Part shown: in pieces, positions 1 through 64,000 of the stretch
Layout: each line of letters begins with the position of its first letter
How positions within the stretch are numbered: the stretch's first letter is position 1
Assembly: GCF_001579945.1 (NCBI RefSeq)
Contig: NZ_CP011971.1
Coordinates: 2,788,030 to 2,852,029 of the forward strand
Source of the DNA: Steroidobacter denitrificans
GTDB lineage: Bacteria > Pseudomonadota > Gammaproteobacteria > Steroidobacterales > Steroidobacteraceae
DNA: 64,000 bases
Direction of reading: 5' to 3'
The notes under the pieces: model-generated
Seen by the model: the letters and a program-made list of their open reading frames with translations, nothing else
What the model was told of the DNA's origin: nothing
Database searches by the model: none
Position numbers and translations under genes: made by a program

Positions 1-660
1 CGACAGATAGCCATGACCCGCCCCCAGATCCGCGGCATGGCCAGCCAAATCCAAGGGCAGCAACGAGCCCAGCAGCGCGGAGGCCGGGTCGATCCGGTCC
101 CAGGCGAAAAGACCCGGCCGACTGACATAACGCCCGCCGGCGATCCGTCTGGGAGCATCGAGCCGTACCCAAGCCTGCGCCAGCATCGGATCGGCGGCGC
201 CCTGCAGCGGCCCGCTCCAGAACACGCGGCATTTGTTCTTGACCATGACCTCGACGGGACCGGCCAGACGTTCCAGATCCGCCTGCACCGATCTTGCCCC
301 TTCATTGTTGCTCGCGCAGGCCAGGACCCGCCCACCGGGCGCGGCCGCCATGACTGCGCGCGCCAGCAACGTACGCGCCTCATCGCGCTGACGCGGCGGC
401 AAGACCAGGACCAGCGCATATCCGCCGGGCACCGGCGGATCCTCCCCGGGCAGAATCACCGGATGCCCCGTGTGCATCAATTCATCCACCTCGGGTTTGA
501 ATGTTTGCTCGCACACCAGGCCGGGCAGACGGCAGCCTGATAAAACGCCGCCGGCCCGCGCGCGCAAAAACAGGACCGCGGGAGCATTCCCGTCCGCCGC
601 GTCCAGGCACGTACCGCCGGAGGGCCATGCCAGCCGGCCGTGCCGAATCGGTAAAAACAA
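1..660 (-). CDS. rsmC: RsmC-like 16S rRNA guanine methyltransferase (partial, runs off the window)
   Basis: The minus strand is open without a stop from about base 690 to base 1. The translation has a degenerate N-terminal methyltransferase-like domain, then the RsmC/RlmG-type segment GLFAWDRIDPASALLGSLLP and the start of SAM motif I (DLGAGHGYLS) at the window edge. RsmC methylates G1207 of 16S rRNA using S-adenosylmethionine. The C-terminal catalytic domain lies outside the window. There is no ATG or GTG near the 5' end; TTG at 660 is the most plausible start, 28 bases after the aminotransferase stop, so the two may be co-transcribed. The start is uncertain; the family call rests on the motif block. 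Confidence 0.72.
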   Translation of the reverse strand, partial: MFLPIRHGRLAWPSGGTCLDAADGNAPAVLFLRARAGGVLSGCRLPGLVCEQTFKPEVDELMHTGHPVILPGEDPPVPGGYALVLVLPPRQRDEARTLLARAVMAAAPGGRVLACASNNEGARSVQADLERLAGPVEVMVKNKCRVFWSGPLQGAADPMLAQAWVRLDAPRRIAGGRYVSRPGLFAWDRIDPASALLGSLLPLDLAGHAADLGAGHGYLS

Positions 661-688
661 TGTATCGAGTACGGCGTCCGTGGCGCTG

Positions 689-1963
689 CTATCCAGCCAG
701 CTTTTCCAGCGCCGCCAGCAGCACGCAGATCGCCACGCCCTCCGCGGCCGGGCCGACTTCGGCCAGGTCCGGGAAGCTCGGTGCGATGCGGATGGTACGA
801 TCCTCGGGATCCTGGCCATAAGGATGAGTCGCGCCCGCCGGGGTCAATTCCACGCCGGCCTGTTTCGCCAGCTTCACGACTTCCCGAGCGGTCCCCGGCA
901 GGACATCCAAGGAAATGAAATATCCTCCCTTGGGCTGCGTCCATTTCGCCACACCCGTGCCTCCGAGCAGCTCGGCGAACACCGCCTGCACCTTGGCGAA
1001 TTTAGGCGCCAGGATGGCTCGATGACGGTCCATGAGCGCGGCGATGCCGCCGACGTTGTGCAGCAGGCGCAGATGGCGCAGCTGATTCAGCTTGTCGCCG
1101 CCGATCGTGCGTTTTTCCATGCGCGCCAGATACCACCGGACGTTGGCCGGCGAGCTCGCGAACAATGCCACGCCGGCACCGGCAAAGGTCACCTTGGACG
1201 TGGAGCCGAAGATGAACGCCCGGTTCGGATGACCATGGCGCGCACAGGCCTCGCCGATATTCGCAATCTCGACGGCCTCGGCGCCCAGATGATGCACGGC
1301 ATAGGCATTGTCCCAGAACAGCCGGAAGTCCGGCGCCGCAGTCTTCATTTTCGCCAGGCGATCCACGGTCGAGTTCGAATACACGGCGCCGGAAGGATTG
1401 CTGTACTTCGGCACGCACCACATGCCTTTGATGCGCGCATCCTCGGCCACCCGCTGCTCGACCACGTCCATGTCGGGGCCATCTTCGTGCAGCGGCACGC
1501 TGATCATCTCGATCCCCAGTTCCTGACAGATGGAAAAATGCCGGTCGTAGCCGGGAACGGCGCACAAAAAGGCGATGCCCGGTTCCTTCGACCAGGGCCG
1601 CTCGCTGTCGCAGGTGCCCTTCAGCAACGAGTAGACGATCGCATCGTGCATCAGCGCGAGACTGGAATTGTCGCCCAGAACGACGCACTCGGGGGACACG
1701 CCGAATACCGGCGCCAGCAAGGTGCGCAAGTCGGCCAGTCCCTGCAAGTCGCCGTAATTGCGGCAATCGAGCGCGCCCACCGAGTAGTCTCCCGCGCCTG
1801 GCAGGCACAGCAGCTCATTGCTCAGATCCAGCTGCTCGGCCGACGGCTTGCCCCGCGTCAGATTCAGCTTCAGGCCGCGTTGGGCAAATGTCTCGTAACG
1901 GCTGCGGACTTCGGCCAGGGTGGCGCGCAGTTCATCGGCACACAGACGGGTGAGCTCGGACAT
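689..1963 (-). CDS. Class Ic aspartate aminotransferase-like PLP enzyme
   Basis: A 424-residue PLP-dependent fold type I aminotransferase of the MocR-like aspartate aminotransferase family (PF12897, subgroup Ic, as in the corynebacterial AspT). Diagnostic segments are NLTRGKPSAEQLDLS near residue 35, the PLP-binding region CVVLGDNSSLALMHD, and STSKVTFAGAG, whose lysine should form the Schiff base. It would exchange amino groups between aspartate and 2-oxoglutarate. The frame is open upstream through Arg-rich low-complexity sequence; ATG at 1963 is chosen because family similarity begins there (MSELTRLCADEL). Substrate specificity beyond the family is inferred. Confidence 0.85.
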   Translation of the reverse strand: MSELTRLCADELRATLAEVRSRYETFAQRGLKLNLTRGKPSAEQLDLSNELLCLPGAGDYSVGALDCRNYGDLQGLADLRTLLAPVFGVSPECVVLGDNSSLALMHDAIVYSLLKGTCDSERPWSKEPGIAFLCAVPGYDRHFSICQELGIEMISVPLHEDGPDMDVVEQRVAEDARIKGMWCVPKYSNPSGAVYSNSTVDRLAKMKTAAPDFRLFWDNAYAVHHLGAEAVEIANIGEACARHGHPNRAFIFGSTSKVTFAGAGVALFASSPANVRWYLARMEKRTIGGDKLNQLRHLRLLHNVGGIAALMDRHRAILAPKFAKVQAVFAELLGGTGVAKWTQPKGGYFISLDVLPGTAREVVKLAKQAGVELTPAGATHPYGQDPEDRTIRIAPSFPDLAEVGPAAEGVAICVLLAALEKLAG

Positions 1964-2042
1964 GCAATCCTCGACTATACGGCAAGCGGATAATGGTAGC
2001 CCGGGATCGCACCGGGTTTCGTGCGGTTCGTACAGCAGGGCT

Positions 2043-2504
2043 TCAGCCTGCCTCCTGACCGGCAGGCTGCGACTCGGACTGAGCCGCCTGGAGCGGCGAG
2101 ACCGGCGCAACCGTATCGGCGGACGCTGCCGCCTGAACCGATGCAGCCGCCTGGGCCGATGCAACCGGCTGGGCCGGTGTAGCCGTCTGGGCCGGCGGCG
2201 CCGGATTCGCGGCCGCCGCTCGAACCATTGATTTGGGCGGCTGGCGCACGGTATGCAGCACATTGTCGGCGACCCTCGACATCCACCCGCCCGAGTAAAG
2301 CATCATCTTGAGGACATGCAGCAATACCTGCCCGGGACCTTCCACGGCCAGCCGACAATCCTCCTCGATCTTGCAATCCTGCATTTCGAACAAGCCGTTG
2401 CCCTCGATGACGAGGTTGGCATCCTTGAAATGGCACTGAATGAACGACTTGCCGTCCAGCACCACCCGCTGGCCGATGAAGGTCTTGCCGCGCACTGCTT
2501 TCAT
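2043..2504 (-). CDS. Conserved protein of unknown function with Ala/Pro/Gln-rich tail
   Basis: This 153-residue protein is not recognised. Residues 1-60 form short alternating strands (MKAVRGKTFIGQRVVLDG, then FIQCHFKDANLVIEG and FEMQDCKIEED), a pattern resembling bactofilin or right-handed beta-helix rungs. Around residues 60-90 is a short hydrophobic stretch (LLHVLKMMLYSGGW). The last 60 residues are dominated by Ala, Pro, Gln and Ser, probably disordered. There is no signal peptide. ATG at 2504 is preferred over an upstream frame extension that lacks a ribosome-binding site. It lies 80 bases upstream of the aminotransferase on the same strand. Confidence 0.6.
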   Translation of the reverse strand: MKAVRGKTFIGQRVVLDGKSFIQCHFKDANLVIEGNGLFEMQDCKIEEDCRLAVEGPGQVLLHVLKMMLYSGGWMSRVADNVLHTVRQPPKSMVRAAAANPAPPAQTATPAQPVASAQAAASVQAAASADTVAPVSPLQAAQSESQPAGQEAG

Positions 2505-2864
2505 GGGGAACTCACCGGGAAACTCACTGAGGTCATCTCGCCAAACCCGTCTCGAGCCGAAATCAACTCCACCTCGGGATCGGGGCCGCATTTCTACACG
2601 ATTGGGGGCCGACTTGCATAGCCGGCAGATCAAGGTGGAAAACAGCGGCCCGGTACAAAGCTGGCGCGGCGTCCTCGCGCAGACGCTCCAAAGTCGCGGC
2701 AGGTGCTGCCGATCGAGCTACACCCGGCCGGCATGACGGCAGCGGCCCAGGCAACACTGTCGCCATTTTGCGAAGAACGGGGCGAGGCGGCAAACTTTGG
2801 TTATAGTCCCAGCGGCTTTTGTCCCGATATGCCTAACTTCATACTACCCAAGGAACTCCTGCTG

Positions 2865-3536
2865 ATGCGAATGTCGCTGCCGGCAATATCGATTCTGTGC
2901 TGTGCTCTCTTGCTGGGTTCATTGCCCGCGTCGGCTGCCAAACGCTACATTTCCGACGAATTGGCGGTGCCGCTGCGGCGCGGCCCGTCCACGGGCCACC
3001 GGATCCTGCATGCCGGCCTGCCCAGCGGCATGGAACTCGAGGTGCTGGGCGAAGACTCGGCTGCCGGATTCACCCAGGTGCGCACACCCAATGGTACCGA
3101 GGGCTGGGTCCCGACCCAGTATCTGACTGCCCAGCCCATCGCCCGGGACCGCCTGGCGGCGGCGAATCGCCGCATCGAATCCCTGGAAGCGCAGCTGAAA
3201 TCCGTACGCGACAGCTACAAGGACGCCAGCGGCGCCCGCAACGAAATGGCGAGCCGTACCGCGGATCTCGACAAGCAAGTCGATCGGCTGCAGAGTGAGC
3301 TTGCCGAGGTTCGCAGTGTTTCCGCTGCGGCCATCGCGCATTTCGAGGAAAACAAGCAACTTAAATCGTCCAATGAATCGCTGCGCGCCAAGGTCATGGC
3401 ACTGAATGCACAGGTCGAGCAACTGGAGCGCAACACCCTGCTGCGCTGGCTGCTGGCCGGTGGGGCTCTGGTTCTGATCGGCCTGCTGCTGGGTGCCTGG
3501 CTCAAGTCGCGCCCCCGCCGCAGCCAATGGGCCTGA
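2865..3536 (+). CDS. SH3-domain protein with coiled coil and C-terminal membrane anchor (TIGR04211 / YgiM type)
   Basis: The 223-residue product has a cleavable-looking signal peptide (residues 1-24, ending PASA), a bacterial SH3 domain (about 25-90, with VPLRRGPSTGHRIL and GWVPTQYL), a coiled coil (about 98-190) and a C-terminal transmembrane helix (LLAGGALVLIGLLLGAWL) followed by a basic tail. This order is typical of the TIGR04211 family, related to E. coli YgiM. It is expected to sit in the inner membrane with the SH3 domain in the periplasm; its ligand is unknown. ATG 2865 has an AAGGA ribosome-binding site nine bases upstream. A longer frame from GTG 2703 would bury the signal peptide and is rejected. 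Confidence 0.85.
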   Translation: MRMSLPAISILCCALLLGSLPASAAKRYISDELAVPLRRGPSTGHRILHAGLPSGMELEVLGEDSAAGFTQVRTPNGTEGWVPTQYLTAQPIARDRLAAANRRIESLEAQLKSVRDSYKDASGARNEMASRTADLDKQVDRLQSELAEVRSVSAAAIAHFEENKQLKSSNESLRAKVMALNAQVEQLERNTLLRWLLAGGALVLIGLLLGAWLKSRPRRSQWA

Positions 3537-3589
3537 GCTCACGTCCCTGAGCTCGTCCCCCTCGAGTTCACGCCGCTGAGCTCATAGCC
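3532..3589. repeat. Four imperfect 14-15 bp tandem copies of a CTGAGCTCA-like unit
   Basis: Copies of CTGAGCTC(A), or the variant CTCGAGTTCA, start at 3533, 3547, 3561 and 3576, giving a period of 14, 14 and 15 bases. The first copy contains the stop codon of the SH3-domain gene. The array fills most of the 91-base gap between this gene and the convergent DUF885 gene. The core TGAGCTCA is self-complementary, so local hairpins are possible, but no T-run follows. Confidence 0.6.
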
Positions 3590-3627
3590 GCGCCATCGTA
3601 GGAGCTGCCGACAACCATCGCCCGGAT

Positions 3628-5397
3628 TCAGAATAATTCACCTTTCTCCCCCGGCAGCATCCGAGCACGCAGCAGCGGAATCGGCGGACCGCCGTAGGAC
3701 AGGAATTCGTCATTGAACTGCTTCCATGCCTGTTCGCCGCCACGCGAACGGCTCCAGTCGGTGCGCAGCTTGCGGATCATGAGCTTGCCCATCGTATAGT
3801 TGAGATAGGCGGGATCATAGGTGCCGCGTGCAGCCTGCTGACGCGCGTTACCTTCATCCTGGAAGGCCTGTTCCCTGAACATCTGCTCGCACTGCTGCAT
3901 CGTCATGCCCTGGGTATGCAGGCCGATCGCGCACATGTATCGGACATTGCGCAGCAAGGCATTGAGCAACTGGCCGATATGCAGTTCGGGGGCCTCCCGG
4001 GCCAGCCCCTTCTCGATCATGAGCTCCTCGGCGTAGTGGGCCCAGCCCTCCGCGAACCCATAGCCGATGAACAGTTGCCCGAAGCGCCAGGGAGAGCGGT
4101 TCGAATGCAGGAATTGCAGGAAATGCCCCGGCCAGACTTCGTGTATCGAGGTGAACAACAGATCCGCCTTGCCCGGAATATAGGCCTGCTGCTCCCTCGG
4201 CGGCCAGCTCGGATCCGGCGGGGCGATGTAATAGACCGATGGCAGATCTTTTTCGTAGGGCCCCGGGATATTGATGTAGGCAAAATTCTGGCGCCGATAA
4301 GCCGGCGCTTCGCGTACCACGGCTTCCTCCATACCGGGCACCGTGACCACCGAATTCTCGATCACGAACTGGCGCAGCCGTACCAGTTGCCGAGCGGCTT
4401 CCGCGACCACGCTACCGGTCGGCTTGGCGGCATTCGTACTCGCGACGCAAGCTTCGAGCGTCGCATTCGGTGCGTAACGCCGGCAGACATCCTCCAAGGC
4501 GGTCAGGTTACGCTCCAGGTCCGCGCGTCCGATTGCCTCGATCCTCGTCAGGGGGGTCGTCACCCCTTCGGTCATGCGCAGCATGGCGCCAAACCGTTCG
4601 ACACCCAGCGCGTATCCGCCCTCCAAGGCATCGTCCCGGCCGTCCAGCCACTTGGCCAGATCAACCATCGCAGCAGCTGCCGGCTCGATGACCTCGGACA
4701 ATTCCTGCTGCAGCGATGCATCCTGCACCTCGGCAAATGCCCGCGGCACGTCGTTGCGATAGAACCGGGCGAAACCTGCGAAGCTTTTGCTGCCGTACTC
4801 GACATAGCTGCGCGGCAGCGGCGCCTGAAGATTCTCCCGAATCTGCGCCGTCAAGGCGGGAATCTGCCGGGCATACTTGATGAATGCACGCAGCCGCTGG
4901 CTCGGCGGAGCATAGGGCACGTCCACGTAAGTGCTTGGATCCAGTCCATTGTCGAAATACCACGCGGGATTATTGAACGGCTGCCGGGCCTCACGCAGCC
5001 AGAACAGATCCCGATCGATCACGCTCACGATATAGTCGCGCTGAAAATCCTCCTCGGGAGACAGGGTCGAGGCCTGAAACTGCGCCGCGCGAGTCCTCGC
5101 CTGCTCCAGGCGGGCAATCTCGCGCCCGATGCCCGCCGCGCTCCAGTCGGGCATCTGGCCATCGAACTCATGGCGCCCCTGGGCGGCTGCGAAGCTGGGA
5201 TTGGCGATGAAATAGGCGTCGATGAAATCATCGACGAAGCGGCCCCACTCGACATTGACGGCGGACGCAGGCGCCGGCGTGACCTGCGTGGCAGGGTTCT
5301 GAGACCGCTCGCAGCCCGTTGCACCGGCCAGGGCGAGCAAAACGACGATGAACCAGCACGGCCGGAAGGACGGATAGCACGCACGGAAATGCATCAT
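3628..5397 (-). CDS. DUF885 family putative lipoprotein (metal-dependent hydrolase-like)
   Basis: A 589-residue protein with an N-terminal hydrophobic segment (FIVVLLALAGATGC) whose last Cys, residue 29, fits a lipobox, so it is probably a lipidated envelope protein. The rest matches the DUF885 family: FINYLxxGxD-like N-terminal region, and around residue 415 the signature SIHEVWPGHFLQF, a variant of the HExxPGH motif thought to bind metal. Family members are believed to be peptidase-like but activities are poorly established. The two adjacent ATGs at 5397 and 5394 are both possible starts. It converges on the SH3-domain gene. Confidence 0.8.
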   Translation of the reverse strand: MMHFRACYPSFRPCWFIVVLLALAGATGCERSQNPATQVTPAPASAVNVEWGRFVDDFIDAYFIANPSFAAAQGRHEFDGQMPDWSAAGIGREIARLEQARTRAAQFQASTLSPEEDFQRDYIVSVIDRDLFWLREARQPFNNPAWYFDNGLDPSTYVDVPYAPPSQRLRAFIKYARQIPALTAQIRENLQAPLPRSYVEYGSKSFAGFARFYRNDVPRAFAEVQDASLQQELSEVIEPAAAAMVDLAKWLDGRDDALEGGYALGVERFGAMLRMTEGVTTPLTRIEAIGRADLERNLTALEDVCRRYAPNATLEACVASTNAAKPTGSVVAEAARQLVRLRQFVIENSVVTVPGMEEAVVREAPAYRRQNFAYINIPGPYEKDLPSVYYIAPPDPSWPPREQQAYIPGKADLLFTSIHEVWPGHFLQFLHSNRSPWRFGQLFIGYGFAEGWAHYAEELMIEKGLAREAPELHIGQLLNALLRNVRYMCAIGLHTQGMTMQQCEQMFREQAFQDEGNARQQAARGTYDPAYLNYTMGKLMIRKLRTDWSRSRGGEQAWKQFNDEFLSYGGPPIPLLRARMLPGEKGELF

Positions 5398-5479
5398 GAG
5401 AGCAGCCTCGGGGCGCCGGCGGACAGCCGCAATGATACTCGGGCATCCGCCGAATGCCGTATCGCCGTCGTCACCGACT

Positions 5480-5719
5480 TCAACAACAACGCTGAACGCC
5501 GCTCCATTTCCGGCGCTGTTCGCTCAGATAGAACGCACGCCGGGTCATCGCCGGTGCATGTGGATGCGCCGTGCCGTGATAAGCAAGATAACGCTCATAG
5601 GCATCGTCGCCGGAGAGTTCGCGGACGAACTCCCACAGCCGGCCAATGATTTTTTTCATGCCATGCACTTTTTCATACCCCGCCTCGCGATGATCCAACC
5701 TCGCGATCGCGCCGGCCAT
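5480..5719 (-). CDS. ybdD: YbdD/YjiX family small protein
   Basis: The small cytoplasmic protein ends in YLSEQRRKWSGVQRCC; the C-terminal double Cys and the HPHAPAMTRRAFY segment are typical of the YbdD/YjiX family. Such genes almost always follow a CstA or BtsT peptide/pyruvate carrier, and here the frame starts four bases after the cstA stop, so translational coupling is likely. The function is unknown. The 79-residue form is longer than the roughly 65-residue family norm; an internal ATG at 5659 (MKKIIGRLWEF) would give 59 residues and could be the true start. Confidence 0.78.
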   Translation of the reverse strand: MAGAIARLDHREAGYEKVHGMKKIIGRLWEFVRELSGDDAYERYLAYHGTAHPHAPAMTRRAFYLSEQRRKWSGVQRCC

Positions 5720-5723
5720 CCAC

Positions 5724-7766
5724 TCATGCCTGCAGCGCCGCTGCGGCCGGCGTCTCGGAACTGGGCAACACCGGCAACCCCCTCACCACGCGCACGCAAA
5801 CACGCGCGGTATCGGCGATGACCACCCACAGGATCATGGTCAGTAGGATGGTCAGAGCGGCGTCGAGGCGCTGATTGAAAATCAACTGCGGCGCCACGGC
5901 AGCCTGCTCCGCAGACAGCGTCCCGGCGGCCAGCTGCGCTGCTGTATGATCGGCGGCCGCCAGAAAGCCGATGCGCACATCCTCCGACACGATCTTTTGC
6001 CAGCTCGCCACGCTGGTGACCAGTGTCAGCCAGGCCAGCGGCACACCCGTAATCCATGCGTAACGCAGCTTGCCCTGCTTCACCAGAATGCCGGTGCAGA
6101 TGCACAGCGCAATCCCCGCCAGGAGCTGATTGGAGATACCGAACAGCGGCCACAGGATATTGATACCGCCGTTGGGATCGATGACGCCGATATACAGAAA
6201 GTATCCCCATCCCGCGACCATCAGACCGCTGGAAATCAACACCGAGGGATACCATGAAGTTTCTCCCAGCCTGGGCCAGAGGTGCGCCAGCGTATCCTGC
6301 AACATGAAACGCCCGACGCGCGTACCGGCATCCAGGGTCGTCAAAATGAAGACCGCCTCGAACATGATGGCGAAGTGATACCACAAGGCCATCAGGCCCT
6401 GGCCGAACGCGGAGGAAAGAATACTGGCCATGCCGACGGCCAGCGACGGCGCCCCGCCCGTACGGGCGAACAGCGTGGACTCGCCCATTTGCGCCGCGAG
6501 ATCCCGCATCTGTTCCACGCTGACCGGAAATCCCCAGCTCGAGATCGTTTCCACCGCCGCGGCCTCGGTGGCGCCGAGGATGCCCGGAGAACTATTGATC
6601 GCGAAAAACACGCCCGGCTCCAGCAAGGTCGCCGCGATCATGGCCATGATGGCCACGCCCGACTCCAGTATCATGCTGCCATAGCCGATCATGTGTATAT
6701 CGCTTTCGCTGCTGATGAGCTTCGGTGTCGTGCCGCTGGCCACGAGCGAATGAAAGCCGGAGACCGCGCCGCAGGCGATCGTGATGAACACGAACGGAAA
6801 CAAACTTCCGCCGAAGATCGGTCCCGTACCATCGACGAATTGCGTGATCGCGGGCATCCTGATTTCAGGGCGCATCGCCACGACAGCAATCGCCAGCAGA
6901 ATCACCGTACCCAGTTTCAGGAAGGTCGACAGATAGTCACGCGGCGCCAGCAGCAGCCACACCGGCAGCACCGCGGCGATGAAGCCGTAGCCGATGACGA
7001 ACCATGCCAATGTGATGCTGTCGAGATCGAACCAATGTCGCAGCCCCTCATGAGCGTCCACGGCGCCGCCGCCGACCACGGCCAGCAACAACAGCGCGAC
7101 GCCGATGAACGAGGCCTCCAGCACCCGGCCCGGACGGATGCTGCGCATGTACAGGCCCACCAGGATCGCGATCGGAATGGTCGCGAACACCGTGGAAGTG
7201 CCCCAGGGACTGTGCTTCATCGCGTTGACGACCACCAGACCGAGCACCGCGATCAGGATGACCATGATCATCAGCGTGCCGAATATGGCGGCATAGCCGC
7301 CGACGGGCCCGAGCTCATCGCGCGCCATCTGCCCGAGGCTGCGTCCATTGCGGCGCATGGAAAGGAACAGCACGGTCATGTCCTGAACGCAGCCGCCCAG
7401 TACCGCGCCCACCAGGATCCACAGCGTACCGGGCAGATAGCCGAACTGCGCCGCCAGTGTCGGGCCGACCAGCGGTCCCGGACCGGCGATCGCGGCGAAG
7501 TGGTGACCGAATACCACCCAGCGATTCGTCGGTACGAAGTCACGGCCATTGTTCAGGCGCACCGCCGGGGTGACGCGCGCCGGGTCCAGCACCAGAACCT
7601 TCGTCGCGATCCAGGCACCATACAGACGATAACCGATGGCGTAGACGCAGGCCGCCGCCACCACGATCCATATCGCGTTGATCGACTCGCCCCGATGCAG
7701 TGCCAGGCCGCCCACGGCAAATGCACCGATGAGGGCGACCAATGCCCAGACCAGTCTTTTCATCAA
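5724..7766 (-). CDS. cstA: Carbon starvation protein A, CstA-family transporter
   Basis: A 680-residue polytopic inner-membrane protein with the CstA family signatures: NNGRDFVPTNRWVVFGHHFA near residue 72, GPGPLVGPTLAAQFGYLPG, and FHSLVASGTTPKLI in the middle. E. coli CstA and its paralogue BtsT import peptides or pyruvate with protons. Length and the many hydrophobic segments agree with the family. It forms a two-gene operon with ybdD downstream. Substrate here is inferred only from the family. Confidence 0.93.
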   Translation of the reverse strand: MMKRLVWALVALIGAFAVGGLALHRGESINAIWIVVAAACVYAIGYRLYGAWIATKVLVLDPARVTPAVRLNNGRDFVPTNRWVVFGHHFAAIAGPGPLVGPTLAAQFGYLPGTLWILVGAVLGGCVQDMTVLFLSMRRNGRSLGQMARDELGPVGGYAAIFGTLMIMVILIAVLGLVVVNAMKHSPWGTSTVFATIPIAILVGLYMRSIRPGRVLEASFIGVALLLLAVVGGGAVDAHEGLRHWFDLDSITLAWFVIGYGFIAAVLPVWLLLAPRDYLSTFLKLGTVILLAIAVVAMRPEIRMPAITQFVDGTGPIFGGSLFPFVFITIACGAVSGFHSLVASGTTPKLISSESDIHMIGYGSMILESGVAIMAMIAATLLEPGVFFAINSSPGILGATEAAAVETISSWGFPVSVEQMRDLAAQMGESTLFARTGGAPSLAVGMASILSSAFGQGLMALWYHFAIMFEAVFILTTLDAGTRVGRFMLQDTLAHLWPRLGETSWYPSVLISSGLMVAGWGYFLYIGVIDPNGGINILWPLFGISNQLLAGIALCICTGILVKQGKLRYAWITGVPLAWLTLVTSVASWQKIVSEDVRIGFLAAADHTAAQLAAGTLSAEQAAVAPQLIFNQRLDAALTILLTMILWVVIADTARVCVRVVRGLPVLPSSETPAAAALQA

Positions 7767-7787
7767 GATAGGCGCCGTTCGATCCGG

Positions 7788-8573
7788 TTATCGCCCCGTA
7801 TAGTTGGCTGCTCTCTTGCCGAGAAAGGCATCGACCGCTTCGGCGAAGTCGGCCGTGCGCGCGCATTCGGCAAAGGATTGTCGCTCAGCGGCCAATTGCG
7901 TTGCGAGATCATTGGCAAACGACTCTCGCAGCAATTTTTTCATCTTACCCATCGCAATCGGCGCCTGCCTTGCCAAGCGTGTCGCCAGCGCCTCGGTCTG
8001 TTCTTCCAGTTCCTCCTTGGCGACGACGCGATTCACGAGTCCGAGGCGCAGTGCTTCTGCGGCATCGATCGTGCCGCTTAACAGGGCGATCTCCGTCGCC
8101 TTGCGCAACCCCACCACCCGCGGCAATGTCCATGACGCGCCTAAGTCGCTGGTCGTGGCGAGATTGCAATACGCCAGATTGAAGCGCGTGTCATCGGCGG
8201 CAATCGCCAGATCACAAATCATGGCCAGGCTGAAGCCCGCCCCGGCCACCGGCCCGCGCAGGCTGGCGATGACCGGCGCCCGCAGGCCGGACAGCAGCAA
8301 TACGCCTTCATGCAGCGGATCGATCAGCGTTGCGGCGACGCCCGCGGCGTCGGCCTGGAATTCCTTGATGTCTCCACCGGCAATGAAGGCACGGCCTTCG
8401 CCGCTCAACACCACCACGCGCACCTCGGGATCGGTGCTGATCGCCGTGCATGCGGCCTTGAAATCGCGCGCCATGGCGGCATCGATCGCGTTCAGCGCTT
8501 CCGGACGGTTGAAATGAATCCTCGCGATATGGCCATCGCGCCGATAGATCAGGGACGGGGACGTCTGGGTCAT
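7788..8573 (-). CDS. Enoyl-CoA hydratase/isomerase family protein
   Basis: The 261-residue crotonase-fold protein has HFNRPEALNAIDAAM at the N-terminus, the oxyanion-hole segment GEGRAFIAGGDIKEFQ, and SLRGPVAGAGFSLAMICDLA in the second half, where the first catalytic-type glutamate of true hydratases would lie. DLGASWTLPRVVG follows. The second position is Asp-Leu-Gly rather than the usual Glu, so it may be an isomerase or another crotonase activity rather than a classical hydratase. It lies 21 bases upstream of cstA on the same strand. Confidence 0.85.
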   Translation of the reverse strand: MTQTSPSLIYRRDGHIARIHFNRPEALNAIDAAMARDFKAACTAISTDPEVRVVVLSGEGRAFIAGGDIKEFQADAAGVAATLIDPLHEGVLLLSGLRAPVIASLRGPVAGAGFSLAMICDLAIAADDTRFNLAYCNLATTSDLGASWTLPRVVGLRKATEIALLSGTIDAAEALRLGLVNRVVAKEELEEQTEALATRLARQAPIAMGKMKKLLRESFANDLATQLAAERQSFAECARTADFAEAVDAFLGKRAANYTGR

Positions 8574-8600
8574 GAAAAATAATATCGACTCTGAAGGCGA

Positions 8601-9923
8601 TCACGCCACGCACGGCGAACGATACGCGCGGCAAGGGGTATCGATCAAGGCTGGACGCCGGCCCATCGAACCACCGTACCGGGCCACACCCAGTCCTTCC
8701 GTGCGAATCTCCGGCCGGCGCCCGGTCATGAGGTCGGCAATCAGCCGGCCCGATCCGCAGGCCATGGTCCAGCCCAGCGTCCCATGGCCGGTATTGATGA
8801 AAAGATTCCGATACGGACTGGCGCCGACGATCGGCGTACCGTCGGGCGTCATGGGCCGCAAACCCGCCCAGAACTCGGCTCGAGACAGTTCTCCAGCCTC
8901 CGGGAACAGATCGCTCACGACCTTCTCGAGGGTGGCTCGCCGGCGGCGATCCAGTCGCAAATCGAAGCCGGCGAGTTCGGCGATGCCGCCGATGCGGATG
9001 CGATTCCGGAAGCGCGTGACCGCGACCTTGTAGGTTTCGTCCAGCACGGTCGAGACCGGCGCGGCGGTCTCCTTCACGATCGGCACGGTCAGCGAATATC
9101 CCTTCACGGGATACACGGGTATATCCAGGCCCAGCGGCACCAGCAGCGCCCGTGAATAACTGCCCAGCGCCATGACATAGGCATCCGCGGTCAACAGCTC
9201 ATCGCCGATGCGGATGCCGCTCACCCGATTGCCGCAGACACTCAGGGCGTCGACGGCTCGGCCGAACCGAAATATCACGCCGAGCGCCGCGGCCCTTGCC
9301 GCCAGTGCCTGCGTGAACATATGGCAATCGCCGGTTTCATCGTTCGGCAGACGCAGTCCGCCTGCCAACCTGGATTGCACGCGCGCCAGCGCCGGCTCGA
9401 CGGTTGCCAGCCGTTGCCCATCGAGCAACTCGTAGGGGACGGCATACTCGTCGAGTATCCGAATATCACGGCGCGCCGCCTCGAACTGCGCCTGGGTACG
9501 AAACAACTGCAAGGTACCGCCGGTACGCTGTTCATACCGGATATCGATCTCGGCGCGCAGTTCCCGCAGGCAGTCGCGGCTGTACTCCGCCAGCCGCAAC
9601 ATTCGCCCCTTGTTCACCGCATAACGATCCGCCGAGCAATTGGCCAGCATGGCAAGCAGCCACTGCAGTTGCTGTAGTGAGCGGTCCGGGCGGATGACGA
9701 GCGGGGCATGACGCTGGAACAGCCATTTAAGCGCCTTGAACGGGATGCCGGGCGCCGCCCAAGGTGTCGAATAACCCGGCGACACCTGGCCGGCATTCGC
9801 ATAACTCGCCTCGAGCGCCGGTTCCGCCTGCCGGTCGATCACCGTCACTCGCGCCCCGCGACGCGCAAGATACCAGGCACTGGTCGTACCGATGACGCCC
9901 GCGCCGAGCACGATGACATGCAT
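8601..9923 (-). CDS. dadA: D-amino acid dehydrogenase small subunit
   Basis: A 440-residue FAD-dependent oxidoreductase. The N-terminus [20 protein letters not shown] carries the GxGxxG dinucleotide-binding motif, and the segment [20 protein letters not shown] is highly characteristic of DadA. The C-terminal part has [17 protein letters not shown] and [16 protein letters not shown], also typical. The enzyme deaminates D-amino acids such as D-alanine to 2-oxo acids at the inner membrane, passing electrons to the respiratory chain. ATG 9923 is chosen over an upstream start because it follows a GAGAGAG ribosome-binding site and matches the family N-terminus. Confidence 0.93.
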
Positions 9924-10100
9924 GCCCTTACTCTCTCTCCATGCCAGCAGTCTATGGCGCAATAAACAGTGGTTCCGAAGAAAAAGCGCTTATACGGCAG
10001 TGATTTCCACTGACCTGCTCATGAAATCACCCGGCCGCCGGGGAAATGCACCGATTCGGCCGGACGAGGACTCGCATGCGCTCACGATGCGCGCATATCT

Positions 10101-12002
10101 TCATTGTCGCGCGGCGCGCGATGCCTTGTAGAACCGCGCTCTTTGCTCCAGAGCTGCGCGTATTGCATGCCCATCGAAGAGCGCCTCGACCGGCTTGTAG
10201 TCGGCGTCGTAAAGAGACATTCCATGCTGGCGGACAAGCGCAATACGGCCTTGCGAGGCGATGGCGAAATCCGAATAGTCACTGAAAACGATCGGCTCCC
10301 GGCTTGCCGTATCGAAGAGCGAACGGCCTACGCTATACGTCTCGCGGGACTCGTTGCAGCCCAGATATTCGCCCAGCAGTGTGGGCGCCACATCGAAATG
10401 CGTGGTCTGATGTCCGAGGACGGCGGGCTCCCGGTTCGGTGCATAGAAGACGAATGGTACGCTGGTCTGATATTTGCTGAAATTGCTGTTGTGTCCCCAG
10501 AAGTTGCGGCCGTTATCGTTGAATTCCTGGCCGTGATCACCCGTGATGATCACGATAGTGTCATCGAGCAGGCCGCGGCCCTTCATGGCATCCAGCACCT
10601 CGCCGATCAGACTGTCGACATAATGCACGGAATTACGATAGAGGTTCAGCAGCGGAACCGCATCCGTCTGGTTGTCAAGCTTGAGATAGTTGATCGTCGG
10701 AGCGCTTGGCTGGAAGGGCTGCGGATGATCCGGCGGCACCACGAAACTATGAGACGAGTCGTAAAACAGGAAGGCGAAAAACGGCTCGTCTGCGGAGCGC
10801 GCATCCAGGTAGCGTAAAAAGTCATCCGTGAGATCGCGGTCCCACTCGGCCGGATTTGCGCCATCGGAGGTCATCCGAGGGTTGGACAGGCGGGTGAAAA
10901 CGGTTCGATCGAACTCCGGACTATGCAAGGGCGCACTTTGAAAAACCTGGATATCGTAGTGTCGCTCGAGCAGTTCGTCGATGAGCACCGGGCTTCGGCG
11001 TTCGATCAGCGCCGAATGCCAATAGGTACCGGGAACCGAATAAAAGAACGAAAAGACACCGATCCTGGTCGCGTTTCCGCCGCTGTAATGGCTCGTGAAC
11101 TGCACGGCACGCTGCGCGAAGGCATGAGTGTTCGGCGTCACTGCGGCATCCATCGCATCGAAGCGCCAGGAATCGATCATCAGGATCACGATATTGGGTG
11201 TATGCCGCGGCGCGGCGCATTGGAGCGGTTGCAGGGGATACGACAAATTGCTCCCACGCGTTTTCCCGATGAATTGCTCGTGCGATGGCGCCGAACTTGC
11301 GACGCCAATCGCCCGCAATGCTCTCTTCGCGGTCGCCACATAACGCAGCGGCAGTACCTCCGTCTGCTCGAGCCAGGGGCGATAAGATTTCACATCCGCC
11401 CACATATGCGCCACATGAAACCCGAGCATCGATACCAGCACGGTGGCACCGACCGCACGCCCGAGATTCCTTTGCACCGGCCGCATCGACACATGCCGCC
11501 AGGCAAGCGCGCCGCAGCCGGCCGCGGCCGCGAGCACCACGAGCATGATCAGGATGGCGATCAAGTACATCTCTGTCGGGAAAACGAAGGTCTCTCGTGC
11601 CGCTCCACCGAACAGTAGATTCAATACGCCGGCGTTGATGTGGAATCGGTACAGCTGATAGACCTGCGTATCGATCAGCAGCACGAGCACGATCGAGGTC
11701 AGGACGGCTACACCCAAAGGAATAACCACGCGCGGCCTTGGTATCAAAAGAAGGAACAGCAGCACCGGCAGCATCAGCAGGGTCGTGAGGGCGGTGAAGT
11801 GGCCGAGCAGCATGGCGGCACGGAACAGCAGGGCGCCTGGCGAGAAGTCGAAGTCGTGGACCGCAAAATAACGCTGGGTGATCAGGAGCGCCGCGACGAT
11901 GGCGCTTCCAGTCAACCATAGCCACCATCGAGTCAGGCGCCGGCGCGGCGAACTATCGGTAGCATTCGCATGATTATGCCCGGGAGCGGCTAACGGTTGC
12001 AC
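10101..12002 (-). CDS. lapC: YejM/LapC (PbgA)-type inner-membrane protein with sulfatase-like periplasmic domain
   Basis: The 633-residue protein has about five N-terminal transmembrane helices (residues 28-190, DUF3413) and a C-terminal alkaline phosphatase/sulfatase-fold domain with NIVILMIDSWRFDAM, SHYSGGNATRIGVFSFFYS and IIITGDHGQEFNDNGRN. In E. coli, YejM senses lipopolysaccharide in the inner membrane and controls LpxC turnover through LapB. Length is slightly over the E. coli protein (586). The next gene upstream, a polytopic membrane protein, ends 18 bases before this start and is probably co-transcribed. LPS sensing is inferred from the family. Confidence 0.85.
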   Translation of the reverse strand: MQPLAAPGHNHANATDSSPRRRLTRWWLWLTGSAIVAALLITQRYFAVHDFDFSPGALLFRAAMLLGHFTALTTLLMLPVLLFLLLIPRPRVVIPLGVAVLTSIVLVLLIDTQVYQLYRFHINAGVLNLLFGGAARETFVFPTEMYLIAILIMLVVLAAAAGCGALAWRHVSMRPVQRNLGRAVGATVLVSMLGFHVAHMWADVKSYRPWLEQTEVLPLRYVATAKRALRAIGVASSAPSHEQFIGKTRGSNLSYPLQPLQCAAPRHTPNIVILMIDSWRFDAMDAAVTPNTHAFAQRAVQFTSHYSGGNATRIGVFSFFYSVPGTYWHSALIERRSPVLIDELLERHYDIQVFQSAPLHSPEFDRTVFTRLSNPRMTSDGANPAEWDRDLTDDFLRYLDARSADEPFFAFLFYDSSHSFVVPPDHPQPFQPSAPTINYLKLDNQTDAVPLLNLYRNSVHYVDSLIGEVLDAMKGRGLLDDTIVIITGDHGQEFNDNGRNFWGHNSNFSKYQTSVPFVFYAPNREPAVLGHQTTHFDVAPTLLGEYLGCNESRETYSVGRSLFDTASREPIVFSDYSDFAIASQGRIALVRQHGMSLYDADYKPVEALFDGHAIRAALEQRARFYKASRAARQ

Positions 12003-12020
12003 TTTGATGCCTCATCGAAC

Positions 12021-12803
12021 CTACGCGGAAAGACCGGCATCCTGACGCTGGACACGTCCGCGGCGGCCAAGGTAACGCAAACGGCCGGTCACATGACTCA
12101 AACTGGCGGTCAGAATGATGATATAGCCCAGCAGTTCGGTGCTCTCTTCGATGGCATTCTTGAACAGCCGCAGATATCCAGCTTCCAGCAACCCCTGCCA
12201 TAGCCACCCCATACCCAGCAAGCGTGAGTACGCCAGCAATATCGCCAGCCCGACGATCATCATCACGCCGGCACGTGAAACGGCAAGGCGCGCCATGCCG
12301 CGCAGCGTTGCCCGCCAGTCGAACAGGCTGTAGGTCAAGCTGGTGACCGATACCAACGTCACCAAGCCTTGCCACAGGCCATCCAGCAACAGATCCAGCA
12401 CGGCATCGATCTCGCGGATCAGCATGCAGGCAAAAAAGCCGGCCGCCAGTACTGCAAACCGACGATCCTCCCGGCTGCGCCAGGCAAGATGAAAAAAAAG
12501 CAGCATCGTAACGGCGACCAAGGTCAGCTGGGTGAACTCGGTGACCGAGAATTCGCCGACCGCGTTGCCCAGCCACTGGACATCCAGCCACAGTAGCAGG
12601 ATCGGCGCGCTGATGAGGCACGACAATACCAACAGGCGTGCCGCTGCGGCCAGCACGGCGCGCCTGGCACGGACGACATCGATCTGTATGGCGGCAGCCG
12701 GCCGCGGGTGGCGGCGTTTCCGGACCGGAGCGGCCGCCCGATCCGCAAGCAAGCCGGGGTCATTGGCATCCGGAACCGACTGCCCATGGGGAAAACCATT
12801 CAT
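12021..12803 (-). CDS. Polytopic membrane protein of unknown function
   Basis: I do not recognise this 260-residue protein. It has a basic, probably cytoplasmic, N-terminal tail of about 45 residues and then five or six hydrophobic helices (for example VLAAAARLLVLSCLISAPILL, LTLVAVTMLLFFHLAW, FAVLAAGFFACMLI, GVMMIVGLAILLAYS and LLGYIIILTASLSHV). The conserved-looking acid cluster REIDAVLD sits at the third helix. It directly precedes lapC with an 18-base gap, so a role in the envelope is plausible but not shown. Confidence 0.6.
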   Translation of the reverse strand: MNGFPHGQSVPDANDPGLLADRAAAPVRKRRHPRPAAAIQIDVVRARRAVLAAAARLLVLSCLISAPILLLWLDVQWLGNAVGEFSVTEFTQLTLVAVTMLLFFHLAWRSREDRRFAVLAAGFFACMLIREIDAVLDLLLDGLWQGLVTLVSVTSLTYSLFDWRATLRGMARLAVSRAGVMMIVGLAILLAYSRLLGMGWLWQGLLEAGYLRLFKNAIEESTELLGYIIILTASLSHVTGRLRYLGRRGRVQRQDAGLSA

Positions 12804-13026
12804 GATTCAATCATTACAACGGGATGAACCGTTAATGATAACTCGTCTGAGAACAGAACCGGAGCTTCGGTTCATAGCCCGTCGTGACGGCTCCTGGGAT
12901 ACCTGGGGCGGACTGCCTCGAACGGCGGAATGCATATGCCGAACCCTGAACCGCCGGCGGTCAAACCCATCGAGATGCTGATCGGCTGGCGCGAACCCCT
13001 TGCCGTCGATCAGTTCTTGCCGCCGA

Positions 13027-13842
13027 TCAGTGGAACCATGCGCCGCAATTGACGCCGATACTCTGGCCCGTGACGGGCCTGCTGAGATCCGATGCAAGAT
13101 ACAGCACCGTCCCCGCAATCTCCTCCGGTCCGGGTATGTAGCCCAGACGGTACTCCCCGGCAGTCATGACCTTGTACATTTCCTCGTAGGAAAGACCCCG
13201 CGCGTCGCCCATTCCGGCGACATAGGCCTTCACGTCGTCGGCCATGATCAGGCCGGGATGCATGGCGTTGACCCGGATGCCCATAGGCGCAAGCTCGACA
13301 GCCAGCGAGCGCGTCACGCTCGCCAGCGCCGCCTTCGATGCCGCATAGGCCGCCATGCAGGGTTCCGGATTCCAGGCCTGGGTACTATTCACCAGTATGA
13401 TCCTGCCGTTGCCGCTTTCGCGCAGATGCGGCACGAGCGTACGCACCACTGCCAACGCGCCGAAGAGATTGACATCCATGACCTTGCGCCAATCGGCGAA
13501 ATCGGCGGCAACGATGGGAGCCGGCTCTCCCATGTAGAAGGACGTAACGACAAGAATATCGATGCGCCCGAATGCCTCGTTGCTGCGGTCAGCCAGGCGC
13601 CTGCACTCCTCCGGCTGCGAAACATCCGTCGGTACGCACAATACCCGGCGCCCGCGCGTTTCGACATCACGAGCCACTGTCTGCAGCACCTCCGCACGGC
13701 GAGCCGCCAGCACGATATCGGCGCCCGCCTCCGCCATCAGCAGGGCGCTCGCACGGCTCAGCCCTGTGCCGGCGCCGACGATGACCGCCACCTTGCCATC
13801 CAGCAACGTCGTCGAATGCGCACTCATAGCGGACGGAGTCAT
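13027..13842 (-). CDS. Short-chain dehydrogenase/reductase
   Basis: The 271-residue SDR has the nucleotide-binding motif VAVIVGAGTGLSRASAL, the acidic cue AARRAEVLQTVARDVETRGR consistent with NADP preference, NVNLFGAL-type helix start (MDVNLFGALAVVR), Ser in VNSTQAWNPEP and the catalytic YAASK. ATG 13842 overlaps the stop of the upstream DapB-like gene as ATGA, indicating translational coupling; an alternative ATG is at 13827. It is the last gene of the minus-strand run that begins near 21.6 kb with the corrinoid methyltransfer genes, so its substrate may be linked to that pathway (inference). Confidence 0.85.
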   Translation of the reverse strand: MTPSAMSAHSTTLLDGKVAVIVGAGTGLSRASALLMAEAGADIVLAARRAEVLQTVARDVETRGRRVLCVPTDVSQPEECRRLADRSNEAFGRIDILVVTSFYMGEPAPIVAADFADWRKVMDVNLFGALAVVRTLVPHLRESGNGRIILVNSTQAWNPEPCMAAYAASKAALASVTRSLAVELAPMGIRVNAMHPGLIMADDVKAYVAGMGDARGLSYEEMYKVMTAGEYRLGYIPGPEEIAGTVLYLASDLSRPVTGQSIGVNCGAWFH

Positions 13843-14957
13843 TGCGGCCGATACAATCCGCGTCCGCTGAGCAACGGCAGGTCCAGTGCCGAGATCACGC
13901 CGGGTTTTGCGGCGCACACAGCAGGAATGGCATTGACCAGACGCGTGCCGGTCGCGAGGATTCCGCCGGAATGATGGTCGTCGTCCGGCCCCACGCAGAT
14001 CATGTGGCATCTCATACGGGGATCGCCGTCGACATCCACATAATAGCCCGGACCATACTCCCCCTGCGGCCACTGCGGTGCCGTATCGGGACGAAGCCGG
14101 GTGATGTGCTCCAGGACGATCGCCTCGCGTCCTTCGACGAGGCCGCACAGCTGGAATCGGAAGGCGTCGGCGGTACCTTTTTCGATCCTGCCCAGGCCTT
14201 TGACCTCGTAGGTCCGCTCGGCCGGATGACGCCACACGCGTTCCTCGATCCGATCGAGCACGACCCCGAGACCGCGAGCAACCAGGCTCACCGGCCCTCC
14301 CCATACATATGTCAGGCGGCCGGGTGCGAATAGGATCGGTTGATAGCTCATCGGCCGGCCGAAGCCAAGTACATCCCCCATGATTTTCTCGGTCTCATTC
14401 GGCAGATAGGTCGAATAGTCGAGAATTTCCTGAACTCGAATAGAGCGCCAATATTGGCTGATCCCCGTGATCGTGAGCGGCAAAGTATCGCTCATGAACC
14501 CCGGCTCGATCCCGGAGGTAAAATAGGATGCCCCGCCGCGGATCGCCGCCTCATCCAGCTGCTTCACCAAGCCTTTGTCAGGGTGGGCCAGCGGGTCGAC
14601 CATTCCGACGATCGAACTGCTGACCACGTTGGTGCCCGCTTCCAGAAAACGGCAGTGAACCTCAGCCATCCATTGTTCTCGACCGTCGCCGCCTGCTGCC
14701 GAGGACAGACAATCCACCTGCAGTCCGAGCAGATCGTCGATACTGTCGGTGGCGCGGATACCGGTTCCGATGTCGAGACCGGCCAGTTCGCCCGCATCGC
14801 GTCCGACCTTGCTTGGATCGTGCACCCAGACGCCAGCCAGTTCGAGTTCCGGATGCTCGATGATTGCTCGCAGCGCGAAGTGCCCGACGAACCCCGTACC
14901 GAACTGAATGACTCTCGTCTTCCTTGTACTCGAAGCCCCCTGTCCCGCTCGCGACAT
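13839..14957 (-). CDS. DapB-like NAD(P)H-dependent dehydrogenase (dihydrodipicolinate reductase-fold)
   Basis: A 372-residue protein with an N-terminal Rossmann segment VIQFGTGFVGHFALRAIIEHPELEL and a second domain with SGIEPGFMSDTLPLT. This arrangement is that of the DapB-like dehydrogenases that include 2,4-diaminopentanoate dehydrogenase and are often labelled amine dehydrogenases; they are longer than true DapB. ATG 14957 is preferred to the upstream frame extension. It lies 37 bases after the TonB receptor stop and overlaps the SDR by four bases. A role in reducing or oxidising a product of the neighbouring methyltransfer pathway is inference. Confidence 0.7.
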   Translation of the reverse strand: MSRAGQGASSTRKTRVIQFGTGFVGHFALRAIIEHPELELAGVWVHDPSKVGRDAGELAGLDIGTGIRATDSIDDLLGLQVDCLSSAAGGDGREQWMAEVHCRFLEAGTNVVSSSIVGMVDPLAHPDKGLVKQLDEAAIRGGASYFTSGIEPGFMSDTLPLTITGISQYWRSIRVQEILDYSTYLPNETEKIMGDVLGFGRPMSYQPILFAPGRLTYVWGGPVSLVARGLGVVLDRIEERVWRHPAERTYEVKGLGRIEKGTADAFRFQLCGLVEGREAIVLEHITRLRPDTAPQWPQGEYGPGYYVDVDGDPRMRCHMICVGPDDDHHSGGILATGTRLVNAIPAVCAAKPGVISALDLPLLSGRGLYRPQ

Positions 14958-14994
14958 GACCGCCCCTCCTCTGAGTGCCGCCGGCTTGCCGGCA

Positions 14995-17295
14995 TCAAAA
15001 TTTGAATCGGCCTTCGATACCGATCGTGCGCGGCTCCGAATAGGGCGCCGCCTGCGAGAAATATCCGTCAATAGCCGTACCCACGCTGATGACGAAATCC
15101 TTGTGGCGATCGTCGGTCAGATTCTTTCCGTACAGCGACAACTCCATCATTTTGCCGCTGGCCAGCGGACTCGTCAGGGTGAGCCGTGCATCCAGGAGCC
15201 GCGTACTGTCGTTACGAAAGAAATTACGACCGGGCACGATCGGTCCGGCGCCCGCCATCGTGAAGAACGATTCCTGATACTTGTATGAGGCATGCGCACT
15301 GAATGCCTTTGCGCCGAGTTGCAGGAATTGCCAGTCCGCCGACAGCGAAAACGCCTGCTCGGGCAGGAAGGGCAGTACGAAATACGCGGTCACGTCGTCT
15401 CCGACCTGCACCGGGGAACCAGGATTGAGGGCCGGATCGAAATTGGTTCCAGCCGGGGCATGGATGGATTTCAGCTTGGGGTCGAGATAGGTATACGAGG
15501 CGATGAAGCTAAGATCGGCTACTGGCTGTAAAACGGCCTCGAGCTCGAATCCTGAGACCGTTGCCTTACCCGCATTGCTGGTCGCAACGACCGAGACATC
15601 GCTCGGATCGGCGACAAAATCCAGCTGGAGATCGTCGAATTCGTTGCGAAATGCCGCCATATTGAGGGTCAGCATACGATCGAACAGCTGTGACTTCAGC
15701 CCGAGTTCATAGCTGGTGACCTTCTCCGGCCCATAGGTCGCCGTGAAATCCGGACCGCCCTCAGCCGAGCCGCCGGCCTTGTAGCCCTTCGACATCTTTA
15801 CATAGGTCATCGTCTGCGGCGTCCACTGCATCGCGAGGGTGACCGCCGGACTGGAGTTCGAAAATTTCTGGTCGTTGGCGACGCCGACATCGACCGGGTA
15901 GCCGTTCATCCGAAGATCCCGTGTAGCGTCACGCTCATCGCGCGTATAACGCCCACCCACGGTCACCTTCAGTCGATCCTCGAGCACAGGCGGCGTCCAA
16001 GTCGCCTGCAAATAGACCGCTTTCGAGGTCGACTTCGCGGCAACCAGACGATCTCCGTCCACAGAGGTATCAAGAAGCAATAGGCCGATATCCTGTAATT
16101 GCCGATGCCGGCCCTTCTCGCGAAAATAGTACAAGCCGCCCGTGTACTCGATGCGTTCACCGATTTCTCCGATCAGTTGAAATTCCTGGGTGAACTGATG
16201 GGTTCGATAGTTGTGAGACTGTGCAACCGTGGTCGGGAAGAATGGATTCGACAGTGCAACATCGAAATTGACCGATTGAAAGCCGTCGAAGTCACGGTAC
16301 GAAGAGAGCGACTTGAATGTCAGCGAGTCCAAAATATCCCATTCTGCCGTCAGTTGATGATCGACGAAGATGGCTTCGCTCTCGTCCAGGTCGAGCGGCG
16401 CATAGGTACGATTCTTGCTCGCGAAGTAGCCCGGAATCACACCTTCGAGATCTGGATTCAGATAATAGGGTTGGGTCGAGGTCACCTTGCCACGATCCCA
16501 GGCATAATCGACCGTGAAGGAATCCGCAGGCGTCCAGCGCACGGCTACACGGCCGGCAAGCTGACCGAATTCGTGGTAATCGTGTGCGGCACCGCGGTTC
16601 TTGACCCAGCCATCGCGGTCGGAATAAAGAACCGTAGCCTTGATCGCAAAATCGCCGAATCGCGGCAAATCGACATCGGCGAGCGCGCGCACACTATCGC
16701 GGCTGCCGAAACTGACCGCGGTGCTTCCGCCCCACTCGCCGGTCGGTTTCTTAGTGATGATGTTGATCGCGCCGCCCGTGGTGTTGCGTCCGTAAAGCGT
16801 GCCCTGCGGACCGCGCAGAACCTCCACTCGCTCGGGATCGCCGATGTCGAACAGTGCTGCCTGGGGACGCGCGATATAGAAACCATCGATGTAGAGCCCG
16901 ACGCCCCCGTCCTTGGTAATCTGGCCCGCATCAGCGGTACCCTGACCACGCATATTGAGGGAGATGGTATCCGAGGAGTTTGGATAGGCGATGACGCTCA
17001 GGCTGGGCGCCAACTGCGAAATGCCTGCCAGATCGACGGTGCCGTGGTTGTCGAGTACTTCGGAGGATATCGCCGTGATCGCAATCGGCACCTCTTGGAG
17101 ACGCTCCGCGCGGCGCTGCGCCGTCACGATGATCTCACTGAGCACTCCCGTGCCGGTGACGGCCGCAGACCTTTGTTCCTGTGCCGAGACGGGGCTGGCG
17201 AACAAGAGCCAGTGAGCGGTACCGATCGCAAGACAGGCCTGGAGCCGACGACTCCTATCGTTTCTAAAGCCGTATATCCTTGTAATGTGATTCAT
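14995..17295 (-). CDS. TonB-dependent outer-membrane receptor
   Basis: A 766-residue receptor: signal peptide (about residues 1-38, ending PVSAQ), plug domain starting VLSEIIVTAQRRAERLQEVP, with RGQGTADAGQITKDGGVGLY and the standard EVLRGPQGTLYGRNTTGGAI, and a C-terminal beta-barrel ending in the aromatic GIEGRFKF. It belongs to the large proteobacterial group of iron-siderophore-like receptors used by environmental bacteria for many organic substrates. Its place inside the corrinoid gene run suggests uptake of the methylated substrate or of cobamide (inference); no BtuB-specific feature is visible. Confidence 0.92.
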   Translation of the reverse strand: MNHITRIYGFRNDRSRRLQACLAIGTAHWLLFASPVSAQEQRSAAVTGTGVLSEIIVTAQRRAERLQEVPIAITAISSEVLDNHGTVDLAGISQLAPSLSVIAYPNSSDTISLNMRGQGTADAGQITKDGGVGLYIDGFYIARPQAALFDIGDPERVEVLRGPQGTLYGRNTTGGAINIITKKPTGEWGGSTAVSFGSRDSVRALADVDLPRFGDFAIKATVLYSDRDGWVKNRGAAHDYHEFGQLAGRVAVRWTPADSFTVDYAWDRGKVTSTQPYYLNPDLEGVIPGYFASKNRTYAPLDLDESEAIFVDHQLTAEWDILDSLTFKSLSSYRDFDGFQSVNFDVALSNPFFPTTVAQSHNYRTHQFTQEFQLIGEIGERIEYTGGLYYFREKGRHRQLQDIGLLLLDTSVDGDRLVAAKSTSKAVYLQATWTPPVLEDRLKVTVGGRYTRDERDATRDLRMNGYPVDVGVANDQKFSNSSPAVTLAMQWTPQTMTYVKMSKGYKAGGSAEGGPDFTATYGPEKVTSYELGLKSQLFDRMLTLNMAAFRNEFDDLQLDFVADPSDVSVVATSNAGKATVSGFELEAVLQPVADLSFIASYTYLDPKLKSIHAPAGTNFDPALNPGSPVQVGDDVTAYFVLPFLPEQAFSLSADWQFLQLGAKAFSAHASYKYQESFFTMAGAGPIVPGRNFFRNDSTRLLDARLTLTSPLASGKMMELSLYGKNLTDDRHKDFVISVGTAIDGYFSQAAPYSEPRTIGIEGRFKF

Positions 17296-17325
17296 ATAAA
17301 AATTCCCCCTCTCTATCTTTATGCC

Positions 17326-18264
17326 TTAATAAAAGGCCGCCACAAGACGCTCGCATTCCTTCAGGAAGCGAGGCATCTGCTGCGGATCGTCGATGAACTG
17401 GGATGGTTTAACGGTGACAACATCGACCCCCGTCGCCACGAGAGCCGGCATACTGACCTCGATGCTGCGCGCCAGGTCCGCCGGTCGCCGGGCATCGGAA
17501 AACACGGGAAAGATGAGGCCGCTGGTCCGAAGATCGGCCATGCTGCGTCCGGCCTGCGCCATGGCCTGCGCCAGACGCGCAAGATCCTCGGGCTCCGGCA
17601 CACTCGTCAAGGTGTAGCCCTTGCCGAATTTGACGATGCGCGCGATCACTCGCGCAGTGAGGCGATCACCACCAATGATGATCTCCGGCCCGCCGGGCTG
17701 CACCGGTTTGGGATTCACGAAAACGTTCTCGAACCGATAGTGTCGACCGTAATAGCTGATCGGCGTCTCGCGCCAGGCCAGATGCATGATCTCGAGCTGC
17801 TCGTCCAGGCGATCGCCTCGCTCGTCGAAAGGCACGCCCATGGCCTCGTATTCTTCCTCCTGCCAGCCGCCTATCGGCGTCAATGTCACCCGGCCGCCGG
17901 AGATCAAATCCAACGTGGCCCACTGCTTGGCATTGAGCAACGGCGGGCGCAGAGGCGCCAAAGTTGCCGTCGCCATCAAGCGGATGCGCGAGGTCACCGC
18001 CGCAATCGCGGACAGCATCACGATCTGGCTCGGCATGTGCTGGTCTGGATGCTGATTGCCCACCCAGCGGAACGCCCGTGGATTTTCCGGCAGACCGTTG
18101 CGCGCCGAGTTGGGACCCATCACGATGTGATCGATGATGTGGATCCCGTACCAGCCGGCATCCTCGACCTGACGGGCAAAATCCAATACCCGCCGCTCCT
18201 CCTCGGGACGAATCAGCGTGTCCAATTCACTCAGGATCGCCGTCAGGCCGGGTTTATCCGCCAT
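17326..18264 (-). CDS. LLM-class (luciferase-like) flavin oxidoreductase A
   Basis: The 312-residue protein is of the bacterial luciferase-like TIM-barrel family: AGWYGIHIIDHIVMG at the N-terminus, RIRLMATATLAPLRPP, the hallmark WATLDLISGGRVTLTPIGGWQEEEY, and the C-terminal IIIGGD. Members use FMN or F420 for hydride transfer or monooxygenation; methylene-tetrahydromethanopterin reductase belongs to the same superfamily. It lies between the TonB receptor and the MtmB-like gene, 30 bases upstream of the former. A second, only distantly similar LLM protein is encoded at 20741-21619, so the cluster has a pair. Confidence 0.85.
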   Translation of the reverse strand: MADKPGLTAILSELDTLIRPEEERRVLDFARQVEDAGWYGIHIIDHIVMGPNSARNGLPENPRAFRWVGNQHPDQHMPSQIVMLSAIAAVTSRIRLMATATLAPLRPPLLNAKQWATLDLISGGRVTLTPIGGWQEEEYEAMGVPFDERGDRLDEQLEIMHLAWRETPISYYGRHYRFENVFVNPKPVQPGGPEIIIGGDRLTARVIARIVKFGKGYTLTSVPEPEDLARLAQAMAQAGRSMADLRTSGLIFPVFSDARRPADLARSIEVSMPALVATGVDVVTVKPSQFIDDPQQMPRFLKECERLVAAFY

Positions 18265-18338
18265 TATCGGTACTCGTCTGGCGCCGTGGATTTTCCTGCC
18301 GTCGATCCACCAGCCCAGGCGGAGCGACGGCCACCCTG

Positions 18339-19688
18339 CTATTCCCTGAAGGGCATGCCAAGAGCGGCGAGTTCATCGCAGGTCTGCAGCATCGCCTTCT
18401 CGTACTCGGGACGCGGCTTCACCGTGTTCACATCGTAGGCTTCATAGAACGGTAGCTGCTTGGTCTGCTGCGGCAGCAACTCATCCACCTTGCGCATGAT
18501 CTTTTGAGCCAGCTCGTTTGCACGATCCGGCGCCATGCCCGCACAGCCATTCATCATTTGACCGATCAGGCGCGCCTCGAGTCCGGTATGCCCGGCGATC
18601 CATGCATAGGAAAGACCGCTGGCGACCGAAGTGACCACGACGCCTGCCGACTGCCACAGCGTCAGCGGCGTGCGCCAGGCCTTATCGATTCCGGAAATCG
18701 ATGTACCGATGGCAAGACCGAGATGCCGCTCGGCCGCACGAGCCGCGCCACTGAAGGCCCAATGCGAGGCGCGAGTCGCCCAAGTACCATCCAGATGGCT
18801 CGGGAAATAACTCATCGAACCGGCCTTGGCATAAGAGAGCTGCCCGAGTGCATTGGCGAGCATCACCACGGCGACATCGGCTGCATCGCGGCACAAGCCG
18901 CCGATGCAGGACATGGCGCTTTGCCAGGGCTCGATGCCGGTGAGCTCGCAGTACTGCGTCAGCAGTAACGGGTTCCAGCTGAGCTTTTGCTCCGGCATGA
19001 TATGGATGCCGATCTGGGTGTTGAAGGAATCCCGATAACCCGAAGCCATTACCGACATCGTCCCGGAGGGCGTGCTCGCCGTGCACAGCAGTCCAAGATT
19101 CATGTCGAGCCGCCCGGTGCGCTTCAACGCTTCACGCAGCGCCTCCTGCTCCCAAAGCGCCACGGTCACCTCGGACAGCTGGCCTGCTTTCGGATCGAGA
19201 TTGCCGAGCCTGGCAAGACCGGGAACGATGCCGAAGCCCTTGACCGAGGGTTCCTGGGCGAACGATTGAACATAGGGAATGAACCATTCCATCTCCGCCA
19301 CGCCGGCCGGTCCACCGTAGTTCGTGGGCGCCCAAGTATCGCTGCCACGGCGATAGCGCAGCTGCATGCGCTCGGCGCCTTTACCCAGGTTCACACAGGC
19401 CGGATTCTGCTGCGACTCGCGCGCAAACTGACGTATCTCCTGCTCTTCGTACTTGATCACCCGCCCGGTGCTCTGGAAGTAAAGGCCAATCTCCGCCAGG
19501 TGCCGCACCGCCGCCTCGAAGATCGCATCGGCCGTGCGGTCATCGACCACCAGCTGCTCGGGGTCGTACTTGATCTCGTATTCGGCGACCAACTCCCGTA
19601 CCTTGAAGGCGAGCTCCAGATCGAAGTCATCGACCGCGGTCACCGGACCGCGCGAGGCACGGTGCTGGAATTCAATGCTCGGTATCAT
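18339..19688 (-). CDS. MtmB-family corrinoid methyltransferase lacking pyrrolysine
   Basis: The 449-residue protein resembles archaeal monomethylamine:corrinoid methyltransferase MtmB (about 458 residues) along its length: GLYFQSTGRVIKYEEQEI near residue 68, SHLDGTWATRASHW, HTGLEARLIGQMM and the C-terminal YEAYDVNTVKP. From remembered family sequences, the segment GRLDMNLGLLCTASTPSG (192-209) lies where MtmB has its pyrrolysine; that position is Gly199 here, and there is no in-frame TAG. Such enzymes move a methyl group from a substrate to Co(I) of a corrinoid protein. ATG 19688 overlaps the corrinoid-protein stop as ATGA. The substrate is unknown and is unlikely to be monomethylamine by the pyrrolysine mechanism. 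Confidence 0.85.
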   Translation of the reverse strand: MIPSIEFQHRASRGPVTAVDDFDLELAFKVRELVAEYEIKYDPEQLVVDDRTADAIFEAAVRHLAEIGLYFQSTGRVIKYEEQEIRQFARESQQNPACVNLGKGAERMQLRYRRGSDTWAPTNYGGPAGVAEMEWFIPYVQSFAQEPSVKGFGIVPGLARLGNLDPKAGQLSEVTVALWEQEALREALKRTGRLDMNLGLLCTASTPSGTMSVMASGYRDSFNTQIGIHIMPEQKLSWNPLLLTQYCELTGIEPWQSAMSCIGGLCRDAADVAVVMLANALGQLSYAKAGSMSYFPSHLDGTWATRASHWAFSGAARAAERHLGLAIGTSISGIDKAWRTPLTLWQSAGVVVTSVASGLSYAWIAGHTGLEARLIGQMMNGCAGMAPDRANELAQKIMRKVDELLPQQTKQLPFYEAYDVNTVKPRPEYEKAMLQTCDELAALGMPFRE

Positions 19689-20410
19689 GCCGCGGCTCCT
19701 TTGATGCGGCGGCTGTTGTACCACCAGGTATGATCGTGAGTGCGCGCTCGCGCGAGTTCCGCCGCATCGACCGGCTTGCCGCAGATATGCTGGCACAGCG
19801 GCACGGAGGCCACGGCATTCAACGCCCAACCGTCCACATCCATTGCATCGGCCTTGTCCGCCGTGCATTCGGTACCGCCGATGATCACCTTGTACTTGTC
19901 GCGCAGCCCCATGTCCTCCAGGTATCCAACCACCTCCTTGCAGTAGGGGATGGTGGTCACCAGGAACGCCGACAGTCCGATGATATCGGCCTTGTGTTCC
20001 TTGGCTTTCTCGATGAAGTGCATGCTTGGCAGATCGATGCCGAGTTTATGCACCTCGAAGCCGTTGAGTTCCAGTTGCGTGGTCACCAGTCCATAGCCGA
20101 TGGTATGCAGATCGCCCGTCACCGCGCCGATCACGACCCGCCCTTGGGCACCTTCGGCATTCGGCGGCAGATACGGATTGATGAGTTCGATGCAGGGTTC
20201 GGCCACTTTGCCGCTCATCACCAGTTCGGCAAGGAAATACTCACCGATTCCGAAGCGCCGTCCGACCTCCTGGAGTCCGGCGATCACCCCTTCCTTGAGC
20301 ATGGCCACGGGATCGACCCCCTCCTCCAGGCCCTGCTGCACCAGGTCATAGGCTTTCTTTTTTTGCAGCTTCCAGACTGCATCAAAGATTTCTTTCGGTG
20401 TCACGGACAT
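19685..20410 (-). CDS. Methyltransferase cognate corrinoid (B12-binding) protein
   Basis: A 241-residue protein with an N-terminal four-helix cap domain (residues 1-85, with FGIGEYFLAELVMSGKVAE) and a B12-binding Rossmann domain. The motif DLHTIG (DxHxxG) supplies the lower-ligand His, and VIIGGTECT supplies the GG. The central SxL motif reads SAF, a deviation. MtmC, MtbC and MttC are the nearest functional analogues: they accept a methyl group on cobalt and hand it to a second methyltransferase. The C-terminal 40 residues, with HTWWYNSRR, extend past the usual domain. It sits six bases after the DUF4346-like gene and overlaps the MtmB-like gene by four bases. Confidence 0.92.
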   Translation of the reverse strand: MSVTPKEIFDAVWKLQKKKAYDLVQQGLEEGVDPVAMLKEGVIAGLQEVGRRFGIGEYFLAELVMSGKVAEPCIELINPYLPPNAEGAQGRVVIGAVTGDLHTIGYGLVTTQLELNGFEVHKLGIDLPSMHFIEKAKEHKADIIGLSAFLVTTIPYCKEVVGYLEDMGLRDKYKVIIGGTECTADKADAMDVDGWALNAVASVPLCQHICGKPVDAAELARARTHDHTWWYNSRRIKGAAA

Positions 20411-20416
20411 TGGAAA

Positions 20417-20725
20417 TCACTCCTGCTGAAAGGGTAGGCCGTGGCGGATAGCCATCTCCGCCCGGCCGAGTTCGTATGCCAGATAGGCAAGATGCGAACG
20501 GCTCAGATCCCACTTCACCAGCATCTTGCGAATTCCGACCGTATTGCCGGTGAAGGCGACACGCGGGAGATCATCGACCATCACCGTGGCGCGTCCCCTC
20601 TTGGCGTGGATATTCGCTTCGATCACAAAACAGAATCCGGAGGCATCTTCGTCCCAGGATTCGTCGGATCCCACTTCTTCGAAAGTGAGATCGGGATAGG
20701 CCGCCTTGAGTTCATCGAGATTCAT
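20417..20725 (-). CDS. Small DUF4346-like protein of the corrinoid operon
   Basis: This 102-residue cytoplasmic protein has an acidic N-terminal half (FEEVGSDESWDEDASGF), a strand-rich centre (FCFVIEANIHAKRGRATVMV) and a C-terminal helix, SHLAYLAYELGRAEMAIRHG. That ending resembles the HAAYLGRELxRAExAL pattern of DUF4346, a domain otherwise found attached to dihydropteroate synthase-like proteins in archaeal one-carbon metabolism. I assign the family from memory of this pattern only. It is co-transcribed, with six bases between it and the corrinoid protein gene, and may bind a pterin or help methyl transfer (inference). Confidence 0.6.
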   Translation of the reverse strand: MNLDELKAAYPDLTFEEVGSDESWDEDASGFCFVIEANIHAKRGRATVMVDDLPRVAFTGNTVGIRKMLVKWDLSRSHLAYLAYELGRAEMAIRHGLPFQQE

Positions 20726-20740
20726 GCTGATGCTCCTTGT

Positions 20741-21619
20741 TTACACAACAAGTTTTGCCATGACGTTCTCGGCGTAGTTCTCCAGATAGGCGCGCTTTTC
20801 AGCCAGACTGGTCTTCGCACCGAGCGCGAATGCGAACGGCAGACTCACGGTGCCCGTCGCCCCCGCGTCTTCCAGACGGCGCAGATCGTCGATCGTGATC
20901 TTCTCGCCATAGAGCGGCACGATGGTTTCGAAAGACCGATTCAGCGTGCCAAACTCGGCGCGCAGCCGTCCAAGCTCGGCCAGTGTTTCGAGCGCCGCAT
21001 CCAGCGTCTGACCGGGGCCGATCCAGCCGTCGCCGAGCTTAGCTGCCCGGCGCAGTGCCGGCTTGCTGATGCCGCCGATCAGAATCGGGACCGGCGCCGC
21101 CGGCACCGGATTCATCATGAGGCGCGGAAAATCGAAAAATTCGCCGTGATGCTCGACGTACTCACCCGTGTAGAGCTTGCGTAGTACCTCGATACACTCG
21201 TCATAACGACGGCCGCGTGACTCCCAATCGACGCCGAGCACATCGAATTCCTCTTTCATCCAGCCGGCGCCGGCACCCAGTAGCAGCCGCCCACCGCAAA
21301 AATAAGCCACGCTCGAGGTCGCCTTGGCGACTTCGAGCGGATGACGCAACGGCAAGATGTAAACATTGGTGCAAAAACGCAGTGTCGGATTCTGTGCCGC
21401 AAGCGCTGCAGAGAGGGACCAGGACTCCGGCCAGGCCGTATCTTCGGTGAACGACGGCGGTTTGCCGTCGGCGGAATACAGATAAGTCGAGTTCTGGGAT
21501 TCCGGATGAACGAGATGATCCGAGATCAGCGCACCCTCGAAGCCCAGCTCTTCGCAGAACCGCGTCACCTCGAAGAGCTGCTCACCCTCACAAAGAAAAA
21601 GAGACTGCCAGAAATGCAA
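20741..21619 (-). CDS. LLM-class (luciferase-like) flavin oxidoreductase B
   Basis: The 292-residue protein belongs to the putative F420-type LLM family (TIGR03619-like): ELGFEGALISDHLVHPE, LRFCTNVYILPLRHPLEVAK, FCGGRLLLGAGAGWMKEEFD and PILIGGISKPALRRAAKLGDGW. It starts at TTG 21619, preceded by AGGTGA. It is the promoter-proximal gene of the minus-strand corrinoid run; a 6-bp inverted repeat lies 23 bases upstream. Whether it uses FMN or F420, and its reaction, cannot be read from sequence. Confidence 0.85.
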   Translation of the reverse strand: MHFWQSLFLCEGEQLFEVTRFCEELGFEGALISDHLVHPESQNSTYLYSADGKPPSFTEDTAWPESWSLSAALAAQNPTLRFCTNVYILPLRHPLEVAKATSSVAYFCGGRLLLGAGAGWMKEEFDVLGVDWESRGRRYDECIEVLRKLYTGEYVEHHGEFFDFPRLMMNPVPAAPVPILIGGISKPALRRAAKLGDGWIGPGQTLDAALETLAELGRLRAEFGTLNRSFETIVPLYGEKITIDDLRRLEDAGATGTVSLPFAFALGAKTSLAEKRAYLENYAENVMAKLVV

Positions 21620-21641
21620 GGTTCACCTGCCTTATGCCGCG

Positions 21642-21656
21642 GCCGGATATTCCGGC
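21642..21656. promoter_or_regulatory. Inverted repeat upstream of the corrinoid run, candidate TetR operator
   Basis: GCCGGA-TAT-TCCGGC is a perfect 6-bp inverted repeat with a 3-bp spacer. It lies 23 bases upstream of the first minus-strand gene and in the intergenic region shared with the divergent tetR-type gene at 21902. The location is right for an operator; binding is not shown. Confidence 0.4.
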
Positions 21657-21901
21657 GCACTGCCATTGATGTAGCTCGAGCACGGCCTTTATTTCGAAAC
21701 GGTACGTCTCGGCTCGGAATATACGCAGTTGCGGGAAGCGGCGTCAACAATACTTGCCAATTCCGCGCCATCAGCAGCTGGCGGGCACCCTGATTCGGGG
21801 TCGAGCCCTGCGGATTTGCCGCGTGGTCAGCCATCGCTTCGTCGCTGCCCTGGAGAATCTCGATGATCCACAGGCGGCTATTGTGGTAACGTGCGCGCCT
21901 C

Positions 21902-22573
21902 ATGACGAGCCGCAGAAGAGCCACTAGCAGCCCACTTTCTCGACAGGTTTCCAGGCAACCCCGTCGTGACATCGGTACCGATAACTCGACACGCGTAGCG
22001 GCGCGTGGTCGCCCGCGCAGTGCGCATGCGCACCAGGCGATTCTTGAAGCCACGCTCAAACTACTCGCTGATGTCGGCTACGAAAAACTCACCTTGGGAG
22101 AGGTGGCTGCTGTCGCCGGCGTAGGCAAGGCGACAATCTATCGGCGCTGGCCATCGAAGGTGTCCCTGGTCATCGAATCGTTCTTGCAGCTGCCGGCGCT
22201 GGTGGCTCCCGATACCGGCAACGTACTCGACGATCTGACCACGCTGCTGCGCAGCTTTGCACACATACTGGAGACCACTCCGCTACCGCGTGTACTGCCG
22301 ATTCTTGCAGCCGAGTGTCTGTACGATCCCGAACTCTCGAAGCTCTTCGTACCGATGGTCAACGCTCGGCGCCAGCCGTTGCTCGACGTGCTGCGCAGTG
22401 CAGTTGCCCGCCACGAACTGCCAGGAGATCTCGACCTCGAAGCAGCTGTCGACCTGATCGTCGGACCGATCATTACGCGGTTGCACTTTAGCGCCCGACC
22501 CGTACGCCCTCGTGATATCCGCCCCTTCGTCGAGGCTGCGCTCTACGGTATCCATCGTCTGCGCAGACCCTAG
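21902..22573 (+). CDS. TetR/AcrR family regulator
   Basis: The 223-residue regulator has a helix-turn-helix domain at about residues 38-85 (ILEATLKLLADVGYEKLTL, then GEVAAVAGVGKATIYRRWPSK) and a helical ligand-binding domain. TIYRRW is a common recognition-helix form. It is divergent from the minus-strand corrinoid genes and upstream of the plus-strand activation genes, so it probably controls both. The N-terminal 37 residues are Arg/Ser-rich and may indicate an over-long start. Confidence 0.88.
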   Translation: MTSRRRATSSPLSRQVSRQPRRDIGTDNSTRVAARGRPRSAHAHQAILEATLKLLADVGYEKLTLGEVAAVAGVGKATIYRRWPSKVSLVIESFLQLPALVAPDTGNVLDDLTTLLRSFAHILETTPLPRVLPILAAECLYDPELSKLFVPMVNARRQPLLDVLRSAVARHELPGDLDLEAAVDLIVGPIITRLHFSARPVRPRDIRPFVEAALYGIHRLRRP

Positions 22574-22802
22574 GCAGCACTTCCTCCATCCAGCGTAGTT
22601 CGTGATCAAATCTACGAGCAGCATCTTGCTGCGCATGCGCGACGCAGCGCCGGTTCAGGATATCGAATTCTGCTTCTCCCGAACCTGCTCCGGGGATAAT
22701 TTCAACGACGGCGATTGACGCCGCCGCCATAGCCCCGGTATAGTTTTCGAGACTCATAGACTCGTAAATACCTGGATTCCTGAATACCGAGGAGTACGAG
22801 CG

Positions 22803-23303
22803 GTGCATGGCGACGCTTCGGCAGTCCGAGACCGAACCAGAGATGCTGAGCGTGAAGCTGTTCGAGCTGTGCTGGCCGAATTCGGCGACACGATCGAGTT
22901 GCGGCTTCTGACAACGACACTACAACAAACCCTGGGTTACGTCCCACCGCCGGCGGTGCCGCTGCTGGCGGAGAAAACCGGCCTGGAACGCGCCCAGGTG
23001 TTCGAGTTCATAGAATCCGATGCACAGCTGTCATTCAAACCGCCGGGGCGCCATCGCGTGGCAATCTGTCTGGGTAAGAATTGCAGCCAACGGGGAGCGG
23101 CAACACTGGCCGAAGAGGCGATGCGTACACTCGGCATCGATTCCTTCCGGGTCACTGCGGATTTTGCCGTACGCCTCGAATCCTTCTACTGCTTCGGCCG
23201 GTGCAAGGACGGTCCCAATGTCCTCATCGACGAGGAGATCCACGGAACCATGACCTCTGCAAAACTCACCGAGCTGCTCCGCGGCGTATTGGCGACCGGT
23301 TGA
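22803..23303 (+). CDS. NuoE-like 2Fe-2S thioredoxin-fold protein
   Basis: A 166-residue protein of the NADH dehydrogenase 24-kDa (NuoE) family: an N-terminal helical part with LGYVPPPAVPLLAEKTG and a thioredoxin-like ferredoxin with the four ligands in CLGKNC (C-x4-C) and CFGRC (C-x3-C). It starts at GTG 22803, nine bases after GAGGAG. No NuoF partner is present in the window. It lies 3 bases upstream of the ASKHA activator, which has its own ferredoxin domain, so it may feed low-potential electrons for corrinoid reduction (inference). Confidence 0.85.
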   Translation: MHGDASAVRDRTRDAEREAVRAVLAEFGDTIELRLLTTTLQQTLGYVPPPAVPLLAEKTGLERAQVFEFIESDAQLSFKPPGRHRVAICLGKNCSQRGAATLAEEAMRTLGIDSFRVTADFAVRLESFYCFGRCKDGPNVLIDEEIHGTMTSAKLTELLRGVLATG

Positions 23304-23306
23304 GCC

Positions 23307-25280
23307 ATGACAAAATCCGGTACCACGGAAAGTTTCGAGGTCTGTTTCCTGCCGGCAGGACTGCATGCCGTCGTGCCTGGGGGTACGCCGCTCAGGGATG
23401 CGGCCCGCCTGCTCGGTGTCGAGATCGAATCCCTCTGCGGCGGCCGCGCCTCCTGCGGCAAATGCCTGGTACGGGTACTGGAGAGCGAGGCCGGCGAGGA
23501 CGGTCTGCATTCGCAGGCGGCGCACGTCTCGGAGCTTAGCGATGCGGAACGACGTGCCCGCGCTGCCGGAAGGCTCGGCGATCAGGAACGCTTCTCCTGT
23601 CAGGCGTGCGTGGAAGGTGAGCTCGTGATCTATGTTCCCGAGGCGAGCCGCGTGGGACGACCGATCGTGCGTAAGCGCGCCGGCGAGCGTGAATGTGCGC
23701 TCGCCCCTGCCATCCGCAAGTATTTCGTCGAGATCGAGCTGGCAACAGTCGGCGAATCGCGCGGCGATTGGGATCGCCTGCAGGAAGAACTGTGTGTTCG
23801 ATTCGGACTCGATAGGAATCTAGCGGTCGATCCGCTTGCACTGCGCACGCTCGCCGAAGCGCTGCGTGGCGGACGCGGCCGACTCACGGTGACGGTATGG
23901 CAGGGGCGGGAAGCGATTCGCTTCGAGCCCGGCTTCAGCGAGCGCGTGCTCGGCCTGGCGGTGGATCTTGGCACGACGACGCTTGGCGCCCTGCTCTGTG
24001 ATCTGCAAAGCGGTCAAGTCGTCGCACAGGCCTCGGCTCACAACCCGCAAATCCGCTGGGGCGAGGACATCATGAACCGCATCGCGAGCGCTAAACCACC
24101 CGGACAGCTCGCAGCCATGCAGCAGGCGGTTGCCGAGGCGATCGGTGAGCTCGCACGCGATGCGACACTGGCCATCGATGCAAAGCCAGATGATGTGGTC
24201 GAAGTCGTGGTCGTCGCCAATACAGTCATGCATCACATCCTGCTCGGTCTCGATGTGCACTCCCTCGGGGTGGTACCTTTCTCGCCGACGCTGAGCCGCT
24301 CACTGGATGTGAAGGCGCGTGACCTCGGCATTCCGATACTGCCCTCTGCGAACGTGCATCTGCTGCCGATCGAGGCGGGCTTCGTGGGTGCGGATAACGT
24401 CGCCGCCATGCTCGCCGCCGCTCCGCATGTTTCCGAGGAGCTGACGCTGCTGATCGACATCGGTACGAACGGCGAGTTGGTGCTCGGCAATCGCGACCGG
24501 CTGCTCTCGGCCTCCTGTCCCACGGGACCTGCGCTCGAAGGCGCGAATATCCGCTTCGGCATGCGTGCTGCCCGCGGCGCGATCGAAAAGATCCGAGTCG
24601 ATCCGGCGACACACGAGGTGCGCTTTCGCACCATCGGCGTGCCACGCTGGAGCGATCGGCAGCCGCCCGAGGAGATCGGCGCGCGCGGCCTGTGCGGATC
24701 GGCTGTGCTGGAGGCTGTCGCCGAACTGGTCCGCGCCGGCCTCATCGACAGCACCGGGCGTCTGTATTCCGAGCTGCCCTGTCGGCGCCTGCGCCAAGGC
24801 ACCGACGGCATGTGGGAATTCGTGATCGCCTGGGCCGAGCAGACTGTCATCGGTGAGGATATCACGCTCACCCAGGCGGACGTGCGCGCCATCCAGCTTG
24901 CCAAGGCGGCCCTCTACGCCGGCAGCCGCCTGCTGCTCGAGCGCTTCGGCGCCGAACAGCCTGACCGTGTAGTGTTGGCGGGCGCTTTCGGCAGTGTGAT
25001 CGATCTCGAACGGGCGCTGGCCATCGGTCTGTTCCCCGACTGCGGCCTCGATAATGTGACCGCTGTCGGCAATGCCGCCGGCGATGGCGCGCGCATGGCG
25101 CTCCTGAACGTTACATCGCGTCAGGAAGCGGAACTCCTGGCACGGCGGGTCGAATACCTCGAACTTTCGACGGCACGTGGTTTCAACGACGCCTTCGTCG
25201 CGGCCACGCAGCTGCCGCATGCGGAAGATCGCTTCCCCTCGACCGAGACACGCTGGTCGCCGAAGGCGGCCGCGGGTTGA
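23307..25280 (+). CDS. ASKHA-type reductive activator of corrinoid proteins (RACE/RamQ-like, DUF4445)
   Basis: The 657-residue protein has an N-terminal plant-type 2Fe-2S domain (SLCGGRASCGKCLVRV, with a fourth Cys in FSCQAC), a linker, and a C-terminal ASKHA ATPase-like domain (GLAVDLGTTTLGALLCDL; TLLIDIGTNGELVLG; VVLAGAFGSVIDLERALAIG). This is the architecture of proteins that reduce inactive Co(II) corrinoid to Co(I) at the expense of ATP for O-demethylases and methylamine methyltransferases. It follows the NuoE-like gene with a 3-base gap. Its presence supports functional, oxygen-exposed corrinoid chemistry at this locus. Confidence 0.93.
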   Translation: MTKSGTTESFEVCFLPAGLHAVVPGGTPLRDAARLLGVEIESLCGGRASCGKCLVRVLESEAGEDGLHSQAAHVSELSDAERRARAAGRLGDQERFSCQACVEGELVIYVPEASRVGRPIVRKRAGERECALAPAIRKYFVEIELATVGESRGDWDRLQEELCVRFGLDRNLAVDPLALRTLAEALRGGRGRLTVTVWQGREAIRFEPGFSERVLGLAVDLGTTTLGALLCDLQSGQVVAQASAHNPQIRWGEDIMNRIASAKPPGQLAAMQQAVAEAIGELARDATLAIDAKPDDVVEVVVVANTVMHHILLGLDVHSLGVVPFSPTLSRSLDVKARDLGIPILPSANVHLLPIEAGFVGADNVAAMLAAAPHVSEELTLLIDIGTNGELVLGNRDRLLSASCPTGPALEGANIRFGMRAARGAIEKIRVDPATHEVRFRTIGVPRWSDRQPPEEIGARGLCGSAVLEAVAELVRAGLIDSTGRLYSELPCRRLRQGTDGMWEFVIAWAEQTVIGEDITLTQADVRAIQLAKAALYAGSRLLLERFGAEQPDRVVLAGAFGSVIDLERALAIGLFPDCGLDNVTAVGNAAGDGARMALLNVTSRQEAELLARRVEYLELSTARGFNDAFVAATQLPHAEDRFPSTETRWSPKAAAG

Positions 25281-25298
25281 CTGCGCAGCGGCTGTCCC

Positions 25299-26033
25299 AT
25301 GGATAATCTCTTGCAGGGCATGAGCGCTTCGGCCGAGTTCGACGAAGTAAGCCGCCTCATCGGCTATCCTTCACCCGAACGGATGAGTGAGCCCGTGCGG
25401 GAGATGTGTCTGCAGCAGCTCGTCCGCCTGCCGTCGCTATGCGAACCTTGGGGCACGTGGCGCGACTTCGAACTGCGCTCGGCACACCAAGATGGCATCG
25501 AACTCGCAGGGGGGCTGCAACTCATCAGCCGGCGGCTTGCAAAGCTGATGCGCAAGGCTCGGACCATGCGGCTATTCGTGGCCACACTCGGCGAGGCTGT
25601 ATCGCGGGAGATTCAACATCTCGTGCATGACGCCTGCATGCTCGAGGCGATGGTGCTCGATGCCGCCGCCACCGCGGCCGTGCATGCGCTCACGGAGAAT
25701 CTCATCCGGCGCACCTGCGACGAGGTTCAGCAGCGCGGTCTCGGCACCACCACCCGCTATGCTCCAGGCTATACGGGCTGGAATATCGGCGACATTGGCG
25801 TGCTGTTCGCGACGCTGGAGTGCGAACACATGCCGGTGCAACTGAATGCCCAGCTCATGATGCGCCCGGAGAAGTCCCTGCTGTCGATCGTCGGCCTCAC
25901 CGACGACGGCCACATCGCGGCACCACTCGAACAATGCCGTGGCTGCGATCTCATTCATTGCAGCGCCCGTAAAGCCCCCTACCTGCCGCGCCCCCGGCGC
26001 GGCTTATCACCCCTGCGGAATACCTGTCCATGA
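25299..26033 (+). CDS. MetH-activation-domain-like protein (SAM-dependent corrinoid reactivation)
   Basis: The 244-residue protein resembles a free-standing B12-dependent methionine synthase activation domain (PF02965 type). It has [19 protein letters not shown], the [16 protein letters not shown] helix, and RYAPGYTGW, corresponding to the SAM-contacting RPAPGY loop of E. coli MetH, then [13 protein letters not shown]. Near the C-terminus is a Cys cluster, CRGCDLIHC, often seen in the stand-alone family and perhaps an Fe-S site. MetH uses this domain to re-methylate Co(II) with SAM and an electron. It overlaps metK by four bases (ATGA), which supports SAM use. Confidence 0.8.
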
Positions 26034-27217
26034 GCAGCTATCTCTTTACCTCCGAATCCGTCTCCGAAGGTCATCCTGACAAGGTGTCCGATCAGATTTC
26101 GGATGCCATTCTCGATGCGATTCTCGCCCAGGACCGCCACGCGCGCGTCGCGGCGGAAACCCTCTGCAACACCGGATTGGTGGTGCTTGCCGGGGAAATC
26201 ACCTCCAACGTGATCGTCGACTATCAAACGATCGCTCGCGAGACGATTCGGGACATCGGCTACGACAATACCGACTATGGCATCGACTATCGCGGCTGCG
26301 CGGTGCTGGTAGCCTATGACCGCCAGTCCAGCGACATTGCCCAAGGCGTCGATGAAGGCCGCGGACTGGATCTGGAGCAGGGCGCAGGCGATCAGGGCCT
26401 GATGTTCGGCTATGCCTGCTCGGAAAGTCCGGCGCTGATGCCCCTGCCGATCCATCTGGCCCATCGCCTGGTCGAGCGCCAGGCCGAACTGCGTAAAAGC
26501 GGCCGACTGCCCTGGCTGCGTCCGGATGCAAAATCCCAGGTCACGGTACGCTACCTAGACGGCCGCCCGAGCAGTATCGATACCGTGGTGCTGTCCACTC
26601 AGCACGCACCGGAGATCTCGCATGCCGAGCTTTCGGAAGCGGTGATCGAGGAAATCATCAAGCCCGTACTGCCGAAGAAGTTGCTCGGCAGCGGTGAGGC
26701 GCGCTATTTGGTGAATCCCACGGGGCGTTTCGTGGTGGGCGGTCCGCAGGGCGACTGCGGGCTCACCGGCCGAAAAATCATCGTGGATACCTATGGCGGG
26801 GCCGCACCCCACGGCGGCGGCGCCTTCTCCGGGAAAGATCCTTCCAAGGTCGATCGCTCGGCCGCCTATGCGGCGCGCTATGTGGCCAAGAACATCGTGG
26901 CGGCGGGGTTGGCCGAGCGCTGCCAGGTACAGATCTCCTACGCCATCGGGGTGGCACGCCCGACCAGCGTGATGGTGACCACCTTCGGCACCGGAGCGGT
27001 GCCGGATGAGCGCCTGGAAGCACTCGTCGCGGCGCACTTCGATCTGCGCCCGAAGGGTATCGTGCAGATGCTCGACCTGCTGCGCCCGATCTACCGCAAG
27101 ACGGCCGCCTACGGGCACTTCGGGCGTACCGAATCCGAGTTCACCTGGGAGAAAACGGATCGCGCCGCAGCCCTGGCCGCCGCCGCCGGAATCGAGCGTC
27201 GTGACTCGGTACCATAG
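26030..27217 (+). CDS. metK: S-adenosylmethionine synthetase
   Basis: The 395-residue enzyme makes SAM from methionine and ATP. It has [19 protein letters not shown] at the start, [12 protein letters not shown], and [19 protein letters not shown], all MetK signatures, and normal length. Its start overlaps the upstream activation-domain gene as ATGA, so the two are translationally coupled. That placement suggests a dedicated SAM supply for corrinoid reactivation, or a link between the released methyl group and methionine/SAM (inference). Whether the genome has a second metK elsewhere cannot be seen. Confidence 0.95.
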
Positions 27218-27357
27218 AGCGCGCCGAGCGCACCCGACAGCGCACCGCTGAACACCAGCGCCCCGAGTTGGATCGAGATTTCCGCGAACGTCAGACCGAA
27301 GCTGCGCCTGACGAACGCCGGCATCGGGAATATGGCTATACGCTCACGCCTTGATAT
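27218..27357 (-). pseudogene. Fragment of an MFS transporter gene
   Basis: A minus-strand frame between the metK stop and the ridA stop reads IAIFPMPAFVRRSFGLTFAE and then SIQLGALVFSGALSGALG, which looks like one helix-loop-helix unit of an MFS carrier. It has neither start nor end and is joined to metK's tail on one side and to the ridA remnant on the other. It is most likely a leftover of a deletion at this boundary. Identification is by pattern only. Confidence 0.45.
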
Positions 27358-27393
27358 CTATGTCTTGGCCGCGGTCACGACGAATTCGACTAG

Positions 27394-27499
27394 CCTGAAG
27401 TTCTTGTGAAGAAAGAGTAAATTTATTCGCAGGCTCAGATACTTAACCTGAAGTTCTTGTGAAGAAAGAGTAAATTTATTCGCAGGCTCAGATACTTAA
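27394..27499. repeat. 53-bp tandem duplication of the IS left end
   Basis: Bases 27394-27446 and 27447-27499 are identical by eye. Each copy begins with the terminal repeat CCTGAAGTTCTT, so the element carries two adjacent left ends; a further CCTGAG follows at 27500. The unit is AT-richer than its surroundings. Confidence 0.9.
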
Positions 27500-27525
27500 C
27501 CTGAGCCTGGGGTGCTCGCGCCTGG

Positions 27526-29232
27526 CTACACGGTGATCTTCTGCAACAACTCCAGTGCGCGCTGTTGTTTCGAGTTCGCGGTGGTCACCGCGGCGAACGT
27601 GGATGTCGACTCGCCGGGCAGCGCGGCGCGGCAGGTATTTCGCACGATCGTGGACAACTCCGCCAGGAGCGTTGAGAAGCTGTGGGCGGGCGTTGCGTCG
27701 GGAAGCCGACCCGTCAGGGCTTTGCGTTTCGCGGCCTCAGAGCGCTTCGCCGGCGCCACCGGATCGCGCGTGGCTTTGGCGGCCTGGTCTTCGTCCGCAA
27801 ACAGCAGCTCGCGCCAGGCTTCGCGCATGTGCCATTCGATGTAGTAGGCCAGTACGCACAGCAGGATATGTGCGCGTACTCGCTCGGCGAGCCGATGATG
27901 GATCGGCCGGATGCGCAGATCCACGCTCTTCAGCGTTCGGAACGCGCGCTCTACTTGAGCCAACGATTTGTATTGGCGCACGCATTCGGCCGCGTCCATG
28001 ATCTGGGCCGGGACGCTGGTGCGGATGACATAGAGCCCATCGAGGCGGGCTTCGGTTTCGATACCGTCGGTCTTGCGCTCGAAGCCGAAGAGATCCTCGC
28101 GGATATCGAGTGCGAAGTGCTTGGCCATCTTGTATTGATTGACTATGCGGCCAACCCGCACACCGATGTTATCTTGGCCTCGCAAGCGCCCCTTGGCCAC
28201 GGACGCGCGGATCTTCTCGAGCTGCTTTTCGGTGGCGCACAACAGCTCTTCGCGCTTGTGTGCGCGCAGTTGCGCGAGCGCCGGGTTACGGCAGGCAACC
28301 AGGCGTTCACCGGGATAATCGGGGTGCTCAAGCTCGAACAGATTGCGCTCGTCGAACAGATCCAACTGCACATGTCCCTGGTTCACCAGCGTGCGGATGG
28401 AGGTGCTCTTGAGCGCGGTGATCCAGCGTACGCCTTGTTCATTCGTCAACGTATGGATGGCTTTCTGGGAGATCATGCCGCGATCACCCACCATCACCAG
28501 CTGCTCGACCCCAAACTCCTGCTTCAGCCGCGCGATTTCCGGCATCAGCGTTTGCGGGTCTGAGGTGTTGCCCTCGTAGACCGATACAGCGACCGGACAG
28601 CCCCGGCGGTCGGTGAGCAAGCCGTAGTTGACCTGCAGCATCCCCCGCTTACCGTCGCGGCTGTAGCCGAGTTTCGCCAGCGGGCAGGTGGTTCCCTCGA
28701 AATAGCTCGACGACAGGTCGTAGAGCACTACGCTGTCGGGACCCAGATGCCGCTGGGCCAGCTTTTTCTGGATCGCGCCCTGGCGCTCGAGCAGCCAGTC
28801 CATGGCGGCGTAGAGTTCCGTCTCGCTCGCATCCGCCACGCCGAAGTCCTGCGCGAGGGTGGTGGTGTGCCACCAGCGGGTGGTGGCGAGCTTGGTGCGC
28901 GGGCAGAGCACCCGGGCGGCCAGCATGGCCAGCACCAGATCGCGTTCGCGTGAGGGCTTCGTGCCCAGCAGTGAACTCAGGCGCAGCTTGGTCATGGCCA
29001 GGCGCACCGCCTCGACGTGGCCGTGTGCCTGCGATCCCACGACGTTGAACAGCGTCTGGAGTGGGTACAGGGGCTCACCCTTGAGAATCGCGCGCAAGGC
29101 ATGGATCTGCTCATCGGTGAGGCTGGACAAGTTCGCGATCGTGCGCTTCCTGACCGTGTTTCCCTCGCGGAACGTCTCGCGCAGCAGGTAGGCGGGGCGG
29201 GACTTACGGTTGGGTACAACATCGATATGCAT
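27526..29232 (-). CDS. IS1634 family transposase
   Basis: The 568-residue DDE transposase matches the IS1634 (IS4-group) type: HIDVVPNRKSRPAYLLRETF at the start, VVLYDLSSSYFEGTTCPLAK with the first Asp, LVMVGDRGMISQKAIHTL with the second, and SLAQVERAFRTLKSVDLRIRP carrying the C-terminal Glu, then the IHHRLAERVRAHILLCVLAYY helix. Length is full and no frameshift is seen, so the element may be active. ATG 29232 lies about 145 bases inside the right end. Confidence 0.93.
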   Translation of the reverse strand: MHIDVVPNRKSRPAYLLRETFREGNTVRKRTIANLSSLTDEQIHALRAILKGEPLYPLQTLFNVVGSQAHGHVEAVRLAMTKLRLSSLLGTKPSRERDLVLAMLAARVLCPRTKLATTRWWHTTTLAQDFGVADASETELYAAMDWLLERQGAIQKKLAQRHLGPDSVVLYDLSSSYFEGTTCPLAKLGYSRDGKRGMLQVNYGLLTDRRGCPVAVSVYEGNTSDPQTLMPEIARLKQEFGVEQLVMVGDRGMISQKAIHTLTNEQGVRWITALKSTSIRTLVNQGHVQLDLFDERNLFELEHPDYPGERLVACRNPALAQLRAHKREELLCATEKQLEKIRASVAKGRLRGQDNIGVRVGRIVNQYKMAKHFALDIREDLFGFERKTDGIETEARLDGLYVIRTSVPAQIMDAAECVRQYKSLAQVERAFRTLKSVDLRIRPIHHRLAERVRAHILLCVLAYYIEWHMREAWRELLFADEDQAAKATRDPVAPAKRSEAAKRKALTGRLPDATPAHSFSTLLAELSTIVRNTCRAALPGESTSTFAAVTTANSKQQRALELLQKITV

Positions 29233-29773
29233 GCGCGTATTCTACGCTAAATTGGCCCCGTTGCAACTATTTACATGGGTACATATTTTGCGCAGAAAGA
29301 CCACACAAGACTCGCAAGCCACTGATCCGCAACGGCTAACTAATTACCCAACGGGGGAATTCAGAAAGAACTTCGGACTAGCAATTCCGGCGCTGCCAGC
29401 CCTTTCACCTCGATATAACTCGACGTCGGGTGGCCTTCGCTGAAAGCCTCGAAAAGCACATGGCCATGCTCGAGCAATGCAGGCATATCCGTCGTGTAGG
29501 TGGTCGTCGCGACAACATTGGTCAGCGTCATCCCCTCGCTGGCAAGCAGTGCGACGAGTTGTCTACGGATGTCTCCGAGTTGCGCAGCCATGTCGCCGCC
29601 CTGAAAGGAAGCGAGTCCTGACGCGAAATACAGATTCCCGACGCCGACCAAGGAAGCCATGTGGCTATCGTTCAGCAGTTTTGTCGGAAAACCGCCGATT
29701 TCAGGGGTGCTTCGCTTGATCATCGACATCCAACCTCCGATAAGGTGGTCCGGTTGATTACAGATTCCCAGGT

Positions 29774-31381
29774 TTACTCGCCATTGCGAATGTATTCGGC
29801 GGCCTTCTCGGCGATCATGACCACCGTCGCATTCAAGTCGCTCGTACAGACTCGCGGCATGACGGAGGCATCCACCACGCGTAACCCTTCCACGCCGTGC
29901 ACCTTCAAACGATCGCTCACGACCGCCAACGGGTCCCGTCCCATCTTGCAGGTTCCGACACCTTCGTAGTTGCTCGTGGTCCGTTTTCTGATGTAAGCAT
30001 CGATCTCGGCCTCAGTGGTGCAATTCGGCCCGGGATCGATCTCGCGCCCCCGATAACGATCGTATGCCTTCTGTTCGAAGACTCTCCGGGCGATATGCAG
30101 TGCGCGCCGCCCTACCTCTAGATCGCGCTCATCCGCCAGGTAGTTGGTATCGATGCGTAGTCTGTCCATCGGGTCGGACGATCGGAGCTTCACGCTACCG
30201 CGGCTCTCCGGGCGCGTCATGACGATCAACACCTGTGCACCATGCTCCGGAATCGGCTTCACCGAATTCTCGGACAGCATTATTGGCAGGAAGTACAACT
30301 TCATATCGAGCTTTCCGGCATGACAAGGAGCACCGGATGAAAGATAGGCGATCGCTTCTATACCGTTCTTCGCGCCCGGTCCGGTTCGAGTAAGAAAGTA
30401 CTGCATCGCGATCTTCAGTGTGGAGAATGGACTCGCGATATTCTTGTAATCGGATACCGGCTCCGGACAAGTGAGCTGAACCAGAAAGTTGAAATGATCG
30501 TGCAGGTTTTGCCCGACACCCGGAAGATCCCTGAAAGGTGTTACTCCAACCGAACGCAGATGCCCCCCATCGCCGATGCCGGACAGCATTAATAGTTGTG
30601 GTGACTGAAATGTCCCTGCACAAAGGATGACTTCCGCGCTTGCATTGGCCTGTCTCTCCCGCCCCTTATGCAGGTATCGCACTCCAACCGCGCGGTTCCC
30701 TTCGAAAAGGAGTCTTGTGACATGAGCGCCGGTCACGACCTGAAGATTCGGTCGCTTCATCGCCGGACGCAGATAAGCATCCGCGACGCTGAAACGACGC
30801 CCGTCCACGATCGTCTGCTCGGAAATTCCAAACCCTTCGGGATGAGCGCCGTTGAGATCTTCGCTATATGGATAGCCTGCTTGTCGACCTGCCTCGATCC
30901 AGGCGCGGGCCATCGGACTGTCCAGCGTCGCATGCGTGACCCGTAGCGGCCCGGTACCGCCATGGTATGCACTTTCTCCATGCTCGTTCCCTTCCGAACG
31001 TTTGAAGAACGGAAGAACGTCCTCATAGGACCAGCCGCGGTTACCCAACGCTGCCCATTCATCGAATATATCGTGGGCACCGCGCGCATAGCACATACCG
31101 TTGATGCTGCTGCTGCCGCCCAGGCCCTTGCCGCGGGCCTCTACGAAGGCCCGATTGTTGAGATATTTCTGTGGTTCGATTTCGTAATGCCAGCTGTTCA
31201 TGCCATATTGCAACATGACCATGAAGGCGGCCGGCATCTTCACCAGCGGATTCTTGCTGTCGGATCCCGCTTCCAGCACCAGGACACGGCATGCGGAATT
31301 CTCGGACAACCGCCCTGCCATGACGCTGCCCGCCGACCCCGCTCCGACGATGATGTAATCGAAATCTGCATTACGGCGCAT
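29774..31381 (-). CDS. GMC-family FAD oxidoreductase with altered active site
   Basis: The 535-residue protein has the FAD motif DYIIVGAGSAGSVMAGRLSE, the GMC signature RGKGLGGSSSINGMCYARG and the second signature GTFQSPQLLMLSGIG. These enzymes oxidise alcohols such as choline. The conserved active-site segment, normally YHPxGTC, reads NYEGVGTCKMG: the catalytic His is Glu473 and the following Pro is Gly. The second active-site residue, Asn517 in SDLNAT, is kept. The altered pair suggests a changed reaction or loss of alcohol oxidation. A palindrome lies just upstream and a divergent TetR gene follows. Confidence 0.88.
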   Translation of the reverse strand: MRRNADFDYIIVGAGSAGSVMAGRLSENSACRVLVLEAGSDSKNPLVKMPAAFMVMLQYGMNSWHYEIEPQKYLNNRAFVEARGKGLGGSSSINGMCYARGAHDIFDEWAALGNRGWSYEDVLPFFKRSEGNEHGESAYHGGTGPLRVTHATLDSPMARAWIEAGRQAGYPYSEDLNGAHPEGFGISEQTIVDGRRFSVADAYLRPAMKRPNLQVVTGAHVTRLLFEGNRAVGVRYLHKGRERQANASAEVILCAGTFQSPQLLMLSGIGDGGHLRSVGVTPFRDLPGVGQNLHDHFNFLVQLTCPEPVSDYKNIASPFSTLKIAMQYFLTRTGPGAKNGIEAIAYLSSGAPCHAGKLDMKLYFLPIMLSENSVKPIPEHGAQVLIVMTRPESRGSVKLRSSDPMDRLRIDTNYLADERDLEVGRRALHIARRVFEQKAYDRYRGREIDPGPNCTTEAEIDAYIRKRTTSNYEGVGTCKMGRDPLAVVSDRLKVHGVEGLRVVDASVMPRVCTSDLNATVVMIAEKAAEYIRNGE

Positions 31382-31790
31382 ATTGCGGTGTCCTTGGAAG
31401 GTTCATCATCCTCATCTCGTTAACGAGACGCATAATATCTATTACCAAAGTTTACGCCGATTGCCGCTCGACACACCGCGGTCGCCTGCGCTGAGACGGA
31501 CGCGACTGATCTGGCGGCCTGGTCATGGGCGCTCCCGTCGCACGATCCGTAATCTCAGTTGATTTCATGTATAGATCCCGCTTGATTGCAGGCCGTAGAC
31601 TCTCGATCGATCTAATGATCGTCACACTTGCTGGAAATTCATTATCGGGCGACAATTGCTTATTTATAGTATTACAAATGATCTAATGGGACTTTACGTT
31701 CCGATAAGATATGTTCAGCATGCTCGTTTGTCAAACACAGAACATTTCAGGTAAGTGCCTTTGGTCGAACGCTGATTGGAGGTTCGACGC
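31382..31790. other. Divergent intergenic region between GMC oxidoreductase and TetR genes
   Basis: This 409-base stretch is AT-richer than the flanking genes and has no convincing frame. It should hold the promoters for both divergent genes. Besides the 14-bp palindrome at 31415, it has an AGCATGCT palindrome near 31718. No RNA gene is recognised. Confidence 0.5.
31415..31428. promoter_or_regulatory. 14-bp perfect palindrome, candidate TetR operator
   Basis: TCTCGTTAACGAGA is perfectly self-complementary. It lies 34 bases upstream of the GMC oxidoreductase start and in the intergenic region shared with the divergent TetR gene. Size and symmetry are typical of TetR-family operators. Confidence 0.55.
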
Positions 31791-32381
31791 TTGAGCGCGA
31801 TCAAACGACGCCCTGGGGGTCGAACCGAACGCATCCGTCAAGCCGTTGCCACCGCGGTCCTGGAACTCATCGGCAGGGGGCGGCTGGACTTCGACATGCA
31901 GGAAGTCGTGACGCTCTCCGGCATCGGACGCTCCACGCTGTTCAGAAGATGGCCCGATCGAGACGCACTGATCGTAGAGGCGCTGAGTGAGCATGTATCC
32001 CAGTTGCAGATCGTCACGTCCCGGGATTGGGAAAGGGATCTCGCCACCAACATGCATGGACTTTGCCGATTCGTTGCGCGTCCGATCGAGCTGGCACTCA
32101 ATAAGCTCCTCGTCACCACCCACAATGCGGCTTTGAAAAAGGCGATTATCGACGCCTGGTTACCTATACTCAGAGTGTTCGAGCAGCCCCTCCGGCACGC
32201 GCTCCGTTCAGGTGAACTGATCGACGGCACCGACACCCGGCAGGTCGTTCGGTTCATATTTGCCGAGATGGCATTCAGATCCATGATCGACCCGGCATCC
32301 ATGGATGAAAAGTATGTCGACGGACTGCTGCGTCTCATTCTCCAAGGGATAAAGCAGGAACGGCACTCGTCGGCTCGCTAG
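31791..32381 (+). CDS. TetR family regulator
   Basis: The 196-residue regulator has an N-terminal helix-turn-helix (IRQAVATAVLELIGRGRLDF, then VVTLSGIGRSTLFRRWPDRD) and a helical effector domain. TTG 31791 is chosen as the start because GGAGG lies eight bases upstream; another TTG at 31776 has no such site. It is divergent from the GMC oxidoreductase and probably represses it through the palindrome at 31415 (inference). The methyltransferase gene begins only five bases after its stop. Confidence 0.85.
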   Translation: MSAIKRRPGGRTERIRQAVATAVLELIGRGRLDFDMQEVVTLSGIGRSTLFRRWPDRDALIVEALSEHVSQLQIVTSRDWERDLATNMHGLCRFVARPIELALNKLLVTTHNAALKKAIIDAWLPILRVFEQPLRHALRSGELIDGTDTRQVVRFIFAEMAFRSMIDPASMDEKYVDGLLRLILQGIKQERHSSAR

Positions 32382-32386
32382 CCCTC

Positions 32387-34366
32387 ATGAATAAATCGAA
32401 AATGCATTCACCCGATCGCACACACGGCAACATCGCCCGTATTCGCGCCTTGTTTCCGGGATGCGTGATGGAAGTTCGCGGCCTCGACGGCACCTTGCAA
32501 CTGGCTGTGGACTTCGATCGGTTACGCCAGGAATTGACCGGCTCGATCGTCGAAGGCCCGCAGGAGCGCTATCACCTGGACTGGCCGGGCAAGCGTGAAG
32601 CCCTGCTCGCCGCCAATGCGCCGATTGCGAAAACACTGCGGCCCTGCCGCAACGACAGCGTGGACTTCGATACTACGCAGAACCTGTTCATCGAGGGAGA
32701 CAATCTCGATGCACTGAAGCTGCTTCAGGAAACCTATCTCGGCAAGGTCAAGATGATTTACATCGACCCGCCCTACAATACCGGCAAGGATTTCGTTTAT
32801 AGCGACGATTTCACCGATGGAGTGACCGACTTTCTTGTTCGCTCCAATCAGGTGGATCTCCAGGGAAATCGTCTAGTCAGCAGCCTGGAAACCAATGGAC
32901 GATTTCATTCCAATTGGCTATCCATGATGTATTCCCGGCTCAAGGTGTCGCAAAACCTGCTGCGAGAGGATGGGGTCATCGTCATCCATATCGATGAGCA
33001 CGAGTACCCCAATCTGGAAAAAATTCTCACGGAAATCTATGGTGAAACAAACAACCTTGGAACGATTGTTTGGGACAAGCGAAATCCCAAAGGCGATGCA
33101 ACCGGCGTTGCGCAACAGCACGAATTGATTTGCATCTACAGCAAGAATCGAGAGTTCTTTAAACGAACATCCGAGCTCAAGCGGCCGAAGGAAAATGCGG
33201 CAAGAATGCTTGCGAAGGCCAAACAGATCATCGGCAAGGAACGCAGCGTCACGGCGAGCGCCAGAAAGGAATACAAGAACTGGGTAAATCGGCAGGATCT
33301 CACCGGAGGAGAAAAGGCATACAACCAGATCGACGAGAACGGAGATGTCTTCCGTCCGGTTTCGATGGCTTGGCCGAACAAGAAGAACGCTCCAGGGGAT
33401 TATTTCATACCGCTCATCCATCCGCTGACCGGAAAGGCCTGCCCGGTTCCCGAACGCGGCTGGCGAAATCCGCCGGCAACGATGCAGGAACTGTTGCGGT
33501 CCGAACAGATCATTTTTGGTCCCGATGAAACTACGCAACCCACCCGGAAATATCGACTGAAGGACAATTTATTCGAAAATGTTCCTTCTCTCCTTTACTA
33601 CGCCGGCAGTGACGATGCCCTGCTCTCGGAACTGAATATTCCTTTTGATACTCCGAAGCCGCTCCAAGTAGCCAAGAGACTTATCCAATCCCTATGTCAT
33701 CGGGAAGACATCATGCTGGATTTTTTTGCCGGTTCATGCACAGCCGCACATGCGGTGATGCAATTGAATGCCGAAGATGGTGGGCATCGCCGATTCATAA
33801 TGGTTCAACTGCCCGAACCATGCTCTGAAAAATCAGCCGCATACAAACTGGAATATGCGACGGTTTCCGCCATCGGCAAGGATCGCATACGAAAGGCTGC
33901 TGGCAGAATTCGAAAAGAGCACACTGAAACCTTGGCCACGCGAGAAAAACCATTGGATCTCGGTTGCCGGGTTCTCAAAGTCGACAGCTCCAATATGGCG
34001 GATGTGTATTACACCCCGAATGCGCCGGACAAGGACTCGCTCGAACTGTTCGTGGACAACATCAAACCGGATCGCACGCCTGAAGATCTTTTGTTTCAAG
34101 TGATGCTGGACTGGGGCGTCGAATTGACGCTACCGATTTCAACTCGGATACTCGAGGGCAAGAAGATATGGTTTGTCGACGGCAACGCCCTGATCGCCTG
34201 CTTCGAGATACAGGGCATCGATGAAGCCTTCGTCGAGGAAATAGCGCGCCATCAACCGCTGCGCGTAATATTCCGCGATGTCGGATCCAAGAATGACGCT
34301 GTGAAGTTCGGTATCGAACAAACCTTCAAGAAGCTATCCCCCGCCACGGAAATAAGATGCATCTAA
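32387..34366 (+). CDS. Type III Mod-like site-specific DNA methyltransferase (orphan)
   Basis: The 659-residue protein is of the beta-class adenine methyltransferases (type III Mod): KMIYIDPPYNTGKDFVYSDDF contains catalytic motif IV (DPPY) at about residue 126, before the SAM-binding motif I region, as usual for this class. Motif I normally reads FFAGSGTTAHAV; here it reads FFAGSCTAAHAV, with Cys451 in place of a conserved Gly. Length is normal. No res gene follows; the next gene is an unrelated receptor on the other strand. It may be a solitary methyltransferase or a decaying type III system. The recognition sequence is unknown. Confidence 0.87.
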   Translation: MNKSKMHSPDRTHGNIARIRALFPGCVMEVRGLDGTLQLAVDFDRLRQELTGSIVEGPQERYHLDWPGKREALLAANAPIAKTLRPCRNDSVDFDTTQNLFIEGDNLDALKLLQETYLGKVKMIYIDPPYNTGKDFVYSDDFTDGVTDFLVRSNQVDLQGNRLVSSLETNGRFHSNWLSMMYSRLKVSQNLLREDGVIVIHIDEHEYPNLEKILTEIYGETNNLGTIVWDKRNPKGDATGVAQQHELICIYSKNREFFKRTSELKRPKENAARMLAKAKQIIGKERSVTASARKEYKNWVNRQDLTGGEKAYNQIDENGDVFRPVSMAWPNKKNAPGDYFIPLIHPLTGKACPVPERGWRNPPATMQELLRSEQIIFGPDETTQPTRKYRLKDNLFENVPSLLYYAGSDDALLSELNIPFDTPKPLQVAKRLIQSLCHREDIMLDFFAGSCTAAHAVMQLNAEDGGHRRFIMVQLPEPCSEKSAAYKLEYATVSAIGKDRIRKAAGRIRKEHTETLATREKPLDLGCRVLKVDSSNMADVYYTPNAPDKDSLELFVDNIKPDRTPEDLLFQVMLDWGVELTLPISTRILEGKKIWFVDGNALIACFEIQGIDEAFVEEIARHQPLRVIFRDVGSKNDAVKFGIEQTFKKLSPATEIRCI

Positions 34367-34535
34367 AATCCCGGTGACATCAGGACTGTCCAGGCCGAAG
34401 CTGTCCGCCTTATCAACGAGCAGAAGGCGGCGATCATCATCGATCCCTTGACCCACGATGGCGACTACATGCCCGCCGACTCCGTTCGGCGAGCGCAAGT
34501 TCGTGAAAAATTTCCTGCCGCTTCAGGCCGCGGTT

Positions 34536-36809
34536 TCAAAGCCGCAGCTTCAGGCCGACGAAGGCGCCGCGGCCATCGCCCGGTATGAACGCCGCCTGAT
34601 CGGGACGCGCCAGATCCACCACCAGGGTAGAGGCGGCATACTTGCGATCGAACAGGTTGGTGACCTCGGCGAACAACGTCAGGTTGTCATTGAACCGGTA
34701 CCGGGTACGCAGATCGGTAACAGCCCACGAATCGGACCAGACCGTATTCATATTATCGACAGGCGTGCGTTCGGGAATCCAGCGCACCACGCCCTGCAGC
34801 GACCAGCTACCGGTGAGCTCATGATCGAGCGCAGCGGTGATGATCTGGCGCGGCGCGCCGGCAAGATCATTGTCGCCACGCAGCGGATCATTGTCGAAAT
34901 GAAAATCCTGCCACGTCCAGACGAGCCTGGCACGGGTACGCTTGCCCAGGCTCTTGCGGGCACCGAGTTCGATGCCCGAGTGGATGGTCTTGTCGGCATT
35001 GATTGCGCCGAGCGAGCTACCGCTTTCATCGCGCAGACTGAGCAATTCGTTGCGTACCTCGGAGCGATACACCACCGCATCCACACCGAAGCTCTCATGG
35101 TCGGCACGCCAGCCGAGTTCGGCGGTGGTCGCCTTTTGCGCCTTGAGCGCCGGGATGCGAAACACATCGGCGACCAGTCCCGGGTTCGGCGGCTGCGGGC
35201 GGCCGGCGCTGGAGTAGGGCGTGCCATTGACCGTTGCCAGCAGATCATCGTGCGTGGGCGGCTCGAAGCTGCGGCTCAGGGCGGCAAAAAAAGTGTTGTG
35301 TGGATCGGGCTGGAAAGTCAGGGCCAGACTGGGACTCCAGCCGTCATAGCTGCGTGCATAGCGGGTACTGACCGCGGGCACCGCGCCGTTGGGCAGCTGC
35401 ATTGCGGGGTTGGCCGGGTTATAGGCGATCGTCGGCCGGGTGGCGGCAGTGTAGCGATCGTCGTTGCGCCGCTTGGCGCTGGAGTAATCCAACCCCGGCG
35501 CCAGACTCCAGTGCTCGCCGAGCGGAATGTTGAATCCGGCATGTACCGTCAAAGTCTCGGCGCTCAGGCGGCTCTCCCCGAATAGCGCACCGCGCTCGCC
35601 GGCGGCATTGAGGTAGTTTTCCCGGTCGGCCGAACCATCGATGTATTGCGTGGTGAACTCGAACAATGGCAATGCCCGTTCCGCATCGCCGCGCCAGGCG
35701 TAGCGCAGCACGCCTGTGGCATCCCCGCCGCGCGTGACACGCTCGCCGGAGGCCATCGGGAATCGGAACACATCATCGGTATGGGTGTAGCCCAGAACCA
35801 CGTCCCAGAGGTGGGCGCCGAATTCGATGCTGGTACGCGAACCGATCAGCCAGCTCTCGGAGCGCCGCCCTGGGCGATCATGGAGCACATCGGGACCGGG
35901 ATTGATTGCACCCTCAGGGGTGACCGTCGGACCGTCGTGGACACGGCTTGGATCAGCCTTCAATTGTGCCTTGGTGATCGGACCGCTGACATCGAAATCG
36001 AGATCGGTGTAGCCGACGAAAAGACGGGTCTTGACTCGTTCGGAAAGCTGCCAGGCGACGTTACCCTCGAAGCTGTCGCGGCGGGATTGGTTGTAATCAC
36101 GAAAGCCGTCGCGTTGATCGTGTCCGGCCTGCAACATGCCGTCCATGGACTCACCGGCAAAACCCGCGCGCGCTACCGCGCTGCGTTGATCGAACGAACC
36201 CGCACTGATTTCAGCCCCGAAGCCGGGCTGCTCGGCACCGTTGGGAGACACGAGATTCATCGCCCCGCCCAGCACCGTCGCGCCCAGCCGGTTGGCCATG
36301 TAGCCGCGATAAATCTCGATCGAACTGGCCAGCCCGGGATTGGCCAGGCCGACGATGTAGGACCCGTCGGCGCGGTTCAATGGCAGGCCATCCTGCAGAA
36401 CCAGAATGCCCCGTTCCACCGGGTTTTGCTGCAGGCCGGAGCCGCGGATCTGGATACGAGGTTGATCGTTACCACCGAAAAAATTCTGCACCACGACGCC
36501 CGGCACCGTTTCCAGCGTCCGCGCGATGGTCAAGTTGGCGCTATCGGGCAGTTCTTCGCGGCTGACTCGCGCCGCGCCGCCCGGCAAGGCATCGAAACGC
36601 CGCTCGAGCGGCTCCCTGACGTCGGCCTCGACCACCACGGGCTTGAGCATCGTCGTCCCCGGCGTTGCCGATTGCGCCAGTACTTTGCCGCCGCTGCAGC
36701 TCAGTATCAAAAAAGTGGCCGCGCAGCCGAGAAATGCGCATGACCGATCCGGAGTCGGCACACGCGGCGTCACGGCGCATACCAGCTTGGCTTGTGGCAA
36801 CATCATCAT
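34536..36809 (-). CDS. TonB-dependent outer-membrane receptor, divergent from the ABC/NnrS operon
   Basis: The 757-residue receptor has a signal-like N-terminus (about 1-46, ending KVLAQS), a plug with VRVxREELPDSANLTIARTL-type sequence, IQIRGSGLQQNPVERGILVL and NRLGATVLGGAMNLVSPNG, and a beta-barrel ending GAFVGLKLRL. ATG 36809, the first of three consecutive Met codons, follows GGAGAAACC; the frame's upstream extension is not used. It is divergent from an SBP-permease-ATPase-NnrS operon, so the receptor and transporter probably import the same ligand across the two membranes. Confidence 0.9.
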   Translation of the reverse strand: MMMLPQAKLVCAVTPRVPTPDRSCAFLGCAATFLILSCSGGKVLAQSATPGTTMLKPVVVEADVREPLERRFDALPGGAARVSREELPDSANLTIARTLETVPGVVVQNFFGGNDQPRIQIRGSGLQQNPVERGILVLQDGLPLNRADGSYIVGLANPGLASSIEIYRGYMANRLGATVLGGAMNLVSPNGAEQPGFGAEISAGSFDQRSAVARAGFAGESMDGMLQAGHDQRDGFRDYNQSRRDSFEGNVAWQLSERVKTRLFVGYTDLDFDVSGPITKAQLKADPSRVHDGPTVTPEGAINPGPDVLHDRPGRRSESWLIGSRTSIEFGAHLWDVVLGYTHTDDVFRFPMASGERVTRGGDATGVLRYAWRGDAERALPLFEFTTQYIDGSADRENYLNAAGERGALFGESRLSAETLTVHAGFNIPLGEHWSLAPGLDYSSAKRRNDDRYTAATRPTIAYNPANPAMQLPNGAVPAVSTRYARSYDGWSPSLALTFQPDPHNTFFAALSRSFEPPTHDDLLATVNGTPYSSAGRPQPPNPGLVADVFRIPALKAQKATTAELGWRADHESFGVDAVVYRSEVRNELLSLRDESGSSLGAINADKTIHSGIELGARKSLGKRTRARLVWTWQDFHFDNDPLRGDNDLAGAPRQIITAALDHELTGSWSLQGVVRWIPERTPVDNMNTVWSDSWAVTDLRTRYRFNDNLTLFAEVTNLFDRKYAASTLVVDLARPDQAAFIPGDGRGAFVGLKLRL

Positions 36810-36990
36810 GGTTTCTCCGAATTGCGGCAGGTCGGCTACTGCGGGGTAGCCAGCGGAAATCACCCGTGAAATGGCCCCATGCAACAGTCGCCGGTCACGA
36901 GCGGCATGGAGTATAATAATTCTCGTTTGCAACTGTAAGTACCCATCGTCCATGCCGTCGCTGGATCGCCTCTTTACCTGGAAACCACCG

Positions 36991-38001
36991 ATGCCCGCCG
37001 CCCACCTCCCCACTCCGTCATCCCGCCGCAAGTTCCTGTTCGGCTTGGGAACCCTGCTCAGCCTGCCGGCACTGTCCCGTATTTCCACACCGGCGCATGC
37101 GGCCGGACCCGGCGAACTGGTGCTGTACGGTCCGCCTGCCGGACCGTCCATCATTCTTGCCCAGGCGGTGCAGTCCCAAACCTTCGAGGGGAGCGGCAAG
37201 CTGGGTTTCAAAGTGTGGCGCAGTCCCGATGAAATGCGTGCCGGCCTGACTTCGGGCACGATGGCCGCGGTCGTGCTACCGACCCAGGTGGCCGCCAATC
37301 TCTATAACCGCGGCATGAAGATCCGGCTGCTCAATATCCTGACCCAAGGTCTGCTTTATATCGTTTCCACCGATGCCGGCATCGATAGCTTTCCGGCTCT
37401 GAAGGGTCGCAAGCTCGCAGTGCCCTTCCGCAACGACATGCCGGATCTGGTGCTCGCATATCTACTCAAACATCACGGCATGAACCCTGCCAGCGACCTG
37501 ACCATACAGATCACCGGCTCGCCGGTGGAAGCCATGCAGATGCTGCTGATGGGGCGGGTGGATGCCGCCCTCGTCGCCGAGCCCGCGGCGACCGGCGCCA
37601 CAATCCGGGGCCGGCTGATGGGTAGAAAAATCCGCCGCGTAATCGATATTCAGGCCGCCTGGGCCGAGGCGACGGGACGGGCACCCGTCCTGCCGCAGGC
37701 AGGACTGGCGCTGACGGATCCGCTGCGCACCGCACGCCCGGAACTTGCCGAAGCACTGCAGACGGCGCTGGAAGCCGCTGTAGCCAAGGTCAATGCCGAT
37801 CCGCAAGCTGCCGCCGAGTTGGCGGCTCCCTTCCTGGATTTTCCAGCGGCAATACTGGCGGCCTCCATCCCGACATCGAAACTCGTGGTGACCCGTGCCC
37901 GCGCCGCACGCAACGACATCGAAGCCATGTTGACCACGCTGGCCGATGCCGATCCGGCAATCATCGGCGGGCATCTGCCCGACGACGGATTTTATCTCTG
38001 A
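36991..38001 (+). CDS. NitT/TauT-type ABC transporter substrate-binding protein
   Basis: The 336-residue protein starts with a Tat-like signal (SRRKFLFGLGTLLSLPALS, cleavage near AHA) and continues as a type II periplasmic-binding protein of the NitT/TauT (NMT1/CmpA-like) class: LVLYGPPAGPSIILAQAV, VWRSPDEMRAGLTSGTMAAV, LVLAYLLKHHGMNPAS and GRVDAALVAEPAA. ATG 36991 places the twin-Arg motif near the N-terminus; an ATG at 36952 is possible. Ligands of the class are sulfonates, nitrate, pyrimidine precursors or metal chelates; none can be assigned. Confidence 0.85.
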   Translation: MPAAHLPTPSSRRKFLFGLGTLLSLPALSRISTPAHAAGPGELVLYGPPAGPSIILAQAVQSQTFEGSGKLGFKVWRSPDEMRAGLTSGTMAAVVLPTQVAANLYNRGMKIRLLNILTQGLLYIVSTDAGIDSFPALKGRKLAVPFRNDMPDLVLAYLLKHHGMNPASDLTIQITGSPVEAMQMLLMGRVDAALVAEPAATGATIRGRLMGRKIRRVIDIQAAWAEATGRAPVLPQAGLALTDPLRTARPELAEALQTALEAAVAKVNADPQAAAELAAPFLDFPAAILAASIPTSKLVVTRARAARNDIEAMLTTLADADPAIIGGHLPDDGFYL

Positions 38002-38021
38002 GCGCCGGACCAGTTCACCGC

Positions 38022-38831
38022 ATGCAATCGCTGCTGGGTCGCCTGGGCCGTTGCGGGCTGTTCCTCTGGTCGGGTTGGGCCGGCTTGACAGCCCTGTGTC
38101 TACTGGCCGCACTATGGCAACTCGGTCACGAAGCCTACGGCGATTTCATTCTTCCCTCGCCCGCCGTCACGCTTGCCACCGTCGCCGATCTATTGTCCCG
38201 CCCCGACACCTGGGAATTGACCCGGCTGACGGTTGGGCGCGCCCTCAAGGGCTTTGTGTTCGCTGCACTTGCCGGCGGCATCACCGGCCTCGTCGCCGGC
38301 TATTCGCCGGCCGCCTTGCGCCTCGCGCGTCCGCTCATCACGGTATTGTTGGGCGTACCGCCGATCGCCTGGATCGTACTTGCCATGATCTGGTTCGGCG
38401 CGAGCGACGGCACGGTTGCCTTCACCATTCTGGTTGCCGCCTCGCCGCTGGTGTTCGTGAGCGTAGCCGAAGGCATCATGTCGCGCGATCGCGGGCTCGA
38501 CGCCATGGCGCGTGCCTTCGGTGCCGGCGCATTCAAGCGCCTGACCAGCCTGTCATTGCGCCATGTCGCCGCCCACTTGTTCCCCGCGCTGGTGCTGACG
38601 CTGGGCACCGCATTCAAGGTAGCGGTGATGGCGGAATTGCTGGCCAATGTCGGCGGCATCGGCGGCGAACTGGCGCGCAGCCGCGCCAATCTCGATGTCG
38701 CCGGCGCGCTGGCGTGGATTTTGATTTCGGTGGCGGCACTGATCGCGGTGGAATATGGCATCGTGCATCCGGTGCGTGCCGAATTCGAACGCTGGCGCGC
38801 CGTCACCGAACCCTGGGGCGTCAAGCGATGA
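38022..38831 (+). CDS. ABC transporter permease (NitT/TauT class)
   Basis: The 269-residue inner-membrane protein has about six helices and the binding-protein-dependent permease signature around EGIMSRDRGLDAMARAFGAG, which contacts the ATPase (EAA-like loop). VLGVPPIAWIVLAMIWFGAS is typical of SsuC/TauC proteins. It starts 21 bases after the binding-protein gene and overlaps the ATPase gene by four bases. Confidence 0.9.
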   Translation: MQSLLGRLGRCGLFLWSGWAGLTALCLLAALWQLGHEAYGDFILPSPAVTLATVADLLSRPDTWELTRLTVGRALKGFVFAALAGGITGLVAGYSPAALRLARPLITVLLGVPPIAWIVLAMIWFGASDGTVAFTILVAASPLVFVSVAEGIMSRDRGLDAMARAFGAGAFKRLTSLSLRHVAAHLFPALVLTLGTAFKVAVMAELLANVGGIGGELARSRANLDVAGALAWILISVAALIAVEYGIVHPVRAEFERWRAVTEPWGVKR

Positions 38832-39577
38832 GCGCGCTGGCGCTGGAGCGGATCGGCCACTCCTACATCGGCCGCAGCGTGCTCGATCATGTCGATCTCA
38901 GCATCGACGCAGGCGAGGTGGCGGCCCTGGTCGGCCCCTCGGGCTGCGGCAAATCGACCCTGGTGCATATCGCCGCAGGCATCTTCGAGCCTTCGCGCGG
39001 CAACGTCCGGCGCCACTACCGGCGCCACGCCATGGTATTCCAGGAACCCAGGCTGCTGCCCTGGGCCACGGCACGCGACAACATCGCCTACCCGCTGCGT
39101 CTTGCCGGTACGGGGCGGCGCGAGCGGCGCGCGCGCGCCGAGGCCGCGGCGGCCAGAGTGGCCTTCGATGCCGGCGATCTCGGCAAATATCCGAGCGAGC
39201 TGTCCGGCGGCATGCGCCAGCGCGTGGCGATCGCCCGCGCCCTGGTGGTGACACCGGATTTCGTCTACTTCGATGAACCTTTCACGGCACTCGATGTGGC
39301 ACTCAAGCGGCGCATGCAGGATCTGGTGATCGCAGCGGCGGGCGCGGCGCATTTCGCCGCGCTGTTCGTTACCCATGACCTGATGGAGGCAGCCCGTATC
39401 GCGAACCGTATTCTGGTGCTCGATATGCACGGCGCGGGCATCATCGGTGAACGCCGTCTGCCTGGTATGCCGGGTGCGCGCAGCGAGCGCGAGGTCTTCG
39501 ATACCGTACAGCACTTTCTGCATCAGGATCCGCTGTTTCGCCACATCCATGATGTGGATGAGCGGCAGACCCCATGA
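38828..39577 (+). CDS. ABC transporter ATP-binding protein (NitT/TauT class)
   Basis: The 249-residue ATPase has Walker A GPSGCGKST, the Q-loop MVFQEPRLLPWATARDN, signature LSGGMRQRVAIARAL, Walker B FVYFDEPF and the switch His in LFVTHDLMEA. These match SsuB/TauB-type ATPases. ATG 38828 overlaps the permease stop, and its own stop overlaps the NnrS start, both as ATGA; the three genes are translationally coupled. Confidence 0.93.
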   Translation: MSALALERIGHSYIGRSVLDHVDLSIDAGEVAALVGPSGCGKSTLVHIAAGIFEPSRGNVRRHYRRHAMVFQEPRLLPWATARDNIAYPLRLAGTGRRERRARAEAAAARVAFDAGDLGKYPSELSGGMRQRVAIARALVVTPDFVYFDEPFTALDVALKRRMQDLVIAAAGAAHFAALFVTHDLMEAARIANRILVLDMHGAGIIGERRLPGMPGARSEREVFDTVQHFLHQDPLFRHIHDVDERQTP

Positions 39578-40806
39578 GCACGGCGCCGGTCACTCCAACG
39601 ATTCCGCTGGCACGCGTCTTGACCGACGAAGGCCTGCGTCTGTTCTTTCCGCTCGGCGCGATTTATGCCGCGTTATGGCCGCTGCAATGGGTGCTTATCT
39701 TCGGCCTGGATCTGCCGTTCGTGCGGCATACGCCACCGGCGCTTTGGCATGCCCACGAAATGATCTATGGCGCCTTCGGCGCGGCTTTGCTCGGCTTCAT
39801 CTCCACGGCGGTTCCGGAATGGACCGATACGCGCCGCCCGTCCGCACGATTCCTGTTCTGGCTGGCGGGACTCTGGCTCGGCGGGCGGCTGGTCGGCTTT
39901 CTCGGCGCCGATCCGCTGGGCTGGCTGGGCGCGCTATGTGATCTCGCCTGGCTCTCGGTACTGGCCGGCTATGTCGCCTGGGTGTCGTGGCACAAGCGCA
40001 GCACCAAATTGCTTGGATTCTGCGGCTGGATCAGCGCGCTGGCCATCGCCGAAGCGTTGATCCGCTACGCCTTCGCCGCCGCCGATCTGGCCTCCGCGCA
40101 GCGCCTGCTGCATGTGGCCGGCTTCGTTTTCATGGGGCTTCTGGGCCTTGCGCTCGCCCGTATCACGGTCTCGGTCAACAATCTCATTCTTGATCCCGGC
40201 AAGACGACCTCACCGTATCGTCCGCACCCCGGCCGTATCAATCTCGCCTCCGGCCTGATGGCTTTGGTAGCGATCGGCGAACTGGCCGGCCTGTCCGCCA
40301 CTGCCAGCGCATATCTGCTCATTGCCGCGGGAGCGGCTTTCATGGATCGGGCCGGCGAGTCCTTCATCGGGCGCGAAGCCGTTCGCGCCGAGATCCTGGT
40401 GCTGACTGGCGCCAGCCTGTTCGCCGGCGGCGGCCTGATCCTGCTCGGCCTGTCCAGCCTTGGAGTTCCGCTTGCATCCTCACTCGGTCTGCATATGGCA
40501 CTGATGGGCGGCCTCGGTCTCGGCGTGATGGCGGTGTACTCGATCGCCGGGCTCCTGCACACCGGACAAAAACTCGTCTTTGCCCGCGGCACCAAGCTGG
40601 CCGCCTTGCTGCTGGTCCTGGCGGTCGTGGCGCGCGTGTTGCCTCTGCTCGGCTGGAATCCTCCCCTGCCCGGCAATCCTTATGGCCTCGCCGCGCTACT
40701 CTGGGCCGCTGCCTTCCTCGTCTGGCTGAAAATCTATTGGCCGCTATTATCCGGTGCCTGGACGCTGCCAGCCAGGCAAATACCGGCGGACGCCGATGCC
40801 GGCTGA
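39574..40806 (+). CDS. nnrS: NnrS family haem-copper membrane protein
   Basis: The 410-residue polytopic protein, about 12 helices, matches NnrS: GAIYAALWPLQWVLIFG, ALWHAHEMIYGAFGAALLGF and LHMALMGGLGLGVMAVYSIA with conserved His residues. NnrS is a haem- and copper-containing membrane protein that protects against nitrosative stress in denitrifiers. Its start overlaps the ABC ATPase stop, linking it to a NitT/TauT transporter and a TonB receptor. The link suggests the operon handles a metal, haem or nitrogen-oxide-related compound (inference). Confidence 0.9.
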   Translation: MSTAPVTPTIPLARVLTDEGLRLFFPLGAIYAALWPLQWVLIFGLDLPFVRHTPPALWHAHEMIYGAFGAALLGFISTAVPEWTDTRRPSARFLFWLAGLWLGGRLVGFLGADPLGWLGALCDLAWLSVLAGYVAWVSWHKRSTKLLGFCGWISALAIAEALIRYAFAAADLASAQRLLHVAGFVFMGLLGLALARITVSVNNLILDPGKTTSPYRPHPGRINLASGLMALVAIGELAGLSATASAYLLIAAGAAFMDRAGESFIGREAVRAEILVLTGASLFAGGGLILLGLSSLGVPLASSLGLHMALMGGLGLGVMAVYSIAGLLHTGQKLVFARGTKLAALLLVLAVVARVLPLLGWNPPLPGNPYGLAALLWAAAFLVWLKIYWPLLSGAWTLPARQIPADADAG

Positions 40807-40925
40807 GGACATGGAAACCACCGAGCCCTTGGCAGGATGAAAACAACCAGTGCCTTATCTGTTTATGAGATCAGTGTCATTCCGGCACTTTTTACCGCAC
40901 CTACATCAAACGTCATCGTCCTAGG

Positions 40926-42452
40926 TCATGCCGAGCCGGCCCGGGAGCGGCGCGTGAGCCATACCAGCGCGGTCATGACCAGCACGATCCAGCCCGAGAG
41001 CCAAAACAACTCGTTCGCAGCCAGCTGGTAGGCCTGACGCACCATCTCCCGTGTGATCATGCCGGCCGCCTGCTCGGCACTGACACCGAAGTGCTGCAGA
41101 GACTCCACTACCGCATGATAGTCAGGCGTAAGTACCGTGAGGTGATCCGTTAGCCGGGTCTGATGCATCGCTTCGCGCCGATCCCACATGGTGGTAATCA
41201 GCGAGGCCGCAAAGCTGCCGCTGATGATGCGTGCGAAGTTGCTGATGCCGGTCGCCATCGGGATCTGTGCTGCTGGAATACCTTCGAGCTGAATCGTCAA
41301 CAAGGAGACGAAAAAGCAGCTCATGGCGATGCCTTGCACCAGCAGCGGCAGGGTGTAGGTCCAAAGATCGTCGCCGGTGGTGAAGTCTGCGCGCATGAAA
41401 AAAGAGAGTGCAAATGCCATGAAGGCGATCGTCGCCATGATACGCGCGTCGATCCGATTACCAGCGCGCGCCACCAGCGGTGTCAGCAGGAATGCAACCA
41501 CGCCGGCCGGCGCGGCCACCAGGCCAGCCCAAGTCGCCGTGTAGTCGAGCTGGGTCTGCATCCACAGCGGCATCAGCAACAGATTGGCAAAGAACACCGC
41601 ATAGCCGGAACAAAAGGCGACCGTGCCGAAAAAGAAATTGCGATTAAGGAACAGGCGCAGATCCACCGCCGGGTGCTCATCCGTGAGTTCCCAGATCAGC
41701 CAGGCGATGAACAACACACCGGCGAGGATCGCCAGGACCGTGATGAAGGGCGAGTGGAACCAGTCCGCGTCCTTACCCTTGTCGAGTACCACCTGTAGCG
41801 CACCCACCCAGACGACCAGCAGCGCCACACCAATAGTATCGATCGGCAGCTTGCGCGTCGGTGTCTCGCGTGTACGCAGACCGCGCCAGCAGGCCAGCGC
41901 ACAAAAGATACCGACCGGCACGTTGACGAAAAAGATCCAGCTCCAATGATAGTTGTCACAGATGTAGCCACCGAAGATCGGCCCGGCGACAGGGCCGATC
42001 AGCGTGGTCATCGACCAGATCCCGAGCGCGGTCGAACGTCGATGCGCCGGGAAGATGGCGATCAGCAAGGTCTGACTGCCGGGAATCATCGGACCGGACA
42101 CCGCGCCCTGGAGGATACGGAAAACGATCAGTGAAGGCAGACTCCAGGCCAAGCCGCAGAGCAGCGAGGCGAACGTGAACAGGCTGACGGAGGCGACGAA
42201 GACACGCACCACGCCGAAGCGCCCCATCAGCCAGCCGGTCAAAGGCACGGCGACGCCGTTGGCCACGGCGAAGGACGTCACCATCCAGGTGCCCTGGCTG
42301 GCGCTGACACCGAGGTTGCCCGCGATGGTCGGCAGCGAGACATTGGCGATGGTCGAATCCAGCACCTGCATGAAGGTGCCGAGCGCCAGCGCGAATGCCG
42401 TCAACGTCAGTGCGCCGCCCTGGAGGGGCGCTTGTGCGCCGGATCCGTTCAC
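40926..42452 (-). CDS. emrB: DHA2 (EmrB-type) MFS multidrug efflux transporter
   Basis: The 508-residue, 14-helix drug:proton antiporter has the DHA2 motif LDSTIANVSLPTIAGNLG, GWLMGRFGVVRVF (motif A) and the motif C segment GPVAGPIFGGYICDNYHW. It starts within the last codons of the emrA-type gene (four-base overlap). With the periplasmic adaptor and outer-membrane channel upstream it forms a complete tripartite pump spanning both membranes. Substrates are not evident. Confidence 0.93.
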   Translation of the reverse strand: MNGSGAQAPLQGGALTLTAFALALGTFMQVLDSTIANVSLPTIAGNLGVSASQGTWMVTSFAVANGVAVPLTGWLMGRFGVVRVFVASVSLFTFASLLCGLAWSLPSLIVFRILQGAVSGPMIPGSQTLLIAIFPAHRRSTALGIWSMTTLIGPVAGPIFGGYICDNYHWSWIFFVNVPVGIFCALACWRGLRTRETPTRKLPIDTIGVALLVVWVGALQVVLDKGKDADWFHSPFITVLAILAGVLFIAWLIWELTDEHPAVDLRLFLNRNFFFGTVAFCSGYAVFFANLLLMPLWMQTQLDYTATWAGLVAAPAGVVAFLLTPLVARAGNRIDARIMATIAFMAFALSFFMRADFTTGDDLWTYTLPLLVQGIAMSCFFVSLLTIQLEGIPAAQIPMATGISNFARIISGSFAASLITTMWDRREAMHQTRLTDHLTVLTPDYHAVVESLQHFGVSAEQAAGMITREMVRQAYQLAANELFWLSGWIVLVMTALVWLTRRSRAGSA

Positions 42453-43663
42453 CGCTTCTCGCTGGCATTGGCGCTGATGATGCGCTCGATCTCCGCCTCG
42501 ACGTCGGGACTCAGGCTCGGCTGCGTCGGATAGGGGCTGCGCGCCTCGCGACCGAGCGGTGAGCCGGAGCGGCTGGAAGTGTCCACCTCCACGAGAGCCG
42601 ACAGTCCGATACGCAGCGGGTGCTCGATGAGCTCACGGGGATCGAGGCCGATGCGCACCGGTACGCGCTGGACGATCTTGATCCAGTTGCCGGTGGCATT
42701 CTGCGGCGGCAACAGCGCGAAGGCATTGCCGCTACCGGCGCCGAGACCGATCACTTCGCCGTGGAAGACCACGCCGCCGCCATAGGTATCGGTGGTGATC
42801 CGCACCGGCTGGCCGAGGCGCAGGTCGGCGAGCTGGGTTTCACGGAAGTTCGCATCGATCCACAACCGATCCAACGGCACCACCACCATCAGCGGCGTGC
42901 CGGCGCCAATCTGCTGGCCGATCTGCACGCTGCGCTTGGCGATCGTGCCGGCAACCGGCGCGACGACGTGCATATGGCTACGCCGGATCGCCGCGCGCCG
43001 ATAACCGGCGATCGCCGCCAGCACCGCCGGGTTGCGCCGCAGGTCCGTCCCGTGCACCTGGGCCTCGGCCTGTGCCAACCGGCTCGCCGCGCGCTCCAGT
43101 CCGGCATCGGCAGTCTTCACGGTCTCGAGCGCATGTGCGAACTCCTCGCCGGACACCGCACCTTGCGCGGCGGCCTGCTCGCGGCGCGCAAGGTCGGCCC
43201 GGGCACGCATCAACACCGTATGCGCTTCGCTGCGCTCGGCCCTGGCTGCATCGACCTGCGAGAAGTCGGCGCGCACCGCGCGCACCGCCTGGCCGAGTGC
43301 GGCCGCGGCGGCTTCCAGCTCGGCGTCCGCAATCGCAGGATCGAGGTCGACGAGAGGTTGGCCGGCCTGGACACGTTCGGTGTCATCAGCATGAAGGGCA
43401 AGCACCGTGCCCGCATCACGCGCGGTAATCGCTACCAGATCGCCGTTGACGTAAGCGTCGTCCGTCGTTTCGCTGGCACCTGCGAACAATAACCACCCGG
43501 CGCCGTAGGCCAGCAACCCCACGCCGACGGCGGTTGCAAGCAGCAGCAGACCCCGGCGGCGCGCACGCGGATTACCCCGCAGCACCGATGCTGCGGCCGG
43601 TGCCGGCACCGCCCCGGCAGGCCTGCCGGCAGCTTCCGGCGTGTCGTCGTTCCTATTGGTCAT
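42449..43663 (-). CDS. emrA: HlyD/EmrA-type membrane fusion protein
   Basis: The 404-residue adaptor has a cytoplasmic tail, one transmembrane helix (LLLLATAVGVGLLAYGAGWLL), the lipoyl half-motifs TDDAYVNGDLVAITARDAG and MHVVAPVAGTIAKRSVQIG, and a helical hairpin between them. C-terminal barrel segments include LWIDANFRETQLADLRLGQP. It links the inner-membrane antiporter with the NodT-type channel. It follows the channel gene by 48 bases and overlaps the MFS gene by four. Confidence 0.92.
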   Translation of the reverse strand: MTNRNDDTPEAAGRPAGAVPAPAAASVLRGNPRARRRGLLLLATAVGVGLLAYGAGWLLFAGASETTDDAYVNGDLVAITARDAGTVLALHADDTERVQAGQPLVDLDPAIADAELEAAAAALGQAVRAVRADFSQVDAARAERSEAHTVLMRARADLARREQAAAQGAVSGEEFAHALETVKTADAGLERAASRLAQAEAQVHGTDLRRNPAVLAAIAGYRRAAIRRSHMHVVAPVAGTIAKRSVQIGQQIGAGTPLMVVVPLDRLWIDANFRETQLADLRLGQPVRITTDTYGGGVVFHGEVIGLGAGSGNAFALLPPQNATGNWIKIVQRVPVRIGLDPRELIEHPLRIGLSALVEVDTSSRSGSPLGREARSPYPTQPSLSPDVEAEIERIISANASEKR

Positions 43664-43711
43664 GAATTTCTAGGATTTCTAGGATTCCTGGGTTCCTGGG
43701 GTTCCAGGCGC

Positions 43712-45148
43712 TTATGGGGAAGGCCTTGTATCGACAAGGGCCGCGCTGCCGGCCTCCGAATCGAATCCACCGCCAAGAGCCAGCAAGAGCCTGATCCGCG
43801 CAACAGCCTGATCGGCCTCTAGATCGACGGTCTCTTGCCGGGCGCTGAGCAGCCGCAACTCGGCATCGATCAGTTCGAGCCGCGAGCCGAGGCCGGAAAT
43901 AAAACGGACTTCATCGAGGCGCCGCAGCTCGGCGGTGCCGGCTGCGGCGGTGCGCTGCACGTCGAGGGTAGCGGACAGGTTGGCTACGCGAGTCAACGCA
44001 TCGGCAGTCTCGCGCACCGCACTCAGCACAGCCTGATTGTAATCGGCGATCGCCGCATCGACCCGGGCGTTGGCGCCGGCATACTCCGCGCGCAATCGTC
44101 CACCGTCGAAGATCGGTAGATGCACGGCGGCGCCGGCACCGTAGGTCACGGCATCCTTGCCGAATAGGTGATTGAGACCGATCGCCTGAGCTCCGGCAAG
44201 ACCGATGAGGTTGAAGTTTGGATAAAAGGCCGTGCGTGCCGTCTCCCGGCCCGCCAACGCAGCATCGACACGCGCCTGCGTGCTGAGGATATCGGGCCGG
44301 CGTGCAAGCAGATCGGCCGGCAGTTCGGCAGGTAGCGGCAGCACGGCGTCGAGCGCCGGCGTCGGCGGGCGGATCGTTGCATAATAGTCCGCGCCCTGAC
44401 CAGCAAGAAGCGCAAGGGCATGGACCAGCATCTCACGCTGGCCCTGCACGCGCACCAACACCTGCTGCGCTTCCGCGCGCAGGATTTCCGCCGCACGCGC
44501 ATCGCGCTCGCCGGCAAGTTCGCTGCGCACCCTCAGGCCGACCAGCAGCAGCGCCTGTTCCCGCTCGACAAGAACTCTTTGCGCGAGGCCAAACTGCCGC
44601 TCGACACGGGTAAGTTCGATATAGGTCTGCGCTATCGATCCCGCGAGTGCGAGAGAGGCGGCGGCGTAATCTAGCCCCGCCGCATCCGTCTCGGCGCGGG
44701 CCTGTCCCACGGCAGCTGCCTGACGACCCCAGAAATCGAGATCCCAGCCGAGATTCGCCTGTGCCTGACCGATCCAGCGAGTACTGCCGCCATAGGGCGG
44801 CGGAATAATGTAGGCATCGCTCAAGCGCTGAATCTGTCCGTTCGCATCCAGGGTCAGCTGCGGCCGCCTCGCCGCCTCGCTCACCGCCAAGGCGCTCTCG
44901 GCGAGACGCACGCGCGCCAGTGCCGCCTCCAGCGTCGGACTGCCGGCGAGCGCGTCGCCGAGGATACGATCGAGCTGCGGGTCGCCGAACGTCTTCCACC
45001 ACTGCGCGTCGATGGGCGCAGCAGCCTCCGCAGCCAGCCCCAGGGACGGGACGGCGATCGGAGCGATATTGCCCGGCTCACGCGGCGCCGCGCAGGACGC
45101 CAGCACCAGCACCGCCGCCGTTACGGTGGTGACAGACCAACGTTCCAT
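43712..45148 (-). CDS. NodT-family outer-membrane efflux lipoprotein
   Basis: The 478-residue protein begins with a lipoprotein signal (VTAAVLVLASCA, lipidated Cys about residue 18) and has the two TolC-like repeats (LAGSPTLEAALARVRLAESA; SAVRETADALTRVANLSATL) and DAQWWKTFGDPQLDRILGDA, typical of NodT channels. It starts four bases after the marR stop. ATG 45148 is chosen over an upstream extension without signal features. Confidence 0.92.
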   Translation of the reverse strand: MERWSVTTVTAAVLVLASCAAPREPGNIAPIAVPSLGLAAEAAAPIDAQWWKTFGDPQLDRILGDALAGSPTLEAALARVRLAESALAVSEAARRPQLTLDANGQIQRLSDAYIIPPPYGGSTRWIGQAQANLGWDLDFWGRQAAAVGQARAETDAAGLDYAAASLALAGSIAQTYIELTRVERQFGLAQRVLVEREQALLLVGLRVRSELAGERDARAAEILRAEAQQVLVRVQGQREMLVHALALLAGQGADYYATIRPPTPALDAVLPLPAELPADLLARRPDILSTQARVDAALAGRETARTAFYPNFNLIGLAGAQAIGLNHLFGKDAVTYGAGAAVHLPIFDGGRLRAEYAGANARVDAAIADYNQAVLSAVRETADALTRVANLSATLDVQRTAAAGTAELRRLDEVRFISGLGSRLELIDAELRLLSARQETVDLEADQAVARIRLLLALGGGFDSEAGSAALVDTRPSP

Positions 45149-45152
45149 GATC

Positions 45153-45638
45153 TCAACTCCCCTGCTCCTCGATCGCCTCCAGTCGGGCGACGAGACGGTT
45201 GAGTGTCGCAATCAGGCGAGTGATGTCCTCGCGATCGAAATCCTCGAGAACCTCGTTCCATCGATCGACCACCTTCGCCGCGAGGTCGGTGAAGGTGACG
45301 TGGCCCGCCGCGGTAAGTGCCAGCCGAGTCACACGCCGATCCATCTCGTCGCGCCGGCGCACCAGCAGGTCGCGCGCCTCGAGCTGGTCGATCAGGCGGG
45401 TCATCGCCCCGCTGCTGTACCCGATGTTGCGTGACAGCTCCGCGCAGGTCGCCGCCGTGCCGTTGGATACCAAGGCCAATACGATCCACTGCGTAAAAGT
45501 GATCTCATTACCCGCGAATGCCGCCTCCGCGCGCGCCATGCTGAGCTTGTTCGCTCGACGCAGCAAATAGCCGATGGAATTCGCAGGACTGAACGCTTTG
45601 GGTTGGTAGAAGGGAGGCACCGATAGCTGCCTAGGCAA
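45153..45638 (-). CDS. MarR family regulator of the efflux operon
   Basis: The 161-residue regulator has the MarR winged helix: EITFTQWIVLALVSNGTAAT, LSRNIGYSSGAMTRLIDQLE and the wing LLVRRRDEMDRRVTRLALT. It is the first gene of the operon with the NodT, EmrA and EmrB-like genes, so it is likely an autorepressor relieved by efflux substrates. The start appears to be TTG 45638, inside a perfect palindrome that could be its own operator. Confidence 0.88.
   Translation of the reverse strand: MPRQLSVPPFYQPKAFSPANSIGYLLRRANKLSMARAEAAFAGNEITFTQWIVLALVSNGTAATCAELSRNIGYSSGAMTRLIDQLEARDLLVRRRDEMDRRVTRLALTAAGHVTFTDLAAKVVDRWNEVLEDFDREDITRLIATLNRLVARLEAIEEQGS
45628..45637. promoter_or_regulatory. TGCCTAGGCA palindrome at the marR start, candidate operator
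   Basis: The 10-bp palindrome, extended to TTGCCTAGGCAG on the coding strand, resembles the TTGCC-GGCAA half-sites of many MarR operators. It overlaps the proposed TTG start of the regulator, a position suited to autorepression. Confidence 0.45.
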
Positions 45639-45675
45639 TCACTGCCGCGGAAGATAATACGGCGGCGGGCGGGGA

Positions 45676-45918
45676 TCAAGAGGGATGTACTGGGAACGTC
45701 TCGCCAGGCGTGCCTGCGGCCGTACCGACACTCCATTCGCCGCAAAAGCTTTTGAACTTGCCGGTGATTGAGCTTCGGTCGGCAGCGGCCGGGTGCTCCT
45801 TGATCAGAAAGATGTCGCCGTATGCATCGCGAAGGGCGTCGCCCAAAACAATTTGGGATCGAGAGTGGTCGCGATAGTCGTTGTAGCGCTGTGTGGGCTT
45901 TCCGTCAGGCGTCAGAGC
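45676..45918 (-). pseudogene. Gene fragment resembling DUF5343
   Basis: An 80-codon frame reads ALTPDGKPTQRYNDYRD then IVLGDALRDAYGDIFLIKEH and GKFKSF before drifting to a stop. The G-x-PT-x-RY-x-x-YRD pattern resembles DUF5343 proteins, which are common on mobile elements. There is no start: the frame begins inside the end of the mazF-type gene in another phase. It is a remnant, identified by pattern only. Confidence 0.5.
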
Positions 45919-46250
45919 CCAAGGACAAGCCTCAGGCCTTCGTCGATGGCGCGCACGGCCTCCGCCGGCAGAGAGCGCACACGTTGGGTCAGCAGCTCAC
46001 GATCCAGCGTATAGAGTTGCGATACGTTGATCACAGACTGTTTGGCCAATCCAGACTCGGCCTTTCCGATGCGAAGGTTTCCAGGAGCATCTGCTAAGGC
46101 AAGGTTGGAAGTAATGATCGCCACAACGACTGTGGCGATGCGGCTTTGGTTAAATGGGTTGGACTGAACTACGACGACGGGGCGACGAAATCCCGGCCCA
46201 GAGCCGGTGGGAGTCGGCAATGAGGCCCACCAAACCTCACCACGTTTCAT
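45912..46250 (-). CDS. MazF/PemK family toxin (endoribonuclease)
   Basis: The 112-residue protein has the PemK/MazF fold signatures: MKRGEVWWASLPTPTGSGPG at the start, RRPVVVVQSNPFNQSRIATV and VINVSQLYTLDRELLTQRV. Such toxins cleave mRNA at short sequences unless bound by the antitoxin. Its start overlaps the antitoxin gene by 14 bases. The Arg in FRRPVVVV and the Ser/Thr-type residue expected in the centre are present, so it looks intact. Confidence 0.9.
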   Translation of the reverse strand: MKRGEVWWASLPTPTGSGPGFRRPVVVVQSNPFNQSRIATVVVAIITSNLALADAPGNLRIGKAESGLAKQSVINVSQLYTLDRELLTQRVRSLPAEAVRAIDEGLRLVLGL

Positions 46251-46473
46251 TGGCGAGGCGCGTCAGTTGCATGCGAGCAAAGGCTGGATCGGGCTTTGAG
46301 GGTTCCGTGGCATATACCGCGTTGAGCTTTGCCGTGACGGCTGCCGCCCCTCGTTCGCTCAAGTATGCCGATAGGGCATCCGAATAGAGCTGACTTCGGG
46401 ATAACCCGAGCTGCTGTGCCAAATGCTCTCCGGCCTCAAATACTTCATCTGGAACGGAGATGGCGATCTTCAT
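46237..46473 (-). CDS. Ribbon-helix-helix antitoxin of the MazF-type pair
   Basis: The 78-residue protein has an N-terminal MetJ/Arc-type strand-helix-helix (MKIAISVPDEVFEAGEHLAQ, then LGLSRSQLYSDALSAYL) for DNA binding and a C-terminal tail that would wrap the toxin. Order antitoxin-toxin with overlap is standard, and the pair should autoregulate its promoter. Confidence 0.85.
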   Translation of the reverse strand: MKIAISVPDEVFEAGEHLAQQLGLSRSQLYSDALSAYLSERGAAAVTAKLNAVYATEPSKPDPAFARMQLTRLANETW

Positions 46474-46517
46474 GTCGTCATGGTATCACCATGGTATGAC
46501 TCATGCAATTCTGACGT

Positions 46518-46778
46518 CTAAGCGAGCGAAAGAAGCGAAAGCATAATCAGCAATGCCGACCAGAGCGCCTGATCTTTGGACAAATACTCTTTCGTCATCT
46601 GCCAAATAGCAAAGAAGCCCGCATACCCACCAAAGATGATCACGGCGGTGTACACGGTGGCATAGTCATAAGCACTCGCAGTGATTCGCTCCTGCGTATC
46701 CGCGATCTCTCGGGCAACGCGGTTCTGCTCAACGATAGGGCGCCGAGCCAACAAGCGAGAGGTGAAGCAATATGGCAA
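46518..46778 (-). CDS. Small membrane protein, 5' end replaced by recombination
   Basis: From about 46724 the frame reads NRVAREIADTQERITASAYD and two hydrophobic helices (TVYTAVIIFGGYAGFFAIW; WSALLIMLSLLSLA). I do not recognise a family; it looks like a small accessory membrane protein. The first 18 codons, from the apparent start at 46778, are antisense to a brnT remnant and are unlikely to be original. The gene is probably 5'-truncated. Confidence 0.45.
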   Translation of the reverse strand: MPYCFTSRLLARRPIVEQNRVAREIADTQERITASAYDYATVYTAVIIFGGYAGFFAIWQMTKEYLSKDQALWSALLIMLSLLSLA

Positions 46779-46785
46779 AACGTAA
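46729..46785 (+). pseudogene. 3' remnant of a brnT toxin gene
   Basis: The frame reads TIGRRANKREVKQYGKT and stops, matching the usual C-terminal end of BrnT RNase toxins (xxSxRRANxREVKxY). Nothing upstream fits BrnT; it is cut at about 46730, where a minus-strand gene begins. It overlaps the brnA start by 14 bases, the usual brnT-brnA arrangement. Confidence 0.55.
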
Positions 46786-47048
46786 ACCGAACCCGGAGAT
46801 GATCGACGACGACAACCCGGAGTGGACCGCCGAGGATTTCGCGCGCGCGAAGCCCGCGTCCAAGGTGCTGTCGGCGGCAGTGCTTCGGCGTTTTCGCGGC
46901 GCGCAGAAGGCGGCCACGAAGGAACGCATCACCATCCGCCTGTCGCCCGATGTGATACAGCGCTTCCGGGCCAGTGGCCCAAGGCTGGCAGACGCGCGTG
47001 GATGACGCCCTACGGTCCTGGCTCAAGCGCAATTCTCCGGAGGCGTAG
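46772..47048 (+). pseudogene. Frameshifted brnA-type antitoxin gene
   Basis: The first 67 codons read KPNPEMIDDDNPEWTAEDFA then KERITIRLSPDVIQRFRASG, the BrnA pattern. One extra base in the GGCCC run at 46976-46980 shifts the frame to an early stop; the other phase continues GWQTRVDDALRSWLKRNSPE to a stop at 47048, as expected for BrnA. Loss of the brnT 5' part and this frameshift suggest a dead module. Confidence 0.75.
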
Positions 47049-47348
47049 AGGAATTGAGCCGCGCCCGGGGACAGAACGCCGCGCCCCGGGACTGGCTTGC
47101 AGCGCGGCCCGATACGGAATGCCGACCGGCGGCGCCACACCTGGCTGCACGGGCTCACCTCGCGCGAGGTTGCGGAATTCAAGCGCCGGTCACTCTCGCT
47201 CGGCCACGGCTCGCAGGATTCGATTGGGCGACTCATCGCCACCCCTTCGCCGGCATCGCCGGACTCATGCTCAATCTCCATCGCTGCTCGGCATGCGGGC
47301 ATGAGGAAGATCGGGAGCCCTACATAGAGAGCGGGTTCCGATCCAACT
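47049..47348. other. Decayed accessory sequence without a recognisable gene
   Basis: The 300 bases after brnA have open frames on both strands but none with recognisable motifs or a ribosome-binding site. The GC bias and the flanking remnants suggest rearranged mobile DNA. Confidence 0.4.
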
Positions 47349-47600
47349 GTGGCACCGTCTCATGACGACTGCTGCGGAGGGGTCAAAGCGAAAGAATGGT
47401 TCCTGGCTCCTGAGCCGGTCATCACCGAGCGGTTCACGTTCCACGACTTGAGGGCAAAGCGCGCCAGCGACGCTGAGGACGTGATGGAAGCCAACGAAGC
47501 GCTGACTCACGATGATCTGCGGACGACCCAGAAGATCTATCGCCGAAAGCCTCGTAGCCAGAGCGGGCGCGAAAATATTAGACAGCTCGCCGGATATTAG
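47349..47600 (+). pseudogene. C-terminal remnant of a tyrosine recombinase/integrase
   Basis: From 47427 the frame reads ERFTFHDLRAKRASDAEDV and ends LTHDDLRTTQKIYRRKPRS. The HxLR box and the final Tyr in IYRRKP are the second Arg and nucleophile regions of phage-type integrases; the usual LGHxxxxxT segment reads LTHDDLRTT. The N-terminal two-thirds is absent. Confidence 0.7.
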
Positions 47601-47824
47601 ACGGGACGGGGTTTGAGCGCCGTCATAAGTTATTGATTTAATGGTGGTAGATTCTACCGGAACCTTGAACCCATTATCTTCAACCATGCCGAGACGTCCC
47701 CATAGGAGCGGGTTCCGGCGTAACGAGCAGGGCACATATGCATAACCCCCGGATGTTCGCATTGGGCTGAAACTGCATGGAACCCTTCCCGAGGACTTGG
47801 CTTCTTGGCCGACATCGCACCTGA

Positions 47825-47998
47825 ATGCGTTGCCTTCATCGTCGAGTCCAGAAGCTCGTTCGGTTCGACCGCGACGAGGTCATGGCATGGGCCAAGCGTT
47901 GGGTGCAAGACGCCCAAGATCAAGGCATCGATGTGAAGACCGATCCCGCCAGCCAGAGCAGATCGTTGCTGCATGCCCTGGCATCGCTGCCCGTTTGA
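47825..47998 (+). pseudogene. Excisionase-like DNA-binding fragment
   Basis: The 57-codon frame contains QKLVRFDRDEVMAWAKRWV, which matches the end of helix-turn-helix (HTH_17) excisionase domains (GRxVRFxxxDVxxWL). The first helices are missing and a stop precedes the frame. With the integrase remnant it marks a former integrative element. Confidence 0.45.
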
Positions 47999-48094
47999 CC
48001 GCCGCATCCGCGCCATTGATCTCCTCCGGGGCGGATGCGCCGACGCAGGCGTGGTCGCCGACGCGCCTCGGCCTTTGCCGTCCAGCACCATGAT

Positions 48095-48118
48095 ATGGGT
48101 GTAAATGGGCGTCGAAAT
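48095..48118. repeat. Left copy of a repeat flanking the fic gene
   Basis: The 24-26 bases around ATGGGTGTAAATGGGCGTCG match 49377-49402 with four differences over 26. The two copies lie in the same orientation on either side of the fic gene. Confidence 0.55.
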
Positions 48119-48151
48119 AGCGCAGCCCAGCCGCTGCGCAGCCGGTCAGTC

Positions 48152-48201
48152 CTGTTCCGTTTCATCGGCAAATCATCGCATTGGACGAAGAAACGGAACA
48201 G
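48152..48201. repeat. 12-bp inverted repeat downstream of fic
   Basis: CTGTTCCGTTTC (48152-48163) and GAAACGGAACAG (48190-48201) are perfect inverse complements separated by 26 bases. It lies about 60 bases beyond the fic stop on the fic strand. There is no T-run after either arm, so it is not a standard terminator. Confidence 0.6.
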
Positions 48202-48260
48202 TCGTTTCGCCCCTCAATGGCCAGCGGTTCGATCCCCAAACACGGAATCGAACAGGCCAG

Positions 48261-49310
48261 TCACTTCAATCCATACCAAACGCCACGCCCGCTGCCGTGC
48301 TGCTCCAGATGGTTGCGTTCGGTCAGGTCGCGAAAGTGCTGTTTCAGGGTGTTCCGGCTGGCCCCGGTCAACTTGATCGCCTCGGCCATCGTGACGCGTC
48401 CGTGCTCCCGGGCGAAGTCCACGATTTGCAGTGACAGCTCGGGCAGCGCGGCCAGTACGATCTTTTCGCGCTCGACCTTCTTCTCCAGACGCCGAGCCTG
48501 CTCAGCCAGAGAGCGCAGAAAGAACAGCAGCCACGGGTGCCAGTTCGGGGCGTCGCTGCGGATCGTGCCCTGCGTCTGCCGCAACGCGAGGTAGTAACTT
48601 TCCTTGCTGGCCTCGATCACGCTTTCGAGCGAGCTGTACGGGACATAGGTGTAGCCCGCCTGTAGCAGCAACAGGGTCGTCAGCACGCGGCTCAAACGCC
48701 CGTTGCCATCTTGGAACGGGTGAATTTCGAGGAGCACGACCACGAAGATGCCGATGATGAGCAAGGGATGCAGCACGGCCTTTTCGCGCTCGTCATTGAT
48801 CCACTGCACCAGTTCCGCCATCAGGCGCGGCGTGTCGAACGGTGTGGCCGTCTCAAAGACGATGCCTATTTGCGTGCCGTTCTCATCAAAGGCCGCGACG
48901 CTGTTCGAGTTGGTCTTGTAGCCACCCCTATGCCACTCGTCCTTCTGGCTGTACTGCAGCAGGATCTGATGCAGCTGCTTGACGTGGTTCTCGGTGAAGG
49001 GGATGTCCTCCCATGCCCGAAAGATCAAATCCATCAGCTCGGCGTACCCGGCAACCTCCTGCTCATCCCGTGAGTCGAACTTCTTGATGGCGAGGTTGGA
49101 CAGCAGCCGCTCGACCTCCCGGTCGGAGAGCTTGCTGCCTTCAATGCGAGTGGATGAGCCGATGCTCTCGATGGTGGCCACACGCCGTAACGCCGACAGG
49201 CGGTCGGGCGCAAGCGTGCCCAAGGCGCGCCACGCTCCTTTGAATTCGTCGATCCGGGCGACCAGGCCCAAGACCTCCGGGGTGATCTGGAGGGTGTCGG
49301 TTCGGAACAT
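48261..49310 (-). CDS. Fic domain protein (AMP-transferase family)
   Basis: The 349-residue protein has the catalytic Fic motif HPFQDGNGRLSR at about residue 203 and, near residue 53, the inhibitory-helix motif STRIEGS ([S/T]xxxE[G/N]), placing it in the self-inhibited class with an N-terminal helix. A C-terminal winged-helix (IVDFAREHGRVTMAEAIKLT; GASRNTLKQHFRDLTERN) is also typical. Fic enzymes transfer AMP to Tyr or Thr of target proteins. Start is ATG 49310; the tandem repeat array begins 11 bases upstream. Confidence 0.9.
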   Translation of the reverse strand: MFRTDTLQITPEVLGLVARIDEFKGAWRALGTLAPDRLSALRRVATIESIGSSTRIEGSKLSDREVERLLSNLAIKKFDSRDEQEVAGYAELMDLIFRAWEDIPFTENHVKQLHQILLQYSQKDEWHRGGYKTNSNSVAAFDENGTQIGIVFETATPFDTPRLMAELVQWINDEREKAVLHPLLIIGIFVVVLLEIHPFQDGNGRLSRVLTTLLLLQAGYTYVPYSSLESVIEASKESYYLALRQTQGTIRSDAPNWHPWLLFFLRSLAEQARRLEKKVEREKIVLAALPELSLQIVDFAREHGRVTMAEAIKLTGASRNTLKQHFRDLTERNHLEQHGSGRGVWYGLK

Positions 49311-49320
49311 GAACCAATAA

Positions 49321-49395
49321 TACACCCATTTACACCCATTTACACCCATTTACACCCATTTCAACAGGCGGCAGAATTGGGTGTAAATGGGTGTA
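49321..49395. repeat. TACACCCATT tandem array plus inverted copy upstream of fic
   Basis: Four perfect copies of TACACCCATT occupy 49321-49360. After 14 bases, 49375-49395 is an inverse complement of two units. The block lies between the divergent fic and zinc-ribbon genes and can form a hairpin or serve as a multiple-site operator. Confidence 0.85.
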
Positions 49396-49478
49396 GAAAT
49401 GGAGGGGCGCCCTCGGGGATGGGCCTGCGACTATCACCGCCACGAGCTCCATGCAGGTTTTGCATGGAAATCACGACG

Positions 49479-49913
49479 ATGCCCCAAAATTGCGCGCACT
49501 GCGGCCAAGCCTTTCAACCCAGCCCCCAAGTCCCGAACCAGACCTACTGCTCGTCCGCCGAATGCCAGCGCGCTCGCAAGCTGCGCTGGCAGCAGGACAA
49601 GCTCCGCACCGATCCGGACTACCGCGACAACCAGCGTGATGCCCAGCGCGCGTGGTTCGACCGGCATCCCGGCTACTGGCGCGCCTATCATGCCGCCAAT
49701 CCCGATGCGGTGGAAGGAGGCCAGAACGGAAGCGCCAGTGGCGTGGGCAATGGCCTTGCAAAAATGGACGTGTCAATTCTGCCGTCCGGCCTGTACCAGC
49801 TGCGGCGAATTCCCGCGCCTTTCCCAGAGGAAGGCGATGCGTGGCTGGTCGAGATCACGCCCGTGAGCATCGACTGCGTCTGCAAAAAGGACGTGTGCAA
49901 AGAGATGACTTGA
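49479..49913 (+). CDS. Zinc-ribbon protein associated with a serine recombinase
   Basis: The 144-residue protein begins with CAHCGQAFQP and CSSAECQRARKLRWQQD (C-x2-C ... C-x4-C), a zinc ribbon with a basic helix, then DPDYRDNQRDAQRAWFDRHP and YWRAYHAANPDA. Such proteins commonly precede large serine recombinase genes on proteobacterial mobile elements, as here. The function is unknown; DNA binding is likely. ATG 49464 is an alternative start. Confidence 0.65.
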   Translation: MPQNCAHCGQAFQPSPQVPNQTYCSSAECQRARKLRWQQDKLRTDPDYRDNQRDAQRAWFDRHPGYWRAYHAANPDAVEGGQNGSASGVGNGLAKMDVSILPSGLYQLRRIPAPFPEEGDAWLVEITPVSIDCVCKKDVCKEMT

Positions 49914-50076
49914 TCGACGCTTCGGTACCCGGTCGCTATCGTCGTTCCCAAACGGGTTCTCGAACATTCTGCATGGCAACGATTCCAACCGTGTGCGCAG
50001 CTTCCGTCAGGTGGCGACGCAACCATTGAAAGGAATGGCAGACCCGACAACGTCAACCATCGAAGTGACCGGGTCT

Positions 50077-50769
50077 ATGCAATCGAACGAATCACCTCCA
50101 AGCCCAACAGGCTCCGGGTCGGTGTACCGCGCCGCACAGTACGTGCGCATGTCCACCGAGCACCAGCAGTACTCGACGGAGAACCAGGGCGACAAAATCC
50201 GTGAGTACGCTGCCCGGCGCAACATCGAGATCGTCCGCACCTACGCCGACGAGGGCAAGAGCGGCCTGCGCATTGATGGTCGCCAAGCCTTGCAGCAACT
50301 GATCGCCGACGTGCAGGCGGGCAAGGCCGATTTCCAGATCATCCTCGTCTATGACGTCAGCCGCTGGGGCCGGTTCCAGGACGCCGACGAGAGCGCCTAC
50401 TACGAATACATCTGCCGCCGCGCCGGGATTCAGGTGGCCTATTGCGCCGAGCAGTTCGAGAACGACGGCTCACCCGTGTCCACCATCGTCAAGGGCGTCA
50501 AGCGCGCGATGGCGGGTGAATACAGCCGCGAGCTTTCCGCGAAGGTGTTCGCGGGCCAGTGCCGCCTGATCGAACTCGGTTTTCGGCAAGGCGGGCCTGC
50601 GGGCTACGGCCTGCGCCGCGTGCTGATCGACCAGTCCGGCTCGGTGAAGGGGCAACTTTCTCGCGACGAGCACAAGAGTCTGCAAACCGACCCTTCGACA
50701 GGCCGATGGCGGCAGCGATCTTCTCGTGACTCAGTCGCGCCTCGAACTTCAGACGCAGAACTTCTTTGA
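50077..50769 (+). pseudogene. Truncated serine recombinase
   Basis: The N-terminal resolvase domain is intact: AAQYVRMSTEHQQYSTENQ with the nucleophile Ser, RTYADEGKSGLRIDGRQALQ and ILVYDVSRWGRFQDADES. The recombinase domain begins (GFRQGGPAGYGLRRVLID) but is cut after about residue 205 (KSLQTD) at 50692-50697, where IS21-type sequence starts. The last 25 codons are antisense to the IS21 transposase fragment. A full-length protein would need several hundred more residues. Confidence 0.85.
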
Positions 50770-50800
50770 TTTTGCGCATGGCACTCTGTTTGGCTGGCAT
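50695..50800 (-). pseudogene. 5' fragment of an IS21-type istA gene
   Basis: From ATG 50800 the frame reads MPAKQSAMRKIKEVLRLKFE and SHEKIAAAIGLSKG, the N-terminus of IS21-family IstA. It ends at the junction with the serine recombinase after about 35 codons. The rest of the element, including istB, is missing. Confidence 0.8.
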
Positions 50801-50883
50801 CGGCTCCCCAATCAAAAAAATCGGGCAGCTTAGCCAGAAAAATATAAGTTCCAGCGCAGAACCGACTTCGTTCCGCTCGAAGA

Positions 50884-51013
50884 TGACCGAGGATTCCGGG
50901 AACATGACTGAGGATTCCGGCCAATGCCGGAAATCGGTCATCTTCAATCGGAATCGCCGGTCACGTTCGGCCGGAACGACCGGTCACGTTCAATCGGAAT
51001 CAGCGGTCAACTT
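50884..51013. repeat. Multiple terminal repeats of the IS21 remnant
   Basis: Two 16-bp units ending GAGGATTCCGG start at 50884 and 50905 (21-bp period). Three units of the inverse type, beginning CGGAA and containing CGGTCA, start at 50949, 50972 and 50995 (23-bp period). Repeated transposase-binding sites at the ends are normal in the IS21 family; finding both orientations together is less usual. Confidence 0.65.
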
Positions 51014-51036
51014 GGTCCGGAATACGCAACAGTAAG

Positions 51037-51834
51037 TCAACGTATGCCGAACACCGCTATACCTACCGTTCTGGCCGAGTCTGTCATTGCACCGATGAGT
51101 TGGTCCTGACCAGTCGTTAGAGGGTAGACGATAGCCACACCTGTCACCGTCTGATTCGGAAGGACGCATGGCGCCAGACCGAAAGTCAGTGTGACGTTGA
51201 AAACATTCTTTCCTGACGGCCGAGGTGCTATCGAGCCAGAACCGCTACAGCCACCCTCTGAAACCGTTAGTACGCCACTTGCAGTGATATCCACCGAAAT
51301 ACTACCTCCGCTGGTACCGAGAGTATCCCAATGCCCAGCGATGGCGCCCAAGGACGCTGCTGTGTCGTAGTCGTACAAGGAGTCGGGAATCGGACTGCCA
51401 GAAAACTGGACACTACCCAAGCTATTCGTGACTGTGCCACTTATGGTCTTCGTTGCGCCGCTATACGTCGAAGCTAGTGTTCCAGAAATCGCAGGATAAA
51501 ATCCGAAGTCCTTGACATTGTTTGAGGTGAACGATTCACCGCTCCATGTACCATTCCCCTGCACAAACCCATCTACATAGAAGATCGAACCATTATCCTG
51601 ACCATAAAGTGACCAGACATCGCCATTTTCGAGGATCAATACTTGAAACTCGCTGCTCGTACTACCGATCAGTTCACCCCCAAATACACCTTCAGCAGCA
51701 GCTGCCGGTGGGGGCGGCGGGGGTGGGCTCGGTGTTGCCGAGACTTGGTTTCCACCACCGCCACCACCACCGCACGCACTGATGAATGCAGGAAGCAAGA
51801 TCGCTACTAGTGCGGTAGCCGTGGATCTCTTCAT
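51037..51834 (-). CDS. Exported lipoprotein with poly-Gly and poly-Pro linkers
   Basis: The 265-residue protein has a lipoprotein signal (ATALVAILLPAFISAC, lipidated Cys 21), then seven Gly and seven Pro in a row within a Ser/Thr/Pro linker. The remainder is Gly/Ser/Thr-rich beta structure with repeats such as FVQGNGTWSGESF and GTLASTYSGATKTISGTV. I do not recognise the domain; similar proteins are found as surface lipoproteins in environmental proteobacteria. It is a lone gene between IS21 debris and an HTH gene. Confidence 0.7.
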   Translation of the reverse strand: MKRSTATALVAILLPAFISACGGGGGGGNQVSATPSPPPPPPPAAAAEGVFGGELIGSTSSEFQVLILENGDVWSLYGQDNGSIFYVDGFVQGNGTWSGESFTSNNVKDFGFYPAISGTLASTYSGATKTISGTVTNSLGSVQFSGSPIPDSLYDYDTAASLGAIAGHWDTLGTSGGSISVDITASGVLTVSEGGCSGSGSIAPRPSGKNVFNVTLTFGLAPCVLPNQTVTGVAIVYPLTTGQDQLIGAMTDSARTVGIAVFGIR

Positions 51835-51987
51835 ATGCTGTCTCCCTTGTTAGCAACTCCACTTAAGGCACCTAGCATATGCATTAGGTAGCCGAGACTA
51901 CTGATACCTGAGTCACGTTTGTCCCGAAAATGGCGACAATAATTTTGTGCCCTATATGTCTGCCCTCTCATTTTCAGGGGTGCAGCT

Positions 51988-52218
51988 TTGAAGTCGCTTC
52001 GCAGCCGGGAACATCGACGATTACGCGCCATCCTGGTGGAGGCACGAGAAGCAGCCGGACTGACCTTGCGGGATATGGGGGTCCGCTTGAAGCAGTCTCA
52101 TACCATTCTTGCCAAGGTGGAAAGCGGTGAGCGGCGCTTGGACGTGATCGAATTCATCTATGTCGCCCGAGCCTTAGGCGTCGATCCAAAAGAGCTATTC
52201 GCGAAGCTGCTGGACTGA
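51988..52218 (+). CDS. XRE-family helix-turn-helix protein
   Basis: The 76-residue protein is a single Cro/CI-type HTH domain: LVEAREAAGLTLRDMGVRLK, then HTILAKVESGERRLDVIEF and ARALGVDPKELF. It starts at TTG 51988 after AGGGG. It is typical of small regulators on genomic islands; its target is unknown. Confidence 0.82.
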   Translation: MKSLRSREHRRLRAILVEAREAAGLTLRDMGVRLKQSHTILAKVESGERRLDVIEFIYVARALGVDPKELFAKLLD

Positions 52219-52624
52219 TGATAGCTGCGGCTTCACGCTGTTCCTAAGTCGACACGTCCAGCTATCCATCGTAGATATCACTAACGAAATTTTTGGCCTT
52301 AGTGAAAGAGAACTCCCCGAGCACCCCCTACCCCAGTGAGAGCTTGGTCCGATACGCCCCCCCTGAACAAAGCTGCATCAGTGGCGGAGTCGCTATACAT
52401 CGATTCCCCAATGAGGCGCGCACTGGCGAAAGCGTTGTTCGTTCTCCCATACGGCCCCAAAACAAGCAAGTACAGGCACACACACTTCCTCAGCACTCCA
52501 AATCGATCGAACCCCGCAAGCCGACCATTTTTCAGCCAGGGTAGCAACTGAGTAGCAATGCAGTTCAGACGCGATCTTCGCCGTCCACATCCCACTCGTA
52601 AGCTCTTGTAATATCTTGAGAAAA
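52219..52624. other. Island edge without a recognisable gene
   Basis: These 406 bases up to the tRNA 3' end contain no frame with recognisable motifs. GTAGCAA occurs twice, at 52541 and 52552. If the island used tRNA-Phe as attachment site, its core would be in or next to this stretch, but I found no second copy of the tRNA end in the window. Confidence 0.4.
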
Positions 52625-52700
<76 letters not shown>

Positions 52701-53116
52701 ACGAGCGTCCAGCCGGAGGACTGGAATCTTTACGCGCCGAACTTCGGCGACTAGGCCGAAGCGGGCGCGTATTAATAGCGATGGGCTGGCGGCCAGTCAA
52801 GGAGAACCGTCCTTCAGCCCGTGTTCCAGCCTCCGCAGTTCGCATCCATGATGTCTTCCACTGCGTCAGGCCGGGATCTCGACCGAGGTTCTCTCCCCCG
52901 GATGACGGCATCCTTCCAAGTCCACCGCATACAAGCGCGAATCGCACCGCGGTCGAATCTTCGGATGACAACACGCTTTCTAAACTTAAACGATGTCGCT
53001 AATTAGCGACAATTTGTATGCAACTTACTTCAATGTCGATGCGTTGACTCTATGAGCCGGCGGTCGAGTCGGCCTCCCCGTCCAAATACATCTCGAATCT
53101 CGCGAGGTAATGAGCA
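52701..53116. other. Intergenic region between tRNA-Phe and egtB
   Basis: These 416 bases contain the tRNA promoter region on one side and the egtB leader on the other. No open frame with coding features, no terminator hairpin and no riboswitch is recognised. Confidence 0.5.
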
Positions 53117-54484
53117 ATGGCGCTGACGACGAACACGTCGGTCACTGATCGGGCAAATGCCTCCGCAACGTCCTCGACCCGTCCAGCCAGGCGGTGTCTC
53201 CGGTATCGACACGTCCGCGCCACGACCCTGCAGCTCTGCGAGCCGCTCGAAGTCGAGGACTACGTAGTGCAAAGCATGCCCGACGCCAGTCCCGCCAAAT
53301 GGCACCTAGCGCATACCAGCTGGTTCTTCGAGCAATTTTTGCTCAAACCCATGCTTTCCGGCTACCAGGCGTACCACGAGGACTTCGAATACCTGTTCAA
53401 CTCCTATTATCAAAGTGTCGGTCCCATGCATCAGCGTCCTCGGCGCGGTCTGCTCAGCCGCCCTACCGTGCAGGAAATCATGCGCTATCGGATGCATGTC
53501 GATAGACACATCGAGTCGCTCTTGGATGCCCACGCGGATGATGACCAGCTCGCGGCCCTCCTCGAACTCGGTGTGAATCATGAACAGCAGCACCAGGAAC
53601 TCCTGCTCACCGACATCAAGCACCTGTTCTCCTGCAATCCCCTGCTGCCCGCCTATCGCTCGGCGGCGCTGCGCGGCACCGCAACGAAGTCCGCCGCACC
53701 GACCGGTGATTCCGCCCTCCCGTCCATGGCCCGTCCCATGACATTCATCGCCTTCGACGGCGGCGTACAAGCGATTGGCGCGCCCAGCCGGCATGGCAGG
53801 CCGGATGAACGTTTCTGCTTCGACAACGAACAGCCTCGGCATCGCCTCCTGGTGGCACCCTTTGCGCTGGCCGATCGCCTGGTCACCAGCGGCGAGTACC
53901 TGGACTTCATCCGAGACGGCGGCTACCGGCGCGCAACGCTGTGGCTCTCGGACGGCTGGCAAACCGTGACTCGGCACGGCTGGAATCGTCCCCTGTACTG
54001 GTCGGAATCGCTGGACGCCGAATTCACGCTCGCCGGCCTGCAAGACCTCGACAATGACACCCCCGTCTCGCACCTCAGCTATTACGAAGCCGACGCCTTC
54101 GCGCGCTGGGCCGGTGCGCGCCTGCCGACGGAGGCCGAATGGGAACTCGCCGCCGCCGGGCTGCCGGTCCAGGGCAACCTGCTCGAGGCCGGCACGCTGC
54201 ACCCCCGCCCGGCGCGCGCGCATTGCCGGGACCGAAGCGAATTGCAGCAACTCTTCGGCGACACCTGGGAATGGACGGCCTCCCCCTACGTCGCCTATCC
54301 CGGATATCGCAGCGCCTCCGGCGCGCTCGGCGAATACAACGGCAAGTTCATGTGCAACCAATGGGTGCTGCGCGGCGGTTCCTGCGCGACACCTGCCGAG
54401 CATATTCGAGCCAGCTATCGCAACTTCTTTTACCCGGATACACGCTGGCAGTTCGCCGGACTACGTCTGGCATGCAACGCCTAG
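53117..54484 (+). CDS. egtB: Ergothioneine biosynthesis sulfoxide synthase
   Basis: The 455-residue enzyme has an N-terminal DinB-like helical domain and a C-terminal FGE-sulfatase domain. Iron ligands are visible as WHLAHTSWFFEQF and NHEQQHQELL, the HxxxHxE motif. LPTEAEWELAAAG, TWEWTASPYVAYPGY and RGGSCATP are typical of the C-terminal domain. EgtB joins hercynine to a thiol donor (gamma-glutamylcysteine or cysteine) with O2. It lies 33 bases upstream of egtD. egtA and egtC are not in the window, so cysteine may be the direct donor (inference). Confidence 0.93.
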   Translation: MALTTNTSVTDRANASATSSTRPARRCLRYRHVRATTLQLCEPLEVEDYVVQSMPDASPAKWHLAHTSWFFEQFLLKPMLSGYQAYHEDFEYLFNSYYQSVGPMHQRPRRGLLSRPTVQEIMRYRMHVDRHIESLLDAHADDDQLAALLELGVNHEQQHQELLLTDIKHLFSCNPLLPAYRSAALRGTATKSAAPTGDSALPSMARPMTFIAFDGGVQAIGAPSRHGRPDERFCFDNEQPRHRLLVAPFALADRLVTSGEYLDFIRDGGYRRATLWLSDGWQTVTRHGWNRPLYWSESLDAEFTLAGLQDLDNDTPVSHLSYYEADAFARWAGARLPTEAEWELAAAGLPVQGNLLEAGTLHPRPARAHCRDRSELQQLFGDTWEWTASPYVAYPGYRSASGALGEYNGKFMCNQWVLRGGSCATPAEHIRASYRNFFYPDTRWQFAGLRLACNA

Positions 54485-54517
54485 GCATGTGCCTGTCAAC
54501 CCACCGATGGATGAGTC

Positions 54518-55492
54518 ATGGCAAAACACCCCGGCACCGCCTCCGCGCCCTCCAGCATCGATACATTGATAGACGCCGTTCTCGCGGACCTCGAGAAAAC
54601 ACCCAAGGAAATCTCCTCGGTGTGGTTCTACGATGAACTCGGTTCCTTGCTGTTCGACAGTATTTGCGAATTACCCGAGTACTACATCACCCGTACCGAG
54701 TTGCAGATCATGCGCACCCATGCCGCCGACATGGCCCGCATCATCGGGGGCGGTGCGGCGCTGATCGAACTCGGCAGCGGCACCAGTCTCAAGACGCGCC
54801 AGCTGCTCGATCATTTACAGACACCTCACACCTATGTTCCCGTTGATGTTTCACGCCGACAGCTGCTCGATGCCTGCAGACATCTGGCACACGACTATCC
54901 TCGATTGCGCATCACGCCCGTATGCGCCGACTTCAGCCGGGACTTCAAATTGCCTTCGGACATCCTATCGGCACGCAAGCGCATCATTTACTTTCCAGGT
55001 TCCACGTTCGGAAATTTCACCCACGCGCAGGCCCGGCACCTGTTGGCTCGTTTGCTCGCGATCATCCGGGCCAACGGCTCGATACTCATCGGCATCGACC
55101 TTTGCAAGGATATCGGCATACTGAAACAGGCCTATGATGATCCAGTCGGTGTCACGGCAAAATTCAATATCAATGCATTACGTCATATCAATCGTGAACT
55201 CGGTGCGGACTTCGAGCTGAAGAACTTCGACCACGCGGCTCTGTGGATCGATGATCAAAGCCGCATGGAAATGCACCTCGTCAGTAAACGCGACCAGATC
55301 GTCCATCTCGGAGGCCGGGGTGTGCGTATCGCTTACGGCGAACATCTGCGCACCGAATACTGTCACAAGTACACGCAGGACAGCTTCGAACAGTTCGCCC
55401 TGGAGACGGGACTTGTGATTACGCATGCCTGGCACGATCCGGCGCACCTGTTTGCTGTGCTGATGCTGGAACCGCGGCGCCTGCGCGGGTAG
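54518..55492 (+). CDS. egtD: Histidine N-alpha-methyltransferase
   Basis: The 324-residue SAM-dependent enzyme has FYDELGSLLFDSICELPEYY, the SAM motif IELGSGTSLKTRQLLDHL and FPGSTFGNFTHAQARHLL, all characteristic of EgtD. It trimethylates histidine to hercynine, the substrate of EgtB. The adjacent egtB-egtD pair is the minimal ergothioneine core found in many proteobacteria. Confidence 0.94.
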   Translation: MAKHPGTASAPSSIDTLIDAVLADLEKTPKEISSVWFYDELGSLLFDSICELPEYYITRTELQIMRTHAADMARIIGGGAALIELGSGTSLKTRQLLDHLQTPHTYVPVDVSRRQLLDACRHLAHDYPRLRITPVCADFSRDFKLPSDILSARKRIIYFPGSTFGNFTHAQARHLLARLLAIIRANGSILIGIDLCKDIGILKQAYDDPVGVTAKFNINALRHINRELGADFELKNFDHAALWIDDQSRMEMHLVSKRDQIVHLGGRGVRIAYGEHLRTEYCHKYTQDSFEQFALETGLVITHAWHDPAHLFAVLMLEPRRLRG

Positions 55493-55632
55493 ATCTCGCG
55501 CCTTCATTGCTCCAATATTCACTATCGCCTCAGCACGGCGACGCCGAAATATGCGTACAACGAAATTCGGCGGACGTATTTTCATCTCCCGGGGTTGAGC
55601 CCGCAGGCAAAGCAAAGTAAGGTTCAAGTCCC

Positions 55633-56427
55633 ATGTCGTCGAATCCAGTTCTTCTAAGCGATGATGACTGGGCGCTGTTTCTCGATGTCGACGGTACCTT
55701 GCTCGAGATCGCCGAGACGCCGCAGAGCGTGCATGCGCCCCACAGTCTGAAGCGGCTCCTGGAGACGCTTCAGATGCGTCTCGACGGTGCGTTGGCGCTG
55801 ATCAGCGGACGCAGCCTTGCAAACCTGGATCAGCTGTTCGCCCCCCTGCGCCTGTGCGCTTCCGGAATACACGGCCTCGAGCGCCGTGACGCGCTGGGCA
55901 TGCTCATCGATCCTGCCTTCGATGTATCCGGCCTTGCCGCCGCGCATGAGGAACTCGACCGCTTCGTTGCGCAACATGAAGGTCTGCTGCTGGAGGACAA
56001 GCGCTACAGTCTGGCAGTGCATTTCCGCCGCGCGCCCGAACTGGCCGATCGAGTCCGCGACAAGATGAATTCGATATCGGCACGCCTCGGGCCGCTATTC
56101 GCGCTGCAAGCCGGCAAATGCGTCCTGGAGCTTCGTCCGGCAGCCTGGAACAAGGGCGTGGCTGTGCACGCATTCATGCAGGAGGATCCCTTTCGCGGCC
56201 GAACACCGCTCTATATCGGCGACGACGTCACCGATGAGGACGCATTCGCGGTCGTCAATGCCTTGCAGGGACAGTCCATTCGTGTGGGTACCGGCTCCGC
56301 CACGCATGCCCGGCATCATCTCGCCGACGTGGATGCCGTGATCCGCTGGCTGCATGACAATCCGCCGATACGGCACCGGACTGTACGCGCTCCGCAAGGC
56401 AGTTCAAGATCCGAATACTCGTCATGA
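55633..56427 (+). CDS. otsB: Trehalose-6-phosphate phosphatase
   Basis: The 264-residue HAD-family phosphatase has LFLDVDGTLLEIAETP with the nucleophile DxD, ALISGRSLANLDQLF and GDDVTDEDAFAVVNAL near the C-terminus. It removes phosphate from trehalose-6-phosphate. Its stop overlaps the otsA start by four bases, so synthesis and dephosphorylation are coupled. Confidence 0.95.
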   Translation: MSSNPVLLSDDDWALFLDVDGTLLEIAETPQSVHAPHSLKRLLETLQMRLDGALALISGRSLANLDQLFAPLRLCASGIHGLERRDALGMLIDPAFDVSGLAAAHEELDRFVAQHEGLLLEDKRYSLAVHFRRAPELADRVRDKMNSISARLGPLFALQAGKCVLELRPAAWNKGVAVHAFMQEDPFRGRTPLYIGDDVTDEDAFAVVNALQGQSIRVGTGSATHARHHLADVDAVIRWLHDNPPIRHRTVRAPQGSSRSEYSS

Positions 56428-57809
56428 GTACACGAATCGTCTGTATCTCCAACCGCGTCTCCTTGCCGCGCAAGGCCGCTGCCCCCGGTGGACTGGCGGT
56501 CGGTGTGCTGAGCGCGCTCAAGAACAGTGGCGGATTGTGGTTCGGCTGGGGAGGCGAACTCGGTGACACCGAGCCTGCGGGGCCGGATATGCAGACGCGC
56601 GACGGCGTAACCTATGCGACGCTCAAGCTGCGTCGCCAGGAATTCAATCGCTATTACAACGGCTACTCCAACGGCGCGCTGTGGCCGCTATTCCACTACA
56701 TGTCGAGCAAATTCCGATTCCGTCACGAGGAATACGAGGCCTACGAAAATATCAACGGTCAGTTCGCCCGTAATCTCCTGCCCTTGTTGCGCCCGGACGA
56801 CTTGCTATGGGTACATGACTATCATCTCATTCCACTTGCCCGCCGGTTGCGCGAATTAGGCGTACGCAACGCCATCGGCTTCTTCCTGCACATCCCCTTT
56901 CCTCATATAGAAACGTTGCGCATCCTGCCTGGCTACGAAAACCTGATTCGTGACCTGACAGGATTTGACATCGTTGGCTTCCAGACGACCGGTGACCTGG
57001 CTTCGTTCCGATCCGCGATCTCCCATATCCATGCAGTGGAATCATCCGATACGGAATCGGCGTCGCGGATACAGCTGGACGGGCGTGACATACGTGCCGG
57101 CGTCTTTCCCATCGGCGTCGATGTGGAAGCCATCGCGGCGGACGCCGAGCGCGCCTGCGGCAGCGAAGTCATCAAGCGGATGATCGCCAGCCTGGTCGGC
57201 CGAAAGCTCATGATCGGCGTCGACCGGTTGGACTACAGCAAGGGGCTCGTGGAACGTTTCGCGACCTATGAACAATTCCTGGAGACCTTTCCGGACAAGC
57301 GCGCGCATATCACCTACCTGCAGATCGCACCCGTCTCACGCAAAGACGTCCCCTCCTATGTCGACATCCGTCGCGCCCTGGAACAAGCCGCCGGGCGCAC
57401 CAACGGTCGTTTCGCGGACGCCGACTGGACGCCGGTGCGTTATCTCAACCGAAATTATCCGCACGAAACCCTGATGGGCTTCTTGCGCATCGGCAATGTA
57501 GGGCTCGTGACGCCGCTGCGGGACGGTATGAATCTGGTTGCCAAGGAATACGTCGCCGCCCAGGATCCCGAGAATCCCGGCGTACTGATCCTGTCCAATC
57601 TCGCCGGTGCGGCTTATGAACTGGAGGCGGCATTACAAGTCAACCCGCATGATACGCGCGCCGTCGTCCAGGCCATCGCTCAGGCTCTCATGATGCCTCT
57701 ACCGGAGCGCCGGGAAAGACATGCAAGCCTGATGACGGCACTGAGGAATCACAGCATTCAGGTCTGGGCCGACCGCTTCATCGCTCAGCTGCAGGCTGTC
57801 CGCCGCTGA
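56424..57809 (+). CDS. otsA: Trehalose-6-phosphate synthase
   Basis: The 461-residue GT20 glycosyltransferase has RKAAAPGGLAVGVL (the glucose-phosphate loop), LLWVHDYHLIPLARRL, GVDRLDYSKGLVERF and VTPLRDGMNLVAKEYVAAQ, all conserved in OtsA. It transfers glucose from UDP-glucose to glucose-6-phosphate. With otsB it forms a complete trehalose operon, likely for osmotic or desiccation stress. It converges on cheB with a six-base gap. Confidence 0.95.
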   Translation: MSTRIVCISNRVSLPRKAAAPGGLAVGVLSALKNSGGLWFGWGGELGDTEPAGPDMQTRDGVTYATLKLRRQEFNRYYNGYSNGALWPLFHYMSSKFRFRHEEYEAYENINGQFARNLLPLLRPDDLLWVHDYHLIPLARRLRELGVRNAIGFFLHIPFPHIETLRILPGYENLIRDLTGFDIVGFQTTGDLASFRSAISHIHAVESSDTESASRIQLDGRDIRAGVFPIGVDVEAIAADAERACGSEVIKRMIASLVGRKLMIGVDRLDYSKGLVERFATYEQFLETFPDKRAHITYLQIAPVSRKDVPSYVDIRRALEQAAGRTNGRFADADWTPVRYLNRNYPHETLMGFLRIGNVGLVTPLRDGMNLVAKEYVAAQDPENPGVLILSNLAGAAYELEAALQVNPHDTRAVVQAIAQALMMPLPERRERHASLMTALRNHSIQVWADRFIAQLQAVRR

Positions 57810-57815
57810 CGGGCG

Positions 57816-58916
57816 TCATTTGGCGCCGGCAGCCCATTCCAGAATCGCCCGCGGCAGTCCCGACAGCGGCAGTACCCGCTGAGCGCCGCCGAGACGTACC
57901 GCCTCCTTCGGCATACCGAAGACGACGCAAGTTGCTTCGTCCTGAGCAATGGTGCTGGCGCCGGCATCGCGCATCTCCCTCAGTCCCCGAGCGCCGTCGT
58001 CTCCCATACCGGTCATGATGATGCCCAGAGCGTTGGCGCCGGCATACTTGGCGGCCGAGCGGAACAGCACATCCACCGAGGGCCGGTGCCGGTTCACCAC
58101 GGGACCATCGATCACATCGACGCAGTAATAAGCCCCGCTGCGCTTCAGCATCATATGCTTCCCCCCCGGCGCGATCAGCGCATAACCCGGCAATAAACGC
58201 TCGCCGTGGCGCGCCTCGCGCACCTCGATCCGGCACAGCCGGTTGAGCCGCTCGGCGAATGCCCGTGTGAATTTTTCCGGCATGTGCTGCACGACGGCAA
58301 CACCGGGACACCCGCTCGGCAGTGCCGTGAGTACATGCTCCAACGCCTGTGTTCCACCCGTCGATGCACCGATCGCCACGATACGCTCGGTGGTCTGCTG
58401 CAGCGCGCACGACCCTCCGGGAGCGAGTACGGCATCGGCACTCAACTTCATCGCTGGGGTGGAATCCCGACGGACCGCATCGCCGGGCGGTGCCCCGATT
58501 CTCAGCCTTCGCAGGTTGGCCTGCGCAGCCGCCTTCACCGCCGTTGCCAGATCGGCGGATGCCTCTTCCATGAAACGCTTCAGTCCAAGTTTCGGCTTGG
58601 TCACGATACTGACCGCACCCGCGGCAAGCGCCTCGAGCGTGGTGGTCGCGCCCTTCTCCGTGAGCGTCGAGCAGATCACCACCGGCGTCGGCCGCTCATC
58701 CATGATCTTTCGCAGGAATGTAAGTCCATCCATGCGCGGCATCTCGATATCCAGGATGATGACATCGGGCCATTCCTTCTGCATACGCGCCATGGCAAAC
58801 AGCGGATCGGCGACTGCTGCGATCACGGTGATCGCCGGATCGCGCGCCAGTTGTTCCGTAAGTACCTGACGTACCACTGCGGAATCATCGACAAGCAGCA
58901 CTCGAATCGGATTCAT
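57816..58916 (-). CDS. cheB: Chemotaxis response regulator protein-glutamate methylesterase
   Basis: The 366-residue protein has an N-terminal receiver domain ([35 protein letters not shown] with phospho-Asp) and a C-terminal methylesterase domain: [17 protein letters not shown] with the catalytic Ser, [17 protein letters not shown] with the His and [11 protein letters not shown] with the Asp. It demethylates chemoreceptors. Start ATG 58916 is set by the receiver N-terminus. It is the last gene of the operon. Confidence 0.95.
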
Positions 58917-58995
58917 GAACGCTCCCGGATACCGTTCGGGAATGCGCAACGACGTCCTCGACCATACTGCCTTCCTGGAGCTGCGATGCAAATGC

Positions 58996-59853
58996 TCAGG
59001 CGCATCGACTTGCCCTGGTGTAGATGGAGGCAGTCGACATCGCCAGGCGATCGGTCACGCCGTTCAGCGTCTCGCAATGCCCGACAAGGAAGTGGCCGTC
59101 CGCCGTCAGCGCCGGCAACATTCTTGTGACCACCTGCGATTTCGTCTCCGCGCTGAAATAGATCATCACATTGCGCAGCAAGATCACATCGAACACGCCG
59201 ATATCCGGCAGAGGTTCGTTGAGATTGATGTATCGGAACTGCACGCGTTCCCGAATTGCGCGATCGACGCGAAAGGTCCCGGCCTGCGGCCCTGTTCCCT
59301 TCAGGCAATAGCGATGCAGATATTCTTGTGGAATCGGTCTGGCGCGCTCCATGGCGTAGATCCCGTCGCGGGCAGTCGTCAGTACGCTGGTGCTGATATC
59401 GGAACCCAGGACCTCCCATGGAACATTACCAAGCTCCGCTGCCAGCAGCATCGCGATACTATAAGGCTCTTCACCACTGGAGCAGGCGGCGCTCCATACC
59501 CGGAACCGACCTTGCTGGCGGGCTTTGGGCAGCACGCGTTCACGCAGAAAATCAAAATGCTGCCGTTCCCGGAAATAGTTCGTCTCATTCGTCGTCAGAA
59601 GGTTGAGCGCTGTCTGTAATTCTCCCCGTGCTTCAGGTTGCGAAAGCAGGTCGAGATATTCACTGAAGCTTCCGAGCCTATAGTGCTGCAGGCGTCGATT
59701 CCAACGTCCGACAATGAGTGATTTTTTCGCCTGCGAAAGATTGATGCCGGCAAGACGGAATGCCAACGCCTTGATGCGCTCGAATTCCGCCTGGGTGAGG
59801 CTCGTCGCTGAAAAGCGGAACTCTGCGCCATTTCTTTCCAGCGGCGCCGTCAC
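58996..59853 (-). CDS. cheR: Chemotaxis protein methyltransferase
   Basis: The 285-residue CheR uses SAM to methylate receptor glutamates. It has an N-terminal helical domain ([20 protein letters not shown]) and a catalytic domain ([61 protein letters not shown]). The start is GTG 59853, with AGGAG six bases upstream; a longer frame to 59982 is not used. Confidence 0.95.
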
Positions 59854-59953
59854 AGCCGGACTCCTGACGCAACAGCCCAATCGAGGCTGGACTCGACAAT
59901 CGCCGGACAGGGAGCAAAGTGGCCCTTCAACGCGAAAAACCGCATGAACGGAT

Positions 59954-60319
59954 TCAGGCCAGGACGAGACGGGCGACTGCATCGAGCATCGCCTGCGGTT
60001 GAAACGGTTTGACGATCCAAGCCTTGGCGCCTGCCGATCGACCTTCGCTCTTCTTGGTCTCTCCGGCTTCCGTCGTCAGCATGATCACCGGCGTGAACTT
60101 GTAGTTCGGATGCGCCTTGACCGCCTTGAGAAAGCTGATACCGTCCATGCGCGGCATGTTCACATCGCTTATGATCAAATGCACTTTGCCGCTGAGTTTG
60201 TCCAACCCGTCCTGGCCATCGCACGCTTCGATCACTTCGTATCCGGCACCTTTCAAGGCGATCCCCGCGACCTGGCGCACCGAGGCCGAGTCATCGACGA
60301 TCAGAATCCGTTTCGCCAT
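59954..60319 (-). CDS. cheY: CheY-type chemotaxis response regulator
   Basis: The 121-residue single receiver domain has ILIVDDSASVRQVAGIAL, IISDVNMPRMDGISFLKAV with the phospho-acceptor Asp, the Thr in VIMLTTEAGE and the Lys in WIVKPFQP. It would carry the signal to the flagellar motor or another output. ATG 60319 has GGAG about eight bases upstream. It lies 14 bases after the soluble receptor-like gene. Confidence 0.95.
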   Translation of the reverse strand: MAKRILIVDDSASVRQVAGIALKGAGYEVIEACDGQDGLDKLSGKVHLIISDVNMPRMDGISFLKAVKAHPNYKFTPVIMLTTEAGETKKSEGRSAGAKAWIVKPFQPQAMLDAVARLVLA

Positions 60320-60333
60320 CACACTCACTCCGC

Positions 60334-61305
60334 TCAGAAAAACTCGATGGCCTGGGTGGTCACCTTTTCCGCCGCTCCGCCGTCGTGATTGCGCCGTTGC
60401 TCCTGGGTAGTGTAGCTACGGGCCATCTGCGCTAGATACTCGGCTACGGCTGCATCCGGCTCATCATTCAATGCCAGCACGCCCGCCTGCTGATGCAGAT
60501 CGCGCATGCTGGAAACGGCCTGAGTGAGAATCTGCCCGACGCGGTCCTGGAACTGCAGCTGCACCAACGACTCCGCAACCTCATTCTGGATGTCCCTGCT
60601 CCTTTCCCTGAGATCCTCGCTGGAGCGCGACATCTCCAGGCTCATGCAGCTGAATCGGCTCAGTACATCCTGAATACGCGCGCACGAATCCCGCACCGCG
60701 ATACCCTCGCGTTCCGCGGCCTGCTCATTGGTCGCTATGATGTGAGCAAGCGAATCGTTGATGGCACCGATTTTCTCGACGATCATCGTGCCTGTCTTGC
60801 GGGAGGCGTTCGACAATTGCCGCACCTCGTGCGCCACCACCGCAAATCCCTTGCCGGCCTCTCCCGCATGGGCCGCCTCTATCGCCGCGTTCAGCGCCAA
60901 CATATTGGTTTGAAAAGCGACCATCCCCACCTCCTCGGCCATCTTGCCGAGTTCGGTGGTATAGGCCGCCAAGGAACGGATCTCCCCGGCCAGGACCGTA
61001 CGGCTCTCCTGAATCGCCGCCAGTTCGCCCATGACATGGGCAAGCTGCTGTTTCCCGTCGTTCAGGGTTGTGATGAGACCGCTGCCGCTGACTTCATCAT
61101 TCTGCGGCGCCGCCTTGAGGGTCGCCTCGAGACTGGCCGCGATGCCGGCAAAGCGCGCACTCAGGGCAACGATCGCCTCCTCGGTCTGCAGACGGGCGGT
61201 GTCGATCTGCTTCACCCATATCGGCAGCGCCTCGATGCACGCTCGCTCGGCCGCGCCGGCCGGCGGCTGATCCGGTACCGGATCGGGCTTCTTGCGGGTA
61301 AACAT
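60334..61305 (-). CDS. Soluble methyl-accepting chemotaxis-like protein
   Basis: The 323-residue protein lacks transmembrane segments. It has the conserved receptor hairpin tip [20 protein letters not shown] and [19 protein letters not shown], so it can bind CheA and CheW, but no recognisable sensor domain; residues 1-90 are helical. It lies inside the chemotaxis operon between cheW and cheY. It may sense a cytoplasmic signal or act as an adaptor of the array (inference). The last residues, TTQAIEFF, do not form a CheR-docking pentapeptide. Confidence 0.85.
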
Positions 61306-61360
61306 GTTCGTCACGCTCTCTTGAAACCAGGCCGTTCTCGATGCAACGGCGCTCCCGCCG

Positions 61361-61900
61361 TCATGCACAGGCTTGCATCGCATCGGTACCAGTCTGCACC
61401 AGTACTTCCATTTCCTCCACCGACAGGACGCGTTTCTCGTCGAGAATGATGACGAATCGACCCCGCACCTTGCCCATGCCCTGGATGAAATCGGTGCGAA
61501 TCGAAGCTCCGAAGGTCGGCGGCGGCTCGATGTCCTCGTCCGGAATCTCGAGGACCTCGTTGACCGCATCCACCAGCACGCCGAGCACATGGTGTTCGGC
61601 ATCCATCCTGGTTTCGACGATCACGATGCAAGTTTTTTTTGATACCGGAGTGCTAGGCCGTCCAAAACGCGCGCATAAATCGATGACCGGGACAACGGCG
61701 CCGCGCAGATTCACGACGCCGCGAATGGACGGCGGCATCATCGGCACATCCGTCGGCTGCGTATACTCCAGGATCTCCTTGATGCCCAGAATGCCCAGCG
61801 CAAAGGTCTCTCGCCCCAGCATGAACGTAAGGTACTGATGCTGATCGTGCCGAGGCTCGGCATCAACGGCATCGATAGGGTGTGCTGCGATGGCCATCAT
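61361..61900 (-). CDS. cheW: CheW chemotaxis coupling protein
   Basis: The 179-residue CheW-domain protein has [40 protein letters not shown] and [20 protein letters not shown]. It bridges receptors and the kinase CheA. It starts six bases after the mcp stop, within the operon. Confidence 0.95.
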
Positions 61901-61906
61901 GATCTC

Positions 61907-63646
61907 CTAGAAGCGCACGAAGTGCTCGGCCGCATCGGTATCGCCAACATAATGCCCGTTGTGATGCCCGTTAACCCTGCCGTTTAACTTGCCGTTCGGC
62001 TTACCATATGCCGCGGCAGGCGTTGCCGCGGCAGCCAGATGCTGCAGATGCGCCGTGGCGCGGGCGCGCGGCTTCGGTGCGTTCTCGGTACGCTCCGCCT
62101 GGAACTCATAGGCTGCGGCCGGAGTGGCCTGTTGCGCCGCAGATAGGTTACCCACTCTGAAAAAGCTCATGGAGGTCTGCAACTGTTGCGCCTGGCTGCT
62201 CATCTCCTCTGCGGTCGCGGCAAGCTCCTCGCTCGAAGAGGCATTCTGCTGCGTCAGCTGCGACAATTGGTTCATCGCGCTGTTGATCTGGCCCACGCCC
62301 GAGGACTGCTCCTGGCTTGCCGCAGTTATTTCCTGCACCAATTCCGCGGTCTTCTTGATGGACGGCACCATGTCGCCAAGAAGCTTGCCGGCTTTTTCGG
62401 CGAGTTGAACCGAGGAAGTCGCGACTTCACCGATCTCCTGGGCTGCAACCTGTGAGCGCTCTGCGAGTTTGCGCACTTCGGCGGCGACCACCGCGAAACC
62501 CTTGCCATGCTCACCGGCACGCGCTGCTTCGATTGCCGCGTTGAGTGCCAGCAGATTGGTCTGATAGGCGATGTCATCGATGATGGAGATCTTATGGGCA
62601 ATCTGCTTCATCGCCTCGACAGTCTGTTCCACAGCCGTACCGCCTTCGGTTGCTTCGGCCGCCGCCTTGGTCGCCATCTGGTCTGTGACCTTGGCATTTT
62701 CGGTGTTCTGTCCGATCGAAGCCGTCATCTGTTCGACGGAGGCAGAGGTCTCCTCCACGCTTGAAGACTGTTCGGTGGTTGCCTGCGACAGCGACTCCGC
62801 GGTAGCCGATACTTCTTCACTGGCGGACGACAAATTATCCGCCGCGGAACGCACCTCACCGATCACATGGGACAGCTTCTCGATCATCGCGCCCATCGCT
62901 GCGAGCAATATTCCCGGCTCATCCTTCGATGTGCTCTGCACACGCACCGTCAAATCACCGTCAGCCATTCGCTTCGCTGCCTGTGCAGCCTCGCTCAGCG
63001 GCGCCGTGATGGACCGGGTTACCCAGATGGCTGCCAACAATGCAAACAGGGCAGCGGCAATGGACAATACGATGACGATCTGGCGGGATTCAACATAGAC
63101 GGCTTCGGCGCTCATGCCGTCCATCTCCATACGCTGAGCCTGCATCTCCGCGAGGCTGCTCAACGAAGCCGTATAGGCATCCAGCATGGGGCGCAACTTC
63201 GTATGCAGCAAATCGGTAGCGGCCTCGCGCCGACCCGCCATCGCCGTATCCAGAACGAGCGTCGCTTCGCCCTGATAGGTGCTGCGCGCCGCCTTGACGG
63301 TGCTGAGCTGCTGAATATCTTCCGGGTCTACGACGACCCTATCCAATTGATCGTATAATTTGCTGTTTTGTTCGCGCAACGACGAAATAACATCCATGTA
63401 TCGCTTGGCCTGCGTTACGTCGGGTGTCATCAAGACGTCGCGAATCGCAATCCCGATGAGATTCTGATTTCTGGTGAGTTGACTGAGCGCGGCGATCTTC
63501 GGATACCGATCGTTCACGATCTGATCGGTTCCCGCCTTGATCTCGTTGAGACGCATCAGCGACAGTATCGAAACCGATGCCAGCAGGATCAGCACCAACC
63601 CGAAGGCAATGCTCAAACGCATGCCGACTTTCATATTCTTTAACAT
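61907..63646 (-). CDS. Methyl-accepting chemotaxis protein
   Basis: The 579-residue receptor has an N-terminal transmembrane helix (LSIAFGLVLILLASVSILSL), a periplasmic four-helix-bundle sensor of about 170 residues, a second helix (IVIVLSIAAALFALLAAIWV), a HAMP domain, methylation helices and the conserved tip [20 protein letters not shown]. The periplasmic domain, with YPKIAALSQLTRNQNLIG and QRMEMDGMSAE, resembles the 4HB_MCP class; its ligand is unknown. The last 100 residues are Ala/Gly/Asn-rich and flexible. It starts inside the end of cheA. Confidence 0.93.
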   Translation of the reverse strand: MLKNMKVGMRLSIAFGLVLILLASVSILSLMRLNEIKAGTDQIVNDRYPKIAALSQLTRNQNLIGIAIRDVLMTPDVTQAKRYMDVISSLREQNSKLYDQLDRVVVDPEDIQQLSTVKAARSTYQGEATLVLDTAMAGRREAATDLLHTKLRPMLDAYTASLSSLAEMQAQRMEMDGMSAEAVYVESRQIVIVLSIAAALFALLAAIWVTRSITAPLSEAAQAAKRMADGDLTVRVQSTSKDEPGILLAAMGAMIEKLSHVIGEVRSAADNLSSASEEVSATAESLSQATTEQSSSVEETSASVEQMTASIGQNTENAKVTDQMATKAAAEATEGGTAVEQTVEAMKQIAHKISIIDDIAYQTNLLALNAAIEAARAGEHGKGFAVVAAEVRKLAERSQVAAQEIGEVATSSVQLAEKAGKLLGDMVPSIKKTAELVQEITAASQEQSSGVGQINSAMNQLSQLTQQNASSSEELAATAEEMSSQAQQLQTSMSFFRVGNLSAAQQATPAAAYEFQAERTENAPKPRARATAHLQHLAAAATPAAAYGKPNGKLNGRVNGHHNGHYVGDTDAAEHFVRF

Positions 63647-64000
63647 GGAACGACTCCGGAGATTTCCTTGGAAATTGAGGTGGCATGGGCAACGGACATG
63701 ACGTCGGCTGTATTCGTTTCTGGCGCCCCTGCGGTCGGCGCAAGACAACGCTCGACCAGCCCGCCGATGTCGAGGATGAGGGCGACTTCACCGCCGCCCA
63801 GAATGGTCGAGCCGCTGACGCATTGCAGTCGGCTGAAAATCTTCGACAGCGGCTTGATGACCGCCTGCTGCTCGCCCAGCAGTTCGTCGACGACGACACC
63901 GGCGCGCAAACCGCCGTGGCGAACGACAACGATACTTTCCCGCTTGGGCGGTGCGGCCTTTACGCCCAACAGATCACGCAGCCGGATGAAGGGAAGAACC
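63640..64000 (-). CDS. cheA: Chemotaxis histidine kinase CheA (C-terminal part, runs off the window)
   Basis: The visible 119 codons are the CheW-like P5 regulatory domain of CheA: FIRLRDLLGVKAAPPKRESI, VVVRHGGLRAGVVVDELLGE and GSTILGGGEVALILDIGGLV. The kinase, dimerisation and phosphotransfer domains lie outside the window. The gene heads the operon followed by mcp, cheW, the soluble receptor, cheY, cheR and cheB; its stop overlaps the mcp start by seven bases. Confidence 0.9.
   Translation of the reverse strand, partial: VLPFIRLRDLLGVKAAPPKRESIVVVRHGGLRAGVVVDELLGEQQAVIKPLSKIFSRLQCVSGSTILGGGEVALILDIGGLVERCLAPTAGAPETNTADVMSVAHATSISKEISGVVPC

Follow-up and report, generated by a model that had tools for sequence, protein, structure and literature searches.

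The window, the whole 64,000-nucleotide stretch of bacterial DNA analyzed here, lies in a host genome represented by a single contig of 3,467,246 bp and carries at positions 13027-27217 two divergent gene sets, with the minus-strand set on the left and the plus-strand set on the right, rather than the facing sets described in an earlier note on this DNA. In the leftward set, the gene at 18339-19688 (minus strand) encodes an EmtA-like methyltransferase of the MtmB family (PF05369, 133.5 bits), which matches MtmB1 (1l2q_A) with a phmmer E-value of 2.1e-20 and is the only MtmB-family match in the whole genome. The pyrrolysine column of MtmB1 (X in its sequence) aligns with Gly199, a residue that is invariant across the 10 aligned sequences including that of the window, and the gene contains no in-frame stop; the glycine at this column and the uninterrupted frame together rule out a pyrrolysine enzyme. 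The gene for an EmtB-like corrinoid protein (19685-20410, minus strand) is recognized by PF02607 and PF02310, and scores 148 bits with TIGR02370, below the 215-bit cut-off of that model. The MtmB-like methyltransferase and corrinoid protein of the earlier note are thus both confirmed.

A small protein of 102 amino acids encoded at 20417-20725 (minus strand) is EmtC-like by its position, EmtC being described as a protein that has no known relatives, and it is 75% identical to its positional counterpart in the related locus L011. Its earlier description as DUF4346-like holds only weakly: the C-terminal end does resemble DUF4346 (PF14251, 20.6 bits over 27 residues) but falls below the Pfam cut-off of 29.6, and about the same residues score 17.6 bits with an MtrA model whose cut-off is 568. 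The protein has no match in the PDB at an E-value of 5, and its structure model, with a mean pLDDT of 40.9, is too poor for use. The two LLM oxidoreductases of the earlier note both exceed the TIGR03619 cut-off of 166.9 bits. The LLM-class flavin/F420 oxidoreductase encoded by the first gene of the leftward set (20741-21619, minus strand; 184.5 bits) has a 56% identical homologue in the related locus L007 and is, by position only, a candidate for EmtD; the second (17326-18264, minus strand; 177.6 bits) shows 70% identity to a protein whose gene comes immediately after emtA in L007.

The remainder of the leftward set, all on the minus strand, comprises a TonB-dependent receptor (14995-17295; PF00593 and PF07715) that may take up steroids and of which a 33% identical counterpart follows emtA in locus L014, an oxidoreductase at 13839-14957, and an SDR dehydrogenase (13027-13827; PF13561 and PF00106) that may act on hydroxysteroids and that, among 25 listed of 232 matching NCBIfam models, exceeds no cut-off. 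The DapB-like call made previously for 13839-14957 is right in so far as the gene encodes a PF19328 oxidoreductase (40.5 bits), but it is better called 2,4-diaminopentanoate-dehydrogenase-like, with a score for NF040740 of 93.6 bits that is far below the 400-bit cut-off; homologues lie near emtA in L007 (59% identical) and L014 (33%).

Between the divergent sets lies a TetR regulator (21902-22573, plus strand; PF00440 and PF16859), of which a 59% identical homologue adjoins emtCBA in L011. We found no convincing palindrome common to both sets that could serve as a shared operator, and an Rfam scan of the window returned tRNA only, with no cobalamin or SAM riboswitch at the gathering score; the genome has two cobalamin riboswitches, both outside the window. 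The rightward set, on the plus strand, begins with a NuoE-like thioredoxin-fold [2Fe-2S] ferredoxin (22803-23303; PF01257, 90.1 bits), for which the loci of relatives contain no significant homologue. It is followed by RACE, an ATP-dependent reductive activator with Fer2 and RACo/ASKHA regions (23307-25280; PF14574, PF17651, PF17650, and PF00111) that scores 411 bits with the AcsV model (cut-off 800) and 82 bits with the RamA model (cut-off 500), by a stand-alone MetH-reactivation-domain-like protein (25299-26033), and by MetK, a second SAM synthetase (26030-27217; PF02773, PF02772, and PF00438). The other metK copy of the genome, at G000:C1:453515-454678, is 84% identical; neither this second copy nor the TetR gene appeared in the earlier note, in which the receptor, SDR, NuoE-like ferredoxin, ASKHA activator, and MetK had been named and are each borne out by Pfam matches. 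The first three rightward genes form an activation set (22803-26033) that adjoins the emt genes, and the earlier view that the region serves corrinoid-dependent methyl transfer and includes a module for reactivation is supported. Among the 13 cluster genes there is no SAHase, SHMT, MTHFR, or MetH, so that the SAM-regeneration set consists of metK only.

The third protein of the activation set, of 244 residues, is a candidate SAM-binding subunit. Its resemblance to a MetH activation domain is weak but is sustained by a match to 1j6r_A, the MetH activation domain protein TM0269 (phmmer E 1.2e-4; profile E 4.2e-4), but it has no Pfam match at an E-value of 0.001 and no NCBIfam match at 0.01, and membership of a Pfam family was therefore dropped. 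Foldseek also ranks 1j6r_A first for the structure model (E 2.7e-3, with no hit at 0.001 or better), a ranking that is only supporting, given a model with a mean pLDDT of 49.5 and values below 50 in the motif-holding residues 146-244. Residues 153-158 (RYAPGY) fit RXXXGY, which we take to be the SAM-site motif of the MetH reactivation domain; the motif is present in two of the three members of the group, the member in L027 being without the arginine, while a C-terminal CxxCxxxxC is kept in all three. Among the papers listed in a literature search, we found none that describes a MetH-activation-like protein for clusters of this kind, and the main text of PMC7448270 contains neither "activation domain" nor "ferredoxin".

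The earlier note took the host to be apparently aerobic, a view that is rejected here on several observations. The genome contains four cytochrome-d1 matches above cut-off, though one of 14 control genomes also passes and the family by itself does not prove a nitrite reductase; NnrS is encoded in the window; and Steroidobacter denitrificans DSM 18526, which the genome fits, is reported to grow anaerobically and to reduce nitrate (PMC5979037). The GC content of the window is 57-65% in 4-kb blocks, and that of the genome at 60-100 kb is 62.9%. At about 81-93 kb, the genome carries a HIP-type steroid cluster in which two of the 10 scanned proteins reach an NCBIfam cut-off, with models of EchA20 and FadA6 type, and in which an IpdA-like CoA-transferase subunit matches 6co6_A with an E-value of 1.4e-71. 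This location agrees with the low locus tags, ACG33_00340-00360, reported for three genes of DSM 18526 that encode acyl-CoA dehydrogenases.

The emtABCD genes of Denitratisoma reportedly encode an estrogen methyltransferase, as described by Wang et al. 2020. The locus shares with the published emtABCD systems of Denitratisoma sp. DHT3 and Denitratisoma oestradiolicum a pyrrolysine-free MtmB-like EmtA, a corrinoid EmtB, a nearby three-gene set with RACE, and MetK, and it has candidates, assigned by position, for the small protein EmtC and the oxidoreductase EmtD; the genome adds an operon-like arrangement, HIP steroid genes, and a second metK. Similar genes are reported to be present in S. denitrificans, itself reported as a denitrifying estrogen degrader (PMC7448270). 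In Denitratisoma, SAM is described as the methyl donor, via cobalamin, to C10 of estrogens, with androgens as products and with induction by estradiol (PMC7448270), and the role of emtA has been shown by gene disruption (PMC12507874). Judged from the sequence, the cluster at 13027-27217 is very probably the estrogen-methylating emtABCD locus with its activation and SAM-supply genes, from S. denitrificans or a near-identical strain, and almost certainly represents the already reported vitamin B12-dependent system that methylates estrogens to androgens rather than a new demethylating system. The assignment was made by comparing gene content with the published description, and by analogy the substrate and direction would be the same here as in Denitratisoma.

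The cluster had previously been read as taking a methyl group from a methylated substrate onto cobalt, and MtmB, corrinoid, and RACE components are indeed typical of demethylating systems; MtqB, an MtmB homologue without pyrrolysine, demethylates tetramethylammonium and choline (PMC13044021), which implies that the MtmB family alone fixes neither substrate nor direction. We nevertheless consider a catabolic demethylase highly unlikely, as the cluster lacks a stand-alone pterin methyltransferase and has metK behind its activation genes, the host fits a species reported to degrade estrogens, and Denitratisoma methylates with the same gene set (PMC7448270). The one genomic match to a stand-alone pterin methyltransferase falls in a 1,270-codon frame of MetH size at 1.43 Mb, leaving the genome without a match to a free-standing folate-type methyltransferase. 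The earlier note had correctly seen no second-step methyltransferase to folate, but the methyl acceptor that it left open is estrogen in the published system (PMC7448270); with SAM as donor and estrogen as acceptor, the absence of a folate methyltransferase is to be expected.

The loci of relatives bear on two further alternatives. Clustering of the MtmB-like, corrinoid, and activator genes, part of the synteny check proposed earlier, is seen in L008, where EmtB, EmtA, RACE, and the MetH-reactivation-like gene lie together on one 6.7-kb contig. Relatives with 68-75% identity come mainly from Myxococcota MAGs (the named genome contigs hold eight relatives, none of them Denitratisoma). EmtA matches were obtained in three of 200 genomes of the host's family, including the host, the other two being less than 30% identical, and in none of the 13 same-genus genomes listed. 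A class sample of 369 genomes gave two, namely the host and a weak match with four stops, and a family of 399 genomes, chosen because one member has an IpdA-like protein with 76% identity, gave two that were both weak (E 3.2e-4 and 8.9e-4). There were none in three genomes of a further family, none in plasmids, and no relative among four pattern matches in viral contigs. The Myxococcota clusters and the two emtA copies in L007 suggest that the substrate range may be wider, and an emt-like methyltransferase for a different phenol or another steroid could be envisaged here, yet the single MtmB-family match in the genome and the published estrogen-degrading phenotype of the species (PMC7448270) make this very unlikely. 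An Abe-type system would instead remove the C19 methyl from androgens to form estrogens; AbeABC of Phosphitispora sp. TUW77, which demethylates in this direction, is reported to be 57% identical to EmtAB (PMC12507874), and 1-dehydrotestosterone demethylation has been measured in Denitratisoma extracts (PMC7448270). As our own criterion for this type, we looked for a methyl route to folate in the form of a stand-alone pterin methyltransferase encoded close to the EmtA homologue. The relatives in which one occurs, L010 and L012, have EmtA-like proteins 44-53% identical to that of the window, which has metK and the MetH-reactivation-like gene in its place, and an Abe-type function is accordingly extremely unlikely.

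Under the preferred reading of the cluster as an estrogen methyltransferase, estrogen would enter through the TonB receptor, and MetK would supply SAM, whose methyl group would be handed to the cob(I)alamin carried by EmtB. With the estrogen presented by EmtA, methylcob(III)alamin would then methylate C10 of ring A to give an androgen that would proceed through the 2,3-seco and HIP pathways. Cob(II)alamin formed by mishap would be reduced via the NuoE-like ferredoxin and RACE, the latter using ATP. In this scheme we infer that the receptor takes up estrogen, how the electrons travel, which LLM protein is EmtD, and that the MetH-like protein docks SAM. More tentatively, the MetH-like protein could be the SAM-docking subunit of the estrogen methyltransferase, taking up SAM and transferring its methyl group to the cob(I)alamin of EmtB at each turnover. 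If so, a domain used only for rescue in MetH would here be the chief point at which methyl groups enter, and related clusters would split into SAM-fed methylating systems with the MetH-like protein and folate-linked demethylating systems with a pterin methyltransferase; the former gene occurs in three of seven genomes with EmtA-like genes and the latter in two others. The SAM-fed Myxococcota clusters would then extend estrogen or phenol methylation beyond the three known denitrifiers. The natural electron donor of the estrogen methyltransferase has been named as open (PMC7448270), and the window offers candidates for two roles: the MetH-reactivation-like protein for the delivery of SAM to the corrinoid, and the NuoE-like ferredoxin, encoded next to RACE, for the donation of electrons. 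For a cluster described as of unknown substrate, the substrate, donor, and direction are available from published work, and the system to which it very probably belongs is reported to start oxygen-free estrogen breakdown in denitrifiers by converting one sex hormone into another.

Compared with D. oestradiolicum, which has more SAM-regeneration genes near its emt locus (PMC7448270), only metK adjoins here, though the two metK copies parallel the second C1-gene copies of that organism (PMC7448270); in the window, emtA is followed by the second LLM oxidoreductase, TonB receptor, DapB-like gene, and SDR. A possible addition to the known system is the third activation gene, as a stand-alone MetH-reactivation-like protein that may dock SAM. 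AbeABC is likewise a cobalamin methyltransferase, with the C19 methyl group of steroids as its target, but it works in the opposite direction and passes the methyl to the Wood-Ljungdahl pathway (PMC12507874), whereas the window has no stand-alone pterin methyltransferase. The MtmB/MtmC/RamA system of methanogens shares the PF05369 family, a corrinoid partner, and an activase of the RACo/RamA kind, but here glycine replaces pyrrolysine and the methyl group probably comes from SAM and not from an amine. Finally, TM0269 of Thermotoga maritima (1j6r) is also a separate protein of the AdoMet-binding domain type, and the window protein differs from it in being encoded next to RACE, at a probable locus for steroid methylation, and in ending in CxxCxxxxC.

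The region 13027-27217 holds thirteen genes, arranged as two divergent sets and not as the facing sets that the earlier note had described. The leftward set, from 21619, encodes in order an LLM oxidoreductase (LLM1, 20741..21619), a 102-aa protein (EmtC-like, 20417..20725), a corrinoid protein (EmtB-like, 19685..20410), an MtmB-family methyltransferase (EmtA-like, 18339..19688), a second LLM protein (LLM2, 17326..18264), a TonB receptor, a DapB-like dehydrogenase and an SDR; the rightward set, from 21902, encodes a TetR protein, a NuoE-like ferredoxin, a RACE activator (23307..25280), a 244-aa protein (25299..26033) and MetK (26030..27217). The domain assignments made earlier were borne out for the genes generally, the exception being DUF4346 in the 102-aa protein, which scores 20.6 bits against a cut-off of 29.6. 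Directly behind metK comes a DDE transposase gene (27526-29232), and after it genes for a short RidA-like protein and a GMC oxidoreductase. CofD, the one enzyme of F420 biosynthesis searched for, has a match over its cut-off at G000:C1:1236560-1237465 (as do 3 of 14 controls), and given this match in a proteobacterium F420 may indeed be the cofactor of both TIGR03619 LLM proteins.

The stretch corresponds to G000:C1:2788030-2852029 of a single-contig genome of 3,467,246 bases, given as 100% complete, and its 4-kb blocks have a GC content of 57-65%, the genome stretch at 60-100 kb having 62.9%. At about 81-93 kb of the genome is a steroid C/D-ring (HIP-type) cluster; its IpdA-like protein hits 6co6_A with E 1.4e-71, and 2 of the 10 proteins scanned there reach an NCBIfam cut-off, for EchA20- and FadA6-type models; we take IpdA, EchA20 and FadA6 to be the names of the matched entries. 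PMC5380842 gives tags for three acyl-CoA dehydrogenase genes of the HIP-type pathway in Steroidobacter denitrificans DSM 18526 (ACG33_00340, 00345 and 00360), and their position fits this cluster if tags step by five from the start of the record. The host had been read as aerobic, which was a misreading: DSM 18526 (3.5 Mbp, 61.9% GC) grows anaerobically and reduces nitrate, according to PMC5979037, and four cytochrome-d1 family matches above cut-off in the genome (one of 14 control genomes also passes) would fit a denitrifier, short of proof. An NnrS gene at 39574-40806 is likewise in keeping with a denitrifying host. Elsewhere in the window, an EgtB-like (FGE-sulfatase plus DinB_2) and EgtD-like (Methyltransf_33) pair at 53117-55492 is possibly for ergothioneine synthesis, and 48261-52700, with a Fic protein, a resolvase and tRNA-Phe, is a possible mobile island.

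Among named genome contigs, 43 stretches matched the search pattern and 8 encoded EmtA relatives. Three of them, at 74%, 75% and 70% identity to the window's protein, come from Deltaproteobacteria MAGs (Myxococcota in the labelling of the tree tool); an unclassified bacterium MAG has one at 68% and a Desulfobacteraceae MAG one at 52%, and relatives at 44% and 46% form second loci in two of these same MAGs. The eighth, L014 1-3662, is from a Planctomycetota-labelled MAG; this contig starts in a 105-residue EmtA piece that is 92% identical, followed by TonB receptor and DapB-like genes only 33% identical, and is possibly a mis-binned proteobacterial contig. In an 11-row tree the window's EmtA groups with that of L008 (support 98/96). 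Three of 200 genomes of the window's family match EmtA, G000 counted, the other two at <30% identity; the 13 genomes listed from the same genus have no match, and two of the 369 genomes in the class sample do, again counting G000, the other match being weak and carrying four stops. This patchy spread suggests horizontal transfer. The cluster at L007 107-6008, on a contig of a Myxococcota-labelled MAG, is a close relative of the window's outside Pseudomonadota; it has a pair of emtA genes that share 80% identity, together with LLM2, DapB-like and LLM1 homologues. At L011 8623-8757 a short open stretch ahead of emtC, whose translation by eye resembles the start of LLM1, has the look of an emtD-like gene cut short, with the gene order unchanged, and at L013 2538-5138 a glycyl-radical enzyme gene of the pyruvate formate-lyase type is divergent from an adjoining EmtA-like and corrinoid pair.

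The 244-aa protein has no match in Pfam or NCBIfam. It matches 1j6r_A (TM0269 of Thermotoga) by phmmer at E 1.2e-4 and as a three-member profile at E 4.2e-4, and in Foldseek, with a weak model (mean pLDDT 49.5), 1j6r_A ranks first (E 2.7e-3), followed by six chains of the cobalamin plus reactivation domains of Thermus methionine synthase, none of these hits reaching E 0.001. Residues 153-158 (RYAPGY) fit RXXXGY, which we take to be a SAM-site pattern, with the Arg absent in one of the three members. On a modest reading the protein would serve in cob(II)alamin rescue, since TM0269 is required for reactivating its methionine synthase, according to a title in the reference list of PMC7857596; on a bold reading it is a candidate SAM entry port.

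Across the seven genomes with EmtA-like genes, the 244-aa protein has a long match in three (G000, the query source, G567 and G568), a weak partial match in G571 (E 3.4e-4) and none in G566, G569 and G570. Its gene is directly behind RACE in G568, as in the window, and adjoins RACE on the opposite strand in G567 (L008). The pterin-binding protein of L012, used as query against the same number of genomes, gave matches of stand-alone size (open frames of 264-304 codons) in two, G570 (the query source) and G569, and in the other five, G000 among them, a single match in a MetH-size frame of 1,175-1,346 codons. The pterin methyltransferase gene is between two EmtA-like genes at L010 and one gene away from an EmtA-like gene at L012; the EmtA-like proteins of these two loci share 44-53% identity with the window's. 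Thus five of seven genomes have either the 244-aa protein or a stand-alone pterin methyltransferase, with no genome having the two together, and both are absent from two if the weak G571 match is set aside. Because the six genomes other than G000 are MAGs and possibly incomplete, this either/or pattern is a lead only, and G570, whose L011 locus encodes an EmtA at 70% identity to the window's although the genome has no 244-aa protein, argues against a strict link between the two.

The cluster is real and almost certainly an already known system. As set out in PMC7448270, emtABCD comprises the MtmB-related EmtA, which lacks pyrrolysine, a proposed corrinoid binder (EmtB), EmtC without known relatives and the oxidoreductase-like EmtD; SAM is the methyl donor, androgens are the products, and S. 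denitrificans is said to carry similar genes. The review PMC12507874 reports that a role of emtA was confirmed by gene disruption and that emtABCD is absent from steroid degraders unable to use estrogens. The 244-aa protein may be described already in the discovery paper. Although the cluster had been well read at the level of its genes, the host was misread and the direction proposed for it, demethylation of a methylated compound, was very probably mistaken; and the methyl acceptor, left open there for want of a folate methyltransferase, ceases to be a difficulty, since with SAM as donor no such enzyme is needed. Gly199 of the window's EmtA aligns with the pyrrolysine column of MtmB and is invariant in all 10 aligned sequences (the window's counted), and the genome has a second metK elsewhere, 84% identical to the cluster copy. 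With glycine at the pyrrolysine column and this second metK, the window cluster fits emtABCD as described in print.
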